Below, in pieces: positions 1 through 64,000 of a stretch of DNA of 64,000 bases. The notes beneath the pieces were generated by a model. The model was not told the origin of the DNA. It saw only the letters and a list, made by a program, of their open reading frames with translations, and did no database searches. Location of the stretch: assembly GCF_009828055.1 (NCBI RefSeq), contig NZ_WTYB01000003.1:151642-215641 (forward strand), in the 5' to 3' direction. Position 1 is the stretch's first letter; the number at the start of each line of letters is the position of its first letter. Made by a program: the position numbers and the translations under genes. The stretch comes from Erythrobacter ramosus. GTDB lineage: Bacteria; Pseudomonadota; Alphaproteobacteria; Sphingomonadales; Sphingomonadaceae.

Positions 1-302
1 AAGGTGAGACCAAAAAGTTGGCGCCGTGTCTTGCGCACTTCCTCACGATCAACGAGCCGGACTTCGCCCGCTTCCACCGCGCCGAGCAGCGCGCCAACCT
101 TATCGTCATAGCAGGCCGCGCGCTCGGGCACGCCCGCGATGCTGCGGCAGCCGCGTAAGCCGTCGAGCATAGCAGCAGCCCCTTGCACAGCGGGAACTTG
201 CGCGACCACAGCCGCACCGCCCGCCAACACAAGGGCGAGTGCTACGCCGCCGCGCACCATGCGGCGCTTCGCACCCGGACGTTTCTCTGACTTGCCGATC
301 AT
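1..302 (-). CDS. Small exported protein, paralogue of the 6053-6610 product (partial, runs off left edge)
   Basis: The reverse strand reads from an ATG at 302 (preceded by AAGGAG) through to base 1 without a stop, giving the first 100 residues of a protein. It begins with a basic segment (MIGKSEKRPGAKRR), then a hydrophobic stretch ending near VVAQVPAVQG, so it is probably exported or membrane-anchored. The visible part carries ERAACYD and VDREEVRKTRRQLFG, which match RLACYD and VDREEVREARRKLFG in the protein encoded at 6053-6610. The two are therefore paralogues on either side of a TonB receptor and oxygenase genes. It is transcribed divergently from the receptor at 552. The function is unknown. 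The stop codon lies outside the window. Confidence 0.75.
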   Translation of the reverse strand, partial: MIGKSEKRPGAKRRMVRGGVALALVLAGGAAVVAQVPAVQGAAAMLDGLRGCRSIAGVPERAACYDDKVGALLGAVEAGEVRLVDREEVRKTRRQLFGLT

Positions 303-357
303 GCGCGAATCTCCTTGGCGGTGAGGTGAAGTTCAAGACACAGCAATGACATGGTCA

Positions 358-377
358 ATCTGCAAACTATTGCAGAT
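358..377. promoter_or_regulatory. Perfect 8-bp palindrome, candidate operator upstream of TonB receptor
   Basis: The sequence ATCTGCAA-ACTA-TTGCAGAT forms a perfect dyad in the divergent gap between the genes starting at 302 (-) and 552 (+). TCTGCAA recurs at 433-439 and TTGCAG at 469-474 in the same gap, and ATCTGCAA occurs again at 13489-13496, upstream of the second receptor gene. A shared regulator of both receptors is an inference. Confidence 0.3.
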
Positions 378-426
378 AAGACACACTGAGCATCCACAGT
401 AATGTAACGAGACTGTAGCCGATCTG

Positions 427-449
427 CCACAGTCTGCAAGCAACTGTGG
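427..449. promoter_or_regulatory. Second dyad (CCACAGT-N9-ACTGTGG) in the same gap
   Basis: Perfect 7-bp arms at 427-433 and 443-449 enclose another TCTGCAA copy. It lies about 100 bp before the receptor start at 552, where a regulator could bind. No clear -35/-10 pair was identified in the 303-551 gap. Confidence 0.22.
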
Positions 450-551
450 CTCGCCCACAATCGGCCAATTGCAGGCAGGAACGCGATTGTCTTAAGCGCC
501 TATCACTACAACGCGGGCACCTCGTTCGCGTGCAACTAGGGGACCTGCAAA

Positions 552-3512
552 ATGCAACGCTTCCATAAGGCATCGCTGCTCGCCGGGACGATCATGGCTG
601 GCGCCGTGTTCGCCACTCCGGCCTACGCCCAGACCGAGACTGTTTCGGGTTCGGCTGAAGAAACGACTGAAACAACCTCCATTCTCGTAACCGGTTCGCG
701 CATTCAGCGCAGCGACCTGAACTCGACGAGCCCGGTTACCGTTGTCTCGTCCGAAGAATTCCGGCTGACGGGCGCGGTCAACGTTGAGCAGGTGCTCAAC
801 ACCCTGCCGCAGGTCCTCCCTGGCGTTACCGGCTTCTCGAACAACCCGGGCAACGGCGCGGTTACGCTCAACATGCGCAACCTCGGCGCCACCCGCACCC
901 TGGTGCTGGTCAACGGCCGCCGCTGGATGTTCTACGATACCAACCAGATCGTCGACCTCAACACCATCCCGCAGTTCCTGCTGGGCGGCGTGGAACTTTC
1001 GACCGGCGGCGGCTCGGCCGTTTACGGGTCGGACGCGATCGCCGGTGTCGTCAACTTCAACCTGCGCGACATCGAAGGGCTTGAAGTGGGCGGCAGCTAC
1101 TCGCTGACCGGCCGCGGCGATGCGGCGCGCTACCAGTTCAACGCCGCGATCGGCTCGGCGTTTGACGATGGCCGCGGTGCGGTGACCATGTTCGCCAACT
1201 ACACCCGTCGTGATCCCGTGTTCCAAGATGCGCGCGTCTTCTCCGAACGTGCGGCTGGCGACGGCTGCATCGTGCCCGGCAGTACCGGACGCGGTGACAT
1301 CGGCACCCCGTTCCCAAGTGGTATCGCTGTGGGTACCTGTATCGCCCGTGGCGGTGAACTTGGCTTCGTGCCGCAGGGCTCGGCGACCACGCCGACCGGC
1401 ACCTTCAACGCTGGCCCGACGGGTGCCCAGTCGACCTACATCTTCAATCCCACTGGCGGCGGTTCGCGTCTGTTCCAGGATCCGGGCGATCTCTTCAACT
1501 TCGCGCCCGACAACTACCTGCAGCTTCCGCAGGAACGTTACCTGATCGGCGCCTATGGCCACTACGAGTTCACCGACGGCATCGAAGCCTATTCGGAACT
1601 CTCGTTCGTGCGCAACGACGTCGCGACCGAACTGGCACCGACCCCGGCGGGCGTTTCGGCCCCGCTGTTCGTCAATAGCCCGTTCTTCAACGACCAGACC
1701 CGTGCGCTGCTTAACCAGAACCCGGCCGACGCGACCCGCGGTGCGCTCTACCGCAACACTCAGGTGAACTTCCGCTTCCAGGACATTGGTTCGCGTAACT
1801 CGGACTTCAACCGTGAAGCCTTCCGCGTGCTCGGCGGTGTTCGCGGCGGGATCACCGACAACATCAACTTCGATGCGTACTATTCGTACTCGCGCACGAC
1901 CAACACCAATATCCAGCAGGGCAACATCGCGCGCAGCCGTTTCATCAACGCGCTGACAACCGAGTTCGTGCCGGGCAGCACCACCCAGTTGCGCTGCGCA
2001 GATGCGGCGGCCCGTGCCGCGGGCTGCGTTCCGCTGAACATCTTCGGGACTGGCCTCGCCGACCCGGCGGCGCTGCGTTACCTAGCGATCCAGGCGACCA
2101 ACATCACAACCTCCGACATGAAAAATGCGGTGGCCTCGGTGAGCGGGACCCTGTTCAACCTCGGTACGGGTGCCGATGACATCGGTTTCGCGTTCGGCGG
2201 CGAATACCGCGCGGTGAGCTCGGAGTTCATCCCCGACACCTTCCTCTCTTCGGGCGACGTGCTCGGCTTCAACGCTGGTCTACCGACCTCGGGCGGCTAC
2301 AACGTCAAGGAAGTCTTCGGCGAAGTTCGTGTTCCGGTGATCGAAGACGGCTTTGTTAATGCCCTCGAGTTCACGGGTGCCTTCCGTTACTCGGACTACT
2401 CGCTCCAGCGCGTCGGCGGGACTTGGACCTATAACGTCGGCGGCGAATTTTCCCCGGTCGAGGGCATCCGCTTCCGCGGCATGTACTCGCGTGCCGTCCG
2501 CGCGCCGAACGTGCAGGATCTGTTCGGCGGTGCTTCGACCGGCTTCCCCGGTGCGACCGATCCGTGTTCGGATCGTGGTCCGGTGGCCGAGCGTACAGCT
2601 GCTCTGCGGGCGTTCTGCATCCAGTCGGGTGTGCCGGATGCTGCCGTGTTCACCCGCGCTGTGCAGCCCAACGCGCAGATCCAGGCCGACTTCGGCGGCA
2701 ACCCGGATGTGGGCGAGGAAACGTCGGATACCTACACTGCGGGTGTGGTGATTCAGCCGGGCTTCATCCCCCGTCTGAACATCGCCATCGACTACTTCAA
2801 CATCAAAGTTGAAGACACGATCAACACCCGTCTGGGCGGTCTAGGCAGCGCGCTGTCGCTGTGCTTCAACACCGTGCGGAACTTGCAGGATCCGGCGTGC
2901 TCGGCCTTCGTCGGGAAGCGCAACACCGGCACGGGTGCTCTTGGCCTGAACTCAGGCGGGCTTAATCCGTCGCTCGTGCAGGACAACGTCGGTCGTCTCG
3001 CGACCGCGGGTATCGATCTTCAGATCGATTACTCGCTGCCGCTCTTCAACGGCGACCTGTCGGTGATGTTCCTCGCCACCTGGCTTGACGAGTTCCGTAA
3101 CACCCCGGTGGCCCTGCTGCCGCTGCGCGAGAACATCGTCGAGGGCACCTACGGCCTGCCCGACTACCGTCACAACATGCGTGTGACTTACGAGCAAGGC
3201 CCGCTGACGGCTTCGGTGCGCTGGCGCTATGAAGGGGCTACGGAAGACTTCCGTGTGCAGAACACCTTCAGCGGCAATGACCGTATCCCGAACAACGCCC
3301 TGCCGCTGCGCTCGATCCCTGCTTGGAACTACTTCGATCTCGCTCTCGGGCTCGACGTGGACGAGCGCATGACGATCAACGCAGGCGTTAACAACCTGCT
3401 CGACAAGGCGCCCCCGGTTCTGGGTGCGCAGGCCGAACAGGGCAACACCCTGCCGAGCTTCTTTGATGTTCTCGGCCGCGACTTCTTCGTGGGTGTGAAC
3501 TTCCGCTTCTGA
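552..3512 (+). CDS. TonB-dependent outer-membrane receptor
   Basis: This 986-residue protein has a cleavable signal peptide ending ATPAYAQ, then the receptor plug (roughly residues 45-170, with ILVTGSRI, SPVTVVSSEEF and LVLVNGRRW) and a long 22-strand-type barrel ending in the aromatic outer-membrane signal VGVNFRF. It would sit in the outer membrane and import a bulky substrate using TonB-ExbBD energy. Barrel loops contain cysteine pairs such as CADAAARAAGC followed by VPLNIFG, typical of the large receptors of sphingomonads and caulobacters. The start is supported by AGGGGA 8 bases upstream. A strong terminator follows, so it is probably monocistronic. A related receptor is encoded at 10177-13320. 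The substrate cannot be told from sequence. Confidence 0.93.
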   Translation: MQRFHKASLLAGTIMAGAVFATPAYAQTETVSGSAEETTETTSILVTGSRIQRSDLNSTSPVTVVSSEEFRLTGAVNVEQVLNTLPQVLPGVTGFSNNPGNGAVTLNMRNLGATRTLVLVNGRRWMFYDTNQIVDLNTIPQFLLGGVELSTGGGSAVYGSDAIAGVVNFNLRDIEGLEVGGSYSLTGRGDAARYQFNAAIGSAFDDGRGAVTMFANYTRRDPVFQDARVFSERAAGDGCIVPGSTGRGDIGTPFPSGIAVGTCIARGGELGFVPQGSATTPTGTFNAGPTGAQSTYIFNPTGGGSRLFQDPGDLFNFAPDNYLQLPQERYLIGAYGHYEFTDGIEAYSELSFVRNDVATELAPTPAGVSAPLFVNSPFFNDQTRALLNQNPADATRGALYRNTQVNFRFQDIGSRNSDFNREAFRVLGGVRGGITDNINFDAYYSYSRTTNTNIQQGNIARSRFINALTTEFVPGSTTQLRCADAAARAAGCVPLNIFGTGLADPAALRYLAIQATNITTSDMKNAVASVSGTLFNLGTGADDIGFAFGGEYRAVSSEFIPDTFLSSGDVLGFNAGLPTSGGYNVKEVFGEVRVPVIEDGFVNALEFTGAFRYSDYSLQRVGGTWTYNVGGEFSPVEGIRFRGMYSRAVRAPNVQDLFGGASTGFPGATDPCSDRGPVAERTAALRAFCIQSGVPDAAVFTRAVQPNAQIQADFGGNPDVGEETSDTYTAGVVIQPGFIPRLNIAIDYFNIKVEDTINTRLGGLGSALSLCFNTVRNLQDPACSAFVGKRNTGTGALGLNSGGLNPSLVQDNVGRLATAGIDLQIDYSLPLFNGDLSVMFLATWLDEFRNTPVALLPLRENIVEGTYGLPDYRHNMRVTYEQGPLTASVRWRYEGATEDFRVQNTFSGNDRIPNNALPLRSIPAWNYFDLALGLDVDERMTINAGVNNLLDKAPPVLGAQAEQGNTLPSFFDVLGRDFFVGVNFRF

Positions 3513-3536
3513 TCCCGGTCAGAACCGAAAAACAAG

Positions 3537-3577
3537 AAAGGGCGGCGGATCAAACGATCCGCCGCCCTTTTCTTTTT
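3537..3577 (+). terminator. Intrinsic terminator of the TonB receptor gene
   Basis: A 12-bp perfect GC-rich stem (3540-3551 with 3556-3567, loop AAAC), extended by A/T pairs, is followed by TTTTCTTTTTT. It lies between the receptor stop and the convergent gene ending at 3592; A residues on the left could let it work on the other strand too. Confidence 0.9.
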
Positions 3578-3591
3578 TCCCGTGGGGGTCG

Positions 3592-5274
3592 TCAGCTGGT
3601 GGCGCTGACGTCGAATGCCACGGTCATGCGCGTGCCTTGGGAGATCGGGCGGGTGCCGTGGTAGAGCGTGCTCGGAAACAGCACGAGCGTACCGGGCTGC
3701 GGGCGGACCGTGTGCAGGCTGCCCAGACCTTCGGCGAGGCCTGGCGGCGGATTGCCGAGTTCAAGCCAGCCGGGCTGGCCTTCGGCTTCCACTTCGTCCG
3801 GCACCAGCCAGTAACTTGCCGAGGATAATAGCCCGCGCGGGTGGATATGGGCCGCGTGGTGGCCTTGACCGTCGAGCAGGATCGACCAGCTACCGACAAT
3901 CGTCCACGGATCGTCTCTGCGTGCAAGCAGAGGGTGGCGGGGATCGGGCGGCGGCATACCGGCGCGATATTCTGCCATCGCTTCGTGAAGAGCCGCTTCG
4001 AGCCGCGCGAGTTCTGGTTCGGCGCGTGCGAAAAGTGCCCCTTTGGTCTGGCTGCCTCGCTTGACCGACTGCCCGATCGGCATGGCCGAATGGCGGTGCA
4101 GCTGGGTCAGGAGCGCGGTCAGCGCTTCGCGCTCGCTTTCGTCCAGGGAGAGCGGCAGTTGCCGTACCAGCCCGCGCTGTCCGTGGAGCCATTCGTGCCG
4201 TGCGTCGCCGCTGAGCCGCCAGCACAGGTCAATGAGCGCCCACGCGACAACATCGCCGGGCCGGGCGGCGCATACCGTGGCCAGTTCAGCCTCCGCCCGC
4301 GCGATCTCACCAAGTCGCAGCCAGTTGCGCCCACGCGCGGTCGACCATTCTGGCGTCGCCATCCCTGCGAAAAGATCGAGCACGCCCTGCGCCTCGTCCG
4401 CGGCCCCGGCTTCGCCCAGTGCCACCGCCTGAGCCAGCGCAAGAACGGCGTTATCGGGCCAGATTGCGCGCGCGCGAGCGAGGATTGCGGCGCTCTCTGC
4501 TGGCCGGTCGACCCCTTCGAGCGTCTCGGACCATGCAAGCCACACGTCTGGCCCCGCGCCTTGCTGCGCCGCGACTTGCGCGAAGTGGTCAGCGAAGTTC
4601 GCTTGCTCTCCCGCCGCCCAACGCAGCTCGGCATGCAGCTTGAGCGCTGCGGTCCAGCCGGGCACATGCGTAATGAGCGTCGTCGTGCACTCCAACGCCT
4701 CGTCCAGCCTGCCGGCAACTGCGAGTGCCTGCGCGTAATCAAACAGCAGGCTGGGATCGCCGCGGTTGAGGGTCAAAGCCGTTTCTAGCAGGGTGATCGC
4801 ACTGGGGTCACTGCGTTCGAGAGCAAGCCGAGCGCGGCTGCGGGCGGTCTTAACTCCGCTCGGGTCGAGCGCCACCGCGCGCGCAATGCTCGCTTCGGCC
4901 TCATGGTAACGCATGGCTTGCCGCTCGCTGTCGGCACGCACCCGCCAATAGCCCGGATTATGCGCCGCTGCCATTTCGAGCGGAGCGAGCAGCGCGGCGG
5001 CGCGGGCGGGCTGGTCCATTCGGCTGAGTGTGATCGCCGCATTGATCCCCGCCTCGACCAGATCGGGTTCCAGCGAAAGCGCCCGTTCGAACAGCGCCAA
5101 AGCACGATCCAGCCGCCCCGCTTTGAAATGAAAATTGCCCGCACTGTTGGCGAGCCGTGCATCGTGAGGAAAGTCCGCCAGTCCGCGTGCGTAAAGGGTC
5201 TCCGCCTCGGCGTCGCGGCCCTGCGCGGCGAGCTGGCTCGCTGCCAGTGCCACGCTTTGCGCGCTTCCCGTCAT
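3592..5274 (-). CDS. TPR protein with C-terminal putative 2OG-Fe(II) oxygenase domain
   Basis: The 560-residue product has no signal peptide and should be cytoplasmic. Residues about 1-370 are tetratricopeptide-like helical repeats (AEAETLYARGLADFP, ALALFERALSLEPD). The last about 170 residues resemble the putative 2OG-Fe(II) oxygenase family (Pfam 2OG-FeII_Oxy_5): an H-x-H segment (HIHPRGLLSSASYWL, near 474) for iron and, about 60 residues on, LYHGTRP with a downstream arginine in RMTVAFDV for 2-oxoglutarate. It is the last gene of the minus-strand set, 16 bp after the oxygenase at 5291, with GAGAGG before the ATG. It is a clear paralogue of 8579-10105 (shared LFPST.YHGTRP and SVKRGSQT / SVRGGTQT). 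The TPR part may dock a protein substrate; the substrate is unknown. Confidence 0.85.
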   Translation of the reverse strand: MTGSAQSVALAASQLAAQGRDAEAETLYARGLADFPHDARLANSAGNFHFKAGRLDRALALFERALSLEPDLVEAGINAAITLSRMDQPARAAALLAPLEMAAAHNPGYWRVRADSERQAMRYHEAEASIARAVALDPSGVKTARSRARLALERSDPSAITLLETALTLNRGDPSLLFDYAQALAVAGRLDEALECTTTLITHVPGWTAALKLHAELRWAAGEQANFADHFAQVAAQQGAGPDVWLAWSETLEGVDRPAESAAILARARAIWPDNAVLALAQAVALGEAGAADEAQGVLDLFAGMATPEWSTARGRNWLRLGEIARAEAELATVCAARPGDVVAWALIDLCWRLSGDARHEWLHGQRGLVRQLPLSLDESEREALTALLTQLHRHSAMPIGQSVKRGSQTKGALFARAEPELARLEAALHEAMAEYRAGMPPPDPRHPLLARRDDPWTIVGSWSILLDGQGHHAAHIHPRGLLSSASYWLVPDEVEAEGQPGWLELGNPPPGLAEGLGSLHTVRPQPGTLVLFPSTLYHGTRPISQGTRMTVAFDVSATS

Positions 5275-5290
5275 CGTGCGCCTCTCAAGG

Positions 5291-6022
5291 TCACAGGCTG
5301 CGCAGCCACCCCGTCACTGCCATCCGCCCGATCGGAGCGAACGGCGGGACGTAGCTGACAAGGTGCGATTGCGGCACGCGAAACAGGTTCAGCGCATTGA
5401 AGCGGGGACGGAAACCCTCGATCACGTCGCCCTCGTCATTCAGAAACAGCAGGTAGCCGCCCCAGTCCGGATGCCAGTCGTCGCGCGCAAGGTTCAGCAC
5501 GTAGGCGACTTCCCAGCCTTCGGCGACATGACTGTCGTTGTGGCGGCCAAGATAGTGGCCGGGCGCGAACAGGGTTGCCTGACCGTCGGCCTTTACGAGG
5601 CCTTCGACGCCGGTGACCTTGCGAACCAGTTGGAGGAAGTCGGGGGTGTTGAGGTGTCCAAGCAAAATCTCGTGCGCGCCGCCCGGATCCCAGCCTTCGC
5701 GGATCGCCTCAAGGATCGGATAATGCGCGAAGCGGAAGCCATATTCGCCGCGGGCCGAATGCTGTTCGGCGTTCTCCATGGCGTGCCGGAGGGCCTGCTG
5801 GCCTTCGGGTGTGCGGCTGCGGGCGCCGCGCATGCTGGCGGGCTTTTCGGTCCCTGCGCCAATCGCGATGCCCCAATCCGTACCCCGTGCCAGCACCATC
5901 TGGAGTTCGCTGGCGCTTTCGGGCGTTAGCACATCGCGCAGCTGAACCCGTCCCGTCGCTGCGAAGCGAGCGGCGTAGGCTGGTATGTCGAGCGCCGGAT
6001 TGAGTTCGAAAAGGGTCTTCAT
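5291..6022 (-). CDS. 2OG-Fe(II) oxygenase, prolyl-4-hydroxylase-like
   Basis: This 243-residue protein carries the double-stranded beta-helix motif of 2-oxoglutarate/iron dioxygenases: H-x-D in GRHNDSH (about residues 161-163), a distal histidine in VPQSHLVSYV (about 220) and the 2OG-binding arginine in IGRMAVTGWL (about 231). The segment GGYLLFLNDEGDV is typical of the P4H-like subgroup, which hydroxylates proline or other residues in proteins and peptides. There is no signal peptide. AGGAA precedes the ATG. It lies 30 bp downstream of the small exported protein and 16 bp upstream of the TPR-oxygenase, so co-transcription is likely. Family and iron ligands are clear; the substrate is not. 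Confidence 0.88.
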   Translation of the reverse strand: MKTLFELNPALDIPAYAARFAATGRVQLRDVLTPESASELQMVLARGTDWGIAIGAGTEKPASMRGARSRTPEGQQALRHAMENAEQHSARGEYGFRFAHYPILEAIREGWDPGGAHEILLGHLNTPDFLQLVRKVTGVEGLVKADGQATLFAPGHYLGRHNDSHVAEGWEVAYVLNLARDDWHPDWGGYLLFLNDEGDVIEGFRPRFNALNLFRVPQSHLVSYVPPFAPIGRMAVTGWLRSL

Positions 6023-6052
6023 GTTTTCCTGACTAAATCGTCACGTCCGGGC

Positions 6053-6610
6053 TTACCGCACGCGCCGTCCCTTGACGCCCTTCTGGCCATCGATCCGCAG
6101 GAAATAGGCGCTGAACGCGCCGCTCTTGATCTCAAGCGACCTGCCGACTTTGGGCCGCATCAGGCTGGCGGGCATCTCATCGAGCTGCCATTCCGCGCCT
6201 TCCGCAGTCGTGATAACGAAGCGGCCGTTGACATTGCGAACCGCTGCAATGGTGGTGTTGAGCGTGGCGAATTCTTCGGCCTGCTCCGGGTCTTCTTTGT
6301 CGCTCTTGCCGCCGAAGATGCCGAGATCGGGCAGGGTGAAGCCAAACAGCTTGCGCCGCGCCTCACGCACTTCCTCACGGTCCACGACCCGGACTTCGCC
6401 GTCGCTGCTGGCGGCAACCATGGCTGACACTGCGGTGTCATAGCAGGCGAGGCGCTGGGCGGGGTCGGACTTGGACTGGCACTCGCGCAGCGCGGTGACA
6501 TAGCTGCTCTCGTCCGGGGCGACCTTGTCTTCAGCGGCGAGCGGCGCGCTGGCACCTGCGGCAATCGCAAGCGCCGTGCAGGCAACGGCGGCAGCACGGA
6601 TACGGGTCAT
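6053..6610 (-). CDS. Small exported protein of unknown function
   Basis: The start at 6610 is preferred over one 13 codons upstream because GGGAGAG precedes it and the protein then begins with a normal signal peptide (MTRIRAAAVACTALAIAAG ... APLAAED). The mature part of about 155 residues has a two-cysteine segment (ECQSKSDPAQRLACYD), then VDREEVREARRKLFGFTLPD, an acidic stretch, and a C-terminal beta-rich half (TTIAAVRNVNGRFVITTAEG) that ends in a very basic tail (KGVKGRRVR). The RLACYD cysteine motif is seen in assorted periplasmic proteins, but no function follows. A paralogue begins at 302. It sits inside the oxygenase/sulfotransferase gene set, so it may be the exported partner or substrate of those enzymes; that is inference. 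Confidence 0.8.
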   Translation of the reverse strand: MTRIRAAAVACTALAIAAGASAPLAAEDKVAPDESSYVTALRECQSKSDPAQRLACYDTAVSAMVAASSDGEVRVVDREEVREARRKLFGFTLPDLGIFGGKSDKEDPEQAEEFATLNTTIAAVRNVNGRFVITTAEGAEWQLDEMPASLMRPKVGRSLEIKSGAFSAYFLRIDGQKGVKGRRVR

Positions 6611-6691
6611 GGTGGTCTCTCCCAGCAAGGGCCATTCAGGCCCTGTCACTCGCGGCCCTGATTACCCCTGCAAGCGGCCCAAAGCAAACCG

Positions 6692-8572
6692 TCAAACCTC
6701 GTAGCCCATCCGTTCCGCCCACGGAGCGAGGATCGGCATCACGGGCGCGAGTTGATCGGCATAGCGCAGCCAGCGCCCACTCGCGCGGGTGTAGAGCTTC
6801 TCGCCAATCTGGGCGTAGCTGGCGGTCTTCACTCGGCCGCGTTCCTTCGCGGTTTCCTCATGGGCCAGCAGGCGATCGTTCCAGTCGAGACCCAGCCAAG
6901 ACACCAGCGGCTGCAACTCGCCGCGGGAATCTTCGACCAGCCGCTCGTAACGCACCGCGTGGGCGTTGATCGGGAACAGGTCGTTCGCGCGGTGCCAGGC
7001 GCGGAACACCGCGTCATATGTGCGCGCGGCTTCCTCAAGATCGGTGAAGCTGCGCATCGCGAAATTGAGCGTGAAATTGGCCATGAAGCAGCTCAGCACC
7101 ACGTCAGCCGGGTGACGCTCGGCGAGGATGAAGCGGGCGTTCGGGAAAATCCGGTGGACCTGCACGGCGCGCGCCATATTGAGCGGGTGCTTGTCGACCA
7201 GCCAGCGCTGGCCATCCCATCCGTGGCTCACAGCACTGGCGAAATAAGCCTCGCGGAGCTGCCCGCATTGCTGGGGGTTGAGCGCGGCGAGATCGAAGTC
7301 TCCCAGCATCCGCAGGATTTCCGCCATCATCGGGCGTTCTTCCAGCACGTGCAGTTCAGGCAGGCCCATCAACATCGTGTCGAGCAGCGTCGTGCCCGAA
7401 CGGGGGAAGCCGACCAGGATCACCGGATCGCGCCGCGCCGGATCACTCGCAAGCGGCGGAACCCAGCGCGCGGCCCACTCCGGTGTCCACCGGACCAGAT
7501 CAGCCTCGACACTTTCCCGGTACGTCGGCCCATGGCGCGGCGGCGCTTCGGCAATGGCGGCGGCGTTCATAGTCTTGAAAGCGGCAAAAGCACGGGGGCC
7601 ATCGCCGAGCCGCTCGGCGATATTGCCAATCAACGCCGCGCGCCGCATCGGGTGGATCGTTGTGGGGATCGCCTCTGCGTGCCTTGCCGCATCCTCGAAC
7701 CGCCCCTCGCGCTGGGCGAGCCATGCGTGCAGGAACGCGATCTCAGGCGGGCAGCTTGCGGTGTCGAGGGAAGCGAGGAACGCTGCCAGCGCTTCTGTGC
7801 GGTTGGTCGCTTCGTAGAGCCGACCGAGTTCGAGCTGTGCTTCGCCAAAGTCGGGCCAGCGCTGGACTGCTGCTTCCAGCACGGTAATGGCATCGTCGAG
7901 CAGTTCGTTATGCGCCAGCGCCATGCCAAGCTCGGTCTGTGCGATACGACTGTCCGGCGCTACCTCTACCGCATCGCGCGCCACCTTGAGGCGCGGTTGG
8001 CCCAGATCGGCCTGCCGCAGCACATCGGCGAGGTTGAGATACATTCCCACCTCGTCCGGCTGATAGGTGATCGCGTGTTCGAAGGCGTTGATCGCCTGAT
8101 CGAAATGGCCGGCAGCAGCGTGGATATTGCCGAGATTGTTCCAGCTGGCCGCATCCGAAGGTTCACCTTGAAGCACGCGGCCATAGGCCTGCACGGCCAG
8201 CGCCATCTCACCGCGCTGCTGATGCACCCAGGCTTCGATCCGGGCGAGGGCGGGCAGGTCTGAACCCTGCGCCAGCATCAGCGCCTCGTCCTCACGGCCC
8301 GCCGCCAGCAGTGCGCGTGCCAGATCGCCGCGGATCTCGATATCATCGGGACGCAGCCGTGCGAGGGCTTCGAGATGCGTCACCGCGCGCGGTGCATCAC
8401 CCAATTCAAGCGCGGCGAGGCCAGCAATCGCGAGGAAGGGCGCACCCGCCTCGGTTGCCGCAGCATGGCCCTCTGCCAATGCCAGCGCGCCAGCGGCATC
8501 ACCAGCTTGGCGCAGGCGGATCGCCTCGGTCAGAGCCGGGGGGAGCGCCGCGGTGGGGGTGGCCTGATACAT
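6692..8572 (-). CDS. TPR-sulfotransferase fusion protein
   Basis: The 626-residue protein has about 370 residues of tetratricopeptide repeats (for example SWNNLGNIHAAAGHFDQAINAFEHA, cut here only for naming) followed by a PAPS-dependent sulfotransferase domain. The 5'-phosphosulfate loop is ILVGFPRSGTTLLD (about 385-398). The 3'-phosphate-binding region is FILAERHPADVVLSCF (about 480-495). The catalytic-base candidate follows in HVLEERPMMAEIL. The arrangement matches the family annotated as TPR-containing sulfotransferase, distantly related to tyrosylprotein sulfotransferases. No signal peptide is present, so sulfation would occur in the cytoplasm. The gene begins only 6 bp after the stop of the TPR-oxygenase at 8579, showing tight coupling. 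The acceptor is unknown. Confidence 0.9.
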   Translation of the reverse strand: MYQATPTAALPPALTEAIRLRQAGDAAGALALAEGHAAATEAGAPFLAIAGLAALELGDAPRAVTHLEALARLRPDDIEIRGDLARALLAAGREDEALMLAQGSDLPALARIEAWVHQQRGEMALAVQAYGRVLQGEPSDAASWNNLGNIHAAAGHFDQAINAFEHAITYQPDEVGMYLNLADVLRQADLGQPRLKVARDAVEVAPDSRIAQTELGMALAHNELLDDAITVLEAAVQRWPDFGEAQLELGRLYEATNRTEALAAFLASLDTASCPPEIAFLHAWLAQREGRFEDAARHAEAIPTTIHPMRRAALIGNIAERLGDGPRAFAAFKTMNAAAIAEAPPRHGPTYRESVEADLVRWTPEWAARWVPPLASDPARRDPVILVGFPRSGTTLLDTMLMGLPELHVLEERPMMAEILRMLGDFDLAALNPQQCGQLREAYFASAVSHGWDGQRWLVDKHPLNMARAVQVHRIFPNARFILAERHPADVVLSCFMANFTLNFAMRSFTDLEEAARTYDAVFRAWHRANDLFPINAHAVRYERLVEDSRGELQPLVSWLGLDWNDRLLAHEETAKERGRVKTASYAQIGEKLYTRASGRWLRYADQLAPVMPILAPWAERMGYEV

Positions 8573-8578
8573 GTCGCG

Positions 8579-10105
8579 TCAATCCTGTCGGGGTCGGGCA
8601 ATATCGAAGGCGACCGTCAGCCGCTCGCCTTGGGGGAAGGGGCGCGTACCATGCCACATGGTGGATGGGAACAGCACCAGACGCCCCGGTTTGGGTTCAA
8701 TCAATTGGAGCTGCGCGAGGCCCGGCACCAGATCGCGTGCCTCGCCGAGCGAGAGCCATCCCGCATGATCATCCGCCCCCCCATGCCGACCAGCGCCCAT
8801 CGTTTCGGGCAGCGCGAGGTACAGGGCCGAACTGAACCATCCCTGCGGGTGGACGTGATCGGTGTGAAACCCGGCGTTCTCCAGTCTGACCGACCACGAT
8901 CCGGCAACCCGGACCGGAGCGCGATTGGCGAGCAGGGTAGGGTGCCCGGCATTAGGTGGGGGAAGTTGGGCGATATGCTGCGCGACGATGGCAAGTAGCC
9001 GCGCCTTGAGATCACGGATTGGCGGCTCGGTACGCAGTAGCAGGTTGCCGTCGGTCTGCGTACCGCCGCGGACCGATTGGTCGAGCGGGGCGGCCTTGGC
9101 ATGATGCAACCCGCGCAAATGGGCAGCCAGCGCGGCGAGTTCTTCGGGCGTAAGGCCGATGTCATAGACCCCGACCAGTCGCGGATCGCCTTCGAGCCAA
9201 TGCGCACGGGGATCGTCTGTCATGCGCCATGCCAGCGACAGATAGGGCCACAGCGCCAAGGCTCCGGGTTGGCTGACGCGGGGTTCGAGCAACGCAGCAG
9301 CGCGCTCTGGTTGGTTCCGGCGGATCAGGTGGCGGGCATACATCCACGCCTCGTTCGGGTCAGCGGGCGGCCCAGCGGCTGCGAAATGCGGATCGGCCGC
9401 GTCCAGCTCGCCGCTTTCCGAAGCGATATGTCCGGTGATCAGGCTGAGCCAGCGTTGCGACCGCAGCACCGCCTTCGCCTGTGACGCTGCGGCGCTGGCG
9501 CGCGGAAGATCGCGGGCTTGCAAGGCGAGTGAAATGGCGAGGTGGTGCAGTTCGGCTGCGCGCGGATGGTGCGCTAGCGCCGCGCCAACGCTGGCAAGCG
9601 GGTCTTCGCCCATCTGTCCGCGCAAACCGGCAAGGCTGCGATGCCCGTCGAGCCAAAGTGGATTAGCGGACAGGATGCTGGTCAGGAGCGCGATGCCCTC
9701 CTCTGCACGGCCCTCGGCGAGCAGTGCGGCGGCCTGGCCCAGCAGGATTCCCCCGTCCCGCGGCGCGAGCGGAGCGGCGGCGGCGAACAGGTCATCGGCG
9801 GGCAGTCCGGCTTCTAGCGCGGTGCGCGCGCGGGAATGAGCGATCAAGCCATCGCGGGGGGCGAGGGCAGCGGCGGCGCGGAAGGCTTCGTAAGCGGTGA
9901 GGCTCTCTCCGCAGGCGCGAGCGGTGAGGCCGAGCAATTGCTGGGACTGCGCATTGTCCGGGTGGCGCGCGGCGAGCCTACGCGCGTGGGGCAGCAGCAA
10001 TTCGGGAAAATCAGCGTTGATGAGGGCAAGGCCCGCACCCAGCGCGGCAGCAGGGTCAGCCAGCGGAAATTGCGCAATCCGGGCGAGGGCTTCGGCGTGC
10101 TGCAA
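8579..10105 (-). CDS. TPR protein with C-terminal putative 2OG-Fe(II) oxygenase domain (second copy)
   Basis: Paralogue of 3592-5274. I place the start at a TTG (10105) because AGGGAACC lies just upstream. The in-frame ATG at 10153 lies inside a strong hairpin (10130-10153) and would add only a basic tail, MAGRKARHFRFREP. From the TTG the product is 508 residues. The N-terminal about 330 residues are TPR-like. The C-terminal domain has DHVHPQGWFSSALYLALP (iron-ligand region, about 413) and FPSTMWHGTRP with ERLTVAFDIA (about 484-497). It lies between the receptor at 10177 and the sulfotransferase at 8572, 6 bp from the latter. It is cytoplasmic by the lack of a signal. Hydroxylation of a protein or peptide is inferred from family only. 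Confidence 0.85.
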   Translation of the reverse strand: MQHAEALARIAQFPLADPAAALGAGLALINADFPELLLPHARRLAARHPDNAQSQQLLGLTARACGESLTAYEAFRAAAALAPRDGLIAHSRARTALEAGLPADDLFAAAAPLAPRDGGILLGQAAALLAEGRAEEGIALLTSILSANPLWLDGHRSLAGLRGQMGEDPLASVGAALAHHPRAAELHHLAISLALQARDLPRASAAASQAKAVLRSQRWLSLITGHIASESGELDAADPHFAAAGPPADPNEAWMYARHLIRRNQPERAAALLEPRVSQPGALALWPYLSLAWRMTDDPRAHWLEGDPRLVGVYDIGLTPEELAALAAHLRGLHHAKAAPLDQSVRGGTQTDGNLLLRTEPPIRDLKARLLAIVAQHIAQLPPPNAGHPTLLANRAPVRVAGSWSVRLENAGFHTDHVHPQGWFSSALYLALPETMGAGRHGGADDHAGWLSLGEARDLVPGLAQLQLIEPKPGRLVLFPSTMWHGTRPFPQGERLTVAFDIARPRQD

Positions 10106-10129
10106 GGTGACTGGTTCCCTGAAACGAAA

Positions 10130-10153
10130 ATGGCGGGCCTTTCGGCCCGCCAT
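10130..10153 (-). terminator. Hairpin between TonB receptor and TPR-oxygenase genes
   Basis: A perfect 10-bp stem (10130-10139 with 10144-10153, GAAA loop on the minus strand) is followed on the minus strand by TTTCGTTTC. It starts 24 bp after the receptor stop codon. The U-tract is interrupted, so it may be a partial terminator or an RNA-stabilising 3' end that lowers expression of the enzyme genes relative to the receptor. Confidence 0.6.
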
Positions 10154-10176
10154 CTCGTGTCTAACGGTTCGGACGC

Positions 10177-13100
10177 TTAGAAATCAAGCGTCACGCCCGC
10201 GAACAGGTAGCGACCAAGCGCATCGTAAGTCTGCGCGAAGACGTTGCCGTTACACGGACCCGCCGGGCAAGCCTGCGAACCGGTCGTCGGCGGCGCCTTG
10301 TCGAGCACGTTGTTGGCGCCGAGGACGAAGTTGAAGTTGTCCCCTGCGTCGAACGTGAAGGTCAGGTCGAAGTAGTTGACGGCATCAAAGCCGGCAGCAC
10401 CCGGACGGGCAACACCGCCCGGCGACGGGCCGGTACCACCGGTGTTGCTCAGGTTAGTGTTGGTCGACACGGAGTCGAGACCGACGCCGTCGAAGTAACG
10501 CCAGCGCACCGAAGCCCCAATTCCGTTACGGAAGTTGAAGCCCACGCGAGCCTGGTGGCGCCATTCGGGGTTCGGCGAACCGCAAACGTTGCCGTACAAA
10601 CCGACGCAATCGAAGGTCTGATCCAGACCCGGGATGGTAACTCCGGTGTCGGTAACCAGCTTATCAAGGTAGGTGCCGAGGAAGTTGAAGGTCAAGGTGC
10701 CGAGATCACCGATTTCGGTGTTGTAGTTCACCTGACCATCAATACCCGAGGTCTTGAAGCCACCGATGTTCTGCGTCACGTTGGTGGTGAAGCCACCAGC
10801 CGAACGCCACAGCGAACCGGTGGGGTCACGGTTGATGAGGCCGCAGAAGAACGGATCCGCCGTTGCGGTACAGGCCGCAAGGATGGTGTCCGAACCGATC
10901 CCGCCAATCGCCTGCGCAATGTCGATGTTGAAGTAATCGACGCTGGCGGTGAAGCCGGGCAGGAAGGTCGGGGTGATCACCACACCAGCGGTGTAGGTAT
11001 CGGCGATTTCGGGCTGCAGGTTGGCATTGCCGCCGACAAAACCGTTATACTGGTCAGCCGGGTTCGGAGCGACGAACTGGCCGACGCTCAGGCCCTGGGC
11101 AAGACAGCCGGTGTTGGCAGCAGTCAGGACGAAGCCCGCACAGGGGTCCGACGAACCGTCAAGCGCGACGAGGTTCGGCGCGAACAGATCCTGCACCGTC
11201 GGTGCACGCACCGCACGGTTGAAACCACCGCGGATGCGGAAGTCACGGATCGGAGCGAACTCACCTTCGATCTTGAAGGTGTCGGTGTTCACGCCGGTGC
11301 TGTAGTCCGAATAACGGTAGCCGCCGGTGACGGTGAAGTCATAGACCCAGCTGTCCTGCGCGATCGGGATACGGACTTCGGTGAAGAATTCCTTCACGTT
11401 GAAGCTGCCGCTGACCGGAAGGGTCGCCGCGCCCTGACCAGCAAGGTCGCCGGTGCTGAAGGCGGAGTCCGAGTTGAACTCAAGGCTTTCCTTGCGGTAT
11501 TCGACACCGAACACCACGTCGACGCCTTGGTCGGCCCAGGGGGTCTTGAGGCCATATTCACCGAGCGAACCCGACAGGAACGCGTTGGCGACCTGCTGGC
11601 TCACGACGCCGCGCGAGAAGCCCGGAGTTGCGAGGTAGGCAGTTGCCGCAGCCGACGGGGTCACAGTGCCCGGCGAGAAGATGTCCCACGGCACGCAGTT
11701 CGGGTCCGTACCGTCGAGCGTCGAACGGCAAACCGGTGTACCGCCGGGGCCGGCGACGACATCGATGGCGCGGCCAAGACGGGTGACCGAGAAGTCGTTC
11801 AGGTAGGTCTGGGCGTAGTTGTTACGACCATACTGGTAGAACGCATCATACGACCAAGCCGGCGACAGATCACCCTTCACACCGATGACGGCGCGATAGC
11901 TGACATGCTGGAGATCGTCCTGACGGCCGCCACCTTCAACGTTACGACGCAGGATCTGAGCGAAACCACGGTTGTAGCTGGTGCCGTCGATCTGATTGAC
12001 GAAGTTGAACGGAGTGGTCGGCAGCAGCGGCTCGCCAAGGCCACGCGCCACGCGGGCGGCGTTTTCAGCGGCAACGTTGCCGGTCACGATGAAGGCGTTA
12101 CTCGGCAGCGGGCTGACGAGCAGGTTGGCGTTGTTGCACAGGGCAGCGCGCTGACCGGCACCCAGCAGCGGGTTGTCGCAGTTGATCGACAGGGTGTTGC
12201 CGAAGTTACCCGACGGAGCGATCTGGGCAACCGTACGGTCGTCCATGAACATGAACTCCATGTACGGCTTGATCGCGCTCGAGATTTCGTAATCGGCGAA
12301 CAGGCCGGCAGTGTAACGTTCGTCCGGGCGCTGGAAGTAGTTCAGCGGACCGAAGTTGAACGGCGTGGTGCCGCCGAGCAGCGTACGGTTCGGGCCGAAC
12401 TGCGCGAGGGTCGAGGTGAAGTCGGCGCCGAAGCCTTCGTTGTAGAACACGGTGCCGGTGGCCGAGGTGGCCGAGCCGCCGCAGTTGTACTGGCGACCAA
12501 GGGTCGTAGTGGCAGCGGCAGTGTTCGCCGAGAGCGAACAAGCCGAGTAATCGCGGCGAGCCTGCAGCACCGGATCGATCTTGCGGTAGCCGAGATAGGC
12601 AGTGACGCGGCCACGGCCATCGTCAAAGCTGCTGCCGAAGGCGAGGGTGCCATCAAAGGTGCCGCCATCGGTGACCATGCCGGTCGGGTAGCCGAAGCGA
12701 CGCGCGTCATTGGCGCCGCGAACGTCGGCCGAGGCGCGGTTGTTGTGGTTGAAGGTACCGTAGTTGAGGTTGACCTTGAACCCTTCGAAGTCGGTATCGA
12801 GGACAAAGTTCACAACGCCCGCGACCGCGTCCGCACCATACACCGACGAAGCACCGCCGGTCAGCACGTCGACGCGCTCGATCAGAGCGGCCGGAATCAT
12901 GTTGATGTCGGGCGACGAAGTCGACGGCGTGCCCGGCGCCATGCGGCGACCGTTAACGAGGACCAGCGTACGCTCGGAACCGAGGCCGCGCAGATCGAGG
13001 GTCGCCGTGCCGGTCGAACCGTTCGAGACGTTACCGCCCTGGCCCGCGAAAACCTGCGGCAGCGAGTTGATGAGATCTTCCACGCGGGTCGTACCGGTGA

Positions 13101-13320
13101 GGGCGAATTCCTCGGCGGTCACGACGGTTACGGGGCTGGCCGATTCCAGGTTCGGCGAACGCAGACGGGTGCCGGTGACGACAATGCCCTGACCCGGCTC
13201 TTCAGCCTCTGCGGTGCTATCGGTGGTAACGTCGGCATCCTGCGCGTAGGCAGGAGCGGCGACAGTCAGGGCGATGACGGCAGTTGCCGCACCAGCCTTG
13301 AGAAGCGCGTGCTTCTTCAT
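10177..13320 (-). CDS. TonB-dependent outer-membrane receptor (second copy)
   Basis: The 1047-residue product starts with a signal peptide (MKKHALLKAG ... APAYAQD), then the plug domain (IVVTGTRLRSPN, SPVTVVTAEEF, TLVLVNGRRMAPG, VLTGGASSVYGADAVAGVVNFV), and a barrel ending FAGVTLDF. The order and motifs match the receptor at 552-3512, but the two differ too much for a recent duplication. GAGGAGGAAGACC precedes the ATG. It is the first gene of the minus-strand set, so receptor and modification enzymes could share a promoter, with the hairpin at 10130-10153 between them. It should act in TonB-driven uptake across the outer membrane; the ligand is unknown. Confidence 0.93.
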   Translation of the reverse strand: MKKHALLKAGAATAVIALTVAAPAYAQDADVTTDSTAEAEEPGQGIVVTGTRLRSPNLESASPVTVVTAEEFALTGTTRVEDLINSLPQVFAGQGGNVSNGSTGTATLDLRGLGSERTLVLVNGRRMAPGTPSTSSPDINMIPAALIERVDVLTGGASSVYGADAVAGVVNFVLDTDFEGFKVNLNYGTFNHNNRASADVRGANDARRFGYPTGMVTDGGTFDGTLAFGSSFDDGRGRVTAYLGYRKIDPVLQARRDYSACSLSANTAAATTTLGRQYNCGGSATSATGTVFYNEGFGADFTSTLAQFGPNRTLLGGTTPFNFGPLNYFQRPDERYTAGLFADYEISSAIKPYMEFMFMDDRTVAQIAPSGNFGNTLSINCDNPLLGAGQRAALCNNANLLVSPLPSNAFIVTGNVAAENAARVARGLGEPLLPTTPFNFVNQIDGTSYNRGFAQILRRNVEGGGRQDDLQHVSYRAVIGVKGDLSPAWSYDAFYQYGRNNYAQTYLNDFSVTRLGRAIDVVAGPGGTPVCRSTLDGTDPNCVPWDIFSPGTVTPSAAATAYLATPGFSRGVVSQQVANAFLSGSLGEYGLKTPWADQGVDVVFGVEYRKESLEFNSDSAFSTGDLAGQGAATLPVSGSFNVKEFFTEVRIPIAQDSWVYDFTVTGGYRYSDYSTGVNTDTFKIEGEFAPIRDFRIRGGFNRAVRAPTVQDLFAPNLVALDGSSDPCAGFVLTAANTGCLAQGLSVGQFVAPNPADQYNGFVGGNANLQPEIADTYTAGVVITPTFLPGFTASVDYFNIDIAQAIGGIGSDTILAACTATADPFFCGLINRDPTGSLWRSAGGFTTNVTQNIGGFKTSGIDGQVNYNTEIGDLGTLTFNFLGTYLDKLVTDTGVTIPGLDQTFDCVGLYGNVCGSPNPEWRHQARVGFNFRNGIGASVRWRYFDGVGLDSVSTNTNLSNTGGTGPSPGGVARPGAAGFDAVNYFDLTFTFDAGDNFNFVLGANNVLDKAPPTTGSQACPAGPCNGNVFAQTYDALGRYLFAGVTLDF

Positions 13321-13667
13321 GGTGGTCTTCCTCCTCTAGGTTTGACCAAGTCAATTTACACTTCAAACGTCAAGGGCGCGCGACAAAACCGAGCCGGTGC
13401 CCTCTCCGACCTGCCGAATGCTCCTTGCCTTTGCGCAGTGCAAACGCAATTCGCCCGGACCTGCCCGCTTGCGCACCGCGTGTTACGCATCTGCAACAGT
13501 TGGAAGTTACCCGATCGCACAGGAGAGCCCGGCATTCTGTCACTTTTGCCCGCTTGATTTGCGCATGGGCCTCCAATAGGCGCATTCCCACAAGCGAGTG
13601 GCGAAGCGAAACTGATTAAGCGCCGCACGCTCGGCCCCTTCGCGGGGGCCTGCCCAAGGAGAGAGAC
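13321..13667. other. Divergent intergenic region between TonB receptor and thiolase genes
   Basis: No gene was found in these 347 bases. It must hold the promoters of the receptor (-) and the thiolase operon (+). Visible elements are a 13-base palindrome TTGACCAAGTCAA at 13342-13354 close to the receptor start, an ATCTGCAA copy at 13489-13496 that matches the palindrome before the other receptor, and a short hairpin (GGCCCC/GGGGCC) near 13632-13649 just before the thiolase ribosome binding site. Promoter boxes could not be fixed with confidence. Confidence 0.5.
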
Positions 13668-14837
13668 ATGACCACAGCCTATATTGTCGAAGCCGTCCGC
13701 ACCGCCGGTGGGCGCCGCGGCGGGCGTTTGGCCGGGGTGCACCCGGTTGACCTGCTGGCGAAATCATTGGACGCGATCGTCGAGCGCAGCGGGATTGATC
13801 CGGCCGCGATCGATGACGTCGTGACCGGATGCGTGTCCCAGGCGGGTGAGCAGGCGATGCAGGTTGGCCGCATGGGCGTGCTCGCCTCGAAGCTGCTCCC
13901 GCAATCGACTCCGGCGGTGACGATTGATCGCCAGTGCGGTTCGAGCCAGCAGGCGATCCAGTTCGCCGCGCAGGCGGTGATGAGCGGAACACAGGACGTT
14001 GTCATCGCCAGCGGCGTCGAAAGCATGACCCGCGTGCCGATGGGCTCCAACGTGACGCTGCACATGAAGGAAGGCCTGTTTGCCAAGGCCGCCGGGCTTG
14101 AGGAAAAGTTCCCCGGCATCAACTTCAGCCAGTTCGTCGGCGCCGAGATGATCGTCAAGAAGCACGGCTTTACCAAGGACGATCTCGACCGTTTTGCCTA
14201 TAGCAGCCACCAGAAGGCCATCGCCGCGACCAAGGCTGGCGCGTTCGAGCGTGAGATCGTCGTCATCGAGATCGAGACTGCCGAAGGCACCCAGTTTCAC
14301 GCCATCGACGAAGGTATCCGCTTCGATGCGACGCTGGAAGGCATTGCGGGGGTCAAGCTGATCAGCCCTGATGGCGCGCTGACGGCGGCCTCGGCAAGCC
14401 AGATCTGCGACGGTTCCTCGGCTGTGCTGGTGGTGTCCGAAGCGGCGCTCAAGGCCCACGGCCTGACCCCGCTCGCTCGCATCCACAACCTGACCGTGAC
14501 TGCGGGTGATCCGGTGATCATGCTGGAAGAGCCGCTGTTTGCGACTGACCGTGCGTTGCAGCGTGCAGGCCTGACCATCGACGACATCGACCTTTACGAA
14601 GTCAACGAAGCCTTCGCGTCTGTCCCGCTGGCATGGCTCAAGCACACCGGCGCCGATCCGGCCAAGCTCAACGTCAACGGCGGCGCGATTGCGCTGGGCC
14701 ACCCTCTGGGTGCGAGCGGCACCAAGCTAATGGCGACGCTTGTTCACGCCCTGCGCGCGCAGGGCAAGAAGTACGGCCTTCAGACCATGTGCGAAGGCGG
14801 CGGTGTCGCCAACGTCACGATCATCGAGGCGCTTTAG
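13668..14837 (+). CDS. Acetyl-CoA C-acyltransferase (thiolase)
   Basis: The 389-residue enzyme is of standard thiolase length. It shows the nucleophilic Cys90 in [11 protein letters not shown], the NEAF motif (about 313-316), His345 in [14 protein letters not shown] and Cys375 in [11 protein letters not shown], so all catalytic elements are intact. It would cleave 3-ketoacyl-CoA with CoA to acetyl-CoA (degradative direction) or condense two acetyl-CoA. GGAGAGAG lies 7 bases before the ATG. It is followed by an SDR dehydrogenase and an enoyl-CoA hydratase, i.e. the three consecutive beta-oxidation-type steps, which favours a role in acyl-CoA breakdown. The chain length or branched substrate is not evident from sequence. 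Confidence 0.92.
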
Positions 14838-14848
14838 AATTTATCTGT

Positions 14849-14925
14849 CACCCCGGCGCAGGCCGGGGCCCGGGGCCGCAAGCGCCCACCTATTCGCTCG
14901 AGATCCCGGCCTTCGCCGGGACAAC
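14849..14925. repeat. Dispersed extragenic palindromic element
   Basis: Two GC-rich hairpin units, CCCCGGCGCAGGCCGGGG (14851-14868) and TCCCGGCCTTCGCCGGGA (14904-14921), lie in inverted order between the thiolase and SDR genes. This form (CCGGCGAAGGCCGG) is familiar as an intergenic repeat in sphingomonad and caulobacter genomes. It probably remains in the thiolase-SDR mRNA, where it could affect stability. Confidence 0.7.
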
Positions 14926-14950
14926 GAAATTTGATTGAGAGGACGATACA

Positions 14951-15736
14951 ATGGAAGTTTCAGCCAACACCCCCGCCGTCGTCACCGGCGGTGCCTCGGG
15001 CCTCGGTGCCGCCACGGCGCGTGCGCTGGCGGCCAAGGGCGCCAAGGTCGCGATCTTCGACATGAACGAGGAAAAGGGCGAAGCGCTCGCCGCGGAAATC
15101 GGCGGCGTGTTCTGCAAGGTCAATGTGACCAGCGATGAAGATGTCGATGCCGGTTTCACCAAGGCGCGCGCGGCCCACGGGCAGGAGCGTATCTTGGTGA
15201 ACTGCGCGGGGATCGGCAACGCGATCAAGACTGCCAGCCGTTCCAAGGAAGATGGCTCGATCAAGCACTTCCCGATTTCGGCGTTCGATTTCGTGATCCA
15301 GGTCAACCTGATCGGCACCTTCCGCTGCATCGCCAAGTCGGCGGCCGGGATGATGAGCCTCGACCCGATGGATGAATTCGGTGAGCGCGGTGCGATCGTC
15401 AATACCGCGTCGGTTGCGGGTGAAGACGGCCAGATCGGTCAGGCGGCGTACTCGGCGTCGAAGGCCGGTGTGATCGGCATGACCCTGCCCATCGCCCGCG
15501 ATCTCATGAACGAAGGCATCCGCGTCAACACCATTCTGCCGGGTATCTTCGACACCCCGCTGCTCGCCGCCGCGCCGCAGAACGTGCGCGATGCGCTGGC
15601 TGCCAGCGTGCCGTTCCCCAAGCGCCTGGGGATGCCGGTGGAATATGCCAAGCTCGCCATGACCATGATCGAAACCGGTTACTTCAACGGCGAAGACGTG
15701 CGTCTGGATGGCGCGATCCGCATGGCGCCGCGTTAA
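14951..15736 (+). CDS. Short-chain dehydrogenase, 3-hydroxyacyl-CoA dehydrogenase type 2-like
   Basis: The 261-residue classical SDR has the NAD-binding TGGASGLG motif (12-19), Asp37 in IFDMNEE that favours NAD+ over NADP+, NCAG (84-87), Ser154 and the YSASK active site (Tyr167, Lys171). Overall it resembles human HSD17B10 / bacterial 3-hydroxyacyl-CoA dehydrogenases of the SDR type (NTASVAG, GQAAYSASKAG, PGIFDTPLL). In this position, between thiolase and enoyl-CoA hydratase, it would oxidise 3-hydroxyacyl-CoA to 3-ketoacyl-CoA. GAGAGG is found upstream of the ATG. A terminator follows. Confidence 0.88.
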   Translation: MEVSANTPAVVTGGASGLGAATARALAAKGAKVAIFDMNEEKGEALAAEIGGVFCKVNVTSDEDVDAGFTKARAAHGQERILVNCAGIGNAIKTASRSKEDGSIKHFPISAFDFVIQVNLIGTFRCIAKSAAGMMSLDPMDEFGERGAIVNTASVAGEDGQIGQAAYSASKAGVIGMTLPIARDLMNEGIRVNTILPGIFDTPLLAAAPQNVRDALAASVPFPKRLGMPVEYAKLAMTMIETGYFNGEDVRLDGAIRMAPR

Positions 15737-15763
15737 GCGTCAGCCCGTCATTACGACACAAGG

Positions 15764-15795
15764 AAAGCCCTCGCTTTTGCGGGGGTTTTCTTTTG
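15764..15795 (+). terminator. Intrinsic terminator after the SDR gene
   Basis: An 11-bp stem (15764-15774 with 15779-15789, TTTT loop, two G-U pairs) runs into TTTTCTTTT. It separates the thiolase-SDR pair from the enoyl-CoA hydratase-marR pair. Confidence 0.8.
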
Positions 15796-15841
15796 TCCGC
15801 AGCGTGGCATCAAAGGAAGCACATAAGGAGAGGGATTTCGC

Positions 15842-16714
15842 ATGACCGAGTACACCCAGATCATCGTCACCAAGGCCGATGGCATCGCCACCATTACCCT
15901 CAACCGGCCGGAAAAGATGAATGCCTACACCCGCACCATGGGTGAGGAGATCATCGCGGCGATGGACGATATCGACGCCGATGATGCGGTGCGGGCGGTG
16001 ATCTTCACCGGCAGCGGCGAACGGGCATTCTGTGCGGGCGCTGACCTCACGCCTGAAGGCGGTGGGCAGGTGTTTTCCGATCCCACGCAGGTCGACGACC
16101 TGTCCGATGCCCGCGTGCGTGACGGTGGGGGGCTGCTGACGCTCAGGCTGTTTGAATCGAAAAAGCCGCTCATCTCCGCCTGCAACGGCGTTGCCGTGGG
16201 CGTGGGCGCGACGATGCAGCTGGCGATGGACATCCGCCTTGCCAGCAGCACCGCGCGTTATGGCTTCGTGTTCGCTCGGCGGGGGATCGTGCCCGAGGCC
16301 GCGTCGAGCTGGTTCTTGCCGCGCCTTGTCGGCATCGCGCAGGCGCTGGAATGGTGCTACACTGGCCGCATCTTCGATGCCGAGGAAGCCAAGACGGGTG
16401 GGCTGGTGCGCTCCATCCATGCACCCGCCGATCTGCTGCCCGCCGCCCATGCGCTCGCCCGCGAGATTGCGGACAACACCTCGGCGATTTCGGTCGCCAT
16501 GACGCGGGCGATGATGTGGCGACTGTCCAGCGCCGATCACCCGATGGAAGCGCACAAGATCGACAGCCGCGCGATCTATCGCCTCAGCCGCGCCGGCGAC
16601 GCGAAGGAGGGGATCGCCAGCTTCCTCGAAAAGCGCAGCCCCAGCTATCCCGGCAAGGTCAGCGCCGACATGCCAGATTTCTACCCCTGGTGGGACGCGC
16701 GCCCTTATGAGTGA
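15842..16714 (+). CDS. Enoyl-CoA hydratase/isomerase (crotonase family)
   Basis: The 290-residue protein shows the two oxyanion-hole segments of crotonases, AFCAGADLT (62-70) and NGVAVGVGATM (115-125), and one of the usual acid residues, Glu152 in RRGIVPEAASSWFLPR. It is longer than typical hydratases by a C-terminal extension ending YPWWDARPYE. It would hydrate trans-2-enoyl-CoA or isomerise a related CoA ester; precise substrate is open. AAGGAGAGGG precedes the ATG at a normal distance. Its last 8 bases overlap the start of the MarR gene (ATGAGTGA), so the regulator is translationally coupled to this enzyme. Confidence 0.88.
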   Translation: MTEYTQIIVTKADGIATITLNRPEKMNAYTRTMGEEIIAAMDDIDADDAVRAVIFTGSGERAFCAGADLTPEGGGQVFSDPTQVDDLSDARVRDGGGLLTLRLFESKKPLISACNGVAVGVGATMQLAMDIRLASSTARYGFVFARRGIVPEAASSWFLPRLVGIAQALEWCYTGRIFDAEEAKTGGLVRSIHAPADLLPAAHALAREIADNTSAISVAMTRAMMWRLSSADHPMEAHKIDSRAIYRLSRAGDAKEGIASFLEKRSPSYPGKVSADMPDFYPWWDARPYE

Positions 16715-17177
16715 GGCGGCTGGCGATCTGGCCGGGTTCCTGCCTTACCAGCTTTCGGTCGCTTCCAACGCGGTCAGCAGCCTGATTGCCGAGCGGTATC
16801 GCAAGCGGTTCGGGCTGAAGATCCCCGAATGGCGGGTGATGGCGGTGCTGGGCGATGCGGGCCAGATGACCCAGCGCGCACTGACCGCCGCGACCGTGAT
16901 GGACAAGGTCGCGGTCAACCGCGCGGTCAAGGTGCTGGAAGAGCGCGGGCTGATCGCGCGGGTCCCCAATCCCGAGGATGGCCGTTCGCACCTCCTGGCG
17001 CTGACGGGTGAGGGCCGGGCGATCCATGCCGAAGTCATGCCGCTCGCCCGCGCGACCGAGCGTGAGCTGCTGGCCGATCTGGCGCCCGGCGATGAGGAGG
17101 CGCTGCGACGTCTGCTTGCGAGCCTGCGGGCCCGCGCCATGCGACTTGCGCGCTATACGGATGAAGGGCCGGAGTAG
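16707..17177 (+). CDS. MarR-family transcriptional regulator
   Basis: This 156-residue protein has the winged-helix layout of MarR proteins: an N-terminal dimerisation helix (FLPYQLSVASNAVSSLIAE), the recognition region (MTQRALTAATVMDKVAVNRAVKVLEERGLI) and the wing (PNPEDGRSHLLALTGEGR), with C-terminal helices for dimerisation. MarR proteins near acyl-CoA genes often sense a CoA thioester or aromatic acid. It overlaps the enoyl-CoA hydratase gene by 8 bases, so its level follows that enzyme. The thiolase-SDR promoter is a plausible target, but no operator was recognised. Confidence 0.88.
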   Translation: MSEAAGDLAGFLPYQLSVASNAVSSLIAERYRKRFGLKIPEWRVMAVLGDAGQMTQRALTAATVMDKVAVNRAVKVLEERGLIARVPNPEDGRSHLLALTGEGRAIHAEVMPLARATERELLADLAPGDEEALRRLLASLRARAMRLARYTDEGPE

Positions 17178-17199
17178 GGATAATCCCACTCCGGCCCTT
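17164..17199. terminator. Hairpin between convergent marR and tadC genes
   Basis: A perfect 12-bp stem (17164-17175 with 17188-17199) with a GGGATAATCCC inner hairpin overlaps the MarR stop codon. It lacks a clean U-tract on either strand, so termination is likely but not certain. It lies 27 bp before the tadC stop. Confidence 0.6.
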
Positions 17200-17225
17200 C
17201 GGGGGTTGGCTCGGTTGTCTCGTTG

Positions 17226-18221
17226 CTATTTGATCAGGTTGTCCGAGATCGAACAGGCTGCTGGACCAAGAATAACCACGAACAGCGTCGGCAGAATGAA
17301 CACGATCAGCGGCACGGTCATGATCGCAGGCAGACGCGCGGCCTTTTCCTCGGCGCGCATCATGCGCTCGTTGCGGAATTCGGCCGAGAGCACACGCAGC
17401 GCGGACGCGAGCGGGGTGCCGTAGCGTTCGGTCTGGATCATGGTCGTCACCACGCCTTTCACCGCTTCCAGATTGACGCGGTAGGCGAAGTTGTTGAACG
17501 CCATCTTGCGTTCGTTGAGGAAGCTCAATTCGATCGCGGTCAGGGCGAATTCGTCGCCCAGTTCCGGATAGGCGCGACCCAGTTCCTTGGCGACGCGGTT
17601 GAAGGCGGCGTCCACGGTCAGACCGGCTTCGGCGCAGATCACCAGCAAGTCGAGCGCGTCCGGCAGGCCCTTCTGGATTTCCTTGGTGCGCTTGCTCGCC
17701 TTGTTCTTGAGGTAGATCTCCGGTCCTTTGTAGGACAGGAACACGGCGCCGCCGAACACGGCGAGGCGCTTTATCGGACCCCAGTCGGGCCAGAAGTCGA
17801 TCCAATAGATCAACAAGCCCAAGATGATGCCCACCACCACCGGAAGGATCGCGCGGGCGCCGATGATCAGCACCGCGAGTTCTTTGTTGCGGTAGCCAGC
17901 GTGCGCCATCTTCTGCTGGATTACCTTGATCTGGCTTTCCTGAAGCACGTTTAGGCGGCCAAGGCTGTCCTTGACGCGGTCAGTCGTGTCGGTGCGGCGT
18001 ACCAGACTTGTGCGCTTCTTCGACGCCGAGGTGACGATCCCGGCCTTCAGCTGTTCACGCCGCGCCTCAAGCGCTTTGACGCGCTTGGCCATCGGATCAC
18101 GGATCGTGACCGCAGCATAGATCGCCAGCATCACGGCAAAGGCGGCCAGGCCAGCCAGCAGCGTGCCGACGAGGACGACGTCGAAGCCAAGCAGGGTCGG
18201 GCCGGTGGGTTGGTTGATCAT
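17226..18221 (-). CDS. tadC: Tad pilus inner-membrane platform protein TadC
   Basis: The 331-residue protein is a GspF/T2SSF-family membrane protein: an N-terminal membrane segment, a cytoplasmic linker rich in charged residues (about 45-120), two central membrane segments, the T2SSF domain with GLPDALDLLVICAEAGLTVDAAF (stated in part) and FALTAIELSFLNERKMAF, and a C-terminal membrane segment ending with SISDNLIK. TadC and TadB together form the platform for assembly of the Flp-type IVc pilus. It is the last gene of the minus-strand block and starts 19 bp after tadB. Family assignment is firm. Confidence 0.93.
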   Translation of the reverse strand: MINQPTGPTLLGFDVVLVGTLLAGLAAFAVMLAIYAAVTIRDPMAKRVKALEARREQLKAGIVTSASKKRTSLVRRTDTTDRVKDSLGRLNVLQESQIKVIQQKMAHAGYRNKELAVLIIGARAILPVVVGIILGLLIYWIDFWPDWGPIKRLAVFGGAVFLSYKGPEIYLKNKASKRTKEIQKGLPDALDLLVICAEAGLTVDAAFNRVAKELGRAYPELGDEFALTAIELSFLNERKMAFNNFAYRVNLEAVKGVVTTMIQTERYGTPLASALRVLSAEFRNERMMRAEEKAARLPAIMTVPLIVFILPTLFVVILGPAACSISDNLIK

Positions 18222-18240
18222 GATGTTTTGCCCCCCGCCA

Positions 18241-19212
18241 TCAGATTTCGAAATTGACCATCTTGGCCATCAGCAGCACGCCCACGCCCATCCACACGCC
18301 GGCACCTAGGCCGGTGACGATCAGGCGATCGTCGGTAAAGAAGTTACCCATGTATTCCGGGTTGATCGCGGTGATCGCACCGAACACGAGGAACGGCAGC
18401 GAACCGACGATGTAGGCCGAGGCCTTGGATTCCGAGCTCATCGCCCGGATCTTGAGCTTCATCTGCGCGCGCTGGCGCAGCACGTTGGCGAGGTTCGACA
18501 GGGTTTCGGCAAGGTTGCCCCCCGTTTCGCGCTGAATCGCCAGAGTGATGGTGAAGAAGTTGAACTCGGCGATGCCCAGCTTGTCGGCGGTATCCTGGAG
18601 GGCGTCCTCCATGGTCTTGCCGACCTTGATGCGGTCGATCACGGTCTTGAACTCTTGACCAACCGGGCCGGGCACTTCGGTCGAGACGATGCCGAGCGTC
18701 TCGGTCACCGGCAAGCCAGAGCGCAGGCCGCGCACCAGGAGTTCAATTCCGTCTGGGAATTTGGTGATAAAGGCATTGGTGCGCTTGTTGATGAGGTAGC
18801 CGACCACCATGTGCGGCAGGCCCGCGCCAACCACCAAGCCGACCCCGAGCGACAGCAGCGGCGCGCGGCTGAGCACGAATATCACCACCGCGATCCCGAC
18901 CGCCAGGCCGAGCGACATGTAGCCATATTGCGATACAGTCCAGTTCTTGCCCGTGCGGTTCAAGCGCATGGCCAGCGCTTCGGTACGCGAGCCCGAGCCT
19001 GCGACGCGATAGGTCTTGGGCTTGCGGGCAGCGACAGCGCGCTTGAACTGCGCATCAACCTTGGCATCGACGCTTTCCGAATGGCGGTAGCGTAGCGCCT
19101 GCATCCGACGCTTCTGCGCCTTGGCCGCGCCCGAACCGGCGATCACCGCGTAGGCCAAGACCAGCACGGAGAAGATCACCAGCGTGATGAGCAGGGTTTG
19201 GATAATGGCCAT
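18241..19212 (-). CDS. tadB: Tad pilus inner-membrane platform protein TadB
   Basis: This 323-residue T2SSF-family protein has an N-terminal membrane segment, a basic cytoplasmic stretch (QKRRMQALRYRHSES), a second membrane pair (VGIAVVIFVLSRAPLLSLGVG, given as a region), the conserved FPDGIELLVRGLRSGLPV and EFNFFTITLAIQRETGGNL motifs, and C-terminal membrane segments. It is a paralogue of and partner to TadC. In related genomes the gene directly upstream is the motor ATPase cpaF/tadA. Here, only a 107-bp non-coding gap separates it from cpaE, so the platform is encoded without its motor. Confidence 0.93.
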   Translation of the reverse strand: MAIIQTLLITLVIFSVLVLAYAVIAGSGAAKAQKRRMQALRYRHSESVDAKVDAQFKRAVAARKPKTYRVAGSGSRTEALAMRLNRTGKNWTVSQYGYMSLGLAVGIAVVIFVLSRAPLLSLGVGLVVGAGLPHMVVGYLINKRTNAFITKFPDGIELLVRGLRSGLPVTETLGIVSTEVPGPVGQEFKTVIDRIKVGKTMEDALQDTADKLGIAEFNFFTITLAIQRETGGNLAETLSNLANVLRQRAQMKLKIRAMSSESKASAYIVGSLPFLVFGAITAINPEYMGNFFTDDRLIVTGLGAGVWMGVGVLLMAKMVNFEI

Positions 19213-19319
19213 GTCTAAGCTTCCTGCCTGGTTCCGCCGGGCTGCGGCGGCGCAAATCCTGTATCACTGCGTCGGCTGCGGGACGTCTGAGCGCCCCGCG
19301 CCGTGTGCGCAGATATCGG

Positions 19320-20600
19320 TCAGTCGGCCTTCGTGAGGTCGACCTTGGGCTTCTTGGCGAGCATTGCCTTGAAATCGAAGTTGCCGAGCAGCGACTTCTT
19401 TTCTCCGCCCGTCGCAAGGGTGTCTTCCGTGCTCACGCCCATCACGCGCTCGGCGATTTGCCGGATCGCGGCGGTCGCCTTGCTTGAACGGTTGGCATCG
19501 ACGAACACCTGACCCAGCTTGGCCGCGTTCGAGGCCGCCTTGATGTCGTAAGGCACCACGAAGTCGACCTTGCGTTCGATCGAAGCCTCGAAATCGGCTT
19601 TGCTGATCTCGGCGAGGGCGGGCTGCACCTTGTTGGCGACGATCATCGGATGCGCATGGCTCGCGTTGGCCTTGAGCCACGAGAGAATGCGGATCGTGTC
19701 GCGCGCCGAGGCCAGCGTCAGCTCGCAGGTCAGCACCACCAGATTCACATCAGCCAAAAGCTGCGGGAAGTTGATGAGCATGTTGCGCGGCAGATCGATC
19801 ACGGTCATTTCGAACGCTTGGCGGAATTCATCCTCCAGTTGCACGAATGCCGAACCATCGGTCATCAGCGGCTGGTTGATCGGCGCTTCGGCCGACAGGA
19901 TCGACAGGTTATCACCGGCGCGCACCATCGCCCGTTCGATGAACAGCGGGTCGATCCGGCTCGGGTTTTCGATCGCGTCGGTCAGGCCCCGGCCCGGCTC
20001 TAGATCCAACGCCAGCGCGCCGGTGCCGAAGTGGACGTCGAGGTCGAGCAGGGCGGTCGCCGCCTTGTGCTGTTCGGCGAACAGCCACGCCAGCGAAGTC
20101 GCCAGCGTCGAAGCACCCACGCCGCCGCGCGTCCCGACCACGGCGGTCGAGATGTGACGCTTGGCCGCATCGGCATCGCCCGCCTTGGGCGACATGAACA
20201 CCGCAAGCGCCTGATTGAGCGCATCATGCACCTGCTGCGCCGACAATGGCTTGAGTAGGTAATCGTGGATCCCGCTCGAAAGCAGATCACGATAAAGGCG
20301 CACATCGTTGACCTGGCCGATGGCGATCACCACCGTGCCCGGCTCGCACACTTCGGCGAGCGCGTTGATGTCGTTAAGCGGGTCGCCGCTTTCCGACAGG
20401 TCAACCAGCAGGATCGCAGGAGAAGCGCTGACCGAAAGCGATTGCACCGCGTTGCGCAGGCCGCCCTTGTTGCACTTTTCCGGCTGCCAACCGAGTTCGA
20501 TCACAACGGGACGGATCACATCCAGCGCATTATCATCGCAGATATAGGCCGCGAAAGGATCACGATTGCCGGGCAAGCCCGATTTCCAGGGAGCATTCAT
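19320..20600 (-). CDS. cpaE: Pilus assembly protein CpaE/TadZ (MinD-like ATPase)
   Basis: The 426-residue protein has an N-terminal receiver-like domain (about 15-135; AILLVDLSES, IHDYLLKPLS) and a MinD/ParA-type ATPase domain. The deviant Walker A is GTRGGVGAST (156-165), followed by LLDLDVHFGTGALALDLEPG and VIDLPRNM (Walker B). CpaE/TadZ localises the Tad apparatus at the pole. The ATG lies 3 bp after the cpaD stop, so the genes are tightly coupled. After its stop, the expected cpaF gene is missing and 107 bp of gap precede tadB. Confidence 0.92.
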   Translation of the reverse strand: MNAPWKSGLPGNRDPFAAYICDDNALDVIRPVVIELGWQPEKCNKGGLRNAVQSLSVSASPAILLVDLSESGDPLNDINALAEVCEPGTVVIAIGQVNDVRLYRDLLSSGIHDYLLKPLSAQQVHDALNQALAVFMSPKAGDADAAKRHISTAVVGTRGGVGASTLATSLAWLFAEQHKAATALLDLDVHFGTGALALDLEPGRGLTDAIENPSRIDPLFIERAMVRAGDNLSILSAEAPINQPLMTDGSAFVQLEDEFRQAFEMTVIDLPRNMLINFPQLLADVNLVVLTCELTLASARDTIRILSWLKANASHAHPMIVANKVQPALAEISKADFEASIERKVDFVVPYDIKAASNAAKLGQVFVDANRSSKATAAIRQIAERVMGVSTEDTLATGGEKKSLLGNFDFKAMLAKKPKVDLTKAD

Positions 20601-20603
20601 GGC

Positions 20604-21284
20604 TTAGTTACCTCCTCCGCCGCCGCTAGCAGCCGTGCCTGCTTCCATCAGGCCCCCCTTGCCGGTCGGTTCCATTTCACGATAGGTCGAGATCGCCTTG
20701 TTCGAGGTGGCGATCACGGTTTCCACGTCACCCTTCTTGCCTTCGAGCAGATCCTGCGGATCGGCGACCATGGCAGCCAGGTTGCTGTTGACGGCGCAGC
20801 CGTAGTTGGGGCTGAGACCGTTGGAGTAGTTCATGTCCGACTTGGCCGACCAGTCCGGGCAACCCGGCACAGCCGCCGAGGTACGGGTGATGACCACACG
20901 GGCCTGACCCGGTTGAACATAGCCTGCCGTGACGGGCGCGGTTTCGCTGAGCATCAGACCATAGCGTGCCGCCAGATCGCGGATCGCATTGGTGACAGCC
21001 GGGTTCTGGCTCGGGTTCTCAATCGCGATGCGATCCCCGTAGCGCAGATCCATCGTTTCGAACCAGCCATTGAGGCGCTGCTGTTCCGAGATCGGCAGGC
21101 CAGCCGTGGTGGTGGTGACGTCGAGCGTCATGTTGGTGCGTTCCACCACCGGCACCTTGGTGCTGTAGAGCGCGGTGTTGGCGGGCATCCCACCGCAGCC
21201 GGCAAGGCCGAGGCCCAGCGTCAGCGCGAGAGCGAGCTTGGCCACAGGAAGCTGGGGGAGCGTGGTGTGTCGTGCAATCGGCAT
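20604..21284 (-). CDS. cpaD: Pilus biogenesis lipoprotein CpaD
   Basis: I choose the ATG at 21284, with AAAGGTG upstream, over a GTG six codons earlier. The protein of 226 residues begins with a signal peptide ending in a lipobox (LGLGLAGCGG), so it should be a lipoprotein. It contains the CpaD signature NYGCAVNSNLAAMVADPQDL near the C-terminal third and a glycine-rich tail (ASGGGGGN). CpaD supports secretin assembly in the outer membrane of the Tad system. It is placed between the secretin gene cpaC and cpaE, with only a few bases between stops and starts. Confidence 0.9.
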   Translation of the reverse strand: MPIARHTTLPQLPVAKLALALTLGLGLAGCGGMPANTALYSTKVPVVERTNMTLDVTTTTAGLPISEQQRLNGWFETMDLRYGDRIAIENPSQNPAVTNAIRDLAARYGLMLSETAPVTAGYVQPGQARVVITRTSAAVPGCPDWSAKSDMNYSNGLSPNYGCAVNSNLAAMVADPQDLLEGKKGDVETVIATSNKAISTYREMEPTGKGGLMEAGTAASGGGGGN

Positions 21285-21303
21285 CGTGGTCACCTTTCTC
21301 ACG

Positions 21304-22890
21304 TTAGAGGCTGAAGCCCGGGGTTGCGGAGTTGGCTTCGCGTTCCTCGCGGCGGTTCTTCTTGTCGGCGCGGCGCGGCTTTTCCGGCTGCGTCGGGACG
21401 ATTGCGGCCGGATCGGCTGCGCTCACCTTGGGCTGCGGTGCATCCTGGCCAGCGGCAACCGGGCCGGGGCGCTGTTCGCCCGAGACACCCGCGTTGTTCT
21501 GGTAACCGAGGAACTGCTCAAGCTCGTTGGCGGAACGAAAACCATCGGTCGGCAGCTTGATGTCCGAGGCGTTGACCGGATTGACCAGATAGGGGGTGAC
21601 GATGATCACCAGCTCGGTCTCGCCCTTGCGGAACTGGCGGCTGCGGAACAGGTTGCCGAGGATCGGCACGTCGCCCAGACCCGGCGCCTTTTCGAGCTGG
21701 TTCTGCGAGTTTGCGCTCATCAGGCCCGCGATCATGAAGCTCTGGCCCGAACCCAGTTCGACCGTGGTTTCGGTCCGGCGGGTGGTGATGGCCGGAACCT
21801 GGAAGCCGTTGAGCGTGATCGCACCCTGGGTCGAGAGTTCTGAGACTTCCGGACGCACGCGCATCGAGATGCGGCCGCTCGACAGCACGGTCGGGGTGTA
21901 GGCGAGACTCACACCAAACTGGCGGAACTGCACCGTCACCTGGCCGAGGCCCTGTGCGATCGGGATCGGGAATTCACCCCCCGCAAGGAAGGTCGCGGTT
22001 TCGCCCGACAGCGCCGTGAGGTTGGGCTCGGTGATGGTGGTCACCAGACCCAGCCGCTCCGACAAGTCGAGCGCGCCGAGCATGTTGAGCCCGAACAGCT
22101 TGCCAAGGCCGGCGAGCGAGGTGCCGCCCTGCGTGTCGATCGACGGTCCGATCAGATCGGTGCCATCCGGTAGCTTGATCGAGGTCTGCGCCGCACCGTT
22201 GCCGACACCGAGCGGACCGCCATAGTTGAATTCCCCTCCGCCGATCGCCCGGCCGGTGCCTACGCCGAACCGGAACCCGCTGGTCGCATCGGCCACTTGC
22301 AGGTTGCCGCCGATCTCGCGGACGAGGCTGCGGCTGACTTCCGCAAACTTGACGTGCAGATTGACCTGCAACGGGGTCGCGGTCTTCAGGCGGCTGATGA
22401 CATTGGCCTCTTTACCGAGGAAAGCAGTGACGAGGCGTTCGGCCTCGGCAGCATCTTCCGGGGCGGCCACTGTGCCGGTGAGCAGCACAGTGTTGGCACC
22501 CATGGTCGACACGCTGACCTTGGCGTCGGGCATCGCCATCGCAAGCATCTGGTCGATGCTGCCGATGTTCGAGCCGACCCGGATGTTGGCCGAAAAGATC
22601 ACGTCGCCGCGCTCGTTGCTGGCGTAGATGGTGGTTTCACCGCCCGCCTTGCCGAACACGTAGAGCTGACGCTGCGACTTCACCTGGACATCGGCGACCG
22701 CATCATTGGCGACAAACACGTCGGCCATGTTGCCCGGTACCGTCACCAGTTCGCCCTTGCCGATCGACAGGACGATTTCCTGCGCCGGGCTGACGACCTG
22801 CTGCGCGGTGGCAGTGGCCGCCGGCATCGCTGCCATCGGCACTGCGGCAATCGCAGCCACCAGCAGCTTGATCTTGAAATTGCGTGTCAT
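21304..22890 (-). CDS. cpaC: Tad pilus outer-membrane secretin CpaC/RcpA
   Basis: The start at 22890 is chosen because AAGGGGGG precedes it and the product then begins with a signal peptide (MTRNFKIKLLVAAIAAVPMA ... TATAQ); an upstream in-frame start adds 24 residues. The 528-residue protein has a pilus-secretin N-terminal domain (IVLSIGKGELVTVPGN), a BON-like segment (VLLTGTVAAPEDAAEAERLV, about 150) and the secretin domain (about 240-470, RISMRVRPEVSEL, GQSFMIAGLM, VPILGNLFRSRQF, ELVIIVTPYLV). It would form the pilus exit channel. The tail is proline-rich then basic (KPRRADKKNRREE). Confidence 0.92.
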   Translation of the reverse strand: MTRNFKIKLLVAAIAAVPMAAMPAATATAQQVVSPAQEIVLSIGKGELVTVPGNMADVFVANDAVADVQVKSQRQLYVFGKAGGETTIYASNERGDVIFSANIRVGSNIGSIDQMLAMAMPDAKVSVSTMGANTVLLTGTVAAPEDAAEAERLVTAFLGKEANVISRLKTATPLQVNLHVKFAEVSRSLVREIGGNLQVADATSGFRFGVGTGRAIGGGEFNYGGPLGVGNGAAQTSIKLPDGTDLIGPSIDTQGGTSLAGLGKLFGLNMLGALDLSERLGLVTTITEPNLTALSGETATFLAGGEFPIPIAQGLGQVTVQFRQFGVSLAYTPTVLSSGRISMRVRPEVSELSTQGAITLNGFQVPAITTRRTETTVELGSGQSFMIAGLMSANSQNQLEKAPGLGDVPILGNLFRSRQFRKGETELVIIVTPYLVNPVNASDIKLPTDGFRSANELEQFLGYQNNAGVSGEQRPGPVAAGQDAPQPKVSAADPAAIVPTQPEKPRRADKKNRREEREANSATPGFSL

Positions 22891-22976
22891 GGGTTGCCCC
22901 CCTTCGGGTTTGCCACGGGTTGCCTGGAAAGCAGGCAAGCGATGGGTCATGGTCTTCAACATGGTCCTGATGCCTC

Positions 22977-24098
22977 TCAGTTGATCACGGTCGCACCGGC
23001 GGCGGGCAGACTTTGCCCGGCGCGGCGCACACCGCTCGACTGGCTGGAGAGGATCGCGGTGCCGTTGGCCTTGGCGCTCACGGTGGTTTCTTCGGTTTCC
23101 TTGCCGCGGGTCACGCGGACGCTGGGGCCGCGATAGACCGGTGCTGCGTTGCCATCCGCGCCACCCGAACGGGCCGGAGCCGGAGCAGCGGCGGGCGCTG
23201 CCTGCTGGCCTTGCGGTTGGTTCTTGGGCGGCACGGTCGAACGCTGGAAGCGCGAGACATCGCCGCCGGTGACAAAGGTCGTGCCCTTGTCGAGCGGACG
23301 ACCCATTGCGGCCTTGAGCATCTTTTCTTCCTGCTCAGGTGTCGCATTGGCCGGCAGCTGGACATCGCCAGAGGCGACAGCGCGCTCAAGTTCGGCCGGG
23401 CTATCGGCGAGCGAGCGCAGTACCAGGCTGATCGTGCCGATGGTCTGGGCGACCGCAACCTTTTCCGCGATCTTCGGCGTTACTTCGAGCGTGACGGTGC
23501 GGAATTCGCTCACCACGGTCTTGCCGTTCTCGTCGGTGGTCTTTTCAACCGTCTGGTCGGTCGCCAGCACGCGCAGATTGCGCAGCACGGTTTCCGCGGT
23601 GTTGAGGGTACATTCGGTGCAATCGCCCGAGACCTGCTGGGTCAGCACGAGGTCAACCCGGTCGCCGGCAAAGACGAAGCCTGCCACCCCGGTCGTCGCC
23701 GACACCGGAACGGTGACAGCGCGCATGCCCGGCCCGAGCGCCGCAGCCAGGAAGCCGCGATCGCCCGGCGCAACGAGCGAGCCCTGCGTGACCGGCTCAC
23801 CGGCGGTGATCGGATAGCGGACCACGGTGCCCAGCAGCTTGTTCATGTCGGCTTCGCCATCGATGAAGTAAGCATCCTGCACCAATTCCTTGGGCCAGGG
23901 CTGGAAGCCCAGAGCGTCGGCGGTGATGATGGTGCCCGCAGTCAGCGCCCGCTTGGCAACCAGCACGCGCGGCCCGGTGGGCACGGCGGCTTCGGCATTG
24001 GGGGCAGCGCCTCCGGTGAACATGCTGCGTGCAGCAATCGCCGTCCCGATCGCGATGATCAGCGCTCCGAGCAGCAGAACCAGTTTCTTCCTATCCAT
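22977..24098 (-). CDS. cpaB: Flp pilus assembly protein CpaB/RcpC
   Basis: The 373-residue protein has one N-terminal membrane anchor (KLVLLLGALIIAIGTAIAA), then a SAF domain (RVLVAKRALTAGTIITADALG) and the RcpC/CpaB domain (GFLAAALGPGMRAVTVPV, FAGDRVDLVLTQ). It is a periplasmic partner of the secretin in the Tad machine. The C-terminal about 100 residues are low-complexity (QGQQAAPAAAPAPARSGG). It precedes cpaC by 86 bp and follows the prepilin peptidase gene by 90 bp. Confidence 0.9.
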   Translation of the reverse strand: MDRKKLVLLLGALIIAIGTAIAARSMFTGGAAPNAEAAVPTGPRVLVAKRALTAGTIITADALGFQPWPKELVQDAYFIDGEADMNKLLGTVVRYPITAGEPVTQGSLVAPGDRGFLAAALGPGMRAVTVPVSATTGVAGFVFAGDRVDLVLTQQVSGDCTECTLNTAETVLRNLRVLATDQTVEKTTDENGKTVVSEFRTVTLEVTPKIAEKVAVAQTIGTISLVLRSLADSPAELERAVASGDVQLPANATPEQEEKMLKAAMGRPLDKGTTFVTGGDVSRFQRSTVPPKNQPQGQQAAPAAAPAPARSGGADGNAAPVYRGPSVRVTRGKETEETTVSAKANGTAILSSQSSGVRRAGQSLPAAGATVIN

Positions 24099-24188
24099 GG
24101 CTCAAATAGCCCCCTCGTAAATGCCCTAGGTTTGGTTAGCGGGCGGGTATGGTTGCGATACGTAAGTCTTGACTGGTTAAAATCGGGT

Positions 24189-24674
24189 TCACGCGGCCTG
24201 GGCTGCGATTGCGCCGCCCGGCAGGTAATTGACCGCCAGCACCCACAGCCCGCCAAAAGCGATGGCCACGCCATAGGGAATCTTGAGCTTGTCGCGTTCG
24301 CGGCGGATGGTGTGCCAGCCGACCATCACGATCGTCAGCGCGCCGCCTGCCAGTGCCATCACCAGCAACAATTGCAGGAAGGCTTGCGGGCTGACCCACA
24401 GCGCCAGCACCGTGAGCAGCTTCACATCGCCGCCGCCCATCATCCGCAGCGCGAACATACCGGCAAACACGGCAAAGGCGGCCAGGGCCACACCCAGCTG
24501 GATCGCGACATCGGGCCACAGCGACAGGCCGCTCGACCACCAGAACACCGGAGCGCCGAGCGCGATGGCGGCGTTCAGCCAATTGTCGATCTGGCGGCGC
24601 TTCATGTCTGTGAACGCGGCAAAGACCAGCGCAATTGCCAAGGCGATCAGCAGACCGTAGGAAATGGAATTCAT
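24189..24674 (-). CDS. cpaA: Prepilin peptidase CpaA/TadV (A24 family)
   Basis: The 161-residue integral membrane protein matches the short type-IV prepilin peptidases of Tad systems. The two catalytic aspartates are visible: Asp23 in AFTDMKRRQIDNWLN and Asp83 in the GGGD motif (MMGGGDVKLLTVLALW). It would cleave the leader of Flp pilin and pseudopilins at the inner membrane. It is the first gene of the minus-strand tad block. No flp pilin gene or TadE/F-like gene is found beside it, so its substrates must be encoded elsewhere. Confidence 0.9.
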   Translation of the reverse strand: MNSISYGLLIALAIALVFAAFTDMKRRQIDNWLNAAIALGAPVFWWSSGLSLWPDVAIQLGVALAAFAVFAGMFALRMMGGGDVKLLTVLALWVSPQAFLQLLLVMALAGGALTIVMVGWHTIRRERDKLKIPYGVAIAFGGLWVLAVNYLPGGAIAAQAA

Positions 24675-24808
24675 CGACTTCGTGCCCCCGGCGCGAGCCC
24701 TCGCGAGATGCGGGGGCCGTCCTTCATTGGGACACTGCTACAGGCTATGACTTACCAAATAGTAACCACGACAAACGGCCTGCGACCTTACCTTGCAGGA
24801 GCGTTGGC

Positions 24809-25747
24809 ATGACAGACCGCCGAGCGATTCCGCCCTACGCGCAGGAAAGCACGTGGGCAGCGGCAGATGGTCATGTGGTGCGCCGGATCGACTGGCCGGG
24901 CGGATCTGTGCCGCGCGGCTCGATCCTGTTTCTTCCCGGGCGCGCCGATTTCTACGAAAAATATCTCGAGACGCTGGACGAATGGCACCGCGCCGGGTGG
25001 CGGGTGACCGCATCGGATTGGCGTGGGCAGGCGGCATCGGGACGGCTCGGCAAAGATGCGGTCACGGGGCATATCGAGGATTTCGGCGTCTGGGTCGACG
25101 ATCTGGCACACCTGTGGGAGCGCTGGGTCACCGAAACGCCGGGGCCGCATGTGCTCGCTGCCCATTCGATGGGCGGCCATATCGTGCTGCGCGCGCTGGC
25201 CGCTGGAAGGGTCAAGCCGGATGCCGTGGTGCTGAGCGCGCCGATGACCGGCATGAACGGCCCGCCGCTGCCGCTTCCCATGCTCCACCGGGTGGCGCAG
25301 ACCATGTGCCGGATCGGCGATCCGCTGCGCCAAGCGTGGAAATGGAGCGAAAAGCCGGGCGAGCTTCCCGCCGCCCGCTCGCATCTGCTTACCCATGATC
25401 CGGTGCGGTACGCCGATGAGCAATGGTGGCGTGACCACCGCCCGCAGCTGGTCATGGGACCAGCGAGCTGGCGCTGGGTCGAGCGGGCCTATGCCTCTTG
25501 GCGGGTGCTGGACGCTCCCGGTGCGCTGGAAGCGGTGGACGTGCCGGTGCTTATCATCTCCACCGCGTCCGACAAGCTTGTCAGCCACTCCGCCAATCTC
25601 AAGGCTGGCAAGCGGCTGCCCAAGGGCGAGATGATGGCCTTGGGCGCCGAGGCTCACCACGAAGTGCTGCGCGAAGAAGACGCGGTGCGGGATCCCATTA
25701 TGGCGAGAATCGCCGACTTCCTCGACCGAACAGCGCCACCGGCATGA
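24809..25747 (+). CDS. Alpha/beta hydrolase, monoacylglycerol-lipase-like
   Basis: The start at 24809 has AGGAG 7 bases upstream. The 312-residue enzyme shows the alpha/beta-hydrolase fold with nucleophile Ser120 in AAHSMGGH, an acidic residue in IISTASDKLVS, and a late histidine in GAEAHHEVLRE. The N-terminal RGSILFLPGRADFYEKYLE and SDWRGQAASGR are characteristic of the serine aminopeptidase S33 / lysophospholipase family (PldB-like). No signal peptide; a cytoplasmic esterase or lipase is likely. Its stop overlaps the start of the next gene (ATGA), so the two are a translationally coupled pair. The natural substrate is not known. Confidence 0.87.
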   Translation: MTDRRAIPPYAQESTWAAADGHVVRRIDWPGGSVPRGSILFLPGRADFYEKYLETLDEWHRAGWRVTASDWRGQAASGRLGKDAVTGHIEDFGVWVDDLAHLWERWVTETPGPHVLAAHSMGGHIVLRALAAGRVKPDAVVLSAPMTGMNGPPLPLPMLHRVAQTMCRIGDPLRQAWKWSEKPGELPAARSHLLTHDPVRYADEQWWRDHRPQLVMGPASWRWVERAYASWRVLDAPGALEAVDVPVLIISTASDKLVSHSANLKAGKRLPKGEMMALGAEAHHEVLREEDAVRDPIMARIADFLDRTAPPA

Positions 25748-26859
25748 TCTACGATATCGCCATTATCGGGGCAGGCATGGCAGGCGCGAGCCTTGCTGCG
25801 GAACTTGCGCCACACGCCAGCGTGCTGGTGCTCGAAGCGGAGGATGCGCCGGGGTATCACGCCACGGGGCGCTCGGCCGCGTTCTGGGAGGAATGCTACG
25901 GCGGTCCTGGCGTGGTGCCGCTGACGCTGGCCTCGGGCACTTATCTTGGCGAGCACGGTTTCCTGACCTCGCGCGGAGCGCTTTATGTCGGGCGCGGGGA
26001 AGACCGGGCGAAGATGGATGACCATGTCGCGACCTTCGCTGGAACCGGCGTCACCATTGAGCGGCTCAGCCCCGCCGAACTGGCGGACAAGGTGCCGCAT
26101 ATCCGCCCGTACTGGACCGAAGCACTGCACCAGCCGGCCTGCGCCGATATCGACGTGGCGGGGCTGCATCAGCATTATCTCGGCACGTGTCGGCGGCTGG
26201 GCGTGGAGATTGCCTGCCGGGCGCAGGTCGGAGGCCTTGTGCGTGAGGGCGGGGTTTGGACGATCACCTCTGAGCGTGGGGAGACGTGGCGCGCCGCCAC
26301 GATCGTCAATGCTGCCGGGGCATGGGCGGACACTATTGCGCGTCTCGCTGGCGTGCGAGCTATCGGTATCGCTCCTTTCCGCCGCACCGTCGCGGTCCTG
26401 CGCGTTGCGCCGCAAGCGCCCCCCGATCTGCCGTTGGTGCTCGACATCAATGGCGGCTTCTATTTCAAGCCGGACGCCGGGCGCCTGTGGCTCAGCCCGC
26501 ATGACGAAATCCCAAGCGAACCCTGCGACGCCGCGCCTGAGGAACTCGACGTGGCCATCGCCATCGACCGCTTCCAGCAGGTCACCGACTGGCGGATCGA
26601 AGCGGTCGAGCGGCGCTGGGCGGGTCTGCGCAGCTTCGCGCCTGACCGGCTGCCGGTCTACGGCTTCGACGCCAATGCCGAGGGTTTTTTCTGGTTCGCA
26701 GGCCAAGGCGGTTTCGGCATCCAGACTGCGCCGGCCGCCGCGCGGCTTGGGGCGCAGTTGCTGCTGGGTCATGGGGCCGACGCCATGACCGCGGCAATCG
26801 ATCCGGCCATGTATGCCCCGGCGCGATTGCAAGCGCGGGCCGAGGCCTTAACCGTCTAG
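25744..26859 (+). CDS. FAD-dependent oxidoreductase of the D-amino-acid oxidase family
   Basis: The ATG at 25744 overlaps the hydrolase stop. The 371-residue protein opens directly with the dinucleotide-binding fold (MIYDIAIIGAGMAGASLAAE; glycines 9, 11, 14) and the E-x-E acidic strand end (VLVLEAEDAPG). The DAO domain is supported by NAAGAWAD, VLDINGGFYFKPDAGRLW and a C-terminal GQGGFGIQTAPAAARL that closes over FAD. Such enzymes oxidise amino or N-methyl groups (glycine, sarcosine, D-amino acids). The substrate is unknown; coupling to a hydrolase suggests sequential breakdown of one compound, which is inference. Confidence 0.87.
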   Translation: MIYDIAIIGAGMAGASLAAELAPHASVLVLEAEDAPGYHATGRSAAFWEECYGGPGVVPLTLASGTYLGEHGFLTSRGALYVGRGEDRAKMDDHVATFAGTGVTIERLSPAELADKVPHIRPYWTEALHQPACADIDVAGLHQHYLGTCRRLGVEIACRAQVGGLVREGGVWTITSERGETWRAATIVNAAGAWADTIARLAGVRAIGIAPFRRTVAVLRVAPQAPPDLPLVLDINGGFYFKPDAGRLWLSPHDEIPSEPCDAAPEELDVAIAIDRFQQVTDWRIEAVERRWAGLRSFAPDRLPVYGFDANAEGFFWFAGQGGFGIQTAPAAARLGAQLLLGHGADAMTAAIDPAMYAPARLQARAEALTV

Positions 26860-26920
26860 CCAAGCCGCCGACCTTCTGGCATTTCCCTAATCTCGATTAA
26901 CCAAAAGGGAGAGAAAGCCG

Positions 26921-27097
26921 ATGGCGCACACATTTGAAATCTACAAGGATAACGCAGGCGAGTTCCGGGTGCGGTTCAAGTACAACTCGGAAGTGATGTT
27001 CTCGACGCAGGGCTATTCGAGCAAGGCGAGCGCGCAGAACGCGATCGACTCGATCAAGAAGAACGGCCCCGGCGCCGAGGTTGAAGACAACAGCTGA
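26921..27097 (+). CDS. Small YegP-like protein (DUF1508)
   Basis: A 58-residue ORF starts at ATG 26921 with AGGGAGAG upstream. It reads MAHTFEIYKDNAGEFRVRF, then an N-terminal beta-sheet and one helix (SSKASAQNAIDSIKKN), ending VEDNS. This is the single-repeat form of the YegP/DUF1508 fold, whose consensus is F-E-I-Y-K-D-x-x-G-E-F-R-x-R. The protein is soluble and its role is unknown; DUF1508 proteins have been linked only loosely to stress. A large inverted repeat follows and separates it from the convergent rnhA. Confidence 0.85.
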   Translation: MAHTFEIYKDNAGEFRVRFKYNSEVMFSTQGYSSKASAQNAIDSIKKNGPGAEVEDNS

Positions 27098-27110
27098 TTT
27101 GCACAGCGTG

Positions 27111-27174
27111 CTTCGACAGGCTCATCACGAGCGAGGGAATTGAACAGCCTCCGCTCATCCTGAGCTTGTCGAAG
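27111..27174. repeat. Inverted repeat of the CTTCGACAGGCTCA family
   Basis: Arms of 23 bases (27111-27133 and 27152-27174) are near-complementary: CTTCGACAGGCTCATCACGA on the left and CTGAGCTTGTCGAAG at the right end. This repeat is familiar from intergenic regions of many alphaproteobacteria. It lies between the convergent YegP-like gene and rnhA and may serve as a bidirectional transcript end. Confidence 0.75.
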
Positions 27175-27182
27175 GATGCCCT

Positions 27183-27626
27183 CTAACCCCCCGCAGCAAC
27201 CCGCGCTGCCTCTGCACTCGCCAGCGCATCGACTCGGTCATTTTCGGGGTGGCCGTTGTGGCCCTTTACCCAGTGCCAGGTCACCTTGTGCGGGCGGGCG
27301 GCTTCGATCAGATCGTGCCACAGATCGGCATTGCGCACCGGTTTCTTGCTGGCATTGACCCAGCCATTGCGCTGCCAGCCGTGGATCCACTTGTTCATCC
27401 CGTCGAGCACATATTTGCTGTCGGAATAGAGATCGACCCGGCACGGCTCGATCAGCGCATTCAGCCCTTTGATCGCCGCCATCAGTTCCATGCGGTTGTT
27501 GGTTGTGTCCGCCTCTCCGCCAGAGAGTTCCTTTTCGTGCGCGCCCATCCGCAGCAGAACGCCCCAGCCGCCGGGGCCGGGATTGCCCTTGCAGGCGCCG
27601 TCGGTGAAGATTTCGACATGTTTCAT
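27183..27626 (-). CDS. rnhA: Ribonuclease HI
   Basis: The 147-residue enzyme has the four acidic residues of the RNase H active site, Asp9 ([12 protein letters not shown]), Glu47 (NNRMELMA), Asp69 (LYSDSKYV) and Asp133 (NDRVDALA), plus His123 in [10 protein letters not shown], and the basic protrusion ([21 protein letters not shown]). It removes RNA from RNA-DNA hybrids. The order ispH-thrB-rnhA on one strand is conserved in alphaproteobacteria; thrB ends 28 bp upstream. Length and motifs are standard. Confidence 0.96.
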
Positions 27627-27654
27627 GCCAGTCCCCTATGGCGGCTAAGGGCGA

Positions 27655-28623
27655 TCACGCAAGCAGGCCGTCGCCCGCTTGGTCGTAGAACTGCCAGCGG
27701 CGCGCGAATTGCATCGGGTCCTTGCGGGTCACGAGCGCGTCGTCCGGGGTGTCGAGCCAGTCTTCGGCGCGGCTGGCGACGAACCTGAGGCACGCCCCCT
27801 TGGCGACGTCAGCAAACAGCGCGCGTTCGGCCGCTTCGAGCGGGCGGACGCTCTGATAGCCTTGCACCAGCGCCGCGCCGCAATCGGGGCGGTAGGCGTT
27901 GGCCGCATCGAAGCACCACGCGGCATGGGTGACCGCGAGATCGAGCACCATTGGCCCGGTGCAGGCGAAGTAGAAATCGATCAGTCCCGTCACCCGGTCG
28001 CCCAGCATCAGCACATTGTCGGGGAACAAGTCAGTATGGGTCTGCGACTGCGGCAGGGCAGTCAAGTCGAGCGCGGCGGCGGTGCGGGCGTGATCGAGCA
28101 TCGCGGGCAGGGCAGGGTTGATGGTCGCCAGCCGCTCCGTCCCGCAAGCCTCCAGAATCGCGGCGGTTGCGGCAAAGTCCATCGCATTGGCGCGGGAGCG
28201 GGGGAAATCCTCAGCCGCCAGATGCAGCCGCGCCAGCACCTCGCCCACGGCGCGCGCCTGCGCAGGCGTGGGTCGTGTGGGGGAGACGCCGGGCAGAAAT
28301 TCGATCAGCGCGGCAGCCTTACCCTCGACCATGCGGAACGACGCACCGTCACGGTCATGCATGGTGCGCGGCACCGGGCAGGCCTTGCCCGCCAGATGAT
28401 CGAGCAGATCGAGGAAGTAGGGCAGATCGGCATAATCGATCCGCCGTTCGTACAGCGTCAGTATGAAGCGGGTGCCGCCACCATTGCGTCCAGTCGTCTC
28501 CACCAGCCAGTTGGAATTGGACACGCCCTCGGCAATTCCCTTGGCCGAGACCAGCTCGCCCACGTCATATTGCGCGATCAGCTGGGCGAGATCCTCCGCC
28601 CCGAGATGGGTATAGACCGCCAA
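27655..28623 (-). CDS. thrB: Homoserine kinase, APH-fold (ThrB2-type)
   Basis: The 322-residue protein belongs to the aminoglycoside-phosphotransferase-like homoserine kinases, not the GHMP type of enterics. It has the N-terminal MAVYTHLGAEDLAQLIAQYD, ATP-lobe segment GGTRFILTLYERR, the catalytic loop HTDLFPDNVLM and the metal-binding GLIDFYFACTG. It phosphorylates homoserine on the way to threonine. The position between ispH and rnhA fits orthologues in related bacteria. ispH ends 15 bp upstream, so the three genes are probably one transcript. Confidence 0.95.
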   Translation of the reverse strand: MAVYTHLGAEDLAQLIAQYDVGELVSAKGIAEGVSNSNWLVETTGRNGGGTRFILTLYERRIDYADLPYFLDLLDHLAGKACPVPRTMHDRDGASFRMVEGKAAALIEFLPGVSPTRPTPAQARAVGEVLARLHLAAEDFPRSRANAMDFAATAAILEACGTERLATINPALPAMLDHARTAAALDLTALPQSQTHTDLFPDNVLMLGDRVTGLIDFYFACTGPMVLDLAVTHAAWCFDAANAYRPDCGAALVQGYQSVRPLEAAERALFADVAKGACLRFVASRAEDWLDTPDDALVTRKDPMQFARRWQFYDQAGDGLLA

Positions 28624-28638
28624 GTGTGCCCCCGAAGC

Positions 28639-29628
28639 CTATTCGGTCAGCTGGCGCGGCAGCTTGAACACCATCTTCTCTTCGGCTGCGGTGATGGTCT
28701 TCTCGCTGATCGGGCGATAGGCCGCCAGCGCATCTACCACTTCGCGCACCAGAATTTCAGGCGCCGAAGCCCCGGCGGTGAGGCCCAGCGTCTTCACGCC
28801 TTCAAGCCAGCTGAAATCGATCTCGGTCGCGCGCTGGATCAGCTTGGCAGGCGTGCCCAGTCGTTCGGCCACTTCGACCAAGCGCAGTGCGTTGGACGAA
28901 TTGGGCGAACCGATCACCAGCACCAGCTCGCAATCCTGTGCCAACTCCTTGACGGCGGCCTGCCGGTTCGAGGTGGCGTAGCAGATATCCTCCGCCCTCG
29001 GCCCCGAGATGTTGGGGTAACGCCATTCGAGAGCCTGAATCACTTCGCGCGTGTCGTCCACCGAGAGGGTGGTCTGGGTGAGGTAGGCCAGTTCCTCATC
29101 GGCATCGAACGGCAGCTTGTCGACATCTTCGATCGTCTCGACGAGCGTCATTTGCCCCGGTTCGACCTGACCCATCGTGCCGATCACTTCGGGGTGGCCT
29201 TCATGGCCGATGAAAATGATGTGCCGACCCTTCTCGATCTGGCGTTCAGCCTGACGGTGGATCTTGCTGACCAGCGGGCAGGTGGCATCGACATAGAGCA
29301 GCTTGCGGCGCCTGGCCTCGGCCGGGATCGCCTTGGGTACGCCGTGGGCGCTGAACACAACCGGCGCATCGTCGGGCACTTCGTCCAGTTCCTTGACGAA
29401 GATCGCACCCTTGGCCTTCAATTGCTCCACGACATACTTGTTGTGGACGATTTCGTGCCGGACAAAGACCGGCGAGCCATAGCGTTCGAGCGCCTTCTCG
29501 ACGATCTCGATCGCTCGGTCGACCCCGGCGCAGAACCCGCGTGGAGCGGCGATCAGCAGGTTGAGGGGCGGGCGCTCGGCAGTGGTGTCTGCGGTGGCGG
29601 CATCGGATGCTTGAAAGGGCGCGTTCAT
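28639..29628 (-). CDS. ispH: 4-hydroxy-3-methylbut-2-enyl diphosphate reductase
   Basis: The 329-residue enzyme has the three conserved cysteines that hold the 4Fe-4S cluster, Cys33 ([13 protein letters not shown]), Cys117 ([10 protein letters not shown]) and Cys216 ([11 protein letters not shown]), and the substrate-binding [15 protein letters not shown] and [10 protein letters not shown] motifs. It catalyses the last step of the MEP isoprenoid pathway, giving IPP and DMAPP. An N-terminal extension of about 20 residues ([15 protein letters not shown]) precedes the conserved core; it is common in this group. First gene of the ispH-thrB-rnhA run. Confidence 0.97.
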
Positions 29629-29699
29629 ATCGCTCCCTCTAGCGCTTTCATCACGTCCTCGCTAGGGCGCACGGGATCGTAAATTCAAGGACGGCTTTG

Positions 29700-30350
29700 A
29701 TGATGCTTCGCGCACGCGCCTTTTTTGCCCTTTCCGCCGTGGCGGCGCTCGCGGCCTGTTCGAACGAGGGCGAGCTGGTGGTCGATCAGGGCGTCGGTAT
29801 CGCCAGCGTGCTGACCCTTTGCCCGTCGGTCGGCATTCCCGACTACACGGGCGATGTCACCACCTTCCGCAACGCGGCGGATACGACCACGGCCAGTCTG
29901 GATGTGAGCGCGGCGATGACCAATCTGCGCGCCATCTGCAACGACACCGGTGAACAGGTCTATTCCGAGGCGACCTTCACTGTGAACGCGCGTCGCAGCG
30001 ATACCCGCGGCGCGCGCACCGTCGAACTGCCCTATTTTGTCACCGTCCTGCGCGGCGGCAGCGCGGTTGTGACCAAGCGGATCGGCACAGTGACCCTTGC
30101 CTTCGCCGATGGGCAGGACCGCGCCACCGCGAGCGGCAAGGCCGGTAGCTACATCAACCGCGCCGATGCCGCGCTGCCCGAGGATATCCGCGAAAAGATC
30201 ACCCGACGACGCCGCGCCGGCGACACCGAAGCGGCGCTTGATCCGTTGGCTGACCCAGAAGTGAAGGCCGCCATCGCCCGCACGCGCTTTGAAATGCTGG
30301 TCGGCTTCCAGCTGACCGAGGCGCAGCTGGCGTATAACGTGACGCGCTGA
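29700..30350 (+). CDS. Putative lipoprotein of unknown function
   Basis: The first ATG (29700) has AAGGA at a good distance; a second ATG follows directly. The 216-residue protein starts with a lipoprotein signal (FFALSAVAALAACSNEGE; lipobox cysteine about residue 20). The mature part is beta-rich with two further cysteines (LTLCPSVG, RAICNDTG), then a charged, helix-prone C-terminus (DIREKITRRRRAGDTEAAL ... KAAIARTRFEMLVGFQLTE). No family was recognised with certainty. It is divergent from ispH (70-bp gap) and upstream of argS. It should be attached to the inner or outer membrane on the periplasmic side. Confidence 0.8.
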   Translation: MMLRARAFFALSAVAALAACSNEGELVVDQGVGIASVLTLCPSVGIPDYTGDVTTFRNAADTTTASLDVSAAMTNLRAICNDTGEQVYSEATFTVNARRSDTRGARTVELPYFVTVLRGGSAVVTKRIGTVTLAFADGQDRATASGKAGSYINRADAALPEDIREKITRRRRAGDTEAALDPLADPEVKAAIARTRFEMLVGFQLTEAQLAYNVTR

Positions 30351-30358
30351 TTTTGTTG

Positions 30359-30380
30359 CGAAGGCGCCTCCGCGCCTTCG
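30359..30380 (+). terminator. Hairpin after the lipoprotein gene
   Basis: A perfect 9-bp stem (30359-30367 with 30372-30380, loop CTCC) begins 9 bases after the stop codon. There is no U-run, so it may mark the mRNA end only in part. Confidence 0.35.
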
Positions 30381-30474
30381 TCCTCGGTGCTGATCCTTCG
30401 CTGCGCTACGGGCACCTGCGGGCGCGCGGTCGCGCTTGCGACGCCTGTGGCGTCGACCGGGGATTTCATTCTAT

Positions 30475-30506
30475 CGTCTTCCCGGGCTTGACCCGGGACC
30501 CCGCTT
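30475..30506. repeat. Half-copy of the CCCGGGCTTGACCCGGGA palindromic repeat
   Basis: The unit TCCCGGGCTTGACCCGGGA followed by CCCCGCTT corresponds to one arm of the elements at 62620-62696 and 63022-63099. It is in the 202-bp gap between the lipoprotein gene and argS, about 45 bp before the argS start. Confidence 0.7.
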
Positions 30507-30552
30507 CCTTCTTTGCACGCGCGATATTCCGCGCACATCGCACGAGACAACC

Positions 30553-32301
30553 ATGACCCAACCCAAGACCCTTTATGCAGCCTATGCGGCGCTGATCGAA
30601 ACCGTGCTGACCGATCTGGTCGCCGATGGCGTGCTGCCTGCGGGTACCTCCTTCGCCAACGTTACGCTCGAACCGCCGCGCGATGTGTCGCATGGCGATC
30701 TGGCGACCAACGCCGCGATGGTGCTGGCCAAGGGAGCGGGCATGAACCCGCGTGCGCTGGCCGAGGCGATCACGGCCAAGCTCACCGCGCATCCCACCAT
30801 CACCAGCGCCGACATCGCCGGGCCAGGCTTCATAAACCTCAGGCTCGCGCCGCAAGCGTGGCTCGATGAATTGCAGGCGATCGTGCAACTCGGCGATGAT
30901 TACGGCCGCTCGACGATGGGCGAGGGCCGCAAGGTCAATGTCGAATACGTCTCGGCCAACCCGACCGGCCCGATGCACATGGGCCATTGCCGCGGCGCGG
31001 TGGTGGGTGATGCGCTGGGGTCGCTGCTCGAATTCGCCGGGCATGAAGTGATCCGCGAATACTACGTCAATGATGCTGGCGCGCAGGTCGATGTGCTCGC
31101 CCGCTCGGTGCATATGCGGTATTGTGAGGCGCTCGGTCAGACGATCACCATCCCCGAGGGGCTCTATCCGGGCGACTACCTCGTTCCGGTCGGCCAGCAA
31201 CTCGCAGCCGAGTTCGGCGATCAATATGCCGCCGCGCCTGAAGGCGAATGGCTAATCCTGTTCCGCACCCGCGCGGTCGCGGCGATGATGGACATGATCC
31301 GCGAAGATTTGGCGACGCTCGGCATCAAGCACGACCTGTTCTCCTCCGAGGCCGAATTGCAGGCCTCAGGCAAGGTCGATGCCTCCGAAGCGTGGCTGCG
31401 CGCACATGACCTCGTCTATGACGGTGTGCTCGAAGCCCCCAAGGGCAAGGCCCCGCCGGAAGACTGGGAGCCGGTGCAACTCCCGCTGTTCCGCTCGACC
31501 AAGTTCGGCGACGATCAGGATCGCCCGATCAAGAAGTCGAACGGCGCGTGGACCTATTTTGGCGCTGATCTCGCTTACCACTTCCAGAAGGCGCAGACCG
31601 CCGATGCCCTCGTCGACATTTGGGGCGCGGATCATGCCGGTACGGTCAAGCGGATCAAGGCCGCCGTCGCCGCGCTGACCAGCGCTGACGGCGCGCCGCC
31701 CAAGCCGTTCGAGGTCAAGCTCGTCCAGATGGTGCAGCTGCTCAAGGGCGGCCAGCCGTTCAAGATGTCGAAGCGCTCGGGCAATTTCGTCACCCTCGCC
31801 GATGTGGTCGAGATGGTCGGCAAAGACGTGGTGCGTTTCACCATGCTCACCCGCAAGCCCGATGCGCAGATGGATTTCGACTTCGACAAGGTGGTCGAAG
31901 CCTCGAAGGACAATCCGGTGTTCTATGTGCAATATGCCCATGCCCGGATCCGTTCGACGTTACGCAAGGCAGCTGACGCCGGGCTATCACCGTCTGACGC
32001 AGATATCGCGCGGCTCGGCGCTGAGGAAATGGCGCTGATCGCCCGTGCTGCGCAGTTCCCACGCGAGATCGAGGCCGCTGCCCGCGCCCGTGAACCGCAC
32101 CGGATTGCCTTCTATCTCTATGATCTGGCAGCTGATCTCCATTCCTACTGGAACCTGGGTAACGACCGGCCGGAAAAGCGCTTCATCGTGGAACAGGATC
32201 CAGAGCTTACCGCGGCAAGGCTTTTCCTTGGCAGCGCAATCGGGCAAGTGATCAAGGGCGGGCTCGCCGTGTTAGGCGTCGAGGCTGTCGAGAGTATGTG
32301 A
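30553..32301 (+). CDS. argS: Arginyl-tRNA synthetase
   Basis: The ATG at 30553 gives the usual N-terminus (MTQPKTLYAAYAALIETVLT) and a 582-residue class I synthetase. Seen are the tRNA-binding N-terminal domain, the HIGH-type motif in SANPTGPMHMGHCRG (134-148), KMSKRSG (about 404-410) and the anticodon-binding DALR domain at the end (HARIRSTLRKA, ARLFLGSAIGQVI). It charges tRNA-Arg. A SPOR-domain gene follows after 42 bp, then nagZ-scpAB-tatABC, an order conserved in alphaproteobacteria. Confidence 0.96.
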   Translation: MTQPKTLYAAYAALIETVLTDLVADGVLPAGTSFANVTLEPPRDVSHGDLATNAAMVLAKGAGMNPRALAEAITAKLTAHPTITSADIAGPGFINLRLAPQAWLDELQAIVQLGDDYGRSTMGEGRKVNVEYVSANPTGPMHMGHCRGAVVGDALGSLLEFAGHEVIREYYVNDAGAQVDVLARSVHMRYCEALGQTITIPEGLYPGDYLVPVGQQLAAEFGDQYAAAPEGEWLILFRTRAVAAMMDMIREDLATLGIKHDLFSSEAELQASGKVDASEAWLRAHDLVYDGVLEAPKGKAPPEDWEPVQLPLFRSTKFGDDQDRPIKKSNGAWTYFGADLAYHFQKAQTADALVDIWGADHAGTVKRIKAAVAALTSADGAPPKPFEVKLVQMVQLLKGGQPFKMSKRSGNFVTLADVVEMVGKDVVRFTMLTRKPDAQMDFDFDKVVEASKDNPVFYVQYAHARIRSTLRKAADAGLSPSDADIARLGAEEMALIARAAQFPREIEAAARAREPHRIAFYLYDLAADLHSYWNLGNDRPEKRFIVEQDPELTAARLFLGSAIGQVIKGGLAVLGVEAVESM

Positions 32302-32343
32302 CCGGGAGTTTTTGGCTCTTCGGGGGGGAAGCGAAAGATCGCC

Positions 32344-33024
32344 ATGATCGAGGCTGAGTACGAAGAACTGAACGACGAGGGCGGCGAGCTGGACCTTGCC
32401 AACACGGACAGCTTGCCGTGGCTCGAATCCGATGAGGACGAGACAGAGGCCGGCGGGCTCGATCCGGGGCAGATCATGCTGTTCGGCGCCGCGCTGGTGC
32501 TGCTGCTCGGCGCGGTGGTCGGCGGGGTGTGGTTCATCTCGAACCGGGCCGCGGGCGGCGATGTGGTGGCCGATGGCAGCGTGATCCCCGCGCCCGAAGG
32601 CCCGGTCAAGCAGCGCCCCGATGATCCGGGCGGCAAGGAATTTGCAGGCACAGGCAATGTCGCCCCCGTGGTGGGCGAAGGCGGCTCGCGTCCGGCGGTG
32701 GTGGCCGATGGCCCCGCTCCGACACCGAGCGCGGTGCCCAAGCCGAGCGTCTCGACCGTTCCCATGGCGGTTCCGGCAGCAGGTGATATCCCCGGTGTCG
32801 GCGTGCAGCTCGCCGCCTACGGCACCCGCGCCCGTGCCGAACAGGGTTGGAGCGACGTCACTCGCCGCACCGATGCGCTGACCGGCGTGAAATACCGGAT
32901 CGTCGAAGGCAAGGTCGATATCGGCACGGTCTACCGCTTGCAGGCCGTGGCCGGCAGCCGCGCCGAAGCGGACCGGCTGTGCGCGGCGCTGAAAGCTGAC
33001 GGGGTCGATTGCCAGGTCAAATGA
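32344..33024 (+). CDS. SPOR-domain envelope protein
   Basis: The 226-residue protein has an acidic cytoplasmic N-terminus (YEELNDEGGELDLANTDS), one membrane segment (IMLFGAALVLLLGAVVGGVW, about 43-62), a proline/alanine-rich periplasmic linker, and a C-terminal SPOR domain (about 150-226; GVGVQLAAYGTRARAEQGW, VYRLQAVAGSRAEADRLC). SPOR domains bind denuded glycan strands at the division site. The topology and position after argS match FtsN-like SPOR proteins found there in other alphaproteobacteria. A role in septal peptidoglycan work is inferred from the domain. Confidence 0.87.
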   Translation: MIEAEYEELNDEGGELDLANTDSLPWLESDEDETEAGGLDPGQIMLFGAALVLLLGAVVGGVWFISNRAAGGDVVADGSVIPAPEGPVKQRPDDPGGKEFAGTGNVAPVVGEGGSRPAVVADGPAPTPSAVPKPSVSTVPMAVPAAGDIPGVGVQLAAYGTRARAEQGWSDVTRRTDALTGVKYRIVEGKVDIGTVYRLQAVAGSRAEADRLCAALKADGVDCQVK

Positions 33025-33168
33025 ACGCCCGCGCTGGTGGCGGCGCGGTTGCGGGTTCATTGCACGGCCATTGCTCAGGCATTGCGGGTGTGTTGCGCGG
33101 CTTTTCCCCGTTATTGACCCCCTCTTGCCCTTGCTAGACCCTCGCTAGCCTGCGATTTTGCACGCCTT

Positions 33169-34191
33169 ATGATTCCGGCAATCTTCGGCCTCAGCGGCCC
33201 GCATCTGACAGCGGACGAACGCGCTTTCTTCCGCGATGCGGACCCGGCGGGCTACATCCTGTTCGGGCGCAATTGCGTTGATCCTGAGCAGTTGCGCGCG
33301 CTCACGGACGAACTGCGCAGCATTCACGGGAGAGACCGCCTGCTGGTCTCAATCGATCAGGAAGGTGGCCGCGTCGCGCGCCTCAGGCCGCCGCTGTGGG
33401 CGGGCTATCCTGCGGGACAAGCCTTTGAGAAATTGTACGAAATTGCGCCTGCCAGCGCGATCGAAGCAGCCCGCGCCAATGCCACTGCCATGGGCCTCGA
33501 ACTGTCGGCGATGGGCATCACGGTCGACTACCACCCCCCGCTCGACCTGCGGGTGCCCGGCGCCCACGATGTGATCGGTGACCGGGCGTTTGGCGCAGAT
33601 CCGATGCAGGTGGCAGCGCTGGGCAGGGCGGTGCTTGAAGGGCTCGCGGCAGGCGGCGTAACCGGGTGCATCAAGCATATGCCCGGCCACGGCCGCACCG
33701 ATGTCGACACCCACAAGGCGCTCCCGACCGTGACGGCGTCGGTGGAGGAACTGGAAGATGACCTCATCCCGTTTCGCACGCTGAATCATGCGCTTATCGG
33801 CATGACCGGACATCTCGTCTTCACGGCTTGGGACGCAGAGAATCCGGCAACCCTCTCCGAAACGGTGATCCGCGACGTGATCCGGGGATCGATCGGGTTC
33901 GACGGACTGCTGCTGACCGACGATATCGACATGGAAGCATTGGGTGGCAGCATTCCGCAGCGCGCTTCCCGCGCCCACGCGGCGGGGTGCGATATCATCC
34001 TCAATTGTTGGGCGAAAATGGACGATATGCAGGGCATCTGCGAGGTGCTTCCCGCCATGTCCGAGGCCACCGCCGCGCGGCTCGACCGAGCCCTGGCAGG
34101 CACTCACATTGCTTCGAGCATCGCGCCTGAAGCTGCTGATTTGCTGGCCAAACGCGATACGCTGCTGGCGCTCACCGGAACTCCGGCATGA
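33169..34191 (+). CDS. nagZ: Beta-N-acetylhexosaminidase NagZ (GH3)
   Basis: The 340-residue cytoplasmic GH3 enzyme shows the NagZ signature KHMPGHGRTDVDTHKALPTV (starting about Lys169; the His-Asp catalytic loop) and the nucleophile aspartate in LLLTDDIDMEALGG (about 251), plus VSIDQEGGRVARL near residue 65. It removes GlcNAc from muropeptides in cell-wall recycling. The start follows the family N-terminus (MIPAIFGLSGPHLTADE) although no strong Shine-Dalgarno precedes it. Its stop overlaps the scpA start by 4 bases. Confidence 0.95.
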   Translation: MIPAIFGLSGPHLTADERAFFRDADPAGYILFGRNCVDPEQLRALTDELRSIHGRDRLLVSIDQEGGRVARLRPPLWAGYPAGQAFEKLYEIAPASAIEAARANATAMGLELSAMGITVDYHPPLDLRVPGAHDVIGDRAFGADPMQVAALGRAVLEGLAAGGVTGCIKHMPGHGRTDVDTHKALPTVTASVEELEDDLIPFRTLNHALIGMTGHLVFTAWDAENPATLSETVIRDVIRGSIGFDGLLLTDDIDMEALGGSIPQRASRAHAAGCDIILNCWAKMDDMQGICEVLPAMSEATAARLDRALAGTHIASSIAPEAADLLAKRDTLLALTGTPA

Positions 34192-34976
34192 GCGCTGACG
34201 AACCCTTCATGTTCCCGCCCGACGCTGGCAGGCCCGATGCCGACGCGCTCTATCTGGAGCTGGATGGCTGGGAAGGCCCGCTCGATCTGCTTCTTGATCT
34301 CGCACGGCGGCAGAAGGTCGACCTGCTCCAGATTTCAATCCTCGCGCTGGTCGATCAATACCTGACCTATATCGAGCGCGCGGGCGCGATGAAGTTGGAG
34401 CTGGCTGCCGATTACCTCGTGATGGCGGCATGGCTCGCCTACCTCAAATCCGCGATGCTGCTGCCCAAGGCCGAGCAGGAAGATCCATCGCCTGAAGAAC
34501 TCGCCCTGCGCCTGCAACGGCGGCTGCAACGGCTCGGCGCGATGCGTGAGGCGGCGGCGCGGTTGATGGGGCGGGACCGGATCGGGCGCGATGTGTTTTT
34601 GCGCGGCGCCCCCGAGGGCCTGCGCACTGATCGCAAGACCGTGTGGCGCAGCGATATCTTCTCGCTGATCCAGGCCTATGGGCAGGTGAAGGCCCGCACT
34701 GCACCGCGCATCTATCACGTCGCCAATCGCCCGGTGATGACGCTCGACAGCGCCTTGGAGCGCGTTTCGGCGATGCTGGGCGTGACGCTGGAATGGATGG
34801 AAATCCGCGACTTCCTGCCACCTCACGCTTCGCCGGAACTGAAGCGTTCGGCGCTTGCCTCCAGCTTCGTTGCCGCGCTGGAACTCGCCAAGCGGGGGCG
34901 GGCCGAGATCGAGCAGGAGGGCGCATTTACTCCCTTGCGCATCCGCCGCCTGAAAGAAGGCGCAGCCGCCGCATGA
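34188..34976 (+). CDS. scpA: Segregation and condensation protein A
   Basis: The 262-residue protein is the kleisin subunit of the SMC-ScpAB condensin. It has the family motifs LDGWEGPLDLLLDLARRQKVDLLQIS near the N-terminus (given in part), ADYLVMAAWLAYLKSAMLLP in the middle, and a C-terminal winged helix (SSFVAALELAKRGRAEIEQEGAF, in part). It bridges the SMC heads and helps chromosome compaction and segregation. The gene overlaps nagZ by 4 bases and scpB by 4 bases (ATGA), so translation is coupled on both sides. Confidence 0.95.
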   Translation: MSADEPFMFPPDAGRPDADALYLELDGWEGPLDLLLDLARRQKVDLLQISILALVDQYLTYIERAGAMKLELAADYLVMAAWLAYLKSAMLLPKAEQEDPSPEELALRLQRRLQRLGAMREAAARLMGRDRIGRDVFLRGAPEGLRTDRKTVWRSDIFSLIQAYGQVKARTAPRIYHVANRPVMTLDSALERVSAMLGVTLEWMEIRDFLPPHASPELKRSALASSFVAALELAKRGRAEIEQEGAFTPLRIRRLKEGAAAA

Positions 34977-35596
34977 GCGACGAGCCCGGCACCCTCGAAC
35001 GCGCCGTGGAGGCCACGCTGTTCGCTTCGGAGGAACCGTTGAGCGTTGATGCGCTCGCCGCCCATCTTGGCGGCATTGCGTCCGGCGATGTGCAGGACGC
35101 GCTGGCAACGCTCGAAGCGCGCTACCGCCTGCGCGGCGTGCATCTGGTTGAGCGCGGCAAGCGCTGGCATTTTGAAACCGCGCCCGATCTTGCCCACCTG
35201 CTCCGGCGTGAGAAGGAACAGGTGCGCCGCCTCAGCCGCGCGGCGACCGAGGTGCTGGCGATCATCGCCTATCACGAGCCTGTCAGCCGCGCGGAAATCG
35301 AATCGATCCGCGGGGTACAGACCAGCGCTGGCACGCTTGATGTTTTGATGGAGGCGGGGTGGATCAAGCTCGCCGGTCGCCGCGAAGTGCCGGGCCGTCC
35401 GGTGATTTACGCGACCACGCCCGACTTTCTCGACCATTTCGGCCTCGCCAGCCGCCGCGATCTGCCGGGGATCGACGAATTGCGCGCGGCCGGGCTGCTC
35501 GATCCGGTCGACGAAGCAATGGAGGCCGCCATGCGCTTCGATCCTGACGATGCCGACGAAAGCGATGCGGCAGACGACGAGAATCTGGCGGACTGA
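34973..35596 (+). CDS. scpB: Segregation and condensation protein B
   Basis: The ATG at 34973 overlaps the scpA stop. The 207-residue protein has two winged-helix domains: [19 protein letters not shown] and [20 protein letters not shown] in the first, then [20 protein letters not shown] and [20 protein letters not shown] in the second. It ends in an acidic tail ([18 protein letters not shown]). It binds the ScpA kleisin as a dimer in the SMC complex. tatA follows after 107 bp. Confidence 0.95.
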
Positions 35597-35703
35597 CTCG
35601 CAATTGCCGAAGGCTTGCCCTAAATGGGCCTCTAGCGAACGCCGGACAGCTATCCGGCCATGCGGCACCCACGCACCCCCGCCGCAGTTCAGGAGTTGAG
35701 ACC

Positions 35704-35952
35704 ATGGGTTTTTCGTCGATTTGGCACTGGGTCATTGTCCTGCTGATCGTGCTGATCCTGTTCGGACGTGGCCGCATCGCCGAAATGATGGGCGATTTCG
35801 GCAAGGGCATTTCCAGCTTCAAGAAGGGCCTCAACGAGACCGAGGACACCGCCGCCAAGGCGGTCCGGATCGAACCGCCTGCCGCAGCGCCTGCCCCGAC
35901 CGAAGCCCCGGCTCCCGCCCCGGCTGACAAGACCGACACCACTGGCGCCTGA
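35704..35952 (+). CDS. tatA: Sec-independent translocase protein TatA
   Basis: The 82-residue protein shows the TatA layout: a short N-terminal membrane helix ([17 protein letters not shown], about 4-20), the [17 protein letters not shown] hinge and amphipathic helix (FGRG in place of the usual FGxGKLP), and a Pro/Ala-rich tail ([18 protein letters not shown]). It forms the pore of the twin-arginine translocase. GGAG is found upstream of the ATG. tatB and tatC follow in order. Confidence 0.93.
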
Positions 35953-35990
35953 TTTCTCCCTTCTGAGGAGGCGGCGCAGCCGCATCTGAC

Positions 35991-36437
35991 ATGTTCGATA
36001 TCGGCGTTGGAGAGCTGCTGGTCATTCTGATCGTCGCGGTCGTGGTGATCGGGCCGAAAGACCTGCCGCTTGCCATGCGCACGGCGGGGCGCTGGATCGG
36101 CAAGATGCGCCGGATCTCCGCCCATTTCCGCTCCGGCATCGACACCATGGTGCGCGAGGCCGAGCTGGAGGACATGGAAAAGAAGTGGAAGGCGCAGAAT
36201 GAGGAAATCATGCGCCGTTCCGCCGCGTTGACCGAAGCCGAAGCTGGCGCACCGGTGATGACCGGCCCGCCGCCGGTGGAGACGCTGCCGGTCAAAGCGC
36301 CGTCGCTCGAAAAGGCGCCAGCCGAGACAGCACCGGCCGATATGCCCGCCGCTGAACCGGCCCCCGAAACTGCCGCGCAGCCGCTGGCGCAGATGCCCAC
36401 GACCGAACCCGCCGCGAAGGGCAGCGCCGATGTTTAA
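35991..36437 (+). CDS. tatB: Sec-independent translocase protein TatB
   Basis: The 148-residue protein begins with the TatB-type membrane helix and glutamate (MFDIGVGELLVILIVAVVV), followed by IGPKDLPLAMRTAGRWIGKM and a long amphipathic helix (FRSGIDTMVREAELEDMEKK). The C-terminal half is Pro/Ala/Glu-rich and poorly conserved. TatB with TatC forms the receptor for twin-arginine signal peptides. GAGGAGG lies 18-25 bases upstream of the ATG. Its last 8 bases overlap tatC. Confidence 0.93.
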   Translation: MFDIGVGELLVILIVAVVVIGPKDLPLAMRTAGRWIGKMRRISAHFRSGIDTMVREAELEDMEKKWKAQNEEIMRRSAALTEAEAGAPVMTGPPPVETLPVKAPSLEKAPAETAPADMPAAEPAPETAAQPLAQMPTTEPAAKGSADV

Positions 36438-37236
36438 GGTCGAGGATCTCGACGAAACCCGCGCGCCGCTGCTCGACCACCTGATCGAGCTGCGCACCCG
36501 CGTGATCCGCGCGCTTCTGGCGCTGGCGGTAGGGTTTGCGATCTGCCTCTATTTCGCGGACGAGATTCTCGGCATTCTGGTCTGGCCGCTGAAGCAGGCC
36601 TTTCCGGCGGGTGAGGGTCAGTTGATCTTCACCAAGCTGCCCGAAGTGTTCTTTGTCGAGCTGAAGGTCGCGCTGTTCGCGGGCTTCATGGTCAGCTTCC
36701 CGATCATCGCCAACCAGCTCTGGGCCTTCGTTGCGCCGGGCCTGTATGCGCGCGAGAAGAAGGCGTTTCTGCCGTTTCTGTTTGCCACCCCGGTGCTGTT
36801 CGCAGCGGGCGCTTCGCTCGCCTATTTCGTGGTGATGCCGACCGCCTTCACCTTCTTCCTCGGGTTCGGGGGGACGGCTGGCGGGCTAGACGTGCAGGCG
36901 TTGCCCAGCGCGGGCGACTATCTCAACCTCGTGATGCAGTTCATCCTCGCCTTCGGGCTGACCTTCCTGCTGCCAGTGCTGCTGTTGCTGCTCCACCGCG
37001 CCGGGATCATCACCCGCGCGCAGATGGTGGCCGCGCGGCGTTATGTGATCGTCGGTATCTTCATCATCGCCGCAGTGGTGACGCCGCCCGATCCGGGCTC
37101 GCAGATCATCCTGGCGATTCCGCTATGGCTGCTGTTCGAAGCCTCGCTGCTGCTGATGCGCTTCCAGGAGAAAGCCGTCGCAGCGGACAAGGCCGCGCGT
37201 GAGGCGGAACTGGCAGCGCAGCAAGCGGCGGAGTAG
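36430..37236 (+). CDS. tatC: Sec-independent translocase protein TatC
   Basis: The 268-residue protein has six membrane segments and the conserved TatC features: the N-terminal cytoplasmic LLDHLIELRTRVIRAL with the key glutamate, the FTKLPEVFFVELKVALFAGF periplasmic-to-membrane region, and PDPGSQIILAIPLWLLFEAS near the C-terminus. It recognises twin-arginine signals. A candidate substrate in this window is the product at 54219-55274. The gene overlaps tatB by 8 bases and is followed by a very large inverted repeat. Confidence 0.95.
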   Translation: MFKVEDLDETRAPLLDHLIELRTRVIRALLALAVGFAICLYFADEILGILVWPLKQAFPAGEGQLIFTKLPEVFFVELKVALFAGFMVSFPIIANQLWAFVAPGLYAREKKAFLPFLFATPVLFAAGASLAYFVVMPTAFTFFLGFGGTAGGLDVQALPSAGDYLNLVMQFILAFGLTFLLPVLLLLLHRAGIITRAQMVAARRYVIVGIFIIAAVVTPPDPGSQIILAIPLWLLFEASLLLMRFQEKAVAADKAAREAELAAQQAAE

Positions 37237-37266
37237 CGTCCTTGTTTGTGAGCCACCCTCGGTGGC

Positions 37267-37355
37267 GCAGACCGCCCGCCCCGCCTCCCCGCCCGGCCAC
37301 CATAACATAGTGGTACTATTGGTGGCCGGGCGGGGAGGCGGGGCGGGAGGTCTGC
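37267..37355. repeat. 36-bp near-perfect inverted repeat between convergent tatC and amidohydrolase genes
   Basis: Arms 37267-37302 and 37320-37355 are complementary with one mismatch (37274/37348). The inner 17 bases hold a smaller hairpin (ATAGT-GGT-ACTAT). The stem is extremely GC-rich (GGCCGGGCGGGGAGGCGGGG on the right arm). It starts 31 bp after the tatC stop and ends 29 bp before the amidohydrolase stop. No U-run follows on either strand, yet such a stem should stop or protect both converging transcripts. Confidence 0.9.
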
Positions 37356-37383
37356 ATCGCGCGTCAGCGCGGCAAAGATACAG

Positions 37384-39039
37384 TTACTCCGCCTCGCGCA
37401 CTTTCACGCCGCCGATCCACACTTGAAGCACTTTGGTTTCGCGCAAGGCCTCGGGCGAGGCGAATAGCGGGTCGCGGTCGACCAGCAGGAAGTCCGCCCG
37501 CTCTCCGGGGAGGAGGCGCCCGAACCGGCCTTCCGCAAACCCGGCAAAGGCGGCGTCCGAGGTGTACCCGGCCAATGCCTGTTCGCGGTTCACGGTTTCC
37601 TCGGGGAACCACCCGCCAAAGGGCTGACCACTGGCATCCACGCGGCTGATCGCGGCGGCCATCCCTGCGAAGGGATCAGCCGGCTCAACCGGCGCGTCCG
37701 ACCCGAAGGCGAGCCTGCCGCCAACTGTGACCACGGAGCGCCACGGATAGGCACCATCCAGCCGGTCCGGCCCCAGCCGCGCTTCGGCCATCAGCCGGTC
37801 CGAAGTCTGGTGCAGCGGCTGCATCGAGGCGATCACCCCATGCTTGCCCAGTCGCCCAAGATCGACTGGGTCGATGATCTGCGCGTGTTCAATCCGCCAG
37901 CGCCGGTCTCCGGTGTAGCTTTCCGACAGCTCCTCGACCGCGGCGAGCACCTCGGCGTTGGCGGCATCGCCGATCGCGTGAACGGCGGTCTGGAAATTGT
38001 CCATTGCCGCGCGGCTCATCAGGTTGCGCAGCTGTGCAGGCGTCAGCAGTGGCAGGCCCTTGGCGCCCGGATCGTCGTGATAGGGCGCCTTCAGGCTCGC
38101 CCCGCGCGATCCCAGCGCGCCGTCGAGATAGAGCTTGATCCCGCCCATGCGCAGCTTGTCGTCATAAAGCCACACGGTCGGCTCCGGCCCGGCAACGGTC
38201 TCCAGCGTCTCGAACGAATTGGCATAGGACATGATGCGGATTTGCAAGCGGCCTGCATCGCCCGCGCGGCGATAGGTCGTCCAGTCGGGCATCTTGGTGC
38301 CCATGTCGGCGACTGCCGTGACCCCGTAGCCGAGCAGCACTTCCTGCGCCTTGGCAAAGGCAAGATCGCGGTCTTCGGGGCGGGGCGGGGGGACGACCTT
38401 GCCGACCAGCTGCACCGCATAGTCCACAAACACGCCTGCCGGTGCGCCCTTGGCATCGCGGATGATTTTGCCGCCTTCCGGGTCCGGCGTCTTGGCGGTC
38501 ACACCCGCCGTGGTGATGGCGAGAGTGTTGCCCCAGTTGGCGTGATTATCCGCGCGTTCGAGCCACACCGGGCGGTCTGAAACCACAGCGTCGAGTTCCG
38601 CCGCCGTGGGGAAGCGGCCCAAACCCCACTTCTCCTGATTCCACCCGCGCCCGATGATCCAAGGGCGGCCAGGATTGGCTTCGGCAAAGGCCTTGATCTT
38701 GGCGAGTGCGTCTTCGAGCGAGGTTGTGTTCGACAGATCGAGCGTCAGCGCGGCAAAGCCGATGTCCATCACGTGGACGTGGGCGTCGATCATGCCGGGG
38801 ATCATCACACGCCCCTCGCCATCAAGGCGGTAATCGACCTGCGGGCGCTTGTCGCTGCGGGTCAGCACCTGCGTGATCTTGCCATCCTCGTCGAACACCA
38901 GGCCGTTGAAGCGCTTGACCTTGCCCGCTGCGTCGATGGTCACCCCATCGACATTGTCGACCAGCGTATCGGCCCAGGCGGGCGCGGCCAGCGCGAGAGC
39001 GGATACGGCGGCAAGAGCGGCGGAAACGGTGCGGAGCAT
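37384..39039 (-). CDS. Exported amidohydrolase (amidohydrolase 3 / YtcJ-like)
   Basis: The ATG at 39039 gives a 551-residue protein starting with a signal peptide (MLRTVSAALAAVSALALAAPAWAD), so it is probably periplasmic. The metal-dependent hydrolase fold is shown by GMIDAHVHVMD (HxH), the lysine in GGIKLYLDGALGSRG, HAIGDAANAEVL, RIEHAQIIDP and the aspartate in FGSDAPVEPADPF. The closest named family is YtcJ-like amidohydrolase 3. Substrates of these enzymes are rarely known; amides or cyclic imides are usual. It is separated from convergent tatC by the large inverted repeat and divergent from ilvA. Confidence 0.88.
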   Translation of the reverse strand: MLRTVSAALAAVSALALAAPAWADTLVDNVDGVTIDAAGKVKRFNGLVFDEDGKITQVLTRSDKRPQVDYRLDGEGRVMIPGMIDAHVHVMDIGFAALTLDLSNTTSLEDALAKIKAFAEANPGRPWIIGRGWNQEKWGLGRFPTAAELDAVVSDRPVWLERADNHANWGNTLAITTAGVTAKTPDPEGGKIIRDAKGAPAGVFVDYAVQLVGKVVPPPRPEDRDLAFAKAQEVLLGYGVTAVADMGTKMPDWTTYRRAGDAGRLQIRIMSYANSFETLETVAGPEPTVWLYDDKLRMGGIKLYLDGALGSRGASLKAPYHDDPGAKGLPLLTPAQLRNLMSRAAMDNFQTAVHAIGDAANAEVLAAVEELSESYTGDRRWRIEHAQIIDPVDLGRLGKHGVIASMQPLHQTSDRLMAEARLGPDRLDGAYPWRSVVTVGGRLAFGSDAPVEPADPFAGMAAAISRVDASGQPFGGWFPEETVNREQALAGYTSDAAFAGFAEGRFGRLLPGERADFLLVDRDPLFASPEALRETKVLQVWIGGVKVREAE

Positions 39040-39193
39040 GGCGGTCCTTGAACTTTCAGGAAAACACGTAAGGCAGCGGTGCCTATCGCTTTGCCGCGCG
39101 CTTGCCAACGGGGCTTGCCAAGATGGGGCGCATACGAAATCGGCGCAGGCCCGATTGCCCTTACGGCTCCAAGCCTCTAATCGCCCGGTCGCT

Positions 39194-40456
39194 ATGTCGA
39201 CACAAACAGCCTCTGCCAGCCCCAAGGGTGCCGCCGCTTCGCCGGCCGACCTGACCCTCGATCACGTGCGCGCCGCTGCGGCCCGCATTCGCGGCGCGGT
39301 GGTCGAAACGCCGATGATGCGCTCGATCACGCTGTCGGAGATTACCGGCGCGGATATCTGGCTGAAGTTCGAAAACCTCCAGTTCACCGCCGCTTACAAG
39401 GAACGCGGGGCGCTCAACGCGCTGCTGCTGCTGACCGAAGAACAGCGGTCGCGCGGCGTGATTGCGGCGTCGGCAGGGAACCACTCGCAGGGCCTCAGCT
39501 ATCATGGCACCCGGCTCGGCGTGCCCGTCACCATCGTCATGCCGAAGCCCACACCGACGGTGAAGGTGATGCAGACCGAAAGCGTCGGCGGCAAAGTGCT
39601 GCTCGAAGGCGAGACCTTCGACGAAGCCTATGCCCATGCGCGCAATCTGGAGGTCGAGCTGGGCCTGACCTTCGTCCACCCATTCGACGATCCCGACGTG
39701 GCCGCCGGTGCTGGCACGGTCGCGCTCGAAATGCTGGCAGTGAAGCCCGATCTCGATTGCATCGTCACGCCAATCGGCGGGGGCGGGCTGATTTCGGGGA
39801 TGGCAACGGTCGCCAAGGCATTGAACCCCAATATTGAGGTCGTTGGCGTGCAGGCGGCGCTGTTCCCCAGCATGTTCGACCGGATCAAGGGCGCGAACTT
39901 GCCGTGCGGCGGGGATACGCTGGCCGAAGGTATCGCGGTCAAGGTGCCGGGCGATTTCACGGCGAAAGTGATCGCCGAAAAGGTCGACGACATTCTGCTG
40001 GTCGATGAACCCGCGCTGGAAAAGGCTGTGGCGCTGCTGCTCCAAATCGAAAAGACCGTGGTCGAAGGCGCGGGCGCCGCGGGCCTCGCGGCGGTTCTCG
40101 GCAGCCCGAAGCGGTTCAAGGGCAAGAGCATCGGTCTGGCACTCTGCGGCGGCAATATCGACACGCGCCTGCTCGCCAATGTTTTGCTCCGCGATCTGGC
40201 GCGGCAAGGGCGTCTGGCACGGCTGCGGATCACTTTGCAGGATCGCCCCGGCGCGCTGTTCAAGGTGATGCGCCTGTTTGACGAGCACAACGTCAACATC
40301 ATCGAAATCTATCACCAGCGCATCTTCACGACGCTGCCGGCCAAGGGCTTGATCACCGATATCGAATGCGAAGCGCGCGATGCCGAGCAGGTCGAACGGC
40401 TGGTCGAAGGCCTGCGCGCCAAGGGCTACACGGTCCAGCTCGTCGAACTGGGCTAG
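39194..40456 (+). CDS. ilvA: Threonine ammonia-lyase (threonine dehydratase) with ACT domain
   Basis: The 420-residue PLP enzyme has Lys69 in FTAAYKERGALNAL as Schiff-base lysine, the serine/asparagine loop SAGNHSQG, the phosphate-binding GGGGLISG, and a C-terminal ACT domain (about 345-420; RITLQDRPGALFKVMRLFDE). It deaminates threonine to 2-oxobutanoate for isoleucine synthesis, and the length matches the single-ACT form common in alphaproteobacteria, so ilvA or tdcB could both be used as a name. The ATG at 39194 lacks a strong Shine-Dalgarno. homoserine kinase, encoding a step toward threonine, lies 10 kb away. Confidence 0.92.
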   Translation: MSTQTASASPKGAAASPADLTLDHVRAAAARIRGAVVETPMMRSITLSEITGADIWLKFENLQFTAAYKERGALNALLLLTEEQRSRGVIAASAGNHSQGLSYHGTRLGVPVTIVMPKPTPTVKVMQTESVGGKVLLEGETFDEAYAHARNLEVELGLTFVHPFDDPDVAAGAGTVALEMLAVKPDLDCIVTPIGGGGLISGMATVAKALNPNIEVVGVQAALFPSMFDRIKGANLPCGGDTLAEGIAVKVPGDFTAKVIAEKVDDILLVDEPALEKAVALLLQIEKTVVEGAGAAGLAAVLGSPKRFKGKSIGLALCGGNIDTRLLANVLLRDLARQGRLARLRITLQDRPGALFKVMRLFDEHNVNIIEIYHQRIFTTLPAKGLITDIECEARDAEQVERLVEGLRAKGYTVQLVELG

Positions 40457-40664
40457 AAATCCGGGCCAAAAGGGAGGGGCGGGCCTCGCGATCGTCCCGC
40501 TTTGCACCAACATGGACGCGCTTTTGCGGCGGGTTTCGGGTGTGCCTGCATAATTCGCGATATTTTCATGGTTAAAGGACTTTTACCGGAGCACGGGTGC
40601 GGGCATAAGATTTTCTTAACGATTTCGATCCCGCGATTCAGCGCAAGAAGGACTGGCCCCACAC

Positions 40665-41510
40665 GTGACGGCACCAATCCGCTTTCCCCGGTTCTTCGTG
40701 ACCAGCCCCGCGCCGTGTCCCTATCTTCCGGGCCGCAGCGAGCGCAAGGTGTTCACCGAGCTGAAGGGGCCGCACGCCGATCAGCTCAATGAAGCGCTCG
40801 GGCGGATTGGGTTCCGGCGCAGCCAGACGGTTGCCTATCGCCCGTCCTGCCTCGACTGCCAAGCCTGCGTCTCGGTGCGCGTGCTGGCGACCAAGTTTCA
40901 GCCCTCGGCCACTCAGAAGCGCGATTTGAAGCGCAATTCCGATCTCATCGTCACCGAATGCCGCCCGTGGGCGACCGACGAGCAATTCGAATTGCTGGCC
41001 CGCTATCTCGGCCACCGTCACCCCGATGGCGGGATGTCGGCGATGGACGAGCTCGATTATGCCGACATGATCGAACACACTCCGGTCTCGACCGTGGTGA
41101 CTGAATATCGCGAGCCGCTGCCCAACGGGAAACCCGGACGGCTGGTGGGTGCCTGCCTGACCGACCGGCAGGGCGACGGGCTGTCGATGATCTATTCCTT
41201 CTACGAGCCCGATTACCCGGCGCGCGCAGGCCTGGGCAATTTTATTATCCTCGATCATATTCGCCGGGCCGCGGCTGAGGCATTGCCTTACGTGTATCTC
41301 GGATATTGGGTCGAAGGCAGTCCGCGCATGCAATACAAGGTTCGCTACCGCCCCCTTGAACGCCTGACGCGCGAGGGCTGGCTGCTCATGGAGCCGGGGG
41401 AGCAGCACCGGCTGATCACGGCTGCCACAGCGCCGCGACAAGCGCAGGACGAAAGTCCATCGGGCGTTCGGGGCAAGGATGGCCAACCTGTCAAGTTCTC
41501 GGCCAGTTGA
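40665..41510 (+). CDS. bpt: Aspartate/glutamate leucyltransferase (bacterial N-end rule)
   Basis: The GTG at 40665 has AAGAAGGA upstream and gives 281 residues. The protein matches the ATE/Bpt family: an N-terminal cysteine-containing region ([20 protein letters not shown]), the paired cysteines in [16 protein letters not shown], and the transferase core ([40 protein letters not shown]). Bpt adds leucine from Leu-tRNA to N-terminal Asp or Glu and targets the protein to ClpS-ClpAP. A 208-bp gap before it holds no gene. It overlaps the tamA start by 32 bases. Confidence 0.94.
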
Positions 41511-43860
41511 AGCCCAGCGGCTTCTCAAACTCGGTCTCGCCATTGTTGCCGGATTGGGTCAGGGAACACTGGCGCTAGGCGCCTGTCCGGCGGCTGCGCA
41601 GCAGGCGGCGCCCGATGACGAATTGCGTCCGCTGCCCGCTCAGCCACCCGAAGGCGAGGCGGAAGACACGCCTGCAACCGCGCCGCTTTCGATCCTTGAT
41701 CCTGCGCCTCAACCCGAACCTGTACCGCAATCGCTCGACGATCTGATCCCTGCTGACGCTGTCACCAACCCCGACGTCTGGGCCGCCGCCGGGGTGGCTG
41801 ATCCCTCGCCGGTGGTGATGCCCGATAGCGCCTTCGCAGAAGCCGACAGCCCCCTTTCAGATGACGTCTTGGCCGAGTTTCTGCCTCCGCCAGACCCGGC
41901 GTTGCAGCCCGCCGTTGATGGCATTTTTGCCGATTTCGCGCTGGAGGAGCCGCAACCGCTCACCCCCGATCCCGAGCTTGAGGCGCTGGCGTCGATCGCT
42001 GCGCCGGTGCTGGGTGAATTGCCGGAACTGGCCGAAACCAAGATCGGCAACACGCTTGTGCTGGCTTTGCCGATGGCCGCCAATGCCTTCCCCGAGAAAG
42101 ACGCGTTTATCGAACGCTTCAAGGACCTGTCTACCCTTCGCGAATTCGACGATGGAGAGGAATCGCGCCCGCAAGTCGCCGCCCGCGCCCGCGCTGACGA
42201 GGAACTGCTGGGCGATATCCTGCGCACCTATGGCTATTACGACGGTGAAATCGTCCGCCAGCTTTCGGGCGGTCGGCGCGCGGGCAACAACTCCGACGAA
42301 GCCGAACGGGCCGCCGAAAACGCCGCGCGTGAACCGAGCGTCCGCTTCGATATCCTGCCCGGCGCGCGTTACAGCTTCGGCCGGATCGATCTGGGCGCGC
42401 TGCCTGCCTTGCCTGAACCTGACGTCACCCGGCTGACCGCCGCCTTCGGGATCAAGCCGGGCGACCCGCTCTATGCCGACCGCATTATCGAGCGGGAACT
42501 CGAACTGCGCGTTGCGCTCGGCGAAAGCGGCTATCCCTTTGCCGAAGTGGCCGAGCCTGAATTGCTGATCGACCACGCCCGCACCGAAGGCGATCTGTCG
42601 CTGCTGGTTCAGTCGGGCGGCAAATTCGTGTTCGGCAAAGTCGTCAGCGGCGATCCCGGCTTCCTTTCGGGCCGACACCTGTCGCGCATCGCCCGCTTCG
42701 ATGAAGGCAACGTGTTCCAGCAAAGCCTTGAGACCGATTTGCGCCGTGCGATCATCGCCACCGGCCTCGTCTCCAGCGTGACCGTCACCCCGCGCGAAAC
42801 CCGCGCGCCGAAGGATGGGCAGCCGGGGGAAGTCGCGCTCGACGTCGCCTTCGAACGCGCACCCGTACGCACCATCGCGGGTGCGATCGGTTACGGGACC
42901 GAGGACGGCTTCAAGCTCGAAGGCCGGTGGGAACATCGCAACCTGTTCCCGCCCGAAGGCGCGCTGCGGCTGCGCGGCATCCTCGGCACGCGTGAGGCGC
43001 TGGCGAGCGTCGGCATCCGCCGCAACAATTTCCGCGGGCGCGATCAGGTGCTGACCGTTGACGTCTTCGGCAGCGACATCACCACGCAGGCGGTGGATTC
43101 GCGCGGCTTCGGAACGCGGGCCACGTTCGAGAAGGTGTCCAACATCCTGTTCCAGAAACCGCTCAGCTGGCAGATCGGCGGGGAACTGCTCTACACCGAC
43201 GAACGTAACCGTACGGTGCGCGATGCGCCCGGCATCCCCCTGCCGCGCCGCGCCTTCCTAATCGGCGGGCTGTTCGGCAGCGTGACGCTGGATGGCAGCG
43301 ACGATCTGCTCGACCCGTCGAGCGGCTACCGCGCCACGCTGTTCCTCGCGCCCGAAGCGTCACGTTCGGAAGGCAGTCAGTCCTTCTATCTGCGCTCGCA
43401 GGCCGATGCGAGTTACTACAAGTCGATCGGATCAACGGTACTCGCCACCCGAGTGCGGGCCGCGACGATTGTCGGCGCATCCTTTGATGATATTGCGCCC
43501 TCGCGCCGGCTCTATGCGGGCGGCGGCGGGTCGGTGCGCGGTTACGGCTTCCAGGGCGTCGGCCCGCGCAATGATCGCGGCGAATCGACCGGCGGTGCGT
43601 CGCTGCTCGAATTCTCGCTCGAAGCGCGGATCGAAACGCCGCTGTTAGATGGCGCGGTCGAAGTGGTGCCATTCTTCGATGCGGGAGCTGTAGGGCTGGG
43701 CAGCACGCCAGACTTCCGCTTCATTCGCTACGGTGCGGGCGTCGGCCTGCGCTACAAGACCACCTTCGGCCCGATCCGCGTCGACGTGGCGACCCCGATC
43801 AACCCGACCGAGTTCGATAGCCCGGTGGTGGTCTATGTCAGTCTGGGTCAGGCGTTCTGA
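41479..43860 (+). CDS. tamA: Outer-membrane translocation and assembly protein TamA (BamA/Omp85 family)
   Basis: The 793-residue protein begins with a signal peptide ([24 protein letters not shown]). A Pro/Glu-rich stretch of about 150 residues follows, unusually long, then POTRA domains (about 190-430; [47 protein letters not shown]) and an Omp85 barrel (about 450-793). The barrel carries [19 protein letters not shown], which is the conserved L6 loop VRGY motif, and ends YVSLGQAF. TamA with TamB inserts autotransporters and moves lipids between membranes. The stop overlaps the tamB start (TGATG). Confidence 0.92.
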
Positions 43861-46800
43861 TGGCCGACACCGCAATCCCGCCAGACACCGCTCCTCCCTC
43901 GCAGCGGCCCCGCGCACGGCGTTGGGGCAAGCGGCTCGGCTGGGCGCTGGCGATTATCCTCGCGCCGTTCCTCCTCACCGCACTGTTTTTCTCCACCCCG
44001 ATCGGAAAGCGCTTCATCGCTGACCAGATCGCGTCTGTAGCCCCGGCCTCGGGCCTGCGCTTCACGGTTGGGCGGATCGAGGGCGATCTCTACGGGCAGG
44101 CGGTGCTGCGCACTGTGGTGGTGAGCGATACCAAGGGCGCGTTTCTGACGATCCCGGTGGTGCGGCTCAACTGGCGGCCCTTGAACTGGCTGTGGACCGG
44201 GCTCGATATCCGCGAACTCACCGCGCAGCGTGGGCGGCTGACGCGCCTGCCAGAACTGCTGCCGGGCGATCCCGATGCGCCGCTGTTGCCCGATTTCGAT
44301 ATCCGGGTGGACAAGCTGGTGGTCGAGGATTTGGTGATCGCCAAAGGCGTCGCCACGCCGCAGGACGAGCGTGCCAATCTCACCGCACAGATCGACATTC
44401 GCCAAGGCCGCGCGCTGATCGACGCCAAGGCGCGGCTGGGGGCGCAGGATCGTATCACGCTGTTGCTCGATGCCGAGCCTGATGGAGACCGCTTCGAACT
44501 CGCCGGAGACGCCCGCGCACCTGCGGGCGGCGTGCTGGCCGGGCTGGCCGGGCTGGAGACGGGCTATGTGAGCCGGATCGTCGGCGATGGCACGTGGAAA
44601 CGCTGGCGCGGTGCGGCAGCGGTGCGGCGCAGCGGCGCGGAGGGTGGACCGCCGCTCGCCGCTTTCCGCATCAGCAATGACGCAGGCACCTACGGCGTGC
44701 TCGGGCAATTGCGCGCGGGGCTGGGGGACGAGACTTTCACCGGCCGCGCGCTGGGCGAGACCCTGTCGCTGGCCGCCCGGTTCCAGCTCGAAAACAGCGT
44801 GATTGAGGGCCGCGCGGCCGCCGTCTCCCCGGCGCTCGATCTGCGGGCGGCGGGCGTCGTCAACCTCGCCGACAATGTGGTCGACGGCGCGCGGGTGCGC
44901 CTCGCCTTGCGCGATCCCGACCTGTTGGGTGAGACCGTGCGGATCGAGGGCGGACGGTTTGCCGCGAACCTGGTGGGCGCCTTCGATGACCTTGCGATCA
45001 AGCACGAGATTGCAGTGGCAAAACTCACCGCCTCCGGCGTCATCGCCACCGGGTTGGCGCAGGACGGCGCTGCGCGGTTTGATGGGACAGTGCTCAGCGT
45101 GCCGCTGGCGCTCACCGCCGAGCGGGTGACGACCGGCAATGCCTTTGCCGATCCCCGCCTTGTGAAGGGCCGCGCCAATGGCATGTTGACCTATGACACC
45201 GCCGCCCAGAAGCTCGCGATTGACCGCACCCAGATCGTCTTCCCAGGGCTTGAGGCGACTCTCGCCCTGCGCGGCGATATTGGCGCGGGGGCATATGCCA
45301 TCGCCGGCCCGGCCTCTGCCAGCCGCCTCGCCATCGAAGGCGCGGGCGATGTCACCGCCAATGCCAAGATCCTTGCCAAGTTCGGACCCTCCATCCCGTG
45401 GAGCCTGCGCGCCAATCTGGCCGGCGTGCTGAGCCGGATCGGCAATGCCACCATCGTTAACCTTGCGGGTGAGCAGGTGCGCTTCAAGGGTGAGCTGGGC
45501 ATGGGCGCGGGCCAGCCGATCGTCCTGCGCAACACTGTGATCACCTCACCCCGCCTCAATGCCAAGCTGGACAGCAGGGTTGTGACCGGCGGCGGCGTGA
45601 CCCGCACCGTGCTCGCCGGTAGCGGGCGGCAGGCGGAGTATGGCCCCTTCACCTTCGACGCTGAAATCGCCGGGGACGGCCCACGCGCGGTGCTGGTGCT
45701 GGCCGATCCCTATCCCGCCGCTGGCCTGAAGGACGTCCGCATCGCGCTTGCCCCAAGCGAGCAGGGCTTCGGTCTGGACGTCGCAGGCGGATCGCTGCTT
45801 GGCCCGTTCGAAGGCGCGCTGCAATTGATCCTGCCCGCCAATGCTCCGACCCGCGTCATGATTGACCGGTTGGAGGTCTATCGCACCACCGTCACCGGCG
45901 AAGTGGTGCTGGCCGATGCGGGGCCTTCGGGCGATCTGCGCCTTGCGGGCGGCGGCGTGAACGGCACGGTCGCCTTCCGCCCGCAGCTGGGCGATGCAAT
46001 CGGTTTCGCCGTCGATCTCGCCGCTCGCAATGCGCGCTTCGGCGGGGAAACCCCGATCAGCATCACCCGCGCCGATATTGCCGCGACCGGGCGTTATGAC
46101 GACGGTAACACCAGTGTGGACGCCGATATTTCTGCTTCCGGGCTCGAATATGGCGGGTTGAGCCTCGCCAATCTCACCGCCAAGGCCGCCATCACCAATG
46201 GGCGCGGCAAGGTGACGGGCACGGTTGCCGGACGCCGGGCGGACCGCTTTGCGCTCAATTTCGACGCGGACGTTGCGCCGAACCAAATCGCGGCGGCTGC
46301 GCGCGGGCAATATGGCAACGCACAGATCACCATGCCGCGCCGCGCGGTGCTGACCGCGCTGGATGGCGGCGGGTGGAGTCTTGCTCCTTCGCAAGTCGGT
46401 TTCGCCGGCGGCTTTGCCATTGCACAAGGCACCTTCGGCGCTGGTGCGACCGAACTGCAAGTCAAGCTCGCCCGGATGCCGCTGCGGCTGCTTGATCTGG
46501 TGGGGGCCGATCTGGGCCTTGGCGGACGCCTGACCGGGGTGATCGATTACCGTCAAGAGGGCCGCGCCCCGCCGACCGCCACTGCGCGCGGGCGGATCGA
46601 TCGCTTCAGCCGCGCCGGGCTGGTTTTGTCCTCCAAACCGATCAACGTGCTCGGTGTGGTCGACTTGTCGGCCGAGCGGATGACGGCGGCCGCGCGGCTG
46701 TTCGAGGGTGACGCACGGCGCGGCGATGTCGCGCTGCGGATCGATGGCTTGGCGCAGGATGGTGCGGTGACCGACCGGCTGATGCGCGGACGGCTCGGCG

Positions 46801-47087
46801 CGCGGCTGGCGTTTGACGGCGCGGCGGAGACCTTGTGGCGCCTCGCCGCAATCGAGGCGTTCGATCTCTCCGGCCCGTTGCGCATCGCCGCGCGGGCGAC
46901 CGGCACGCTCGCCGATCCGCGTATCACCGGCACGCTCGCCAGCGATGACCTGACAGTCGAGAGCGCGCTCACCGGCACGCGGGTCACCAATGTCAGCGCA
47001 CGCGGACGCTTTGCCGGATCGCGGCTGGAACTGGTCCGCTTTGCCGGAGCGACGGCGGGCCGCGCCTCGATCTGCGCGCGGCGGTGA
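43860..47087 (+). CDS. tamB: TamB, N-terminal part (frameshifted)
   Basis: This 1075-residue ORF begins right at the tamA stop. It has one N-terminal membrane anchor (LGWALAIILAPFLLTALFF) and then hundreds of residues of repeated short beta strands (AsmA/TamB-like beta-taco), the design of TamB, which spans the periplasm. The reading frame is lost near 47057: after LVRFAGATAG the product ends RASICARR, and the family-like sequence continues in another frame as LDLRAAVKDARL. One extra base in the GGG run at 47057-47059 would join both frames into about 1390 residues, the normal TamB length. This is either a true mutation, a sequencing error, or programmed slippage. Confidence 0.85.
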   Translation: MADTAIPPDTAPPSQRPRARRWGKRLGWALAIILAPFLLTALFFSTPIGKRFIADQIASVAPASGLRFTVGRIEGDLYGQAVLRTVVVSDTKGAFLTIPVVRLNWRPLNWLWTGLDIRELTAQRGRLTRLPELLPGDPDAPLLPDFDIRVDKLVVEDLVIAKGVATPQDERANLTAQIDIRQGRALIDAKARLGAQDRITLLLDAEPDGDRFELAGDARAPAGGVLAGLAGLETGYVSRIVGDGTWKRWRGAAAVRRSGAEGGPPLAAFRISNDAGTYGVLGQLRAGLGDETFTGRALGETLSLAARFQLENSVIEGRAAAVSPALDLRAAGVVNLADNVVDGARVRLALRDPDLLGETVRIEGGRFAANLVGAFDDLAIKHEIAVAKLTASGVIATGLAQDGAARFDGTVLSVPLALTAERVTTGNAFADPRLVKGRANGMLTYDTAAQKLAIDRTQIVFPGLEATLALRGDIGAGAYAIAGPASASRLAIEGAGDVTANAKILAKFGPSIPWSLRANLAGVLSRIGNATIVNLAGEQVRFKGELGMGAGQPIVLRNTVITSPRLNAKLDSRVVTGGGVTRTVLAGSGRQAEYGPFTFDAEIAGDGPRAVLVLADPYPAAGLKDVRIALAPSEQGFGLDVAGGSLLGPFEGALQLILPANAPTRVMIDRLEVYRTTVTGEVVLADAGPSGDLRLAGGGVNGTVAFRPQLGDAIGFAVDLAARNARFGGETPISITRADIAATGRYDDGNTSVDADISASGLEYGGLSLANLTAKAAITNGRGKVTGTVAGRRADRFALNFDADVAPNQIAAAARGQYGNAQITMPRRAVLTALDGGGWSLAPSQVGFAGGFAIAQGTFGAGATELQVKLARMPLRLLDLVGADLGLGGRLTGVIDYRQEGRAPPTATARGRIDRFSRAGLVLSSKPINVLGVVDLSAERMTAAARLFEGDARRGDVALRIDGLAQDGAVTDRLMRGRLGARLAFDGAAETLWRLAAIEAFDLSGPLRIAARATGTLADPRITGTLASDDLTVESALTGTRVTNVSARGRFAGSRLELVRFAGATAGRASICARR

Positions 47088-48028
47088 AGGATGCGCGCCT
47101 GCTTGATGCCAATGGGCTTGAGGCGACGATCACCGGACCCTTGCGGATTGTCTCCAACGGGCTGGGCGGGACGATTGCCGGGCGCGTCAACATCAACCGC
47201 GCCCGCTGGGCGCTGGGCATCGCGGCCGAGGATGTCGCCCTGCCGCGCATCGCCACGCGCGAGATCAACGACGAGGACGGCCGCGCCCGCACGCAGGTTT
47301 CGGGCCGCGAGGCGTCGTGGCGCTACCTTGTCAACGCCAGTGCGCCCAACCGGGTCGCGGTCGAAGGCCTGGGGCTGGAGAGCGAGTGGGGCATCGACAT
47401 CGCGCTGCGCGGCACGGTCGATGATCCGCGCATCGGCGGCACTGCCAAGCTGGTGCGCGGCGATTACACCTTTGCTGGCACCCGCTTCGAACTCACCCGC
47501 GGCCGCATCCTGTTCGACGTAGGTGAGCCGATCAACCCGCGGCTCGATGTGCTGGCTGAGACCGCGAAGAACGGCACCAATGTCGACATCGCGATCACCG
47601 GCAATGCCCAGTCGCCCAGTATCGCCTTCTCCAGCGATCCCGCGCTGCCGGAGGAGGAGATCCTCTCGCGGCTGCTGTTCGGCGGCTCGGTGACCTCTCT
47701 TTCAGCGACGGACGCGGTGCAGTTGGCGGCAGCACTGGCGGCCTTGCAAGGCGGGGGCGGCGGGCTCGATCCGATCGGCAGCTTGCGCCGGTCGATTGGG
47801 CTCGACCAGCTGCGGATCATCAGCGCTGATCCACTGATCGGACGCGGGACTGGCATTGCCATTGGCAAGAACATCACCCGCGACATCTACGTCGAGCTGG
47901 TGACCGACGGGCGCGGTTACAGCGCCACGCAGGTCGAGTATCGCATCACCAGCTGGCTCGCGCTGCTGGGCACGGTCTCGACCATCGGGCGCGATTCGGT
48001 GCTGGTACAGGTCAGCCGGGACTACTGA
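47084..48028 (+). CDS. tamB: TamB, C-terminal part (DUF490 domain, frameshifted)
   Basis: This 314-residue ORF can begin at a GTG (47084) that overlaps the preceding stop (GTGA), but no Shine-Dalgarno is visible, so independent translation is doubtful. It contains the conserved TamB/DUF490 C-terminal domain: IGGTAKLVRGDYTFAGTRFE (in part), EPINPRLDVLAET, PSIAFSSDPALPEEEILSRL, LFGGSVTSLS and the terminal VEYRITSWLALLGTVST, with a final SRDY. This domain contacts TamA. Without it the upstream fragment would not be expected to work. The stop overlaps the convergent lysozyme stop by 7 bases. Confidence 0.85.
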   Translation: MKDARLLDANGLEATITGPLRIVSNGLGGTIAGRVNINRARWALGIAAEDVALPRIATREINDEDGRARTQVSGREASWRYLVNASAPNRVAVEGLGLESEWGIDIALRGTVDDPRIGGTAKLVRGDYTFAGTRFELTRGRILFDVGEPINPRLDVLAETAKNGTNVDIAITGNAQSPSIAFSSDPALPEEEILSRLLFGGSVTSLSATDAVQLAAALAALQGGGGGLDPIGSLRRSIGLDQLRIISADPLIGRGTGIAIGKNITRDIYVELVTDGRGYSATQVEYRITSWLALLGTVSTIGRDSVLVQVSRDY

Positions 48029-48663
48029 CGGTAGAGTTCGGCCTCTGCCGCGCGGCGGCGCACCAAGCCTTTGAGCACCCTCCCTCCCGCTCGGTTCCAG
48101 CGAGCGAATTCCCGCGCGGCGCCCTGATGATCGCCAGCGATGTGCTTCTGCGTCAGCGTAGCGCGGGCAATCGCGCCGGTGTTGTAGTGGAAGCTGACCA
48201 GCGCATCGAACTGCACCTGCGACGTGGGGGCGGTGCCAATCGCAGCGGCGACCTCTGCGGCGTAGCGCTTGAGGTCGTGCTCCAGCCGCGCGTCACACTG
48301 GCTTTGCGTCCAGCACGTGCCGGGGCCGATGGACCCGCCGCCAAAGCCGTCCCGCCCGGTCGCGCCCCAACCGATGGTCCATGGCGCGCCGCCGGTGCCG
48401 GGATCGGGATAGGCTTCGATCATGCCATCCGCTCGCCGCCGGGCGCAGCCTTCGAACCGCTTGATCAGCGCGATCCCCGCAGGCCCGATGAAGCGGGTTG
48501 GCGGCGTGTTGGAGACACATGAGACACTGTCCAGAAACAGAAAATCCGGTGCCTCGGGCGGGGTTGCCACGGCAGCGGCGGGCGGCGCGGTGTCCGCCGT
48601 GCGGGACGGGCCCAGCAGAAGGCGAAGGAAGGCGAGCAGCGGGGAGGGGGCTTGGTGCAGCAT
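48022..48663 (-). CDS. GH24 lysozyme (phage-type muramidase)
   Basis: The start at 48663 has GAGG 9 bases upstream and yields 213 residues. A hydrophobic N-terminus (SPLLAFLRLLLG) may be a weak signal or signal-anchor; a Pro/Ala-rich linker follows. The catalytic domain shows KRFEGCARRRADGMIEAYPD and GGAPWTIGWGAT, the E...D...T pattern of T4-type lysozymes (Glu71, Asp87, Thr96), then FDALVSFHYNTGA and a basic end. It would cleave the NAM-NAG bond of peptidoglycan. No other phage genes are near, so it is a stand-alone or domesticated enzyme. It is divergent from the XRE regulator, and the operators at 48765-48815 lie in their shared gap. Confidence 0.87.
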   Translation of the reverse strand: MLHQAPSPLLAFLRLLLGPSRTADTAPPAAAVATPPEAPDFLFLDSVSCVSNTPPTRFIGPAGIALIKRFEGCARRRADGMIEAYPDPGTGGAPWTIGWGATGRDGFGGGSIGPGTCWTQSQCDARLEHDLKRYAAEVAAAIGTAPTSQVQFDALVSFHYNTGAIARATLTQKHIAGDHQGAAREFARWNRAGGRVLKGLVRRRAAEAELYRQ

Positions 48664-48764
48664 GGCAGGATACCTCGACGGTTGAACCAAAAAGCGAGGC
48701 ACAGGCATTGAGCACAATCGGGCTGAGTAGGAAAACGGCAAAACCGGGTACGGACCGCAGCGCT

Positions 48765-48815
48765 TGTAAAGAGCTCTTGACTGACAAGAACTCTTGTCTG
48801 TAAAGAGCTCTTGTC
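48765..48815. promoter_or_regulatory. Three evenly spaced operator-like palindromes
   Basis: TGTAAAGAGCTCTTG occurs exactly twice (48765-48779 and 48799-48813), and between them lies ACAAGAACTCTTGT (48784-48797). The dyad centres are at 48773.5, 48790.5 and 48807.5, exactly 17 bp apart. The sites lie 74 bp before the XRE regulator start (+) and about 100 bp before the lysozyme start (-). This is the pattern expected for cooperative binding of a Cro/CI-like dimer and autoregulation. Confidence 0.75.
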
Positions 48816-48888
48816 AGGGTCAGGGCGAGTCGCAACCCATCGCACGAAACCGCCAAAGCCCCTCAACAACTCGCCGGTCAGGACCAAC

Positions 48889-49095
48889 GTGGAAAATCGT
48901 CTGAAGCATTACCGCGAAGCGCAAGGCTGGAGCCAGGGCGAGCTTGCCCGCCGGCTCGGCGTTTCGCGGCAGACGATCAACGCGGTTGAGACCGACAAAT
49001 ATGATCCCTCACTGCCACTGGCGCTGCGCATGGCGCGGCTGTTCGCGGTGGGGGTGCCGGAGCTGTTCATCGATCACTGGGAGCCTGAAGCGTGA
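48889..49095 (+). CDS. Small XRE-family transcriptional regulator
   Basis: I choose the GTG at 48889, with AGGA 6 bases before, because the 68-residue product then starts at the usual place for this compact family (ENRLKHYREAQGWSQGELAR). The helix-turn-helix is WSQGELARRLGVSRQTINAV, followed by ETDKYDPSLPLALRMARLF; there is no other domain. This Cro/CI-like group is commonly paired with a small membrane protein gene, as here (49095, overlap TGATG). It probably binds the triple palindrome upstream of its own gene and may also control the divergent lysozyme. Confidence 0.88.
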   Translation: MENRLKHYREAQGWSQGELARRLGVSRQTINAVETDKYDPSLPLALRMARLFAVGVPELFIDHWEPEA

Positions 49096-49748
49096 TGACC
49101 GATAACCAAACGTCCTCCACCCCCCGCTGGGTGCGCAAGCTGCTGATCCCGGCCTTGATCGGCGGCGTCGCGGGCTTTGCCGCGAGCGCGGGGATGATGG
49201 AATTCATCGACAGCTCGGCAGTCGGCGGGTTGGGCCTGTCGGCCACGGTCGCGGCGCTGGTGGGCATAGTCTATGTCGTGATCGGGTTCGGCGTCGCCTT
49301 CGGCAGCGCCAGTCCGCAGGTCGGCGCGAAGTTTCTCAATGTCGAGGATGCCGATGAGCTGCGCGAACAGAAAAAGGTGCTCGGCCTGTCCGGGGTGGCA
49401 ATGCTCGTTTGGGGCGTGGCGCTGGTCGCACTTGCACTGGCGGCGCCCGATGGGCCGGTGCCGCAAGCGGTTGCCCTTGCCGTTGGGCTGGCCGGGCTGG
49501 GGATCGGGACAGGGCTGTCGATCCAGGTCTACCGCGCTTCGGACGAGCTGATGCTGGCGGTCAATCTCGAAGGCGGAGCCCTCAGCTATGGGCTGGTCTT
49601 CGCGGTGGTGGGCGGCTGGGCGATGCTGGCGCACCTCGGCTATACCGCTGCCCCCGCGCCGCTCGATCTGCTGAGCCTGTTCTATGTGCTGGTGCTGGTG
49701 GCGAGCTTCATTGCCATCGGCCGGCGCGGGATGCTGACCATCCGCTGA
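49095..49748 (+). CDS. Integral membrane protein of unknown function, paired with XRE regulator
   Basis: The ATG at 49095 overlaps the regulator stop. The 217-residue protein has about six membrane segments (LLIPALIGGVAGFAASAGMM, LSATVAALVGIVYVVIGFGVAF in part, VAMLVWGVALVALALAA, AVALAVGLAGLGIGTG, LVFAVVGGWAMLAHLGY, LLSLFYVLVLVASFIAIG) and one cytoplasmic or periplasmic charged loop (NVEDADELREQKKVLG). It has no recognised catalytic motif. Regulator-membrane protein pairs of this kind are widespread, and some act in signalling or toxin sensing, but I cannot assign a role. It is convergent with the autotransporter gene. Confidence 0.78.
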   Translation: MTDNQTSSTPRWVRKLLIPALIGGVAGFAASAGMMEFIDSSAVGGLGLSATVAALVGIVYVVIGFGVAFGSASPQVGAKFLNVEDADELREQKKVLGLSGVAMLVWGVALVALALAAPDGPVPQAVALAVGLAGLGIGTGLSIQVYRASDELMLAVNLEGGALSYGLVFAVVGGWAMLAHLGYTAAPAPLDLLSLFYVLVLVASFIAIGRRGMLTIR

Positions 49749-49779
49749 CCTCGCGCGGTTTTTGTTTCTGCCCCACAGA

Positions 49780-52700
49780 TCAGAAGCGGTAGGTCGCCGT
49801 GCCGCGGTACACCTGCGCATCGGCATTGTCGCGGCCGATGGTGGTGTCAGCCCCGACCGTCAGTTGGAGCGGGCCGTTGCCCACCGTCGCGCTGACCCCG
49901 ACTTCTCCCCAGGTATGGTCAGCCGTGTCCAGCACGAAACCCGCATTCGGTCCGATGCCTGAGGCGAAGTTGGCCGCCAGCAGTTGCGGGCCATCCTCGA
50001 ACTCCCACACCAGCTGGGCGTTGGCGTTGATCGCGACACCCTTGCCAAGCTTTTCGTAATCGAAGCCGAAGCGCGCCTGCTTGCTCTCGAACTTTTCGCG
50101 CGCCACTGCGAGGCCAAGGGTCCCGCCGGTCTCTCGCACGGTGCCAAGGCTGACGCTGGCAATCCGGCCCTCGATGCCCGGCGACAATGTGCCGATGCTG
50201 CTCGTGAGGTCATAGGAGATGCCGAGCGCGCCCGAGACCAGCAGATCGTCCGAGGAGGACTCGAGCGTCTGCGTTGCGCCCAGGAACTGCACGGTGCGCC
50301 GGGTGTCGAAGCCCATGCTGCCCATGCTGAACTGGCCGTCAATCACCGGCCCGCCTTCGAAGGCATGGCGCAGGTAGAGCGAGGCGGCGTAGGTCTCACT
50401 GTCCAAGCGCTGACCGAGCGGAACGTTGGCTTCGAGCGCGTGGTAGGAGCCTGACAGGCCGACCATCGTGTTGTCGCCGGGGTAGAACTCGATCCCACCC
50501 GCGATGAAGTAGCCGGAGAGATCGGCCTGCTGGTTGAAGCCGGGCAGGCTGTCGGCATTCGCGGTGACGTAGCCGCCTGAAAGGAACACGCCGACATTTT
50601 CCGGCAGGCTCGTCTCGGTCATTTCGGTGGCTTCGCCGCCGTCCTGCATCGCCATCAGCGCGCCGCCGAGCGGTTGGCCCACTGGGGCAAGGCTCATCTG
50701 CGCCAGATCAAGCGGACGCCCGGTGACAGCGACCTTGCCGCCAGCCCGTGACTTGTCTGCTTCCCGCAGACGCGCGGCGTTGACATTCTGGAGCAGGTTG
50801 ACCGACTGGGCCGAGAGCGAGCGCACCGCTTGCTCGTTTACCGGCGCGAGGCCCGTGAAGGTGCTGCGGATCGTATCGACCGAGGCGAAGTCGAGGTCAT
50901 AAAGGCTCTCCAGCGATGCGTTCGAGCGGTTCTGGTCGAGCAGCTGCGCGTAGCCGGCCTGTGTCGGATCATTGCTGTCGATCACCGTATTGTAGCTCGC
51001 CGTGCTGAACTCCATCAGCACCGCATTGGGCTGATAGATGAAGCGCTGGCTGATGATCGCCGAGATCGAACGGGGGGTGAAGGTGCCGGTCACGCCGCCG
51101 GTGCCAGTGACGATGGTGTAGCGCTCGCCATTGCCGTTGACCCGTCCGATCACAGGGGAGCTGGTGTTCACGACCCCGCCCACATTGGCCATGCCGGTGA
51201 CAGCGAGCCGGTCGGATACGGCGCTGGTGCCGAGGTCGACATTGAACTGCGCGCCCGACGACATCACCAGATTGCCGTCAATCGTCAGCGTGCCGATGGT
51301 GCCCATCGTACCGGGCGAGAGCACACCCGTCACGCTGGTCAGGAACGGCGCGGTGACCGTGGCGGTGCCTTCGACCATCCCCGCAAACAGTGTGTAATCG
51401 CCGACCGAGGAGATGCCGCCATTGACGTTCACGCGCCCGCCGAACTGGTTGATGTCGATCAGCGAGGTGAGATTGCCCGCCGCAGTGACCGTCAGCCCGG
51501 CATTGCCGCGCACGGTCAGCTGGTCGATGGTAACGTCGCTGCTGAGTGTGGTGTTGCCTTCCTGGCTGAGGGTGACGTCGTAGTAGCGCGGATCAACACG
51601 CAAGGTTGGGGTGGTCACGGCGTCGATATTGGTCGGTACGAAGCCGCTCGCACCCGGCAGGCCATTGGCCAGCGTGGGGGCGGGCAGGGTGCCTGTGGTC
51701 GCAAAGGATTCGCCGGTCGCAAGATCGGTGCAGAAGTCGTCGGGATTGCCAAACGCACGGCAGATCGCGCCGAAATCGCCGTCGGTTCCGTCAGGGCCGA
51801 GTTGCGGCGAGGTGGGGAGGCCATTCACCACCTGGCCCTGCGGATTGATCACGCGGTACATCGGGTCGAGCTGCGTGACCCAATGGTTGCCGTCTTCCCA
51901 GTTCCCGTTGCCCGCCTTGGCGGCGACATAGCGGTAGGGGTTATTTGCGGTGATATATTGCCAGTAGAGCGACAGCGGCTGGAAGAAGCTCGGGGTGCCG
52001 AGCGAGCTGAACGGCTGGCTAGCGCCGAAGAAGCGCGAACCGCCTGACAATACGCCGATCACCAGATCTTCGTTGGACAGGGTGTTGTTGGCCGCATCAA
52101 GGATCAGCGGGCCGCCCGAATCCCCACCCGCAGTGATGCCTTCGTTGGGAAGGGCATCGTCACGATAGACGTTGAAGTCGCGCTCGAAGTCACGGTCCTG
52201 CGAATCGAAGTCGATCTGGTAAAGGTTCTGCGGGAAGGTCGGCGGATTGGGGCCGATGATGACGTTGTCGCGATCATCGAGCGAGAAGAAGCCGCCCAAC
52301 ATGTTCTCGGCCGCGCGGCGGCGCCAGTCGATACCGAGCACGGCGCCCTGCACAGCGTTACCGGTGGCGCCGTAGCCGACGATGTTCACGTGATAGCCGG
52401 TGCCGCGCGCCGGATCGCTGATCGTGGGCGCGGGCAGGGTGCTGAACAGCAGCGCCCAGGTCGGTATGCCGGCCGCCGGCGTGTCGAGGCTGGCGAGCGC
52501 GATGTCGGCCTCGATGAAACCAAGGCCGAAGGCGTCCTGAGTCGAACGCGGATTCCAGACGATGCGGTTGACGTTGAACACCGCCAGATCGGGATTGCTG
52601 GCGAAGTTATTGGCAAACCAGTTCTGGAAGCCCGGCAGCGCGTTGACGTTGAACGACCATGCGGCCGGGACACCGTCGACATTATACTGCTCATCGGGGA

Positions 52701-52938
52701 TGTCATTCACGCAGTGCGCCGCGAACAGCACGGTGCGCGGGTTGATCAGCGAGCCTGTGCACACGAAGCCGTCAGCGCGGAAAAACATGCCGACCCCGCG
52801 GTAATCGTCCGCGTTGTCAACGATATCGGCGGGGGTCTTGTCTTCGTTCGGCACAACGGCCAACGCGGGGGCGGTGGCTGCCATCATCGCGAAGGCGGCA
52901 CAGGCCGTGTCTGTCAGCAGTCGGCGGTTGAGGGGCAT
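49780..52938 (-). CDS. Autotransporter with N-terminal trypsin-like serine protease
   Basis: The ATG at 52938 (after a TTG four codons upstream) gives a 1052-residue protein with a signal peptide (CAAFAMMAATAPALA). The passenger starts with a chymotrypsin-fold protease whose full triad is visible: His75 (LFAAHCVN), Asp145 (FIEADIALASLD) and Ser274 (ITAGGDSGGPLI). Residues about 440-640 form a beta-helix-like stalk (TIDQLTVRGNAGLTVTAAGN, VLSPGTMGTIGTLTIDGN). The last about 270 residues are an autotransporter barrel (VGVFLSGGYVTANADSL) ending YRGTATYRF. It should be exposed or released at the surface; TamA/TamB, encoded 2 kb away, assist such proteins. Its protein target is unknown. Confidence 0.9.
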   Translation of the reverse strand: MPLNRRLLTDTACAAFAMMAATAPALAVVPNEDKTPADIVDNADDYRGVGMFFRADGFVCTGSLINPRTVLFAAHCVNDIPDEQYNVDGVPAAWSFNVNALPGFQNWFANNFASNPDLAVFNVNRIVWNPRSTQDAFGLGFIEADIALASLDTPAAGIPTWALLFSTLPAPTISDPARGTGYHVNIVGYGATGNAVQGAVLGIDWRRRAAENMLGGFFSLDDRDNVIIGPNPPTFPQNLYQIDFDSQDRDFERDFNVYRDDALPNEGITAGGDSGGPLILDAANNTLSNEDLVIGVLSGGSRFFGASQPFSSLGTPSFFQPLSLYWQYITANNPYRYVAAKAGNGNWEDGNHWVTQLDPMYRVINPQGQVVNGLPTSPQLGPDGTDGDFGAICRAFGNPDDFCTDLATGESFATTGTLPAPTLANGLPGASGFVPTNIDAVTTPTLRVDPRYYDVTLSQEGNTTLSSDVTIDQLTVRGNAGLTVTAAGNLTSLIDINQFGGRVNVNGGISSVGDYTLFAGMVEGTATVTAPFLTSVTGVLSPGTMGTIGTLTIDGNLVMSSGAQFNVDLGTSAVSDRLAVTGMANVGGVVNTSSPVIGRVNGNGERYTIVTGTGGVTGTFTPRSISAIISQRFIYQPNAVLMEFSTASYNTVIDSNDPTQAGYAQLLDQNRSNASLESLYDLDFASVDTIRSTFTGLAPVNEQAVRSLSAQSVNLLQNVNAARLREADKSRAGGKVAVTGRPLDLAQMSLAPVGQPLGGALMAMQDGGEATEMTETSLPENVGVFLSGGYVTANADSLPGFNQQADLSGYFIAGGIEFYPGDNTMVGLSGSYHALEANVPLGQRLDSETYAASLYLRHAFEGGPVIDGQFSMGSMGFDTRRTVQFLGATQTLESSSDDLLVSGALGISYDLTSSIGTLSPGIEGRIASVSLGTVRETGGTLGLAVAREKFESKQARFGFDYEKLGKGVAINANAQLVWEFEDGPQLLAANFASGIGPNAGFVLDTADHTWGEVGVSATVGNGPLQLTVGADTTIGRDNADAQVYRGTATYRF

Positions 52939-53062
52939 CGGAAAGCGCAAGCGGGTGTTTCCTCAAAGCGGCAGGCCGAACCGCCGAATGCACCTTCGTT
53001 ATCGCAATAAGATATTATTACAATTGCATTTTCGTCTGACGGCAGGGCGTTGCGCCAATGCC

Positions 53063-54022
53063 TCAACGGGTCGCAAGGAACAGCGTATAGGCGACATAGA
53101 GCACCACCAGCACGCCGCCCTCGATCCGCGTAAGCCGCCAGCCACTGCGCAATTGTGCGAGGAGCAGCAGCGTCACTCCAAGCATTACCCAGATATCGAA
53201 ACTGGCGATCTCGGCTGGCACTTCGATCGGCTTGATGACGGCGGTGATCCCGAGGATCCCGAGGACATTGTAGATGTTTGAGCCGACGATATTGCCGAGT
53301 GCGACGTCCTCGTGCTTGCGCAGGACGGCGATCACGCAGGCAATCAGTTCGGGCAAGCTGGTGCCGACTGCGACCACGGTGAGGCCGATGACGCTCTCCG
53401 AAACGCCGGCAGCGCTCGCCAGCACAGTTGCGCCGTCGACCAGCAGGCCTGCGCCAATGATCGCGGCGGCAAGCCCCGCCACGATCATGCCGCCAAGGAT
53501 CACCGGGCCGGTGTCGGGCGGTACGGGGCGATCTTCGGCCTCGGCCTCGTGGCGCGCGCCCTCGGGGCAGGGCGCCGCGCTTTCGGACTTGTAGGCCCAC
53601 CAGACATAGCCGACGAGGCAGGCGATCAATCCAAGGCCGACCAAAGGCCCGATGACGCCAAGCATCACCGCGCCGGTGCACAGCAGCGCCGATCCGCCCA
53701 GCGCAATCGCATCGCGCTGAAATGCCGCCGGATTGACATTCAGCGGCAGAATTACCGCCGAAAGGCCGAGGATGAACAGGATGTTCGCGATGTTCGATCC
53801 CACGACATTGCCGATCGCGATGCCCGGTGATCCGGCCAGCGCTGCCTGCACGCTCGTCGCCAGTTCCGGGGTCGAGGTGCCGAAGCCGACGATCGTCAGC
53901 CCCGCCAGCAACGGCGAAATGCCGAGCCGCGCCGCCATGCCGACTGCGCCGCGCACCAGCAATTCGCCGCCCAGCGCGAGCAGGACAAGGCCACCAGCCA
54001 CCAGCAGGATCGAGTTGGTCAT
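53063..54022 (-). CDS. Calcium/sodium antiporter (CaCA family)
   Basis: The ATG at 54022 (GAGGCC upstream) gives 319 residues with about ten membrane segments in two inverted halves. Each half carries the CaCA alpha-repeat: VGFGTSTPELATSVQAAL with GNVVGSNIANILFILGL in the first, and VAVGTSLPELIACVIAVL with GNIVGSNIYNVLGILGI in the second. These hold the ion-binding acidic residues. A central cytoplasmic loop is charged (CPEGARHEAEAEDRPVPPD). It exchanges Na+ (perhaps H+) for Ca2+ at the inner membrane, as in YrbG. It lies divergent from the Tat-signal gene at 54219. Confidence 0.93.
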   Translation of the reverse strand: MTNSILLVAGGLVLLALGGELLVRGAVGMAARLGISPLLAGLTIVGFGTSTPELATSVQAALAGSPGIAIGNVVGSNIANILFILGLSAVILPLNVNPAAFQRDAIALGGSALLCTGAVMLGVIGPLVGLGLIACLVGYVWWAYKSESAAPCPEGARHEAEAEDRPVPPDTGPVILGGMIVAGLAAAIIGAGLLVDGATVLASAAGVSESVIGLTVVAVGTSLPELIACVIAVLRKHEDVALGNIVGSNIYNVLGILGITAVIKPIEVPAEIASFDIWVMLGVTLLLLAQLRSGWRLTRIEGGVLVVLYVAYTLFLATR

Positions 54023-54218
54023 AAAGGCCTCGGATGGTTGAAATCGCCCCAATCCTAGCCGTTTAGGGCGGGCAGGTGAAGCAGGACAGGCCCGGTTCTG
54101 CACGGACGTCTGGCAGCCCCGGCACGGGCGCAGCATGGCCTCTTCGCAGACAATTGTCAGACTGATGGCGTGATGCTAAATCTGCAACCTGGGTCGTTTG
54201 GCACGTCGGGGGGGCGTG

Positions 54219-55274
54219 ATGGACGGATATGACCTTGACCGGCGCACGGTGCTGCAAGGCAGCCTTGGCGCTTTGGGAGTGATGGCAGGGGGCGGTCTGG
54301 CCGCCCCGGCGCGGGCAGCGGACACGATGGTGCCGCTGGGTGCCATGAGCCTCAAGAATTATCATCAGGTGATGGCCAAGGTGCTGGCCCGGACCGACCG
54401 GATCGCGGTACCATCTTTTCGCTTTGGCCTCGTCATGCGCAACGGCATGGGCGCGAGCGGCGGTTCTGGCGCGAGCTCGGTGGATCTGAAAGCGGATCTG
54501 GTCGGGGTCGATGTGGAGATGATGCGCCAGTTGGCCCATCTGGCCTTCAGCGACTTCATCGAACGGCTGCGTGCCACAGGCCGCACTGTGCTCGGCTGGA
54601 ACGAGATTTCGGGCACCGAGGGCTATCAGAAACTCGAACCGACGACCGATCCCTTCGTCAAGAAGCCCTTTGCGGATTCGCGGACAGTAGCGGTGGTCAG
54701 CCCGGAATATCTGCCGCTGCTCACAATCGGGCCGGAAGCACCGCTGTCTGATCGTTCGCCGTTCAATCTCAAGAATGCGCGTGCATTGAACGCCATGTCC
54801 GCCGCACTCAAATGCCTGGTGATGATCCCCAGCCTGGTGATGGACTTTGCCGCGCTCACCGGCAGCGGGCACCGGGTCTATGGCGCGGGCGCGATTGTCG
54901 GGATCCAGCCGGGGCTGTTTCTGGTGCCGGGGTTCACCCATTGCAATTTCTACCACGCCAAGATCGCTCTGGCGGGCGAGGGCGGCCGGTTGATCCTCGA
55001 AGACCGTGTCGCGGTGGGGCAGGCGGGTGAGCTGGTGCAGACCGGCAGCTACAACAACCGCGACGAGATCGAGCAATGGAACACCTATGTCCGCAGCAAC
55101 GCGTGGTGGACCGAGCCGAACATGGCTGCGCCTGACCGCCCGACCTCGGCTTACGATTTTTCAAGCTACCAGTACCGGATCGATCCCGGATTGCTGCAAA
55201 CAGCCGTGATGGACGCTGCGCGCGCGACGCACGGGCTTTACATGGGGGTGATCAATGCCAATCGTCCGGCCTAG
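54219..55274 (+). CDS. Exported protein with twin-arginine signal, function unknown
   Basis: The ATG at 54219 follows GGGGGG. The 351-residue product starts with a twin-arginine leader (Arg8-Arg9 in LDRRTVLQGSLGALGVMAGG, cleavage about 33 at ARA-AD). The mature protein has no motif I recognise. It holds serine/glycine-rich and aromatic segments (FRFGLVMRNGMGASGGSGAS, GSYNNRDEIEQWNTYVRSNA) and a buried hydrophobic stretch (ALKCLVMIPSLVMDFAALTG). Folding before export suggests a bound cofactor or rapid folding. It overlaps the next exported protein gene by 20 bases, so the two are probably co-expressed and work together. The Tat translocase genes are at 35704-37236. Confidence 0.8.
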   Translation: MDGYDLDRRTVLQGSLGALGVMAGGGLAAPARAADTMVPLGAMSLKNYHQVMAKVLARTDRIAVPSFRFGLVMRNGMGASGGSGASSVDLKADLVGVDVEMMRQLAHLAFSDFIERLRATGRTVLGWNEISGTEGYQKLEPTTDPFVKKPFADSRTVAVVSPEYLPLLTIGPEAPLSDRSPFNLKNARALNAMSAALKCLVMIPSLVMDFAALTGSGHRVYGAGAIVGIQPGLFLVPGFTHCNFYHAKIALAGEGGRLILEDRVAVGQAGELVQTGSYNNRDEIEQWNTYVRSNAWWTEPNMAAPDRPTSAYDFSSYQYRIDPGLLQTAVMDAARATHGLYMGVINANRPA

Positions 55275-55923
55275 CCTCGTTGCAGCAATGCTGGCGCTGA
55301 CCGCGCCGGCGGCCGCGCAAACCAATCCGCTGGCTGGCGATACGCAGGCCCCGCAAACAGCCGCGGCGACCGATGCTTTGGGCGGCGTGATTGTCCCGTC
55401 CAAAGAGCGTGGCCAGTTGCACCCCGATCCCGCATTGGCCGACACTGGCGGCGTCGTGTTTGCCGATGACCTGGGGTGGTATCGCTTCACCATGGCCGAT
55501 GGCGGCACGACCAGCCTTGATGGCACCATGCGCAAGTTCGAATTTCCGGCCGGGACAATCCCCACCACCTGCTTTGCAGTGCGGGTGCCTGACACGTCCT
55601 TCGGCGAGTTTTCCTTCGGCCAGATCCAGGCAGAGCTGGAGACCCTCTACACGCCGTTCGATCCCCTGATTGTCGAGGCGGGTTTCACGATCGATGATCG
55701 CAAGACGCTGGTGCTGGATGCCGCCGGACAGCGCACGGCATCGCCGTTCAAGCTGCTCGGCTGGGATTCCCGCAACGCCGATGGCTTGAGGGTCACATGG
55801 AGCATGATGCCTTCGCCCGTGGGGCAATTGCTGTTTGCCTGTTCCGGCGCCGATCCGGGCCACCATCGCGAAGTGATCCAGCGCTACCTGCGGATCGGAT
55901 CGGGCATGACTTCACCGCCCTGA
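55255..55923 (+). CDS. Exported protein of unknown function, partner of 54219 gene
   Basis: The 222-residue protein begins with a Sec-type signal peptide (MPIVRPSLVAAMLALTAPAAAQ). The mature part is beta-rich and holds two cysteines (TTCFAVRVPD, FACSGADPG) that may pair in the periplasm. Family is not recognised. The start overlaps the preceding gene by 20 bases, and a terminator follows, so 54219-55923 forms a two-gene operon of exported proteins. Confidence 0.78.
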   Translation: MPIVRPSLVAAMLALTAPAAAQTNPLAGDTQAPQTAAATDALGGVIVPSKERGQLHPDPALADTGGVVFADDLGWYRFTMADGGTTSLDGTMRKFEFPAGTIPTTCFAVRVPDTSFGEFSFGQIQAELETLYTPFDPLIVEAGFTIDDRKTLVLDAAGQRTASPFKLLGWDSRNADGLRVTWSMMPSPVGQLLFACSGADPGHHREVIQRYLRIGSGMTSPP

Positions 55924-55950
55924 TCCCGAAACGACCCTGACCCCGAAACA

Positions 55951-55980
55951 ACAAGGCCCGGGACATTGCCCGGGCCTTGT
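55951..55980. terminator. Terminator between convergent genes (upper hairpin)
   Basis: A perfect 12-bp stem (55951-55962 with 55969-55980, loop ACATTG) begins 28 bp after the stop of the exported protein gene. The stem ends in ACAA/TTGT, but no long U-run follows. Confidence 0.65.
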
Positions 55981-55995
55981 GCTTTGCGATGAAGG

Positions 55996-56026
55996 GCAGG
56001 CCCGGTGCTGACGCATCCGGGCCTGC
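55996..56026 (-). terminator. Hairpin downstream of glnA
   Basis: A 10-bp stem (55996-56005 with 56017-56026) lies just past the glnA stop on the minus strand. It is followed on that strand by CCTTCATC, so as an intrinsic terminator it is only fair; with the hairpin at 55951 it separates two converging transcripts. Confidence 0.5.
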
Positions 56027-56033
56027 GTGCTTC

Positions 56034-57443
56034 TTACATCGAGTAATACATATCGTATTCGACCGGGCACGGGGTGGTTTCGGTGCGGATCACCTCTTCC
56101 CATTTCAGCTCGGCATAGGCGTCGATCTGGTCTTTGGTGAACACGTCACCCTTGATCAGGAATTCATAATCCGCCGCGAGGCTGTCCAGCGCTTCACGGA
56201 GCGAACCGCACACGGTCGGCACTTCGGCGAGTTCGGCCGGCGGCAGATCGTAGAGGTTCTTGTCCATTGCCTCGCCCGGGTGGATCTTGTTCTCGATCCC
56301 GTCGAGCCCAGCCATCAGCAGCGCCGAATAGCACAGGTAGGGGTTGGCCATCGCGTCGGGGAAGCGGAATTCCACGCGCTTGGCCTTGTCGCCCGTTCCG
56401 TAAGGAATGCGGCACGACGCCGAGCGGTTACGCGCCGAATAGGCCAGCAGCACCGGCGCTTCGAAGCCCGGCACCAGACGCTTGTAGCTGTTGGTGGTCG
56501 GGTTGGTGAAGGCGTTCAGCGCCTTGGCATGCTTGATCACGCCGCCGATGAAGTAGAGGCACATTTCCGACAGACCGGCATACTCATTGCCGGCAAACAT
56601 CGGCTTGCCATCTTTCCAGATCGAGATGTGGGTGTGCATCCCCGAGCCGTTATCGGCCTTGATCGGCTTGGGCATGAAGGTCGCGGTCTTGCCGTAAGCA
56701 TGGGCGACCTGATGCACGACATACTTGTAGATCTGCATGCGGTCAGCGGTCTGCACCAGCTTGCCGAAGGTCAGGCCCAGCTCGTGCTGAGCGGCGGCGA
56801 CTTCGTGGTGGTGCTTGTCGCAGGGCAGGCCCATTTCGAGCATGGTCGAGACCATCTCGGCGCGGATGTCGACAGCGGAATCGACCGGCGCAACCGGGAA
56901 GTAACCGCCCTTGGCACGCGGGCGGTGGCCCATGTTGCCGTTCTCGTATTCCTTGCTGGTGTTACCCGGCAGTTCGATATCGTCGATCGCGAAGCCCGAT
57001 CCGGCGTAGCCGTCTTCGAAGCGCACATCGTCGAACATGAAGAATTCGGCTTCGGGGCCGACATAGACGGTGTCACCGATGCCGGTCGACTGGAGGTAGG
57101 CTTCGGCGCGCTTGGCCGTGGTGCGCGGATCGCGGCTGTACCATTCGCCCGTCGAAGGCTCGACGATGTCGCAGTTGATGATCAGCATCGGCGTGGCGCT
57201 GAAGGGATCGATCCACGTTTCGCTGAGATCGGGCTTCAGAATCATGTCAGATTCGTTGATGACCTTCCAGCCGGCGATCGACGAACCGTCGAACATCAAG
57301 CCGTCCTCAAGCTCGTCTTCGCCCAGGATGCCGGCGACCATGGTGAGGTGCTGCCACTTGCCCTTGGGGTCAGTGAAGCGCAGATCGACCCACTCGATTT
57401 CCTCGTCCTTGATCAGCTTCAGGACGTCTTTTGCTTTCGACAT
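56034..57443 (-). CDS. glnA: Glutamine synthetase type I
   Basis: The 469-residue enzyme has the GSI signatures: [17 protein letters not shown] near the N-terminus, [16 protein letters not shown] with the ATP-binding residues, and [11 protein letters not shown]. Tyr398 in [11 protein letters not shown] is the site adenylylated by GlnE, so the enzyme is of the GSI-beta regulated class. It makes glutamine from glutamate, ammonia and ATP. It is 68 bp downstream of glnB on the same strand, the classic glnBA operon, and is probably driven by the sigma-54 promoter upstream of glnB. Confidence 0.97.
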
Positions 57444-57511
57444 TTGTGTAGTGCCTCCGATATAAATTCAGGCCGGCCCGCCGGTGTGGCTGGGCAGGAG
57501 AGGGTGGAAAA

Positions 57512-57952
<441 letters not shown>

Positions 57953-58003
57953 TCAAGGGTAGGGATGTCTTTCGCCGATGACCTGCGGTTAGCAAGATTA
58001 TGG

Positions 58004-58022
58004 TGCACTGCGCAATGGTGCA
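58004..58022. promoter_or_regulatory. NtrC-like binding dyad upstream of glnBA
   Basis: TGCAC-N9-GTGCA (58004-58022) resembles the NtrC site TGCACC-N5-GGTGCA, although the spacer is 2 bases longer than the enteric consensus. It is about 110 bp upstream of the sigma-54 promoter, a normal distance for an enhancer, and is embedded in two TGGTGCAC direct repeats. No other gene is in the 57851-58070 gap. Confidence 0.5.
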
Positions 58023-58070
58023 CAGCATCTGACCGGGGGTTGCCTAAATTTTAAGCAAGAGTGCGCGTCG

Positions 58071-59000
58071 TCAGAGGCGCAAGCCGGTGGTCTCGGGCAG
58101 GCCGCACATAATGTTGAGGTTCTGGATCGCGGCCCCCGATGCGCCTTTGCCAAGGTTGTCGAGCCGGGCGATCAAGCGGGCCTGCGCGCCGTCGGCCGAA
58201 CCGCAGACGTGAAGCGTCAGGCCGTCCCACGGCGCGGCGGATTTCAGCAGCAGCAACTCACCGGGAACCGGATCGAGCGGCGCGACCGCGACAAACGGGC
58301 TGTCCGAATAATACGCCGCCAGCGCCGCGTGAAGTGCAGCAGGCGAGGGGCGGCCGGGAAGCGCGGCGAGCGGCAGCGGGACATCGACCACCATGCCCCG
58401 GTGCGCCGGGATCACGCTCGGTGAGAATACCGGCGCGTGGGTAAGGCCCGCATAGGCCTGCATCTCGGCCAGGTGCTTGTGGCCCATCTGAAGGCCATAG
58501 GCGCGAAACGCGATGTCGGTGTCCTCTTCGAACCGAGCAATCAGCGCGTTGCCGCCGCCCGAGTAGCCGCTGACCGCGTTGACGGTGTAGGGCCAGTCGG
58601 CAGGGAGCAGCCCTACGCGCACCAGCGGGACGACCAGCGCGAGGAAGCCGGTGGGGTAGCACCCCGGGTTGCTCACGAATTGGGCATTGGCGATTTTGGC
58701 GTGCCCGATCAGCTCGGGAAAGCCATAGGTCCAGCCGTCCGCCACGCGGTGCGCGCTGGAAGCGTCGATGATGCGCGTGTTCGCCCCCTCGGCAAGCGTC
58801 ACCGCGTCCTTTGCTGCATCGTCGGGCAGGCAGAGGATCGCGATATCGGCGGCATGGAGCGCGTCGCGGCGGGCGCTCTCGTCCTTGCGCTGGGCGTCGT
58901 CCAGCGCCAGCAGCTCGAATTCGCCGCGACCCTGCAACCGCTCACGGATTTCCAACCCGGTGGTGCCTGCCGCACCGTCGATGAACAGGCGGATCGCCAC
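58071..59000 (-). CDS. argC: N-acetyl-gamma-glutamyl-phosphate reductase (type 2)
   Basis: The 309-residue enzyme matches the short type-2 ArgC: nucleotide-binding FIDGAAGTTGLEIRERL at the N-terminus and the nucleophile Cys114 in VSNPGCYPTGFLALV, plus the late PAHRGMVVDVPL. It reduces N-acetylglutamyl phosphate with NADPH in arginine synthesis. It follows the short SH3-like gene with a gap of 4 bases. The upstream neighbours (aminopeptidase, SH3-like) are not arginine genes, so the arginine pathway is dispersed here. Confidence 0.95.
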   Translation of the reverse strand: MAIRLFIDGAAGTTGLEIRERLQGRGEFELLALDDAQRKDESARRDALHAADIAILCLPDDAAKDAVTLAEGANTRIIDASSAHRVADGWTYGFPELIGHAKIANAQFVSNPGCYPTGFLALVVPLVRVGLLPADWPYTVNAVSGYSGGGNALIARFEEDTDIAFRAYGLQMGHKHLAEMQAYAGLTHAPVFSPSVIPAHRGMVVDVPLPLAALPGRPSPAALHAALAAYYSDSPFVAVAPLDPVPGELLLLKSAAPWDGLTLHVCGSADGAQARLIARLDNLGKGASGAAIQNLNIMCGLPETTGLRL

Positions 59001-59004
59001 CGCC

Positions 59005-59367
59005 TCAGGCTTCTTCGGGAGCGAGTTCGCTCGCCCGGCACCAGCCGCTTGGCCCTTGCGGACCCGGGCAGCCCCACACCCATTCGCCCGCTAGGTCGAG
59101 CAGTTCGAACCGGGTGCCGGGGGCGAGTTGCGCGAACACCTCGGCGTCACCGCGCGGGTTCAGCCTGAGACCGGCCCCGGCTGCGCCCACAGTATGGACA
59201 TGCGGGATCACGTAGTGCGCAGCGAGGTGGGTGCCCGCCAGCGCCATATGCGCCAGATCGCCGCGCAGCGGCAGCGTGCCGGGCGCAGGCTTTTCAACCG
59301 GGCCCTTCAGACCCAGCACGCCGGCCGGCACTGCGTATTCCGAATTGTCGCGAGCCGCGCCGTTCAT
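59005..59367 (-). CDS. Short SH3-like protein, possibly a truncated C40 (NlpC/P60) peptidase
   Basis: The 120-residue protein has no signal peptide. Its N-terminal part reads LPLRGDLAHMALAGTHLAAH, then a bacterial SH3-like fold (LRLNPRGDAEVFAQLAPGTR, FELLDLAGEWVWGC, PSGWCRASEL). From memory of the family, this resembles the N-terminal SH3 part of C40 (NlpC/P60) peptidases that sit next to leucyl aminopeptidase genes in sphingomonads, but the catalytic domain with its Cys-His pair is absent; the ORF stops 4 bp before argC. It is either a natural single-domain protein or a truncated gene. It is co-directional with the aminopeptidase (91 bp gap). Confidence 0.65.
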   Translation of the reverse strand: MNGAARDNSEYAVPAGVLGLKGPVEKPAPGTLPLRGDLAHMALAGTHLAAHYVIPHVHTVGAAGAGLRLNPRGDAEVFAQLAPGTRFELLDLAGEWVWGCPGPQGPSGWCRASELAPEEA

Positions 59368-59458
59368 CTGCGTTCCGTTGGCCTTTGCCGGTAGAGCCGT
59401 GCGTTGCCCCGCTTCGGCGTGGCAGGGCCGTTAGCGGCAAGTCGCCTCTGGAGCAAGC

Positions 59459-60844
59459 TCAGGTGCCGTACCGGGCGCGGAGCGCGTGCCACGATGCGCG
59501 CAGCCCCAACCCGCGCCCACCGCGTGCGCGTCCGGGCTTGGGTGCGGGGGTCCAGGCAAAGGTGTCGAAATGCACCCAGTCCAGCCCCTCTCCCACGAAG
59601 CGGTCGAGGAACAGTCCGGCGACGCTGGCGCCCGCAAAGGGGTTGCTCGCCGAGTTCGCCATGTCGGCAACATCGGAGGCAAGATATTCGCGGTAAGCTT
59701 CGTGCAGCGGCAGGCGCCAACCGGCGTCGTCATTGGCCTTGCCGGCCGCAAGGAAGGCCTCCGCCGTCTCGTCACGCCGCGCCATCAGCGCGGGCAGATC
59801 AGGGCCGAGCGCCACCCGCGCCGCGCCCGTCAGGGTGGCGAAATCGACGATCAGATCAGGGTTCTCCTCGGACGCGCGGGTCAGCGCATCGCCGAGGATC
59901 AAGCGGCCCTCGGCATCGGTGTTGTCGATCTCGACCGTCAGCCCCTTGCGGCTGGCGAGCACATCGCCCGGGCGGAAGGCGCCGCCGGAGATGGCGTTTT
60001 CGACAGCGGGGATCAGCAGATGCAGCCGCACCTTCAGCCGCGTGCCCATGATCAACCCGGCCAGCGCCAGCGCGTGGGCTGCGCCGCCCATGTCCTTCTT
60101 CATCAGGCGCATCCCGGCGCCCGGCTTGATGTTGAGGCCGCCGCTATCAAAGCACACGCCCTTGCCGACCACCGCCAGCACCGGGTGCTTGGGATCGCCC
60201 CAGACGAGGTGCATCAGCCGCGGCGCATGGTGACGCGATGCCGCCCGGCCGACCGCGTGCACCATCGGATAGCCCCGTTCCAGCGCATCACCGCGCACCA
60301 CGGTCAGCTCCGCCTTGTGCCCCTTGGCGAGCTTCTCGCATTCGGCCTCCAGCGCGGCTGGGCCCATGTCCTCAGGCGGCGCATTGACCAGATCGCGCAC
60401 CATGCATTCGGCCTGTGCTTCAGCGAGATAACCGTCGATCTGCCCCACCTGCCCGGTCAGGAGCACGCGCGGGCCCGGTCCCTTGTCCTCGCTCTTGTAG
60501 CGGGAGAAACGGTATTGCCCCGTAACCCACCCGAACATTGCCGGGCCGGGGTCTCCGGTGGCCACCCGGTACACACCCTCGGGCAGTTCCTCGGCGAGCT
60601 TGGCGAGGCACCAGCTCGACAGGCTTTCAGGGTTCGCCACCCCGCTGACCACGAACCACGAATCCCCCTCAGGAATGATCGCATATTGATACCCGCCGCC
60701 TTCGAATTTCTGCGCGGCGAGGCTCGCGCGCTGGCCTGCGGTGAGGGCTTTGGCAAAGGCTTCGAAGCCGTCCTTGTTCACCAGATGAATGGCAATCGCA
60801 TCCTCGCCGCGGTCGGGCCGGATCAGTGCTTTGGGTTCGCTCAT
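59459..60844 (-). CDS. Leucyl aminopeptidase family protein (M17)
   Basis: The 461-residue cytoplasmic enzyme has the M17 metal-binding features: VVGKGVCFDSGGLNIKPGAG (lysine and aspartate ligands), KKDMGGAAHALALAGLI, and NTDAEGRLILGDAL, which holds the two acidic ligands. It removes N-terminal residues from peptides using two zinc or manganese ions. The N-terminal domain is the variable one (IRPDRGEDAIAIHLVNKDGF). It is the first gene of a minus-strand run with the SH3-like gene and argC. Exact specificity is not predictable. Confidence 0.93.
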   Translation of the reverse strand: MSEPKALIRPDRGEDAIAIHLVNKDGFEAFAKALTAGQRASLAAQKFEGGGYQYAIIPEGDSWFVVSGVANPESLSSWCLAKLAEELPEGVYRVATGDPGPAMFGWVTGQYRFSRYKSEDKGPGPRVLLTGQVGQIDGYLAEAQAECMVRDLVNAPPEDMGPAALEAECEKLAKGHKAELTVVRGDALERGYPMVHAVGRAASRHHAPRLMHLVWGDPKHPVLAVVGKGVCFDSGGLNIKPGAGMRLMKKDMGGAAHALALAGLIMGTRLKVRLHLLIPAVENAISGGAFRPGDVLASRKGLTVEIDNTDAEGRLILGDALTRASEENPDLIVDFATLTGAARVALGPDLPALMARRDETAEAFLAAGKANDDAGWRLPLHEAYREYLASDVADMANSASNPFAGASVAGLFLDRFVGEGLDWVHFDTFAWTPAPKPGRARGGRGLGLRASWHALRARYGT

Positions 60845-60911
60845 TCCCGTTCCATAATCGTGAGCACGCCGATGTCACCAGCAGATTCGGCGCGGGGGAG
60901 GGAATGCACCG

Positions 60912-61757
60912 ATGAGTGTTCGTCAAATGTTCCAGCTGAAATATCAGCCACTCGCCAATAACCGTGCAACGACTGGGCAACGGATGGGTACTGGCGCGCG
61001 GCTGGCGCGGCTGTTGCTGGCGACTACGGTGCTGGCTGTGCCCGCCGCCGCGCAGGAGGCCGAGCCCGAGCCGCTGCCGCCGGGCACGGTGTCGTTCAAG
61101 GATGAAGAAGTGCGGGATGAGGCCGAGCGTGACTTCTCCTACACCTGGCCCGCCGAAGTCGCCGCAGTTCCCGCGCTCGTCCGCCGCTTCACCGCTGACC
61201 GGACCGAAATGCTCGCCGACCAGAAGGCCGATTTCGCCGAAGGCCTGAGCTATGCCAATGCCGAGGGCTGCTTCGGCTGCAACCGCTCGATCGACAAGAG
61301 CTGGTCGGTGGTCACCGATGTCCCGCGCTATCTGGTGCTATCCGGGGCCTTCTACGTCTATTCGGGCGGCGCGCATGGCAACACGGGCTACGAAACGCTG
61401 GTGTGGGACCGGCAGGCGAGGAAAGCCTTTGATTCCAAGACAATGTTCCGGTCATCTAAGGCTTTGCAGGAGGCGCTCGGCGATCCGTGGTGCAAGGCGC
61501 TGAAGGCGGAGCGGAATCAGCGGCTGGGTGAGGAATACGGCGACGATTCCGTCTTTCCCTGCCCGCCGATTTCCGATCTGGAGGTGCAGCCCACCTCGTC
61601 CGACGGCAAGAGCTTCGACGGACTCGAACTGCTGGCCGAACCCTATGTCGCAGGCTCCTATGCCGAGGGTATTTACCAGGTGACGCTGCCGGTCACGCCC
61701 GCGGTAATCGCGGTGGTCAAGCCACGTTACAGGGCGGCTTTTGCGCCGGGAAAGTAG
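60912..61757 (+). CDS. Exported protein with DUF4163/DUF3298-like (RsiV-type) domain
   Basis: The ATG at 60912 has GGAGGGA at a good distance; a later in-frame ATG (60984) would put the signal peptide (LLLATTVLAVPAAAQ) nearer the start but lacks a ribosome site. The product is up to 281 residues. After the signal peptide come FSYTWPAEVAAVPALVRRF, a cysteine pair region (NAEGCFGCNRSI) and GGAHGNTGYETLVWDRQ, the hallmark of DUF3298/RsiV-like domains. Such domains bind lysozyme in RsiV of Bacillus; here the function is unknown, and no sigma factor gene is adjacent. It is divergent from the aminopeptidase gene. Confidence 0.82.
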   Translation: MSVRQMFQLKYQPLANNRATTGQRMGTGARLARLLLATTVLAVPAAAQEAEPEPLPPGTVSFKDEEVRDEAERDFSYTWPAEVAAVPALVRRFTADRTEMLADQKADFAEGLSYANAEGCFGCNRSIDKSWSVVTDVPRYLVLSGAFYVYSGGAHGNTGYETLVWDRQARKAFDSKTMFRSSKALQEALGDPWCKALKAERNQRLGEEYGDDSVFPCPPISDLEVQPTSSDGKSFDGLELLAEPYVAGSYAEGIYQVTLPVTPAVIAVVKPRYRAAFAPGK

Positions 61758-61789
61758 CTTTTTGGCGCGGCCCTCGCTATGTAGGCCCC

Positions 61790-62617
61790 ATGCACGAATA
61801 TCAACTTGTCGACGGCGACCAGACCGTCCTTCGCGATGGCACCATCAAACTGCATGGGCCGGATGGCTTTGACGCGATGCGCAAGGCCGGGCGGCTCGCC
61901 GCCGAAATCCTCGACGCCTGCGCCGATCTGGTGCGCCCCGGCGTCACCACCGGAAGCATCGATGATGCCGTTCGCGGCATGATGCTGGATGCGGGCGCGG
62001 TGCCAGCTACGCTGGGCTATCGCGGCTATGCGCACTCGTCCTGCATCTCGATCAACCATGTGATCTGCCACGGTATTCCGGGCGACAAGATGCTGAAGGA
62101 TGGCGACATCCTCAACATCGACGTCACCCCGCTTGTGGATGGCTGGCATGGCGATACGTCGCGGATGTTCTACGCGGGCGAGCCTTCGCTGAAGGCGAAA
62201 AAGTTGGTCGAAGTGACCTATGAATGCCTGATGCTCGGCATCGCGGCGGCCCAGCCCGGCGCGCGGCTGGGCGATATCGGCGCGGCAATTGAAGCGCACG
62301 CGAACCAGTTCCGCTACGGCGTGGTACGCGAATTCTGCGGGCATGGCCTCGGCCGCCTGTTCCACGACGCGCCCGAGGTGGTCCATGCGGCCAAGGCTGG
62401 GACGGGGCCGGAGCTGAAGCCGGGGATGTTCTTCACCATCGAACCGATGATCAACCTCGGCAAGCCCTGGGCCAAGGTGCTGGGCGATGGGTGGACGGCG
62501 GTGACGCGGGACAAGAGCCTGTCGGCGCAGTTTGAACACTCGATCGCGATCACCGAAACGGGCAACGAGATTTTTACGAAGAGCCCGACCGGGCGGGATT
62601 GCCCGCCTTACGCGTAG
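61790..62617 (+). CDS. map: Methionine aminopeptidase type I
   Basis: The 275-residue enzyme shows all metal ligands: Asp in NIDVTPLVDGWHGDTSRMF, His in GHGLGRLFHDAP, and glutamates in FTIEPMIN and SAQFEHSIAITETG. The substrate-side histidine is in SCISINHVICHGIP. It removes initiator methionine from new proteins. The N-terminus (LRDGTIKLHGPDGF) is an extension of about 15 residues. It is close to the first palindromic repeat (3 bp gap), which probably ends its mRNA. Confidence 0.96.
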   Translation: MHEYQLVDGDQTVLRDGTIKLHGPDGFDAMRKAGRLAAEILDACADLVRPGVTTGSIDDAVRGMMLDAGAVPATLGYRGYAHSSCISINHVICHGIPGDKMLKDGDILNIDVTPLVDGWHGDTSRMFYAGEPSLKAKKLVEVTYECLMLGIAAAQPGARLGDIGAAIEAHANQFRYGVVREFCGHGLGRLFHDAPEVVHAAKAGTGPELKPGMFFTIEPMINLGKPWAKVLGDGWTAVTRDKSLSAQFEHSIAITETGNEIFTKSPTGRDCPPYA

Positions 62618-62619
62618 TT

Positions 62620-62696
62620 CCCCGTCCCGGGCTTGACCCGGAACCCCGCTTTTTTCGCGGAGAATAGCGGGGCCCCGGATCAAGTCCGGGGTGGGG
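62620..62696. repeat. Long palindromic element between map and GIY-YIG genes
   Basis: Arms of 31 bases (62620-62650 and 62666-62696) pair with about five mismatches. The left arm has CCCGGGCTTGACCCGGAA, the right CCCCGGATCAAGTCCGGGG; the centre reads TTTTTCGCGGAGAAT. It begins 3 bp after the map stop and ends 9 bp before the stop of the GIY-YIG gene. The same unit is at 63022-63099 and half of it at 30475-30506. Confidence 0.9.
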
Positions 62697-62705
62697 TATT
62701 GATCA

Positions 62706-63005
62706 TCAGTTTAATTGACCGAACAGATCGTCCCAATCCGGGTTTTCCTTCTCGATCAGCGCGAATTTCCACTCGCGATGCCAGCGTTTCAAACGTCGTT
62801 CGTGATGCTTGGCATCGACGATGCTCTCTGCTCGCTCAGCCCACACCAGCCGCGTCAGTCCATGCTCGTCGCAGAACTCTGATCCGCGTCCTTCACGGTG
62901 TTCGTACATGCGTTGTGCGAGATCGGTGGTTGATCCGACATACAAGGTTCCGCGATAGCGATTGGTCATAATGTAGACCCAGCCGCCTCGTGTTTCTCTT
63001 TGCAT
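62706..63005 (-). CDS. GIY-YIG nuclease-domain protein
   Basis: The 99-residue protein is a single GIY-YIG domain of the UPF0213/YhbQ-like short type: VYIMTNRYRGTLYVGSTTDL (residues 10-29; the GIY is VYI and the YIG is YVG), Arg32 and an EHREG segment, and the later ERRLKRWHREWKF with the catalytic glutamate. It would cut or nick DNA. It is enclosed within 20 bp on both sides by the two palindromic elements at 62620-62696 and 63022-63099. That position, not the enzyme itself, is what is unusual. It has no other gene in its unit. Confidence 0.9.
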   Translation of the reverse strand: MQRETRGGWVYIMTNRYRGTLYVGSTTDLAQRMYEHREGRGSEFCDEHGLTRLVWAERAESIVDAKHHERRLKRWHREWKFALIEKENPDWDDLFGQLN

Positions 63006-63021
63006 TGAGGCGGTTATGAAG

Positions 63022-63099
63022 AAGCGGGGTCCCGGGTCAAGCCCGGGATGGGGTGCTTGATGTTATTCCCCGTCCCGGACCTGAGCCGGGACCCAGCTT
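63022..63099. repeat. Long palindromic element upstream of the GIY-YIG gene
   Basis: Arms of 32 bases (63022-63053 and 63068-63099) pair with about five mismatches around a 14-base centre. The left arm has CCCGGGTCAAGCCCGGGA, the right CCCGGACCTGAGCCGGGA. It is homologous to 62620-62696 but with the two arm types in reverse order. It begins 16 bp from the GIY-YIG start and ends 8 bp before the next gene stop. Confidence 0.9.
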
Positions 63100-63107
63100 G
63101 CTTTGAA

Positions 63108-63770
63108 CTACAAAAACAACACCGCCAACACCCCGACCATCACCACCACCAGCCCAACCGAGAACCCCAGCATCGCCAACACCGGCTTGGTCACACGCCC
63201 GTGCAGCACCCAATCATACGCGCAAGCAATCGCAATCGTGATCGGCGGCTGCACTGCAATCGCGACCGGATCGGGCAGGCCGAGGACCTGCACCACGCGG
63301 GCATAGGCAGGGGTCATCAGCGCTAGCGTTGCGATCAGCATCGCTTGGCGGTGCGCGGCAATGTCGCGGCGGCGGGCGAAATGCAGGGCGGCGAAATAGA
63401 GCGGCAGGAAGGTCGCGAAGGCGGCGAGGTTCACCACTGTCACCTCGGGGCGGCCAAGCTCCAGCCCGATGCGCCACGAAATCACCGACCCGCTCACCAG
63501 CATCGCGCCCACCAGTGCAATCGAGGCGCGGCCCGTGGCGCGGTGGGAGGCCAGCTTAAACCGCGCGGCGGCGAAGGCTTGGGTGGCGAGCAGGCCGAGC
63601 CAAGCGACCATGCTCACCGCGTGGAACACCACAATCGGCGTGTAGCGCGCCTGCACCTCAGGGTGCGCCGCCGCCTTGAGCGCGAAGGCGAACAGCGTGA
63701 AGCCCAGCAGCCCCATCGCTATATTGCCCATCAACTCATTCGCGCGAACGTGGCTTTCTGGCGCTCTCAC
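63108..63770 (-). CDS. Integral membrane protein of unknown function
   Basis: The start is a GTG at 63770, overlapping the ccmB stop (TAGTG) and preceded by AGGGAGA; a later ATG at 63731 lacks a ribosome site. The 220-residue product has about seven membrane segments (GLLGFTLFAFALKAA, FHAVSMVAWLGLLATQAFAA, IALVGAMLVSGSVISW, AFATFLPLYFAALHFA, AMLIATLALMTPAYARVVQV, ITIAIACAYDWVLHG, GFSVGLVVVMVGVLAVLFL) with histidines in several of them (FHAVSM, ALHFARRRDIAAHR). That layout is loosely like cytochrome-b-type or DUF2306 membrane proteins, but it lacks the WWD motif of CcmC. Coupling to ccmB suggests a shared transcript; the function is unknown. Confidence 0.75.
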   Translation of the reverse strand: MRAPESHVRANELMGNIAMGLLGFTLFAFALKAAAHPEVQARYTPIVVFHAVSMVAWLGLLATQAFAAARFKLASHRATGRASIALVGAMLVSGSVISWRIGLELGRPEVTVVNLAAFATFLPLYFAALHFARRRDIAAHRQAMLIATLALMTPAYARVVQVLGLPDPVAIAVQPPITIAIACAYDWVLHGRVTKPVLAMLGFSVGLVVVMVGVLAVLFL

Positions 63771-64000
63771 TAATTCTCCCTTGCCGCCCGGATCGCGGCT
63801 CCGGCGGCAAACGGAGCGAGTGCCACCAGCGCGAGGCTTATGGCTCCAACGAAGCCGAGGCTCACTTGATCCTGACGGGCGAGTGCACCGGCACCGAAAA
63901 TCAGGATGGGGAGGGCGAGGGGGATCAAGAGCAGGCCGGACAGCGCCGCGCCTGCGCGTAGGGAAGCGGTGAGGGCGGCGATCATCAGCCCGATAGCGGC
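63770..64000 (-). CDS. ccmB: Heme exporter protein CcmB, C-terminal part (runs off right edge)
   Basis: The minus-strand frame is open from the right edge to a TAG at 63770-63772, giving 76 C-terminal residues: AAIGLMIAALTASLRAGAAL, then LLLIPLALPILIFGAGALAR and FVGAISLALVALAPFAAGAA, ending RAAREN. This is the CcmB C-terminus (two membrane helices with PLALPILIFGAGAL). CcmB with CcmA forms the ABC transporter used in cytochrome c maturation. The upstream part, probably with ccmA, lies beyond the window. Confidence 0.85.
   Translation of the reverse strand, partial: AAIGLMIAALTASLRAGAALSGLLLIPLALPILIFGAGALARQDQVSLGFVGAISLALVALAPFAAGAAIRAAREN

Follow-up and report, generated by a model that had tools for sequence, protein, structure and literature searches.

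A stretch of 64,000 nucleotides from Erythrobacter ramosus (here called the window) carries, near one end, two TonB-dependent receptors, several enzymes of hydroxylating and sulfating families and two copies of a small exported protein, raising the question of what these enzymes modify and whether the receptors are involved. The features of the locus are as follows, with the basis of each assignment in parentheses.

1..302, minus strand: CYD copy b, a small exported two-cysteine protein truncated by the window start (complete copy of 190 aa at L007:11372-11944)
552..3512, plus strand: TonB-dependent receptor P0007, 986 aa (Pfam, tree, alignment)
3536..3571, no strand: bidirectional terminator-like hairpin of 16 pairs between P0007 and the operon end (hairpin analysis)
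3592..5274, minus strand: second TPR + 2OG oxygenase (PF13759) P0001, 560 aa (Pfam, alignment)
5291..6022, minus strand: 2OG-Fe(II) oxygenase (PF13661) P0002 (Pfam, alignment)
6053..6649, minus strand: small exported two-cysteine protein P0003 (CYD copy a), 198 aa (ORF, homologues)
6692..8572, minus strand: TPR + PAPS sulfotransferase (PF13469) P0004, 626 aa (Pfam, alignment, PDB sequence matches)
8579..10153, minus strand: TPR + 2OG-Fe(II) oxygenase (PF13759) P0005, 524 aa (Pfam, alignment, structure model, fold search)
10177..13320, minus strand: TonB-dependent receptor P0006, 1047 aa, 14 cysteines, first gene of the operon (Pfam, tree, cysteine count)

Gene content and predicted enzymes

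Six genes form a minus-strand operon running from 13320 to 3592 (ORF reading and Pfam scan), in the order TonB receptor, TPR-2OG oxygenase, TPR-sulfotransferase, CYD (our name for the small exported two-cysteine protein), 2OG oxygenase and TPR-2OG oxygenase, separated by 23, 6, 42, 30 and 16 bp. ORFs and Pfam recovered every component listed in the initial annotation (two receptors, two TPR-2OG proteins, a TPR-sulfotransferase with FPRSGTTLL, a PF13661 oxygenase and two CYD copies); the tight spacing that it described is also real, but the range is 6-42 bp rather than 6-30 bp. Receptor P0007 lies outside the operon, convergent with it and divergent from CYD copy b. The window is read as a tandem pair of modules from one locus, since other relatives lack the second half. 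Paired components have diverged: the receptors share 34% identity, P0001 and P0005 35% over 425 columns, and the CYD copies 42% over 152 aa. The window region holds both PF13759 proteins (2/2), both CYD-like proteins (2/2) and one of two PF13469 sulfotransferases of this genome, in which TonB plug matches number 34 per 3.24 Mb. Both receptors match PF07715 and PF00593 (plug and beta-barrel) above the Pfam cut-off.

The folds and residues of the tailoring enzymes are typical of protein modifiers, as judged from sequences and a predicted structure. The pattern H433-x-H435...H501...R511 (numbered as in P0005) is shared without exception by 49 TPR-2OG sequences, and these predicted ligands, HxH...H...R, depart from the classical HxD triad. 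P0005 has no signal peptide on reading, and its model (pLDDT 94.5) retrieved AspH as all ten best PDB matches, at low TM-scores (0.30/0.35), followed by TPR domains, O-GlcNAc transferase first among these; the Pseudomonas putida prolyl hydroxylase:EF-Tu complex ranked 34th. The intact P4H-like HxD...H...R reported for P0002 was borne out, as H161-x-D163...H220...R233 is invariant in 18 distinct aligned sequences. A PF05118 TPR-AspH is absent from the window and present in sister islands; the sole one tested, from locus L051, matches AspH at 1e-26.

P0004 is predicted to be a TPST-like sulfotransferase of polypeptide tyrosine. Its FPRSGTTLL loop lies in the PF13469 domain, and R391, E412 and S494 are invariant in 15 distinct aligned sequences; from the alignment, E412 is presumably equivalent to Glu99 of human TPST2. 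P0004 thus has the 5'-PSB loop Arg, 3'-PB Ser and Glu/His base positions of the TPST/RaxST kind, whose roles in these sulfotransferases are described in PMC6637879. Seven of the nine PDB sequence matches to the domain are TPST1/2 or a TPST fragment (best 7e-16), and TPST matches, covering residues 13-255 of 256, are the sole ones to span it whole, with the scarcity of solved structures among sulfotransferase relatives favoring TPST as the top match. A further protein of sister islands, STL (c37), contains HSGFCCSTL, which by eye resembles a P-loop sulfotransferase; single members gave no Pfam match at E 0.01 and no PDB match below 0.2.

CYD copy a has an in-frame ATG at residue 14, ahead of the signal peptide. 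The CYD model (pLDDT 80, pTM 0.42) retrieved no fold at E <=0.001. Membership of VasI was considered for copy a and rejected, as all Pfam/NCBIfam matches, VasI included, are below threshold.

A receptor clade with interchangeable enzymes at a recurring chromosomal site

The set is conserved far past close relatives, as the family-wide sample supports. The two closest named relatives, at 91 and 93% identity in the TPR-2OG protein, retain all of it. At 72-78% identity some relatives also keep it whole, and three (L154, L155 and L156) lack the second module, so that constancy of the neighbors, on which the initial annotation staked its proposal, holds at 91 and 93% but not throughout the 72-78% group. 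Within the family, a TonB receptor occurs within 5 kb of 66/87 TPR-2OG genes (the window's two included, and some lying at contig ends, where neighbors are not visible) versus 1/19 other PF13759 genes (five of them from the long-frame set).

After removal of mirror copies and correction of boundaries, 74 distinct complete islands were recognized, running from clpB to thiolase (33) or M23/xseA (41); the island of the window could not be counted, as clpB lies beyond the window. Every one contains a TonB receptor (74/74), with its best match in a single receptor clade in 73/74. CYD occurs in at least 59/74, a lower bound, as CYD labels are incomplete (that at L100 was lost in labelling). One or more of six tailoring enzymes occur in 72/74, in 19 combinations: TPR-2OG, TPR-sulfotransferase (TPRST), TPR-aspartyl beta-hydroxylase (TPRASPH), PF13661 oxygenase (P4H), methyltransferase (MT) and an unclassified P-loop-like protein (STL). 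The remaining 2/74 have receptor and CYD with no labelled enzyme.

One comparison drew on 150 places with PF13759 and on the 87 best of those with P0003; of the weaker P0003 rows, 12 were added later. Three sets of loci, which overlap in genomes, were used: 86 family loci selected by the length of their PF13759 frames (>=380 aa), 80 of 156 named loci chosen by similarity to P0005, and a further 20 loci, 12 picked for known receptor-CYD neighbors, one for its receptor and seven by CYD alone. Frequencies of TPR-2OG in the islands are inflated because loci were chosen by PF13759/P0005. Receptors were disregarded in choosing 64 of the 74 islands, which were taken for TPR-2OG, and all 64 have a receptor of the clade (64/64).

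In the receptor tree, P0006 and P0007 belong to a single clade with 114 members (support 92), and the 18 other receptors of this genome in the tree all lie outside it. Island-clade receptors are cysteine-rich, and CYD is frequently divergent from the receptor. TPR-2OG lies within 6 kb of 15/18 receptors with >=50% identity to P0006 and of just 17/53 at 35-49% identity; in one homologue search, up to five candidates per genome were scored, among matches to E 1e-100. Enzyme presence also follows the receptor tree, with fewer changes than in shuffled data for TPRST (6 versus 35.7), TPRASPH (9 versus 26.6), MT (7 versus 19.6), P4H (12 versus 22.2) and STL (5 versus 8.8), a pattern that co-inherited neighbors also give. 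Raw correlations between receptor residues and enzymes reach 0.82 before relatedness is allowed for; once it is, no residue of the selected types, among the columns listed, tracks an enzyme, and for TPRST the test had six independent pairs and no power (best Tyr column, median p 0.5).

These observations show a clade of cysteine-rich TonB receptors and an interchangeable enzyme set at a recurring chromosomal site. The association could be one of position only, the site being a recombination hot spot among housekeeping genes that collects unrelated accessory genes. The 19 combinations in 72 islands and the relatives at 72-78% identity that differ by one module are in keeping with this, as is the scarcity of the receptor link outside the family. 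Nevertheless, two different flanks show the same recurring gene families, receptor-first operons with tight gaps occur, and TPR-2OG also adjoins TonB genes in halogenase and c26/c27 contexts, and we consider a purely positional association very improbable.

Beyond the family, most loci lack the receptor link. A receptor lies within 5 kb of only 3/20 sampled long PF13759 genes, in loci that were hand-picked, with four belonging to a different 2OG subfamily by profile, three being shorter than 20 kb, and the receptor profile having been derived from sphingomonads. Two of these loci (L256 and L270) have TPR-2OG and TPR-sulfotransferase together without a receptor. The co-occurrence of enzymes and receptors anticipated at the outset is a property of the family (66/87) and for the most part does not extend beyond it (3/20).

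Candidate substrates

The initial annotation proposed a locus for hydroxylation and sulfation tied to an outer-membrane receptor. Conservation, folds and the residues of protein modifiers are consistent with this, but its substrate candidates could not be singled out. Our tentative preference is for a sphingomonad receptor-tailoring island, in which the enzymes would modify a polypeptide made by the locus, most likely the receptor. The choice of the receptor, the least supported part of this reading, is suggested by its presence in all complete islands. The operon enzymes are probably cytoplasmic, because they have no signal peptide on reading and PAPS and 2-oxoglutarate are cytosolic. From their families and folds, the TPR solenoid would hold a polypeptide in its unfolded state for hydroxylation or tyrosine sulfation by the C-terminal domain ahead of Sec export. 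Marks on receptor surface loops could then change ligand specificity or block attachment of phages or bacteriocins.

The small exported proteins offer a different substrate. GSRL (also our name) denotes exported two-cysteine proteins of ~90-120 aa in many sister islands, found in island gaps as a cluster of 68 ORFs from 57 loci. The enzymes might modify GSRL or CYD instead of the receptor, the product being secreted or working with the receptor. GSRL profile matches occur in 65/186 loci (three sets, overlapping in genomes) versus 0/14 control loci; GSRL is present in 36/74 complete islands and is commoner with TPRST (23/37) than without (13/37; p 0.036, neither corrected nor adjusted for relatedness), up to four copies stand beside STL (L062), and CYD is itself frequent. 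However, profile search found no GSRL gene in the window, the single listed match in this genome is weak and on another contig, and GSRL is absent from all eight P4H islands among the 74. Moreover, 86 of the best 134 matches checked are not within 10 kb of a known island marker, in a ranking biased by a model built from island members. The GSRL invariants in nine aligned sequences (C, G, C, T and W) include no tyrosine, and the aligned CYD sequences have no obvious modification target, their invariant residues looking structural. Modification of a small exported protein is, on balance, unlikely.

A RiPP precursor within the window operon was considered and rejected, the intergenic gaps of 6-42 bp being too short to contain one. 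No precursor candidate was seen in the window island, and GSRL is a candidate in the 36 complete islands that have it.

Another possibility is that the enzymes tailor a ligand of the receptor, a small molecule or a peptide, which it would import or retrieve, as at siderophore loci. Small molecules are also among the substrates of 2OG oxygenases and sulfotransferases, the receptor clade and the enzyme set are associated, and TPR-2OG, TonB and Trp-halogenase-like genes form a second context. Against this, the labelled island genes include no NRPS, PKS, exporter or inner-membrane transporter, and the fusion of TPR to three unrelated catalytic domains, together with the TPST/AspH-like domains, points to polypeptides. 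We regard ligand tailoring as slightly less likely still.

If the receptor reading is followed further, interchangeable enzymes encoded at the locus might hydroxylate sphingomonad outer-membrane receptors and sulfate their tyrosines in the cytoplasm, prior to export. The site would then act as a cassette altering the surface chemistry of a single receptor clade, perhaps for a different ligand choice or escape from phages or bacteriocins. This full proposal is somewhat doubtful, and we know of no outer-membrane protein modification of this kind. TonB receptors are entry points of nutrients, phages and antibiotics, and covalent marks on them would therefore alter the understanding of such entry. 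If the receptor or an exported partner is the substrate, the locus would be a genetically compact bacterial system of protein hydroxylation and tyrosine sulfation; if a ligand is, orphan receptors of sphingomonads would still gain a testable connection to tailoring chemistry. The 19 enzyme combinations are natural variants for comparison.

Comparison with known systems

Searches of the open-access literature listed no paper recognizably about this locus, nor any on the halogenase sets described below. The raxX-raxSTAB locus of Xanthomonas is similar in having a TPST-like PAPS sulfotransferase in a small cluster, and the essential Arg, Ser and Glu/His of RaxST correspond to R391, S494 and E412 of P0004 (PMC6637879). 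In that system RaxAB exports RaxX, a double-glycine precursor of 60 residues, and the passages on RaxST mention no TPR domain (PMC6637879). P0004 has one. Unlike raxX-raxSTAB, the window operon lacks a type I exporter, its 6-42 bp gaps exclude a 60-residue precursor, and the locus includes a TonB receptor and hydroxylases.

Sets of TonB and tryptophan-halogenase-like genes also place a receptor beside tailoring enzymes, and some include TPR-2OG (L048, L064, L084, L224, L225 and L229; L037 likewise has a TonB gene). They differ in having receptors of another clade and usually a LacI gene, and the labelled genes of the six halogenase loci include neither a sulfotransferase nor a CYD. The window locus also resembles siderophore receptor loci adjoined by a PiuC/YbiX-type 2OG hydroxylase in having a 2OG oxygenase next to a TonB receptor; the PiuC/YbiX type is a single iron-uptake gene, with which no TPR or sulfotransferase is known. 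This genome has a PF13640 match 3-5 kb from two TonB plugs.

Human AspH is an aspartyl/asparaginyl beta-hydroxylase, and O-GlcNAc transferase is a TPR protein modifier; proteins of these kinds gave the best matches in both fold and sequence. P0001 and P0005 differ from AspH in belonging to PF13759, with the HxH...H...R pattern, and not to PF05118, and AspH has an EGF-like substrate, of which none is known at the window locus. The architecture is nevertheless the same, as AspH and O-GlcNAc transferase, like the TPR-2OG proteins, have an N-terminal TPR region and a C-terminal catalytic domain.

Tandem modules in the window

The window (contig 4, bases 151642 to 215641, of a 3.24-Mb genome) carries duplicated receptor and tailoring genes, arranged with their surroundings as follows.

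Minus strand: six-gene operon, 5' to 3', encoding TonB receptor P0006, TPR-2OG oxygenase P0005, TPR-sulfotransferase P0004, CYD protein P0003, PF13661 oxygenase P0002 and TPR-2OG oxygenase P0001
3536-3571: strong bidirectional hairpin between the operon and the convergent receptor P0007
13668-17177: thiolase, SDR, enoyl-CoA hydratase and MarR genes (names by reading)
17226-24098: Tad pilus-like genes (named by reading)

Gaps within the operon are, in order, 23, 6, 42, 30 and 16 bp. P0003 is a small exported protein, and its name, CYD, comes from its C...CYD motif. A second CYD gene, cut by the window start, is divergent from P0007, and genes for an S9 peptidase, a third receptor and clpB lie upstream of it. 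In this flank (L007:5592-11284) the third TonB receptor and then the exported S9 peptidase stand directly upstream of the window, and the TonB-S9 order was found again in five mapped receptor rows. Elsewhere in the genome, a PF13640 match (G000:C2:38390-43700) lies 3 to 5 kb from two TonB plugs, a layout like the known PiuC-type arrangement.

Pairwise identity between the window duplicates is 34% for the receptors, 35% for the TPR-2OG proteins and 42% for the CYD proteins. The closest named relatives of P0005, in a comparison that may omit the host's own record, are in Porphyrobacter sp. UBA7686 (93%) and Porphyrobacter sp. SLTP (91%), which makes the host a sphingomonad of the Erythrobacter/Porphyrobacter type. 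Locus maps (percentages are identities of the TPR-2OG protein) place the whole set in L152 (93%), L153 (91%), L157 and L160 (both 74%) and, as far as the contig reaches, L158 (76%); L159 (73%) differs only in that no first CYD is labelled. Only receptor, TPR-2OG, TPR-sulfotransferase and CYD genes, in that order, are present in L154 (78%) and L155 (76%), and only the first three in L156 (72%). Other genomes have the second kind only (e.g., L099 and L104), with CYD divergent from TonB, followed by convergent methyltransferase, TPR-2OG and PF13661 oxygenase genes. The window contains both kinds of module in tandem.

A conserved island and its receptor clade

The association of these enzymes with TonB receptors, proposed in the initial annotation, held within the sphingomonad family of the host but mostly not beyond it. 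Mapped loci comprised 86 with long-frame PF13759 genes from a family search of 149 genomes, 14 short-frame controls (of 55 such places), 80 named loci and 20 loci with no TPR-2OG close by that were picked on the basis of CYD or receptor, with gene labels assigned by profiles built in this analysis. In the mapped family loci, a TonB receptor lies within 5 kb of 66/87 TPR-2OG genes versus 1/19 other PF13759 genes. Among the named loci, which were selected for similarity to P0005, 78 carry a TPR-2OG label (2 of 80 do not), with TonB within 5 kb in 72/78 and a TPR-sulfotransferase in 59/78. In 35 of the 52 genomes having both, CYD and a long-frame PF13759 gene are no more than 12 kb apart; 36/89 long-frame genes have a CYD at this distance, compared with 4/61 shorter ones.

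These genes occupy an island bordered by clpB on one side and by a thiolase cluster or M23/xseA/purD on the other (33 and 41, respectively, of 74 distinct complete islands). TonB is present in 74, TPR-2OG in 63, CYD in 59, TPR-sulfotransferase in 37, TPR-aspartyl beta-hydroxylase (TPR-AspH) in 20, methyltransferase in 16, the unclassified P-loop-like protein STL in 15 and PF13661 oxygenase in 8. One or more of the six enzymes occur in 72/74, in 19 combinations. TPR-2OG was the only selection criterion for 64 islands, and in every one of these a receptor has its best match within the island clade; the other 10 were drawn from the 20-locus set. Map counts for that set give other tailoring enzymes in 13/20 loci and TonB beside CYD in five of the seven picked by CYD alone. 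Many relatives also have the thiolase/SDR/enoyl-CoA hydratase/MarR genes, followed by Tad pilus-like genes, next to the island.

A tree of 198 receptors places P0006 and P0007 together in a clade with 114 members (support, 92). All 18 other receptors of the window genome in the tree (of 32 other plug matches) lie outside it, as do 26 receptors labelled convergent with clpB. The island clade is cysteine rich (median, 13 cysteines versus 2 in those 18 receptors), and one cysteine pair is almost private to it (90% versus 0 to 1%). TPR-2OG lies within 6 kb of 15/18 receptors that share 50% identity or more with P0006 and of 17/53 at 35 to 49% identity; in one of the three exceptions (G066), a TPR-sulfotransferase adjoins the receptor. 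The presence of TPR-sulfotransferase, TPR-AspH and methyltransferase fits the receptor tree much more closely than shuffled labels do, and the advantage is smaller for PF13661 oxygenase and STL. Such a fit is expected both of co-inherited neighbours and of functional partners.

Outside the family, a receptor lies within 5 kb of only 3/20 sampled long PF13759 genes. L256 and L270 (the latter from G196, a 1.4-Mb genome), in other families of the same class, hold clusters of TPR-2OG and TPR-sulfotransferase genes in which no receptor is labelled, so the enzyme pair is more widely spread than the receptor link, which looks mainly a sphingomonad trait. L261, from another family, has STL, TPR-AspH, TPR-sulfotransferase, TonB and TPR-2OG together. 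In a second TPR-2OG context (L048, L064, L084, L224, L225 and L229), the TonB receptor belongs to a different clade and is accompanied by genes read as tryptophan-halogenase-like, with a LacI gene in 5/6 loci.

Enzymes and their candidate substrates

The structure model of P0005 is confident (pLDDT, 94.5), and AspH structures containing TPR and oxygenase domains take the top ten places among its solved matches (E, ~1e-8; TM, only 0.30/0.35). TPR domains follow, foremost O-GlcNAc transferase, and bacterial 2OG structures appear at ranks 33 (2rg4) and 34 (prolyl hydroxylase with EF-Tu). The P0004 sulfotransferase domain matches TPST1/2 along its length (7e-16). Its loop Arg, 3'-PB Ser and Glu at the base position, residues whose roles are described in PMC6637879, are invariant in 15 distinct sequences. 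Sister islands carry an extra TPR-AspH (PF05118 in the scanned member; AspH match, 1e-26). The enzymes were read as lacking signal peptides. The fusion of three unrelated catalytic domains to TPRs at a single site points to a polypeptide substrate.

The receptor is the sole component common to all complete islands; no receptor residue tied to any enzyme was found. We therefore rank it first as the candidate substrate, with modest confidence. An exported partner is a serious rival: CYD is present in most islands, and GSRL, a second family of small exported two-cysteine proteins, in 36/74. GSRL was not found in the window, and 48 of the 134 best GSRL matches checked lie in islands. The ligand is likewise a serious rival as the molecule modified. 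GSRL proteins (~90 to 120 aa; pattern C..GSRL...C.T..EW) were seen in L046, L062, L070 and other sister islands, with as many as four copies next to a P-loop-like protein; the members scanned against Pfam and NCBIfam gave nothing above the cut-off.

Relation to described systems

Among the papers listed by open-access literature searches, none describes this locus in its title or the opening of its abstract. The nearest described bacterial analogue met was raxX-raxSTAB, which relies on a type I exporter and, in the passages of PMC6637879 considered, includes neither a receptor nor hydroxylases. We class the locus as a variant of protein or peptide tailoring clusters, apart from the Rax system, whose exporter and precursor the operon lacks.
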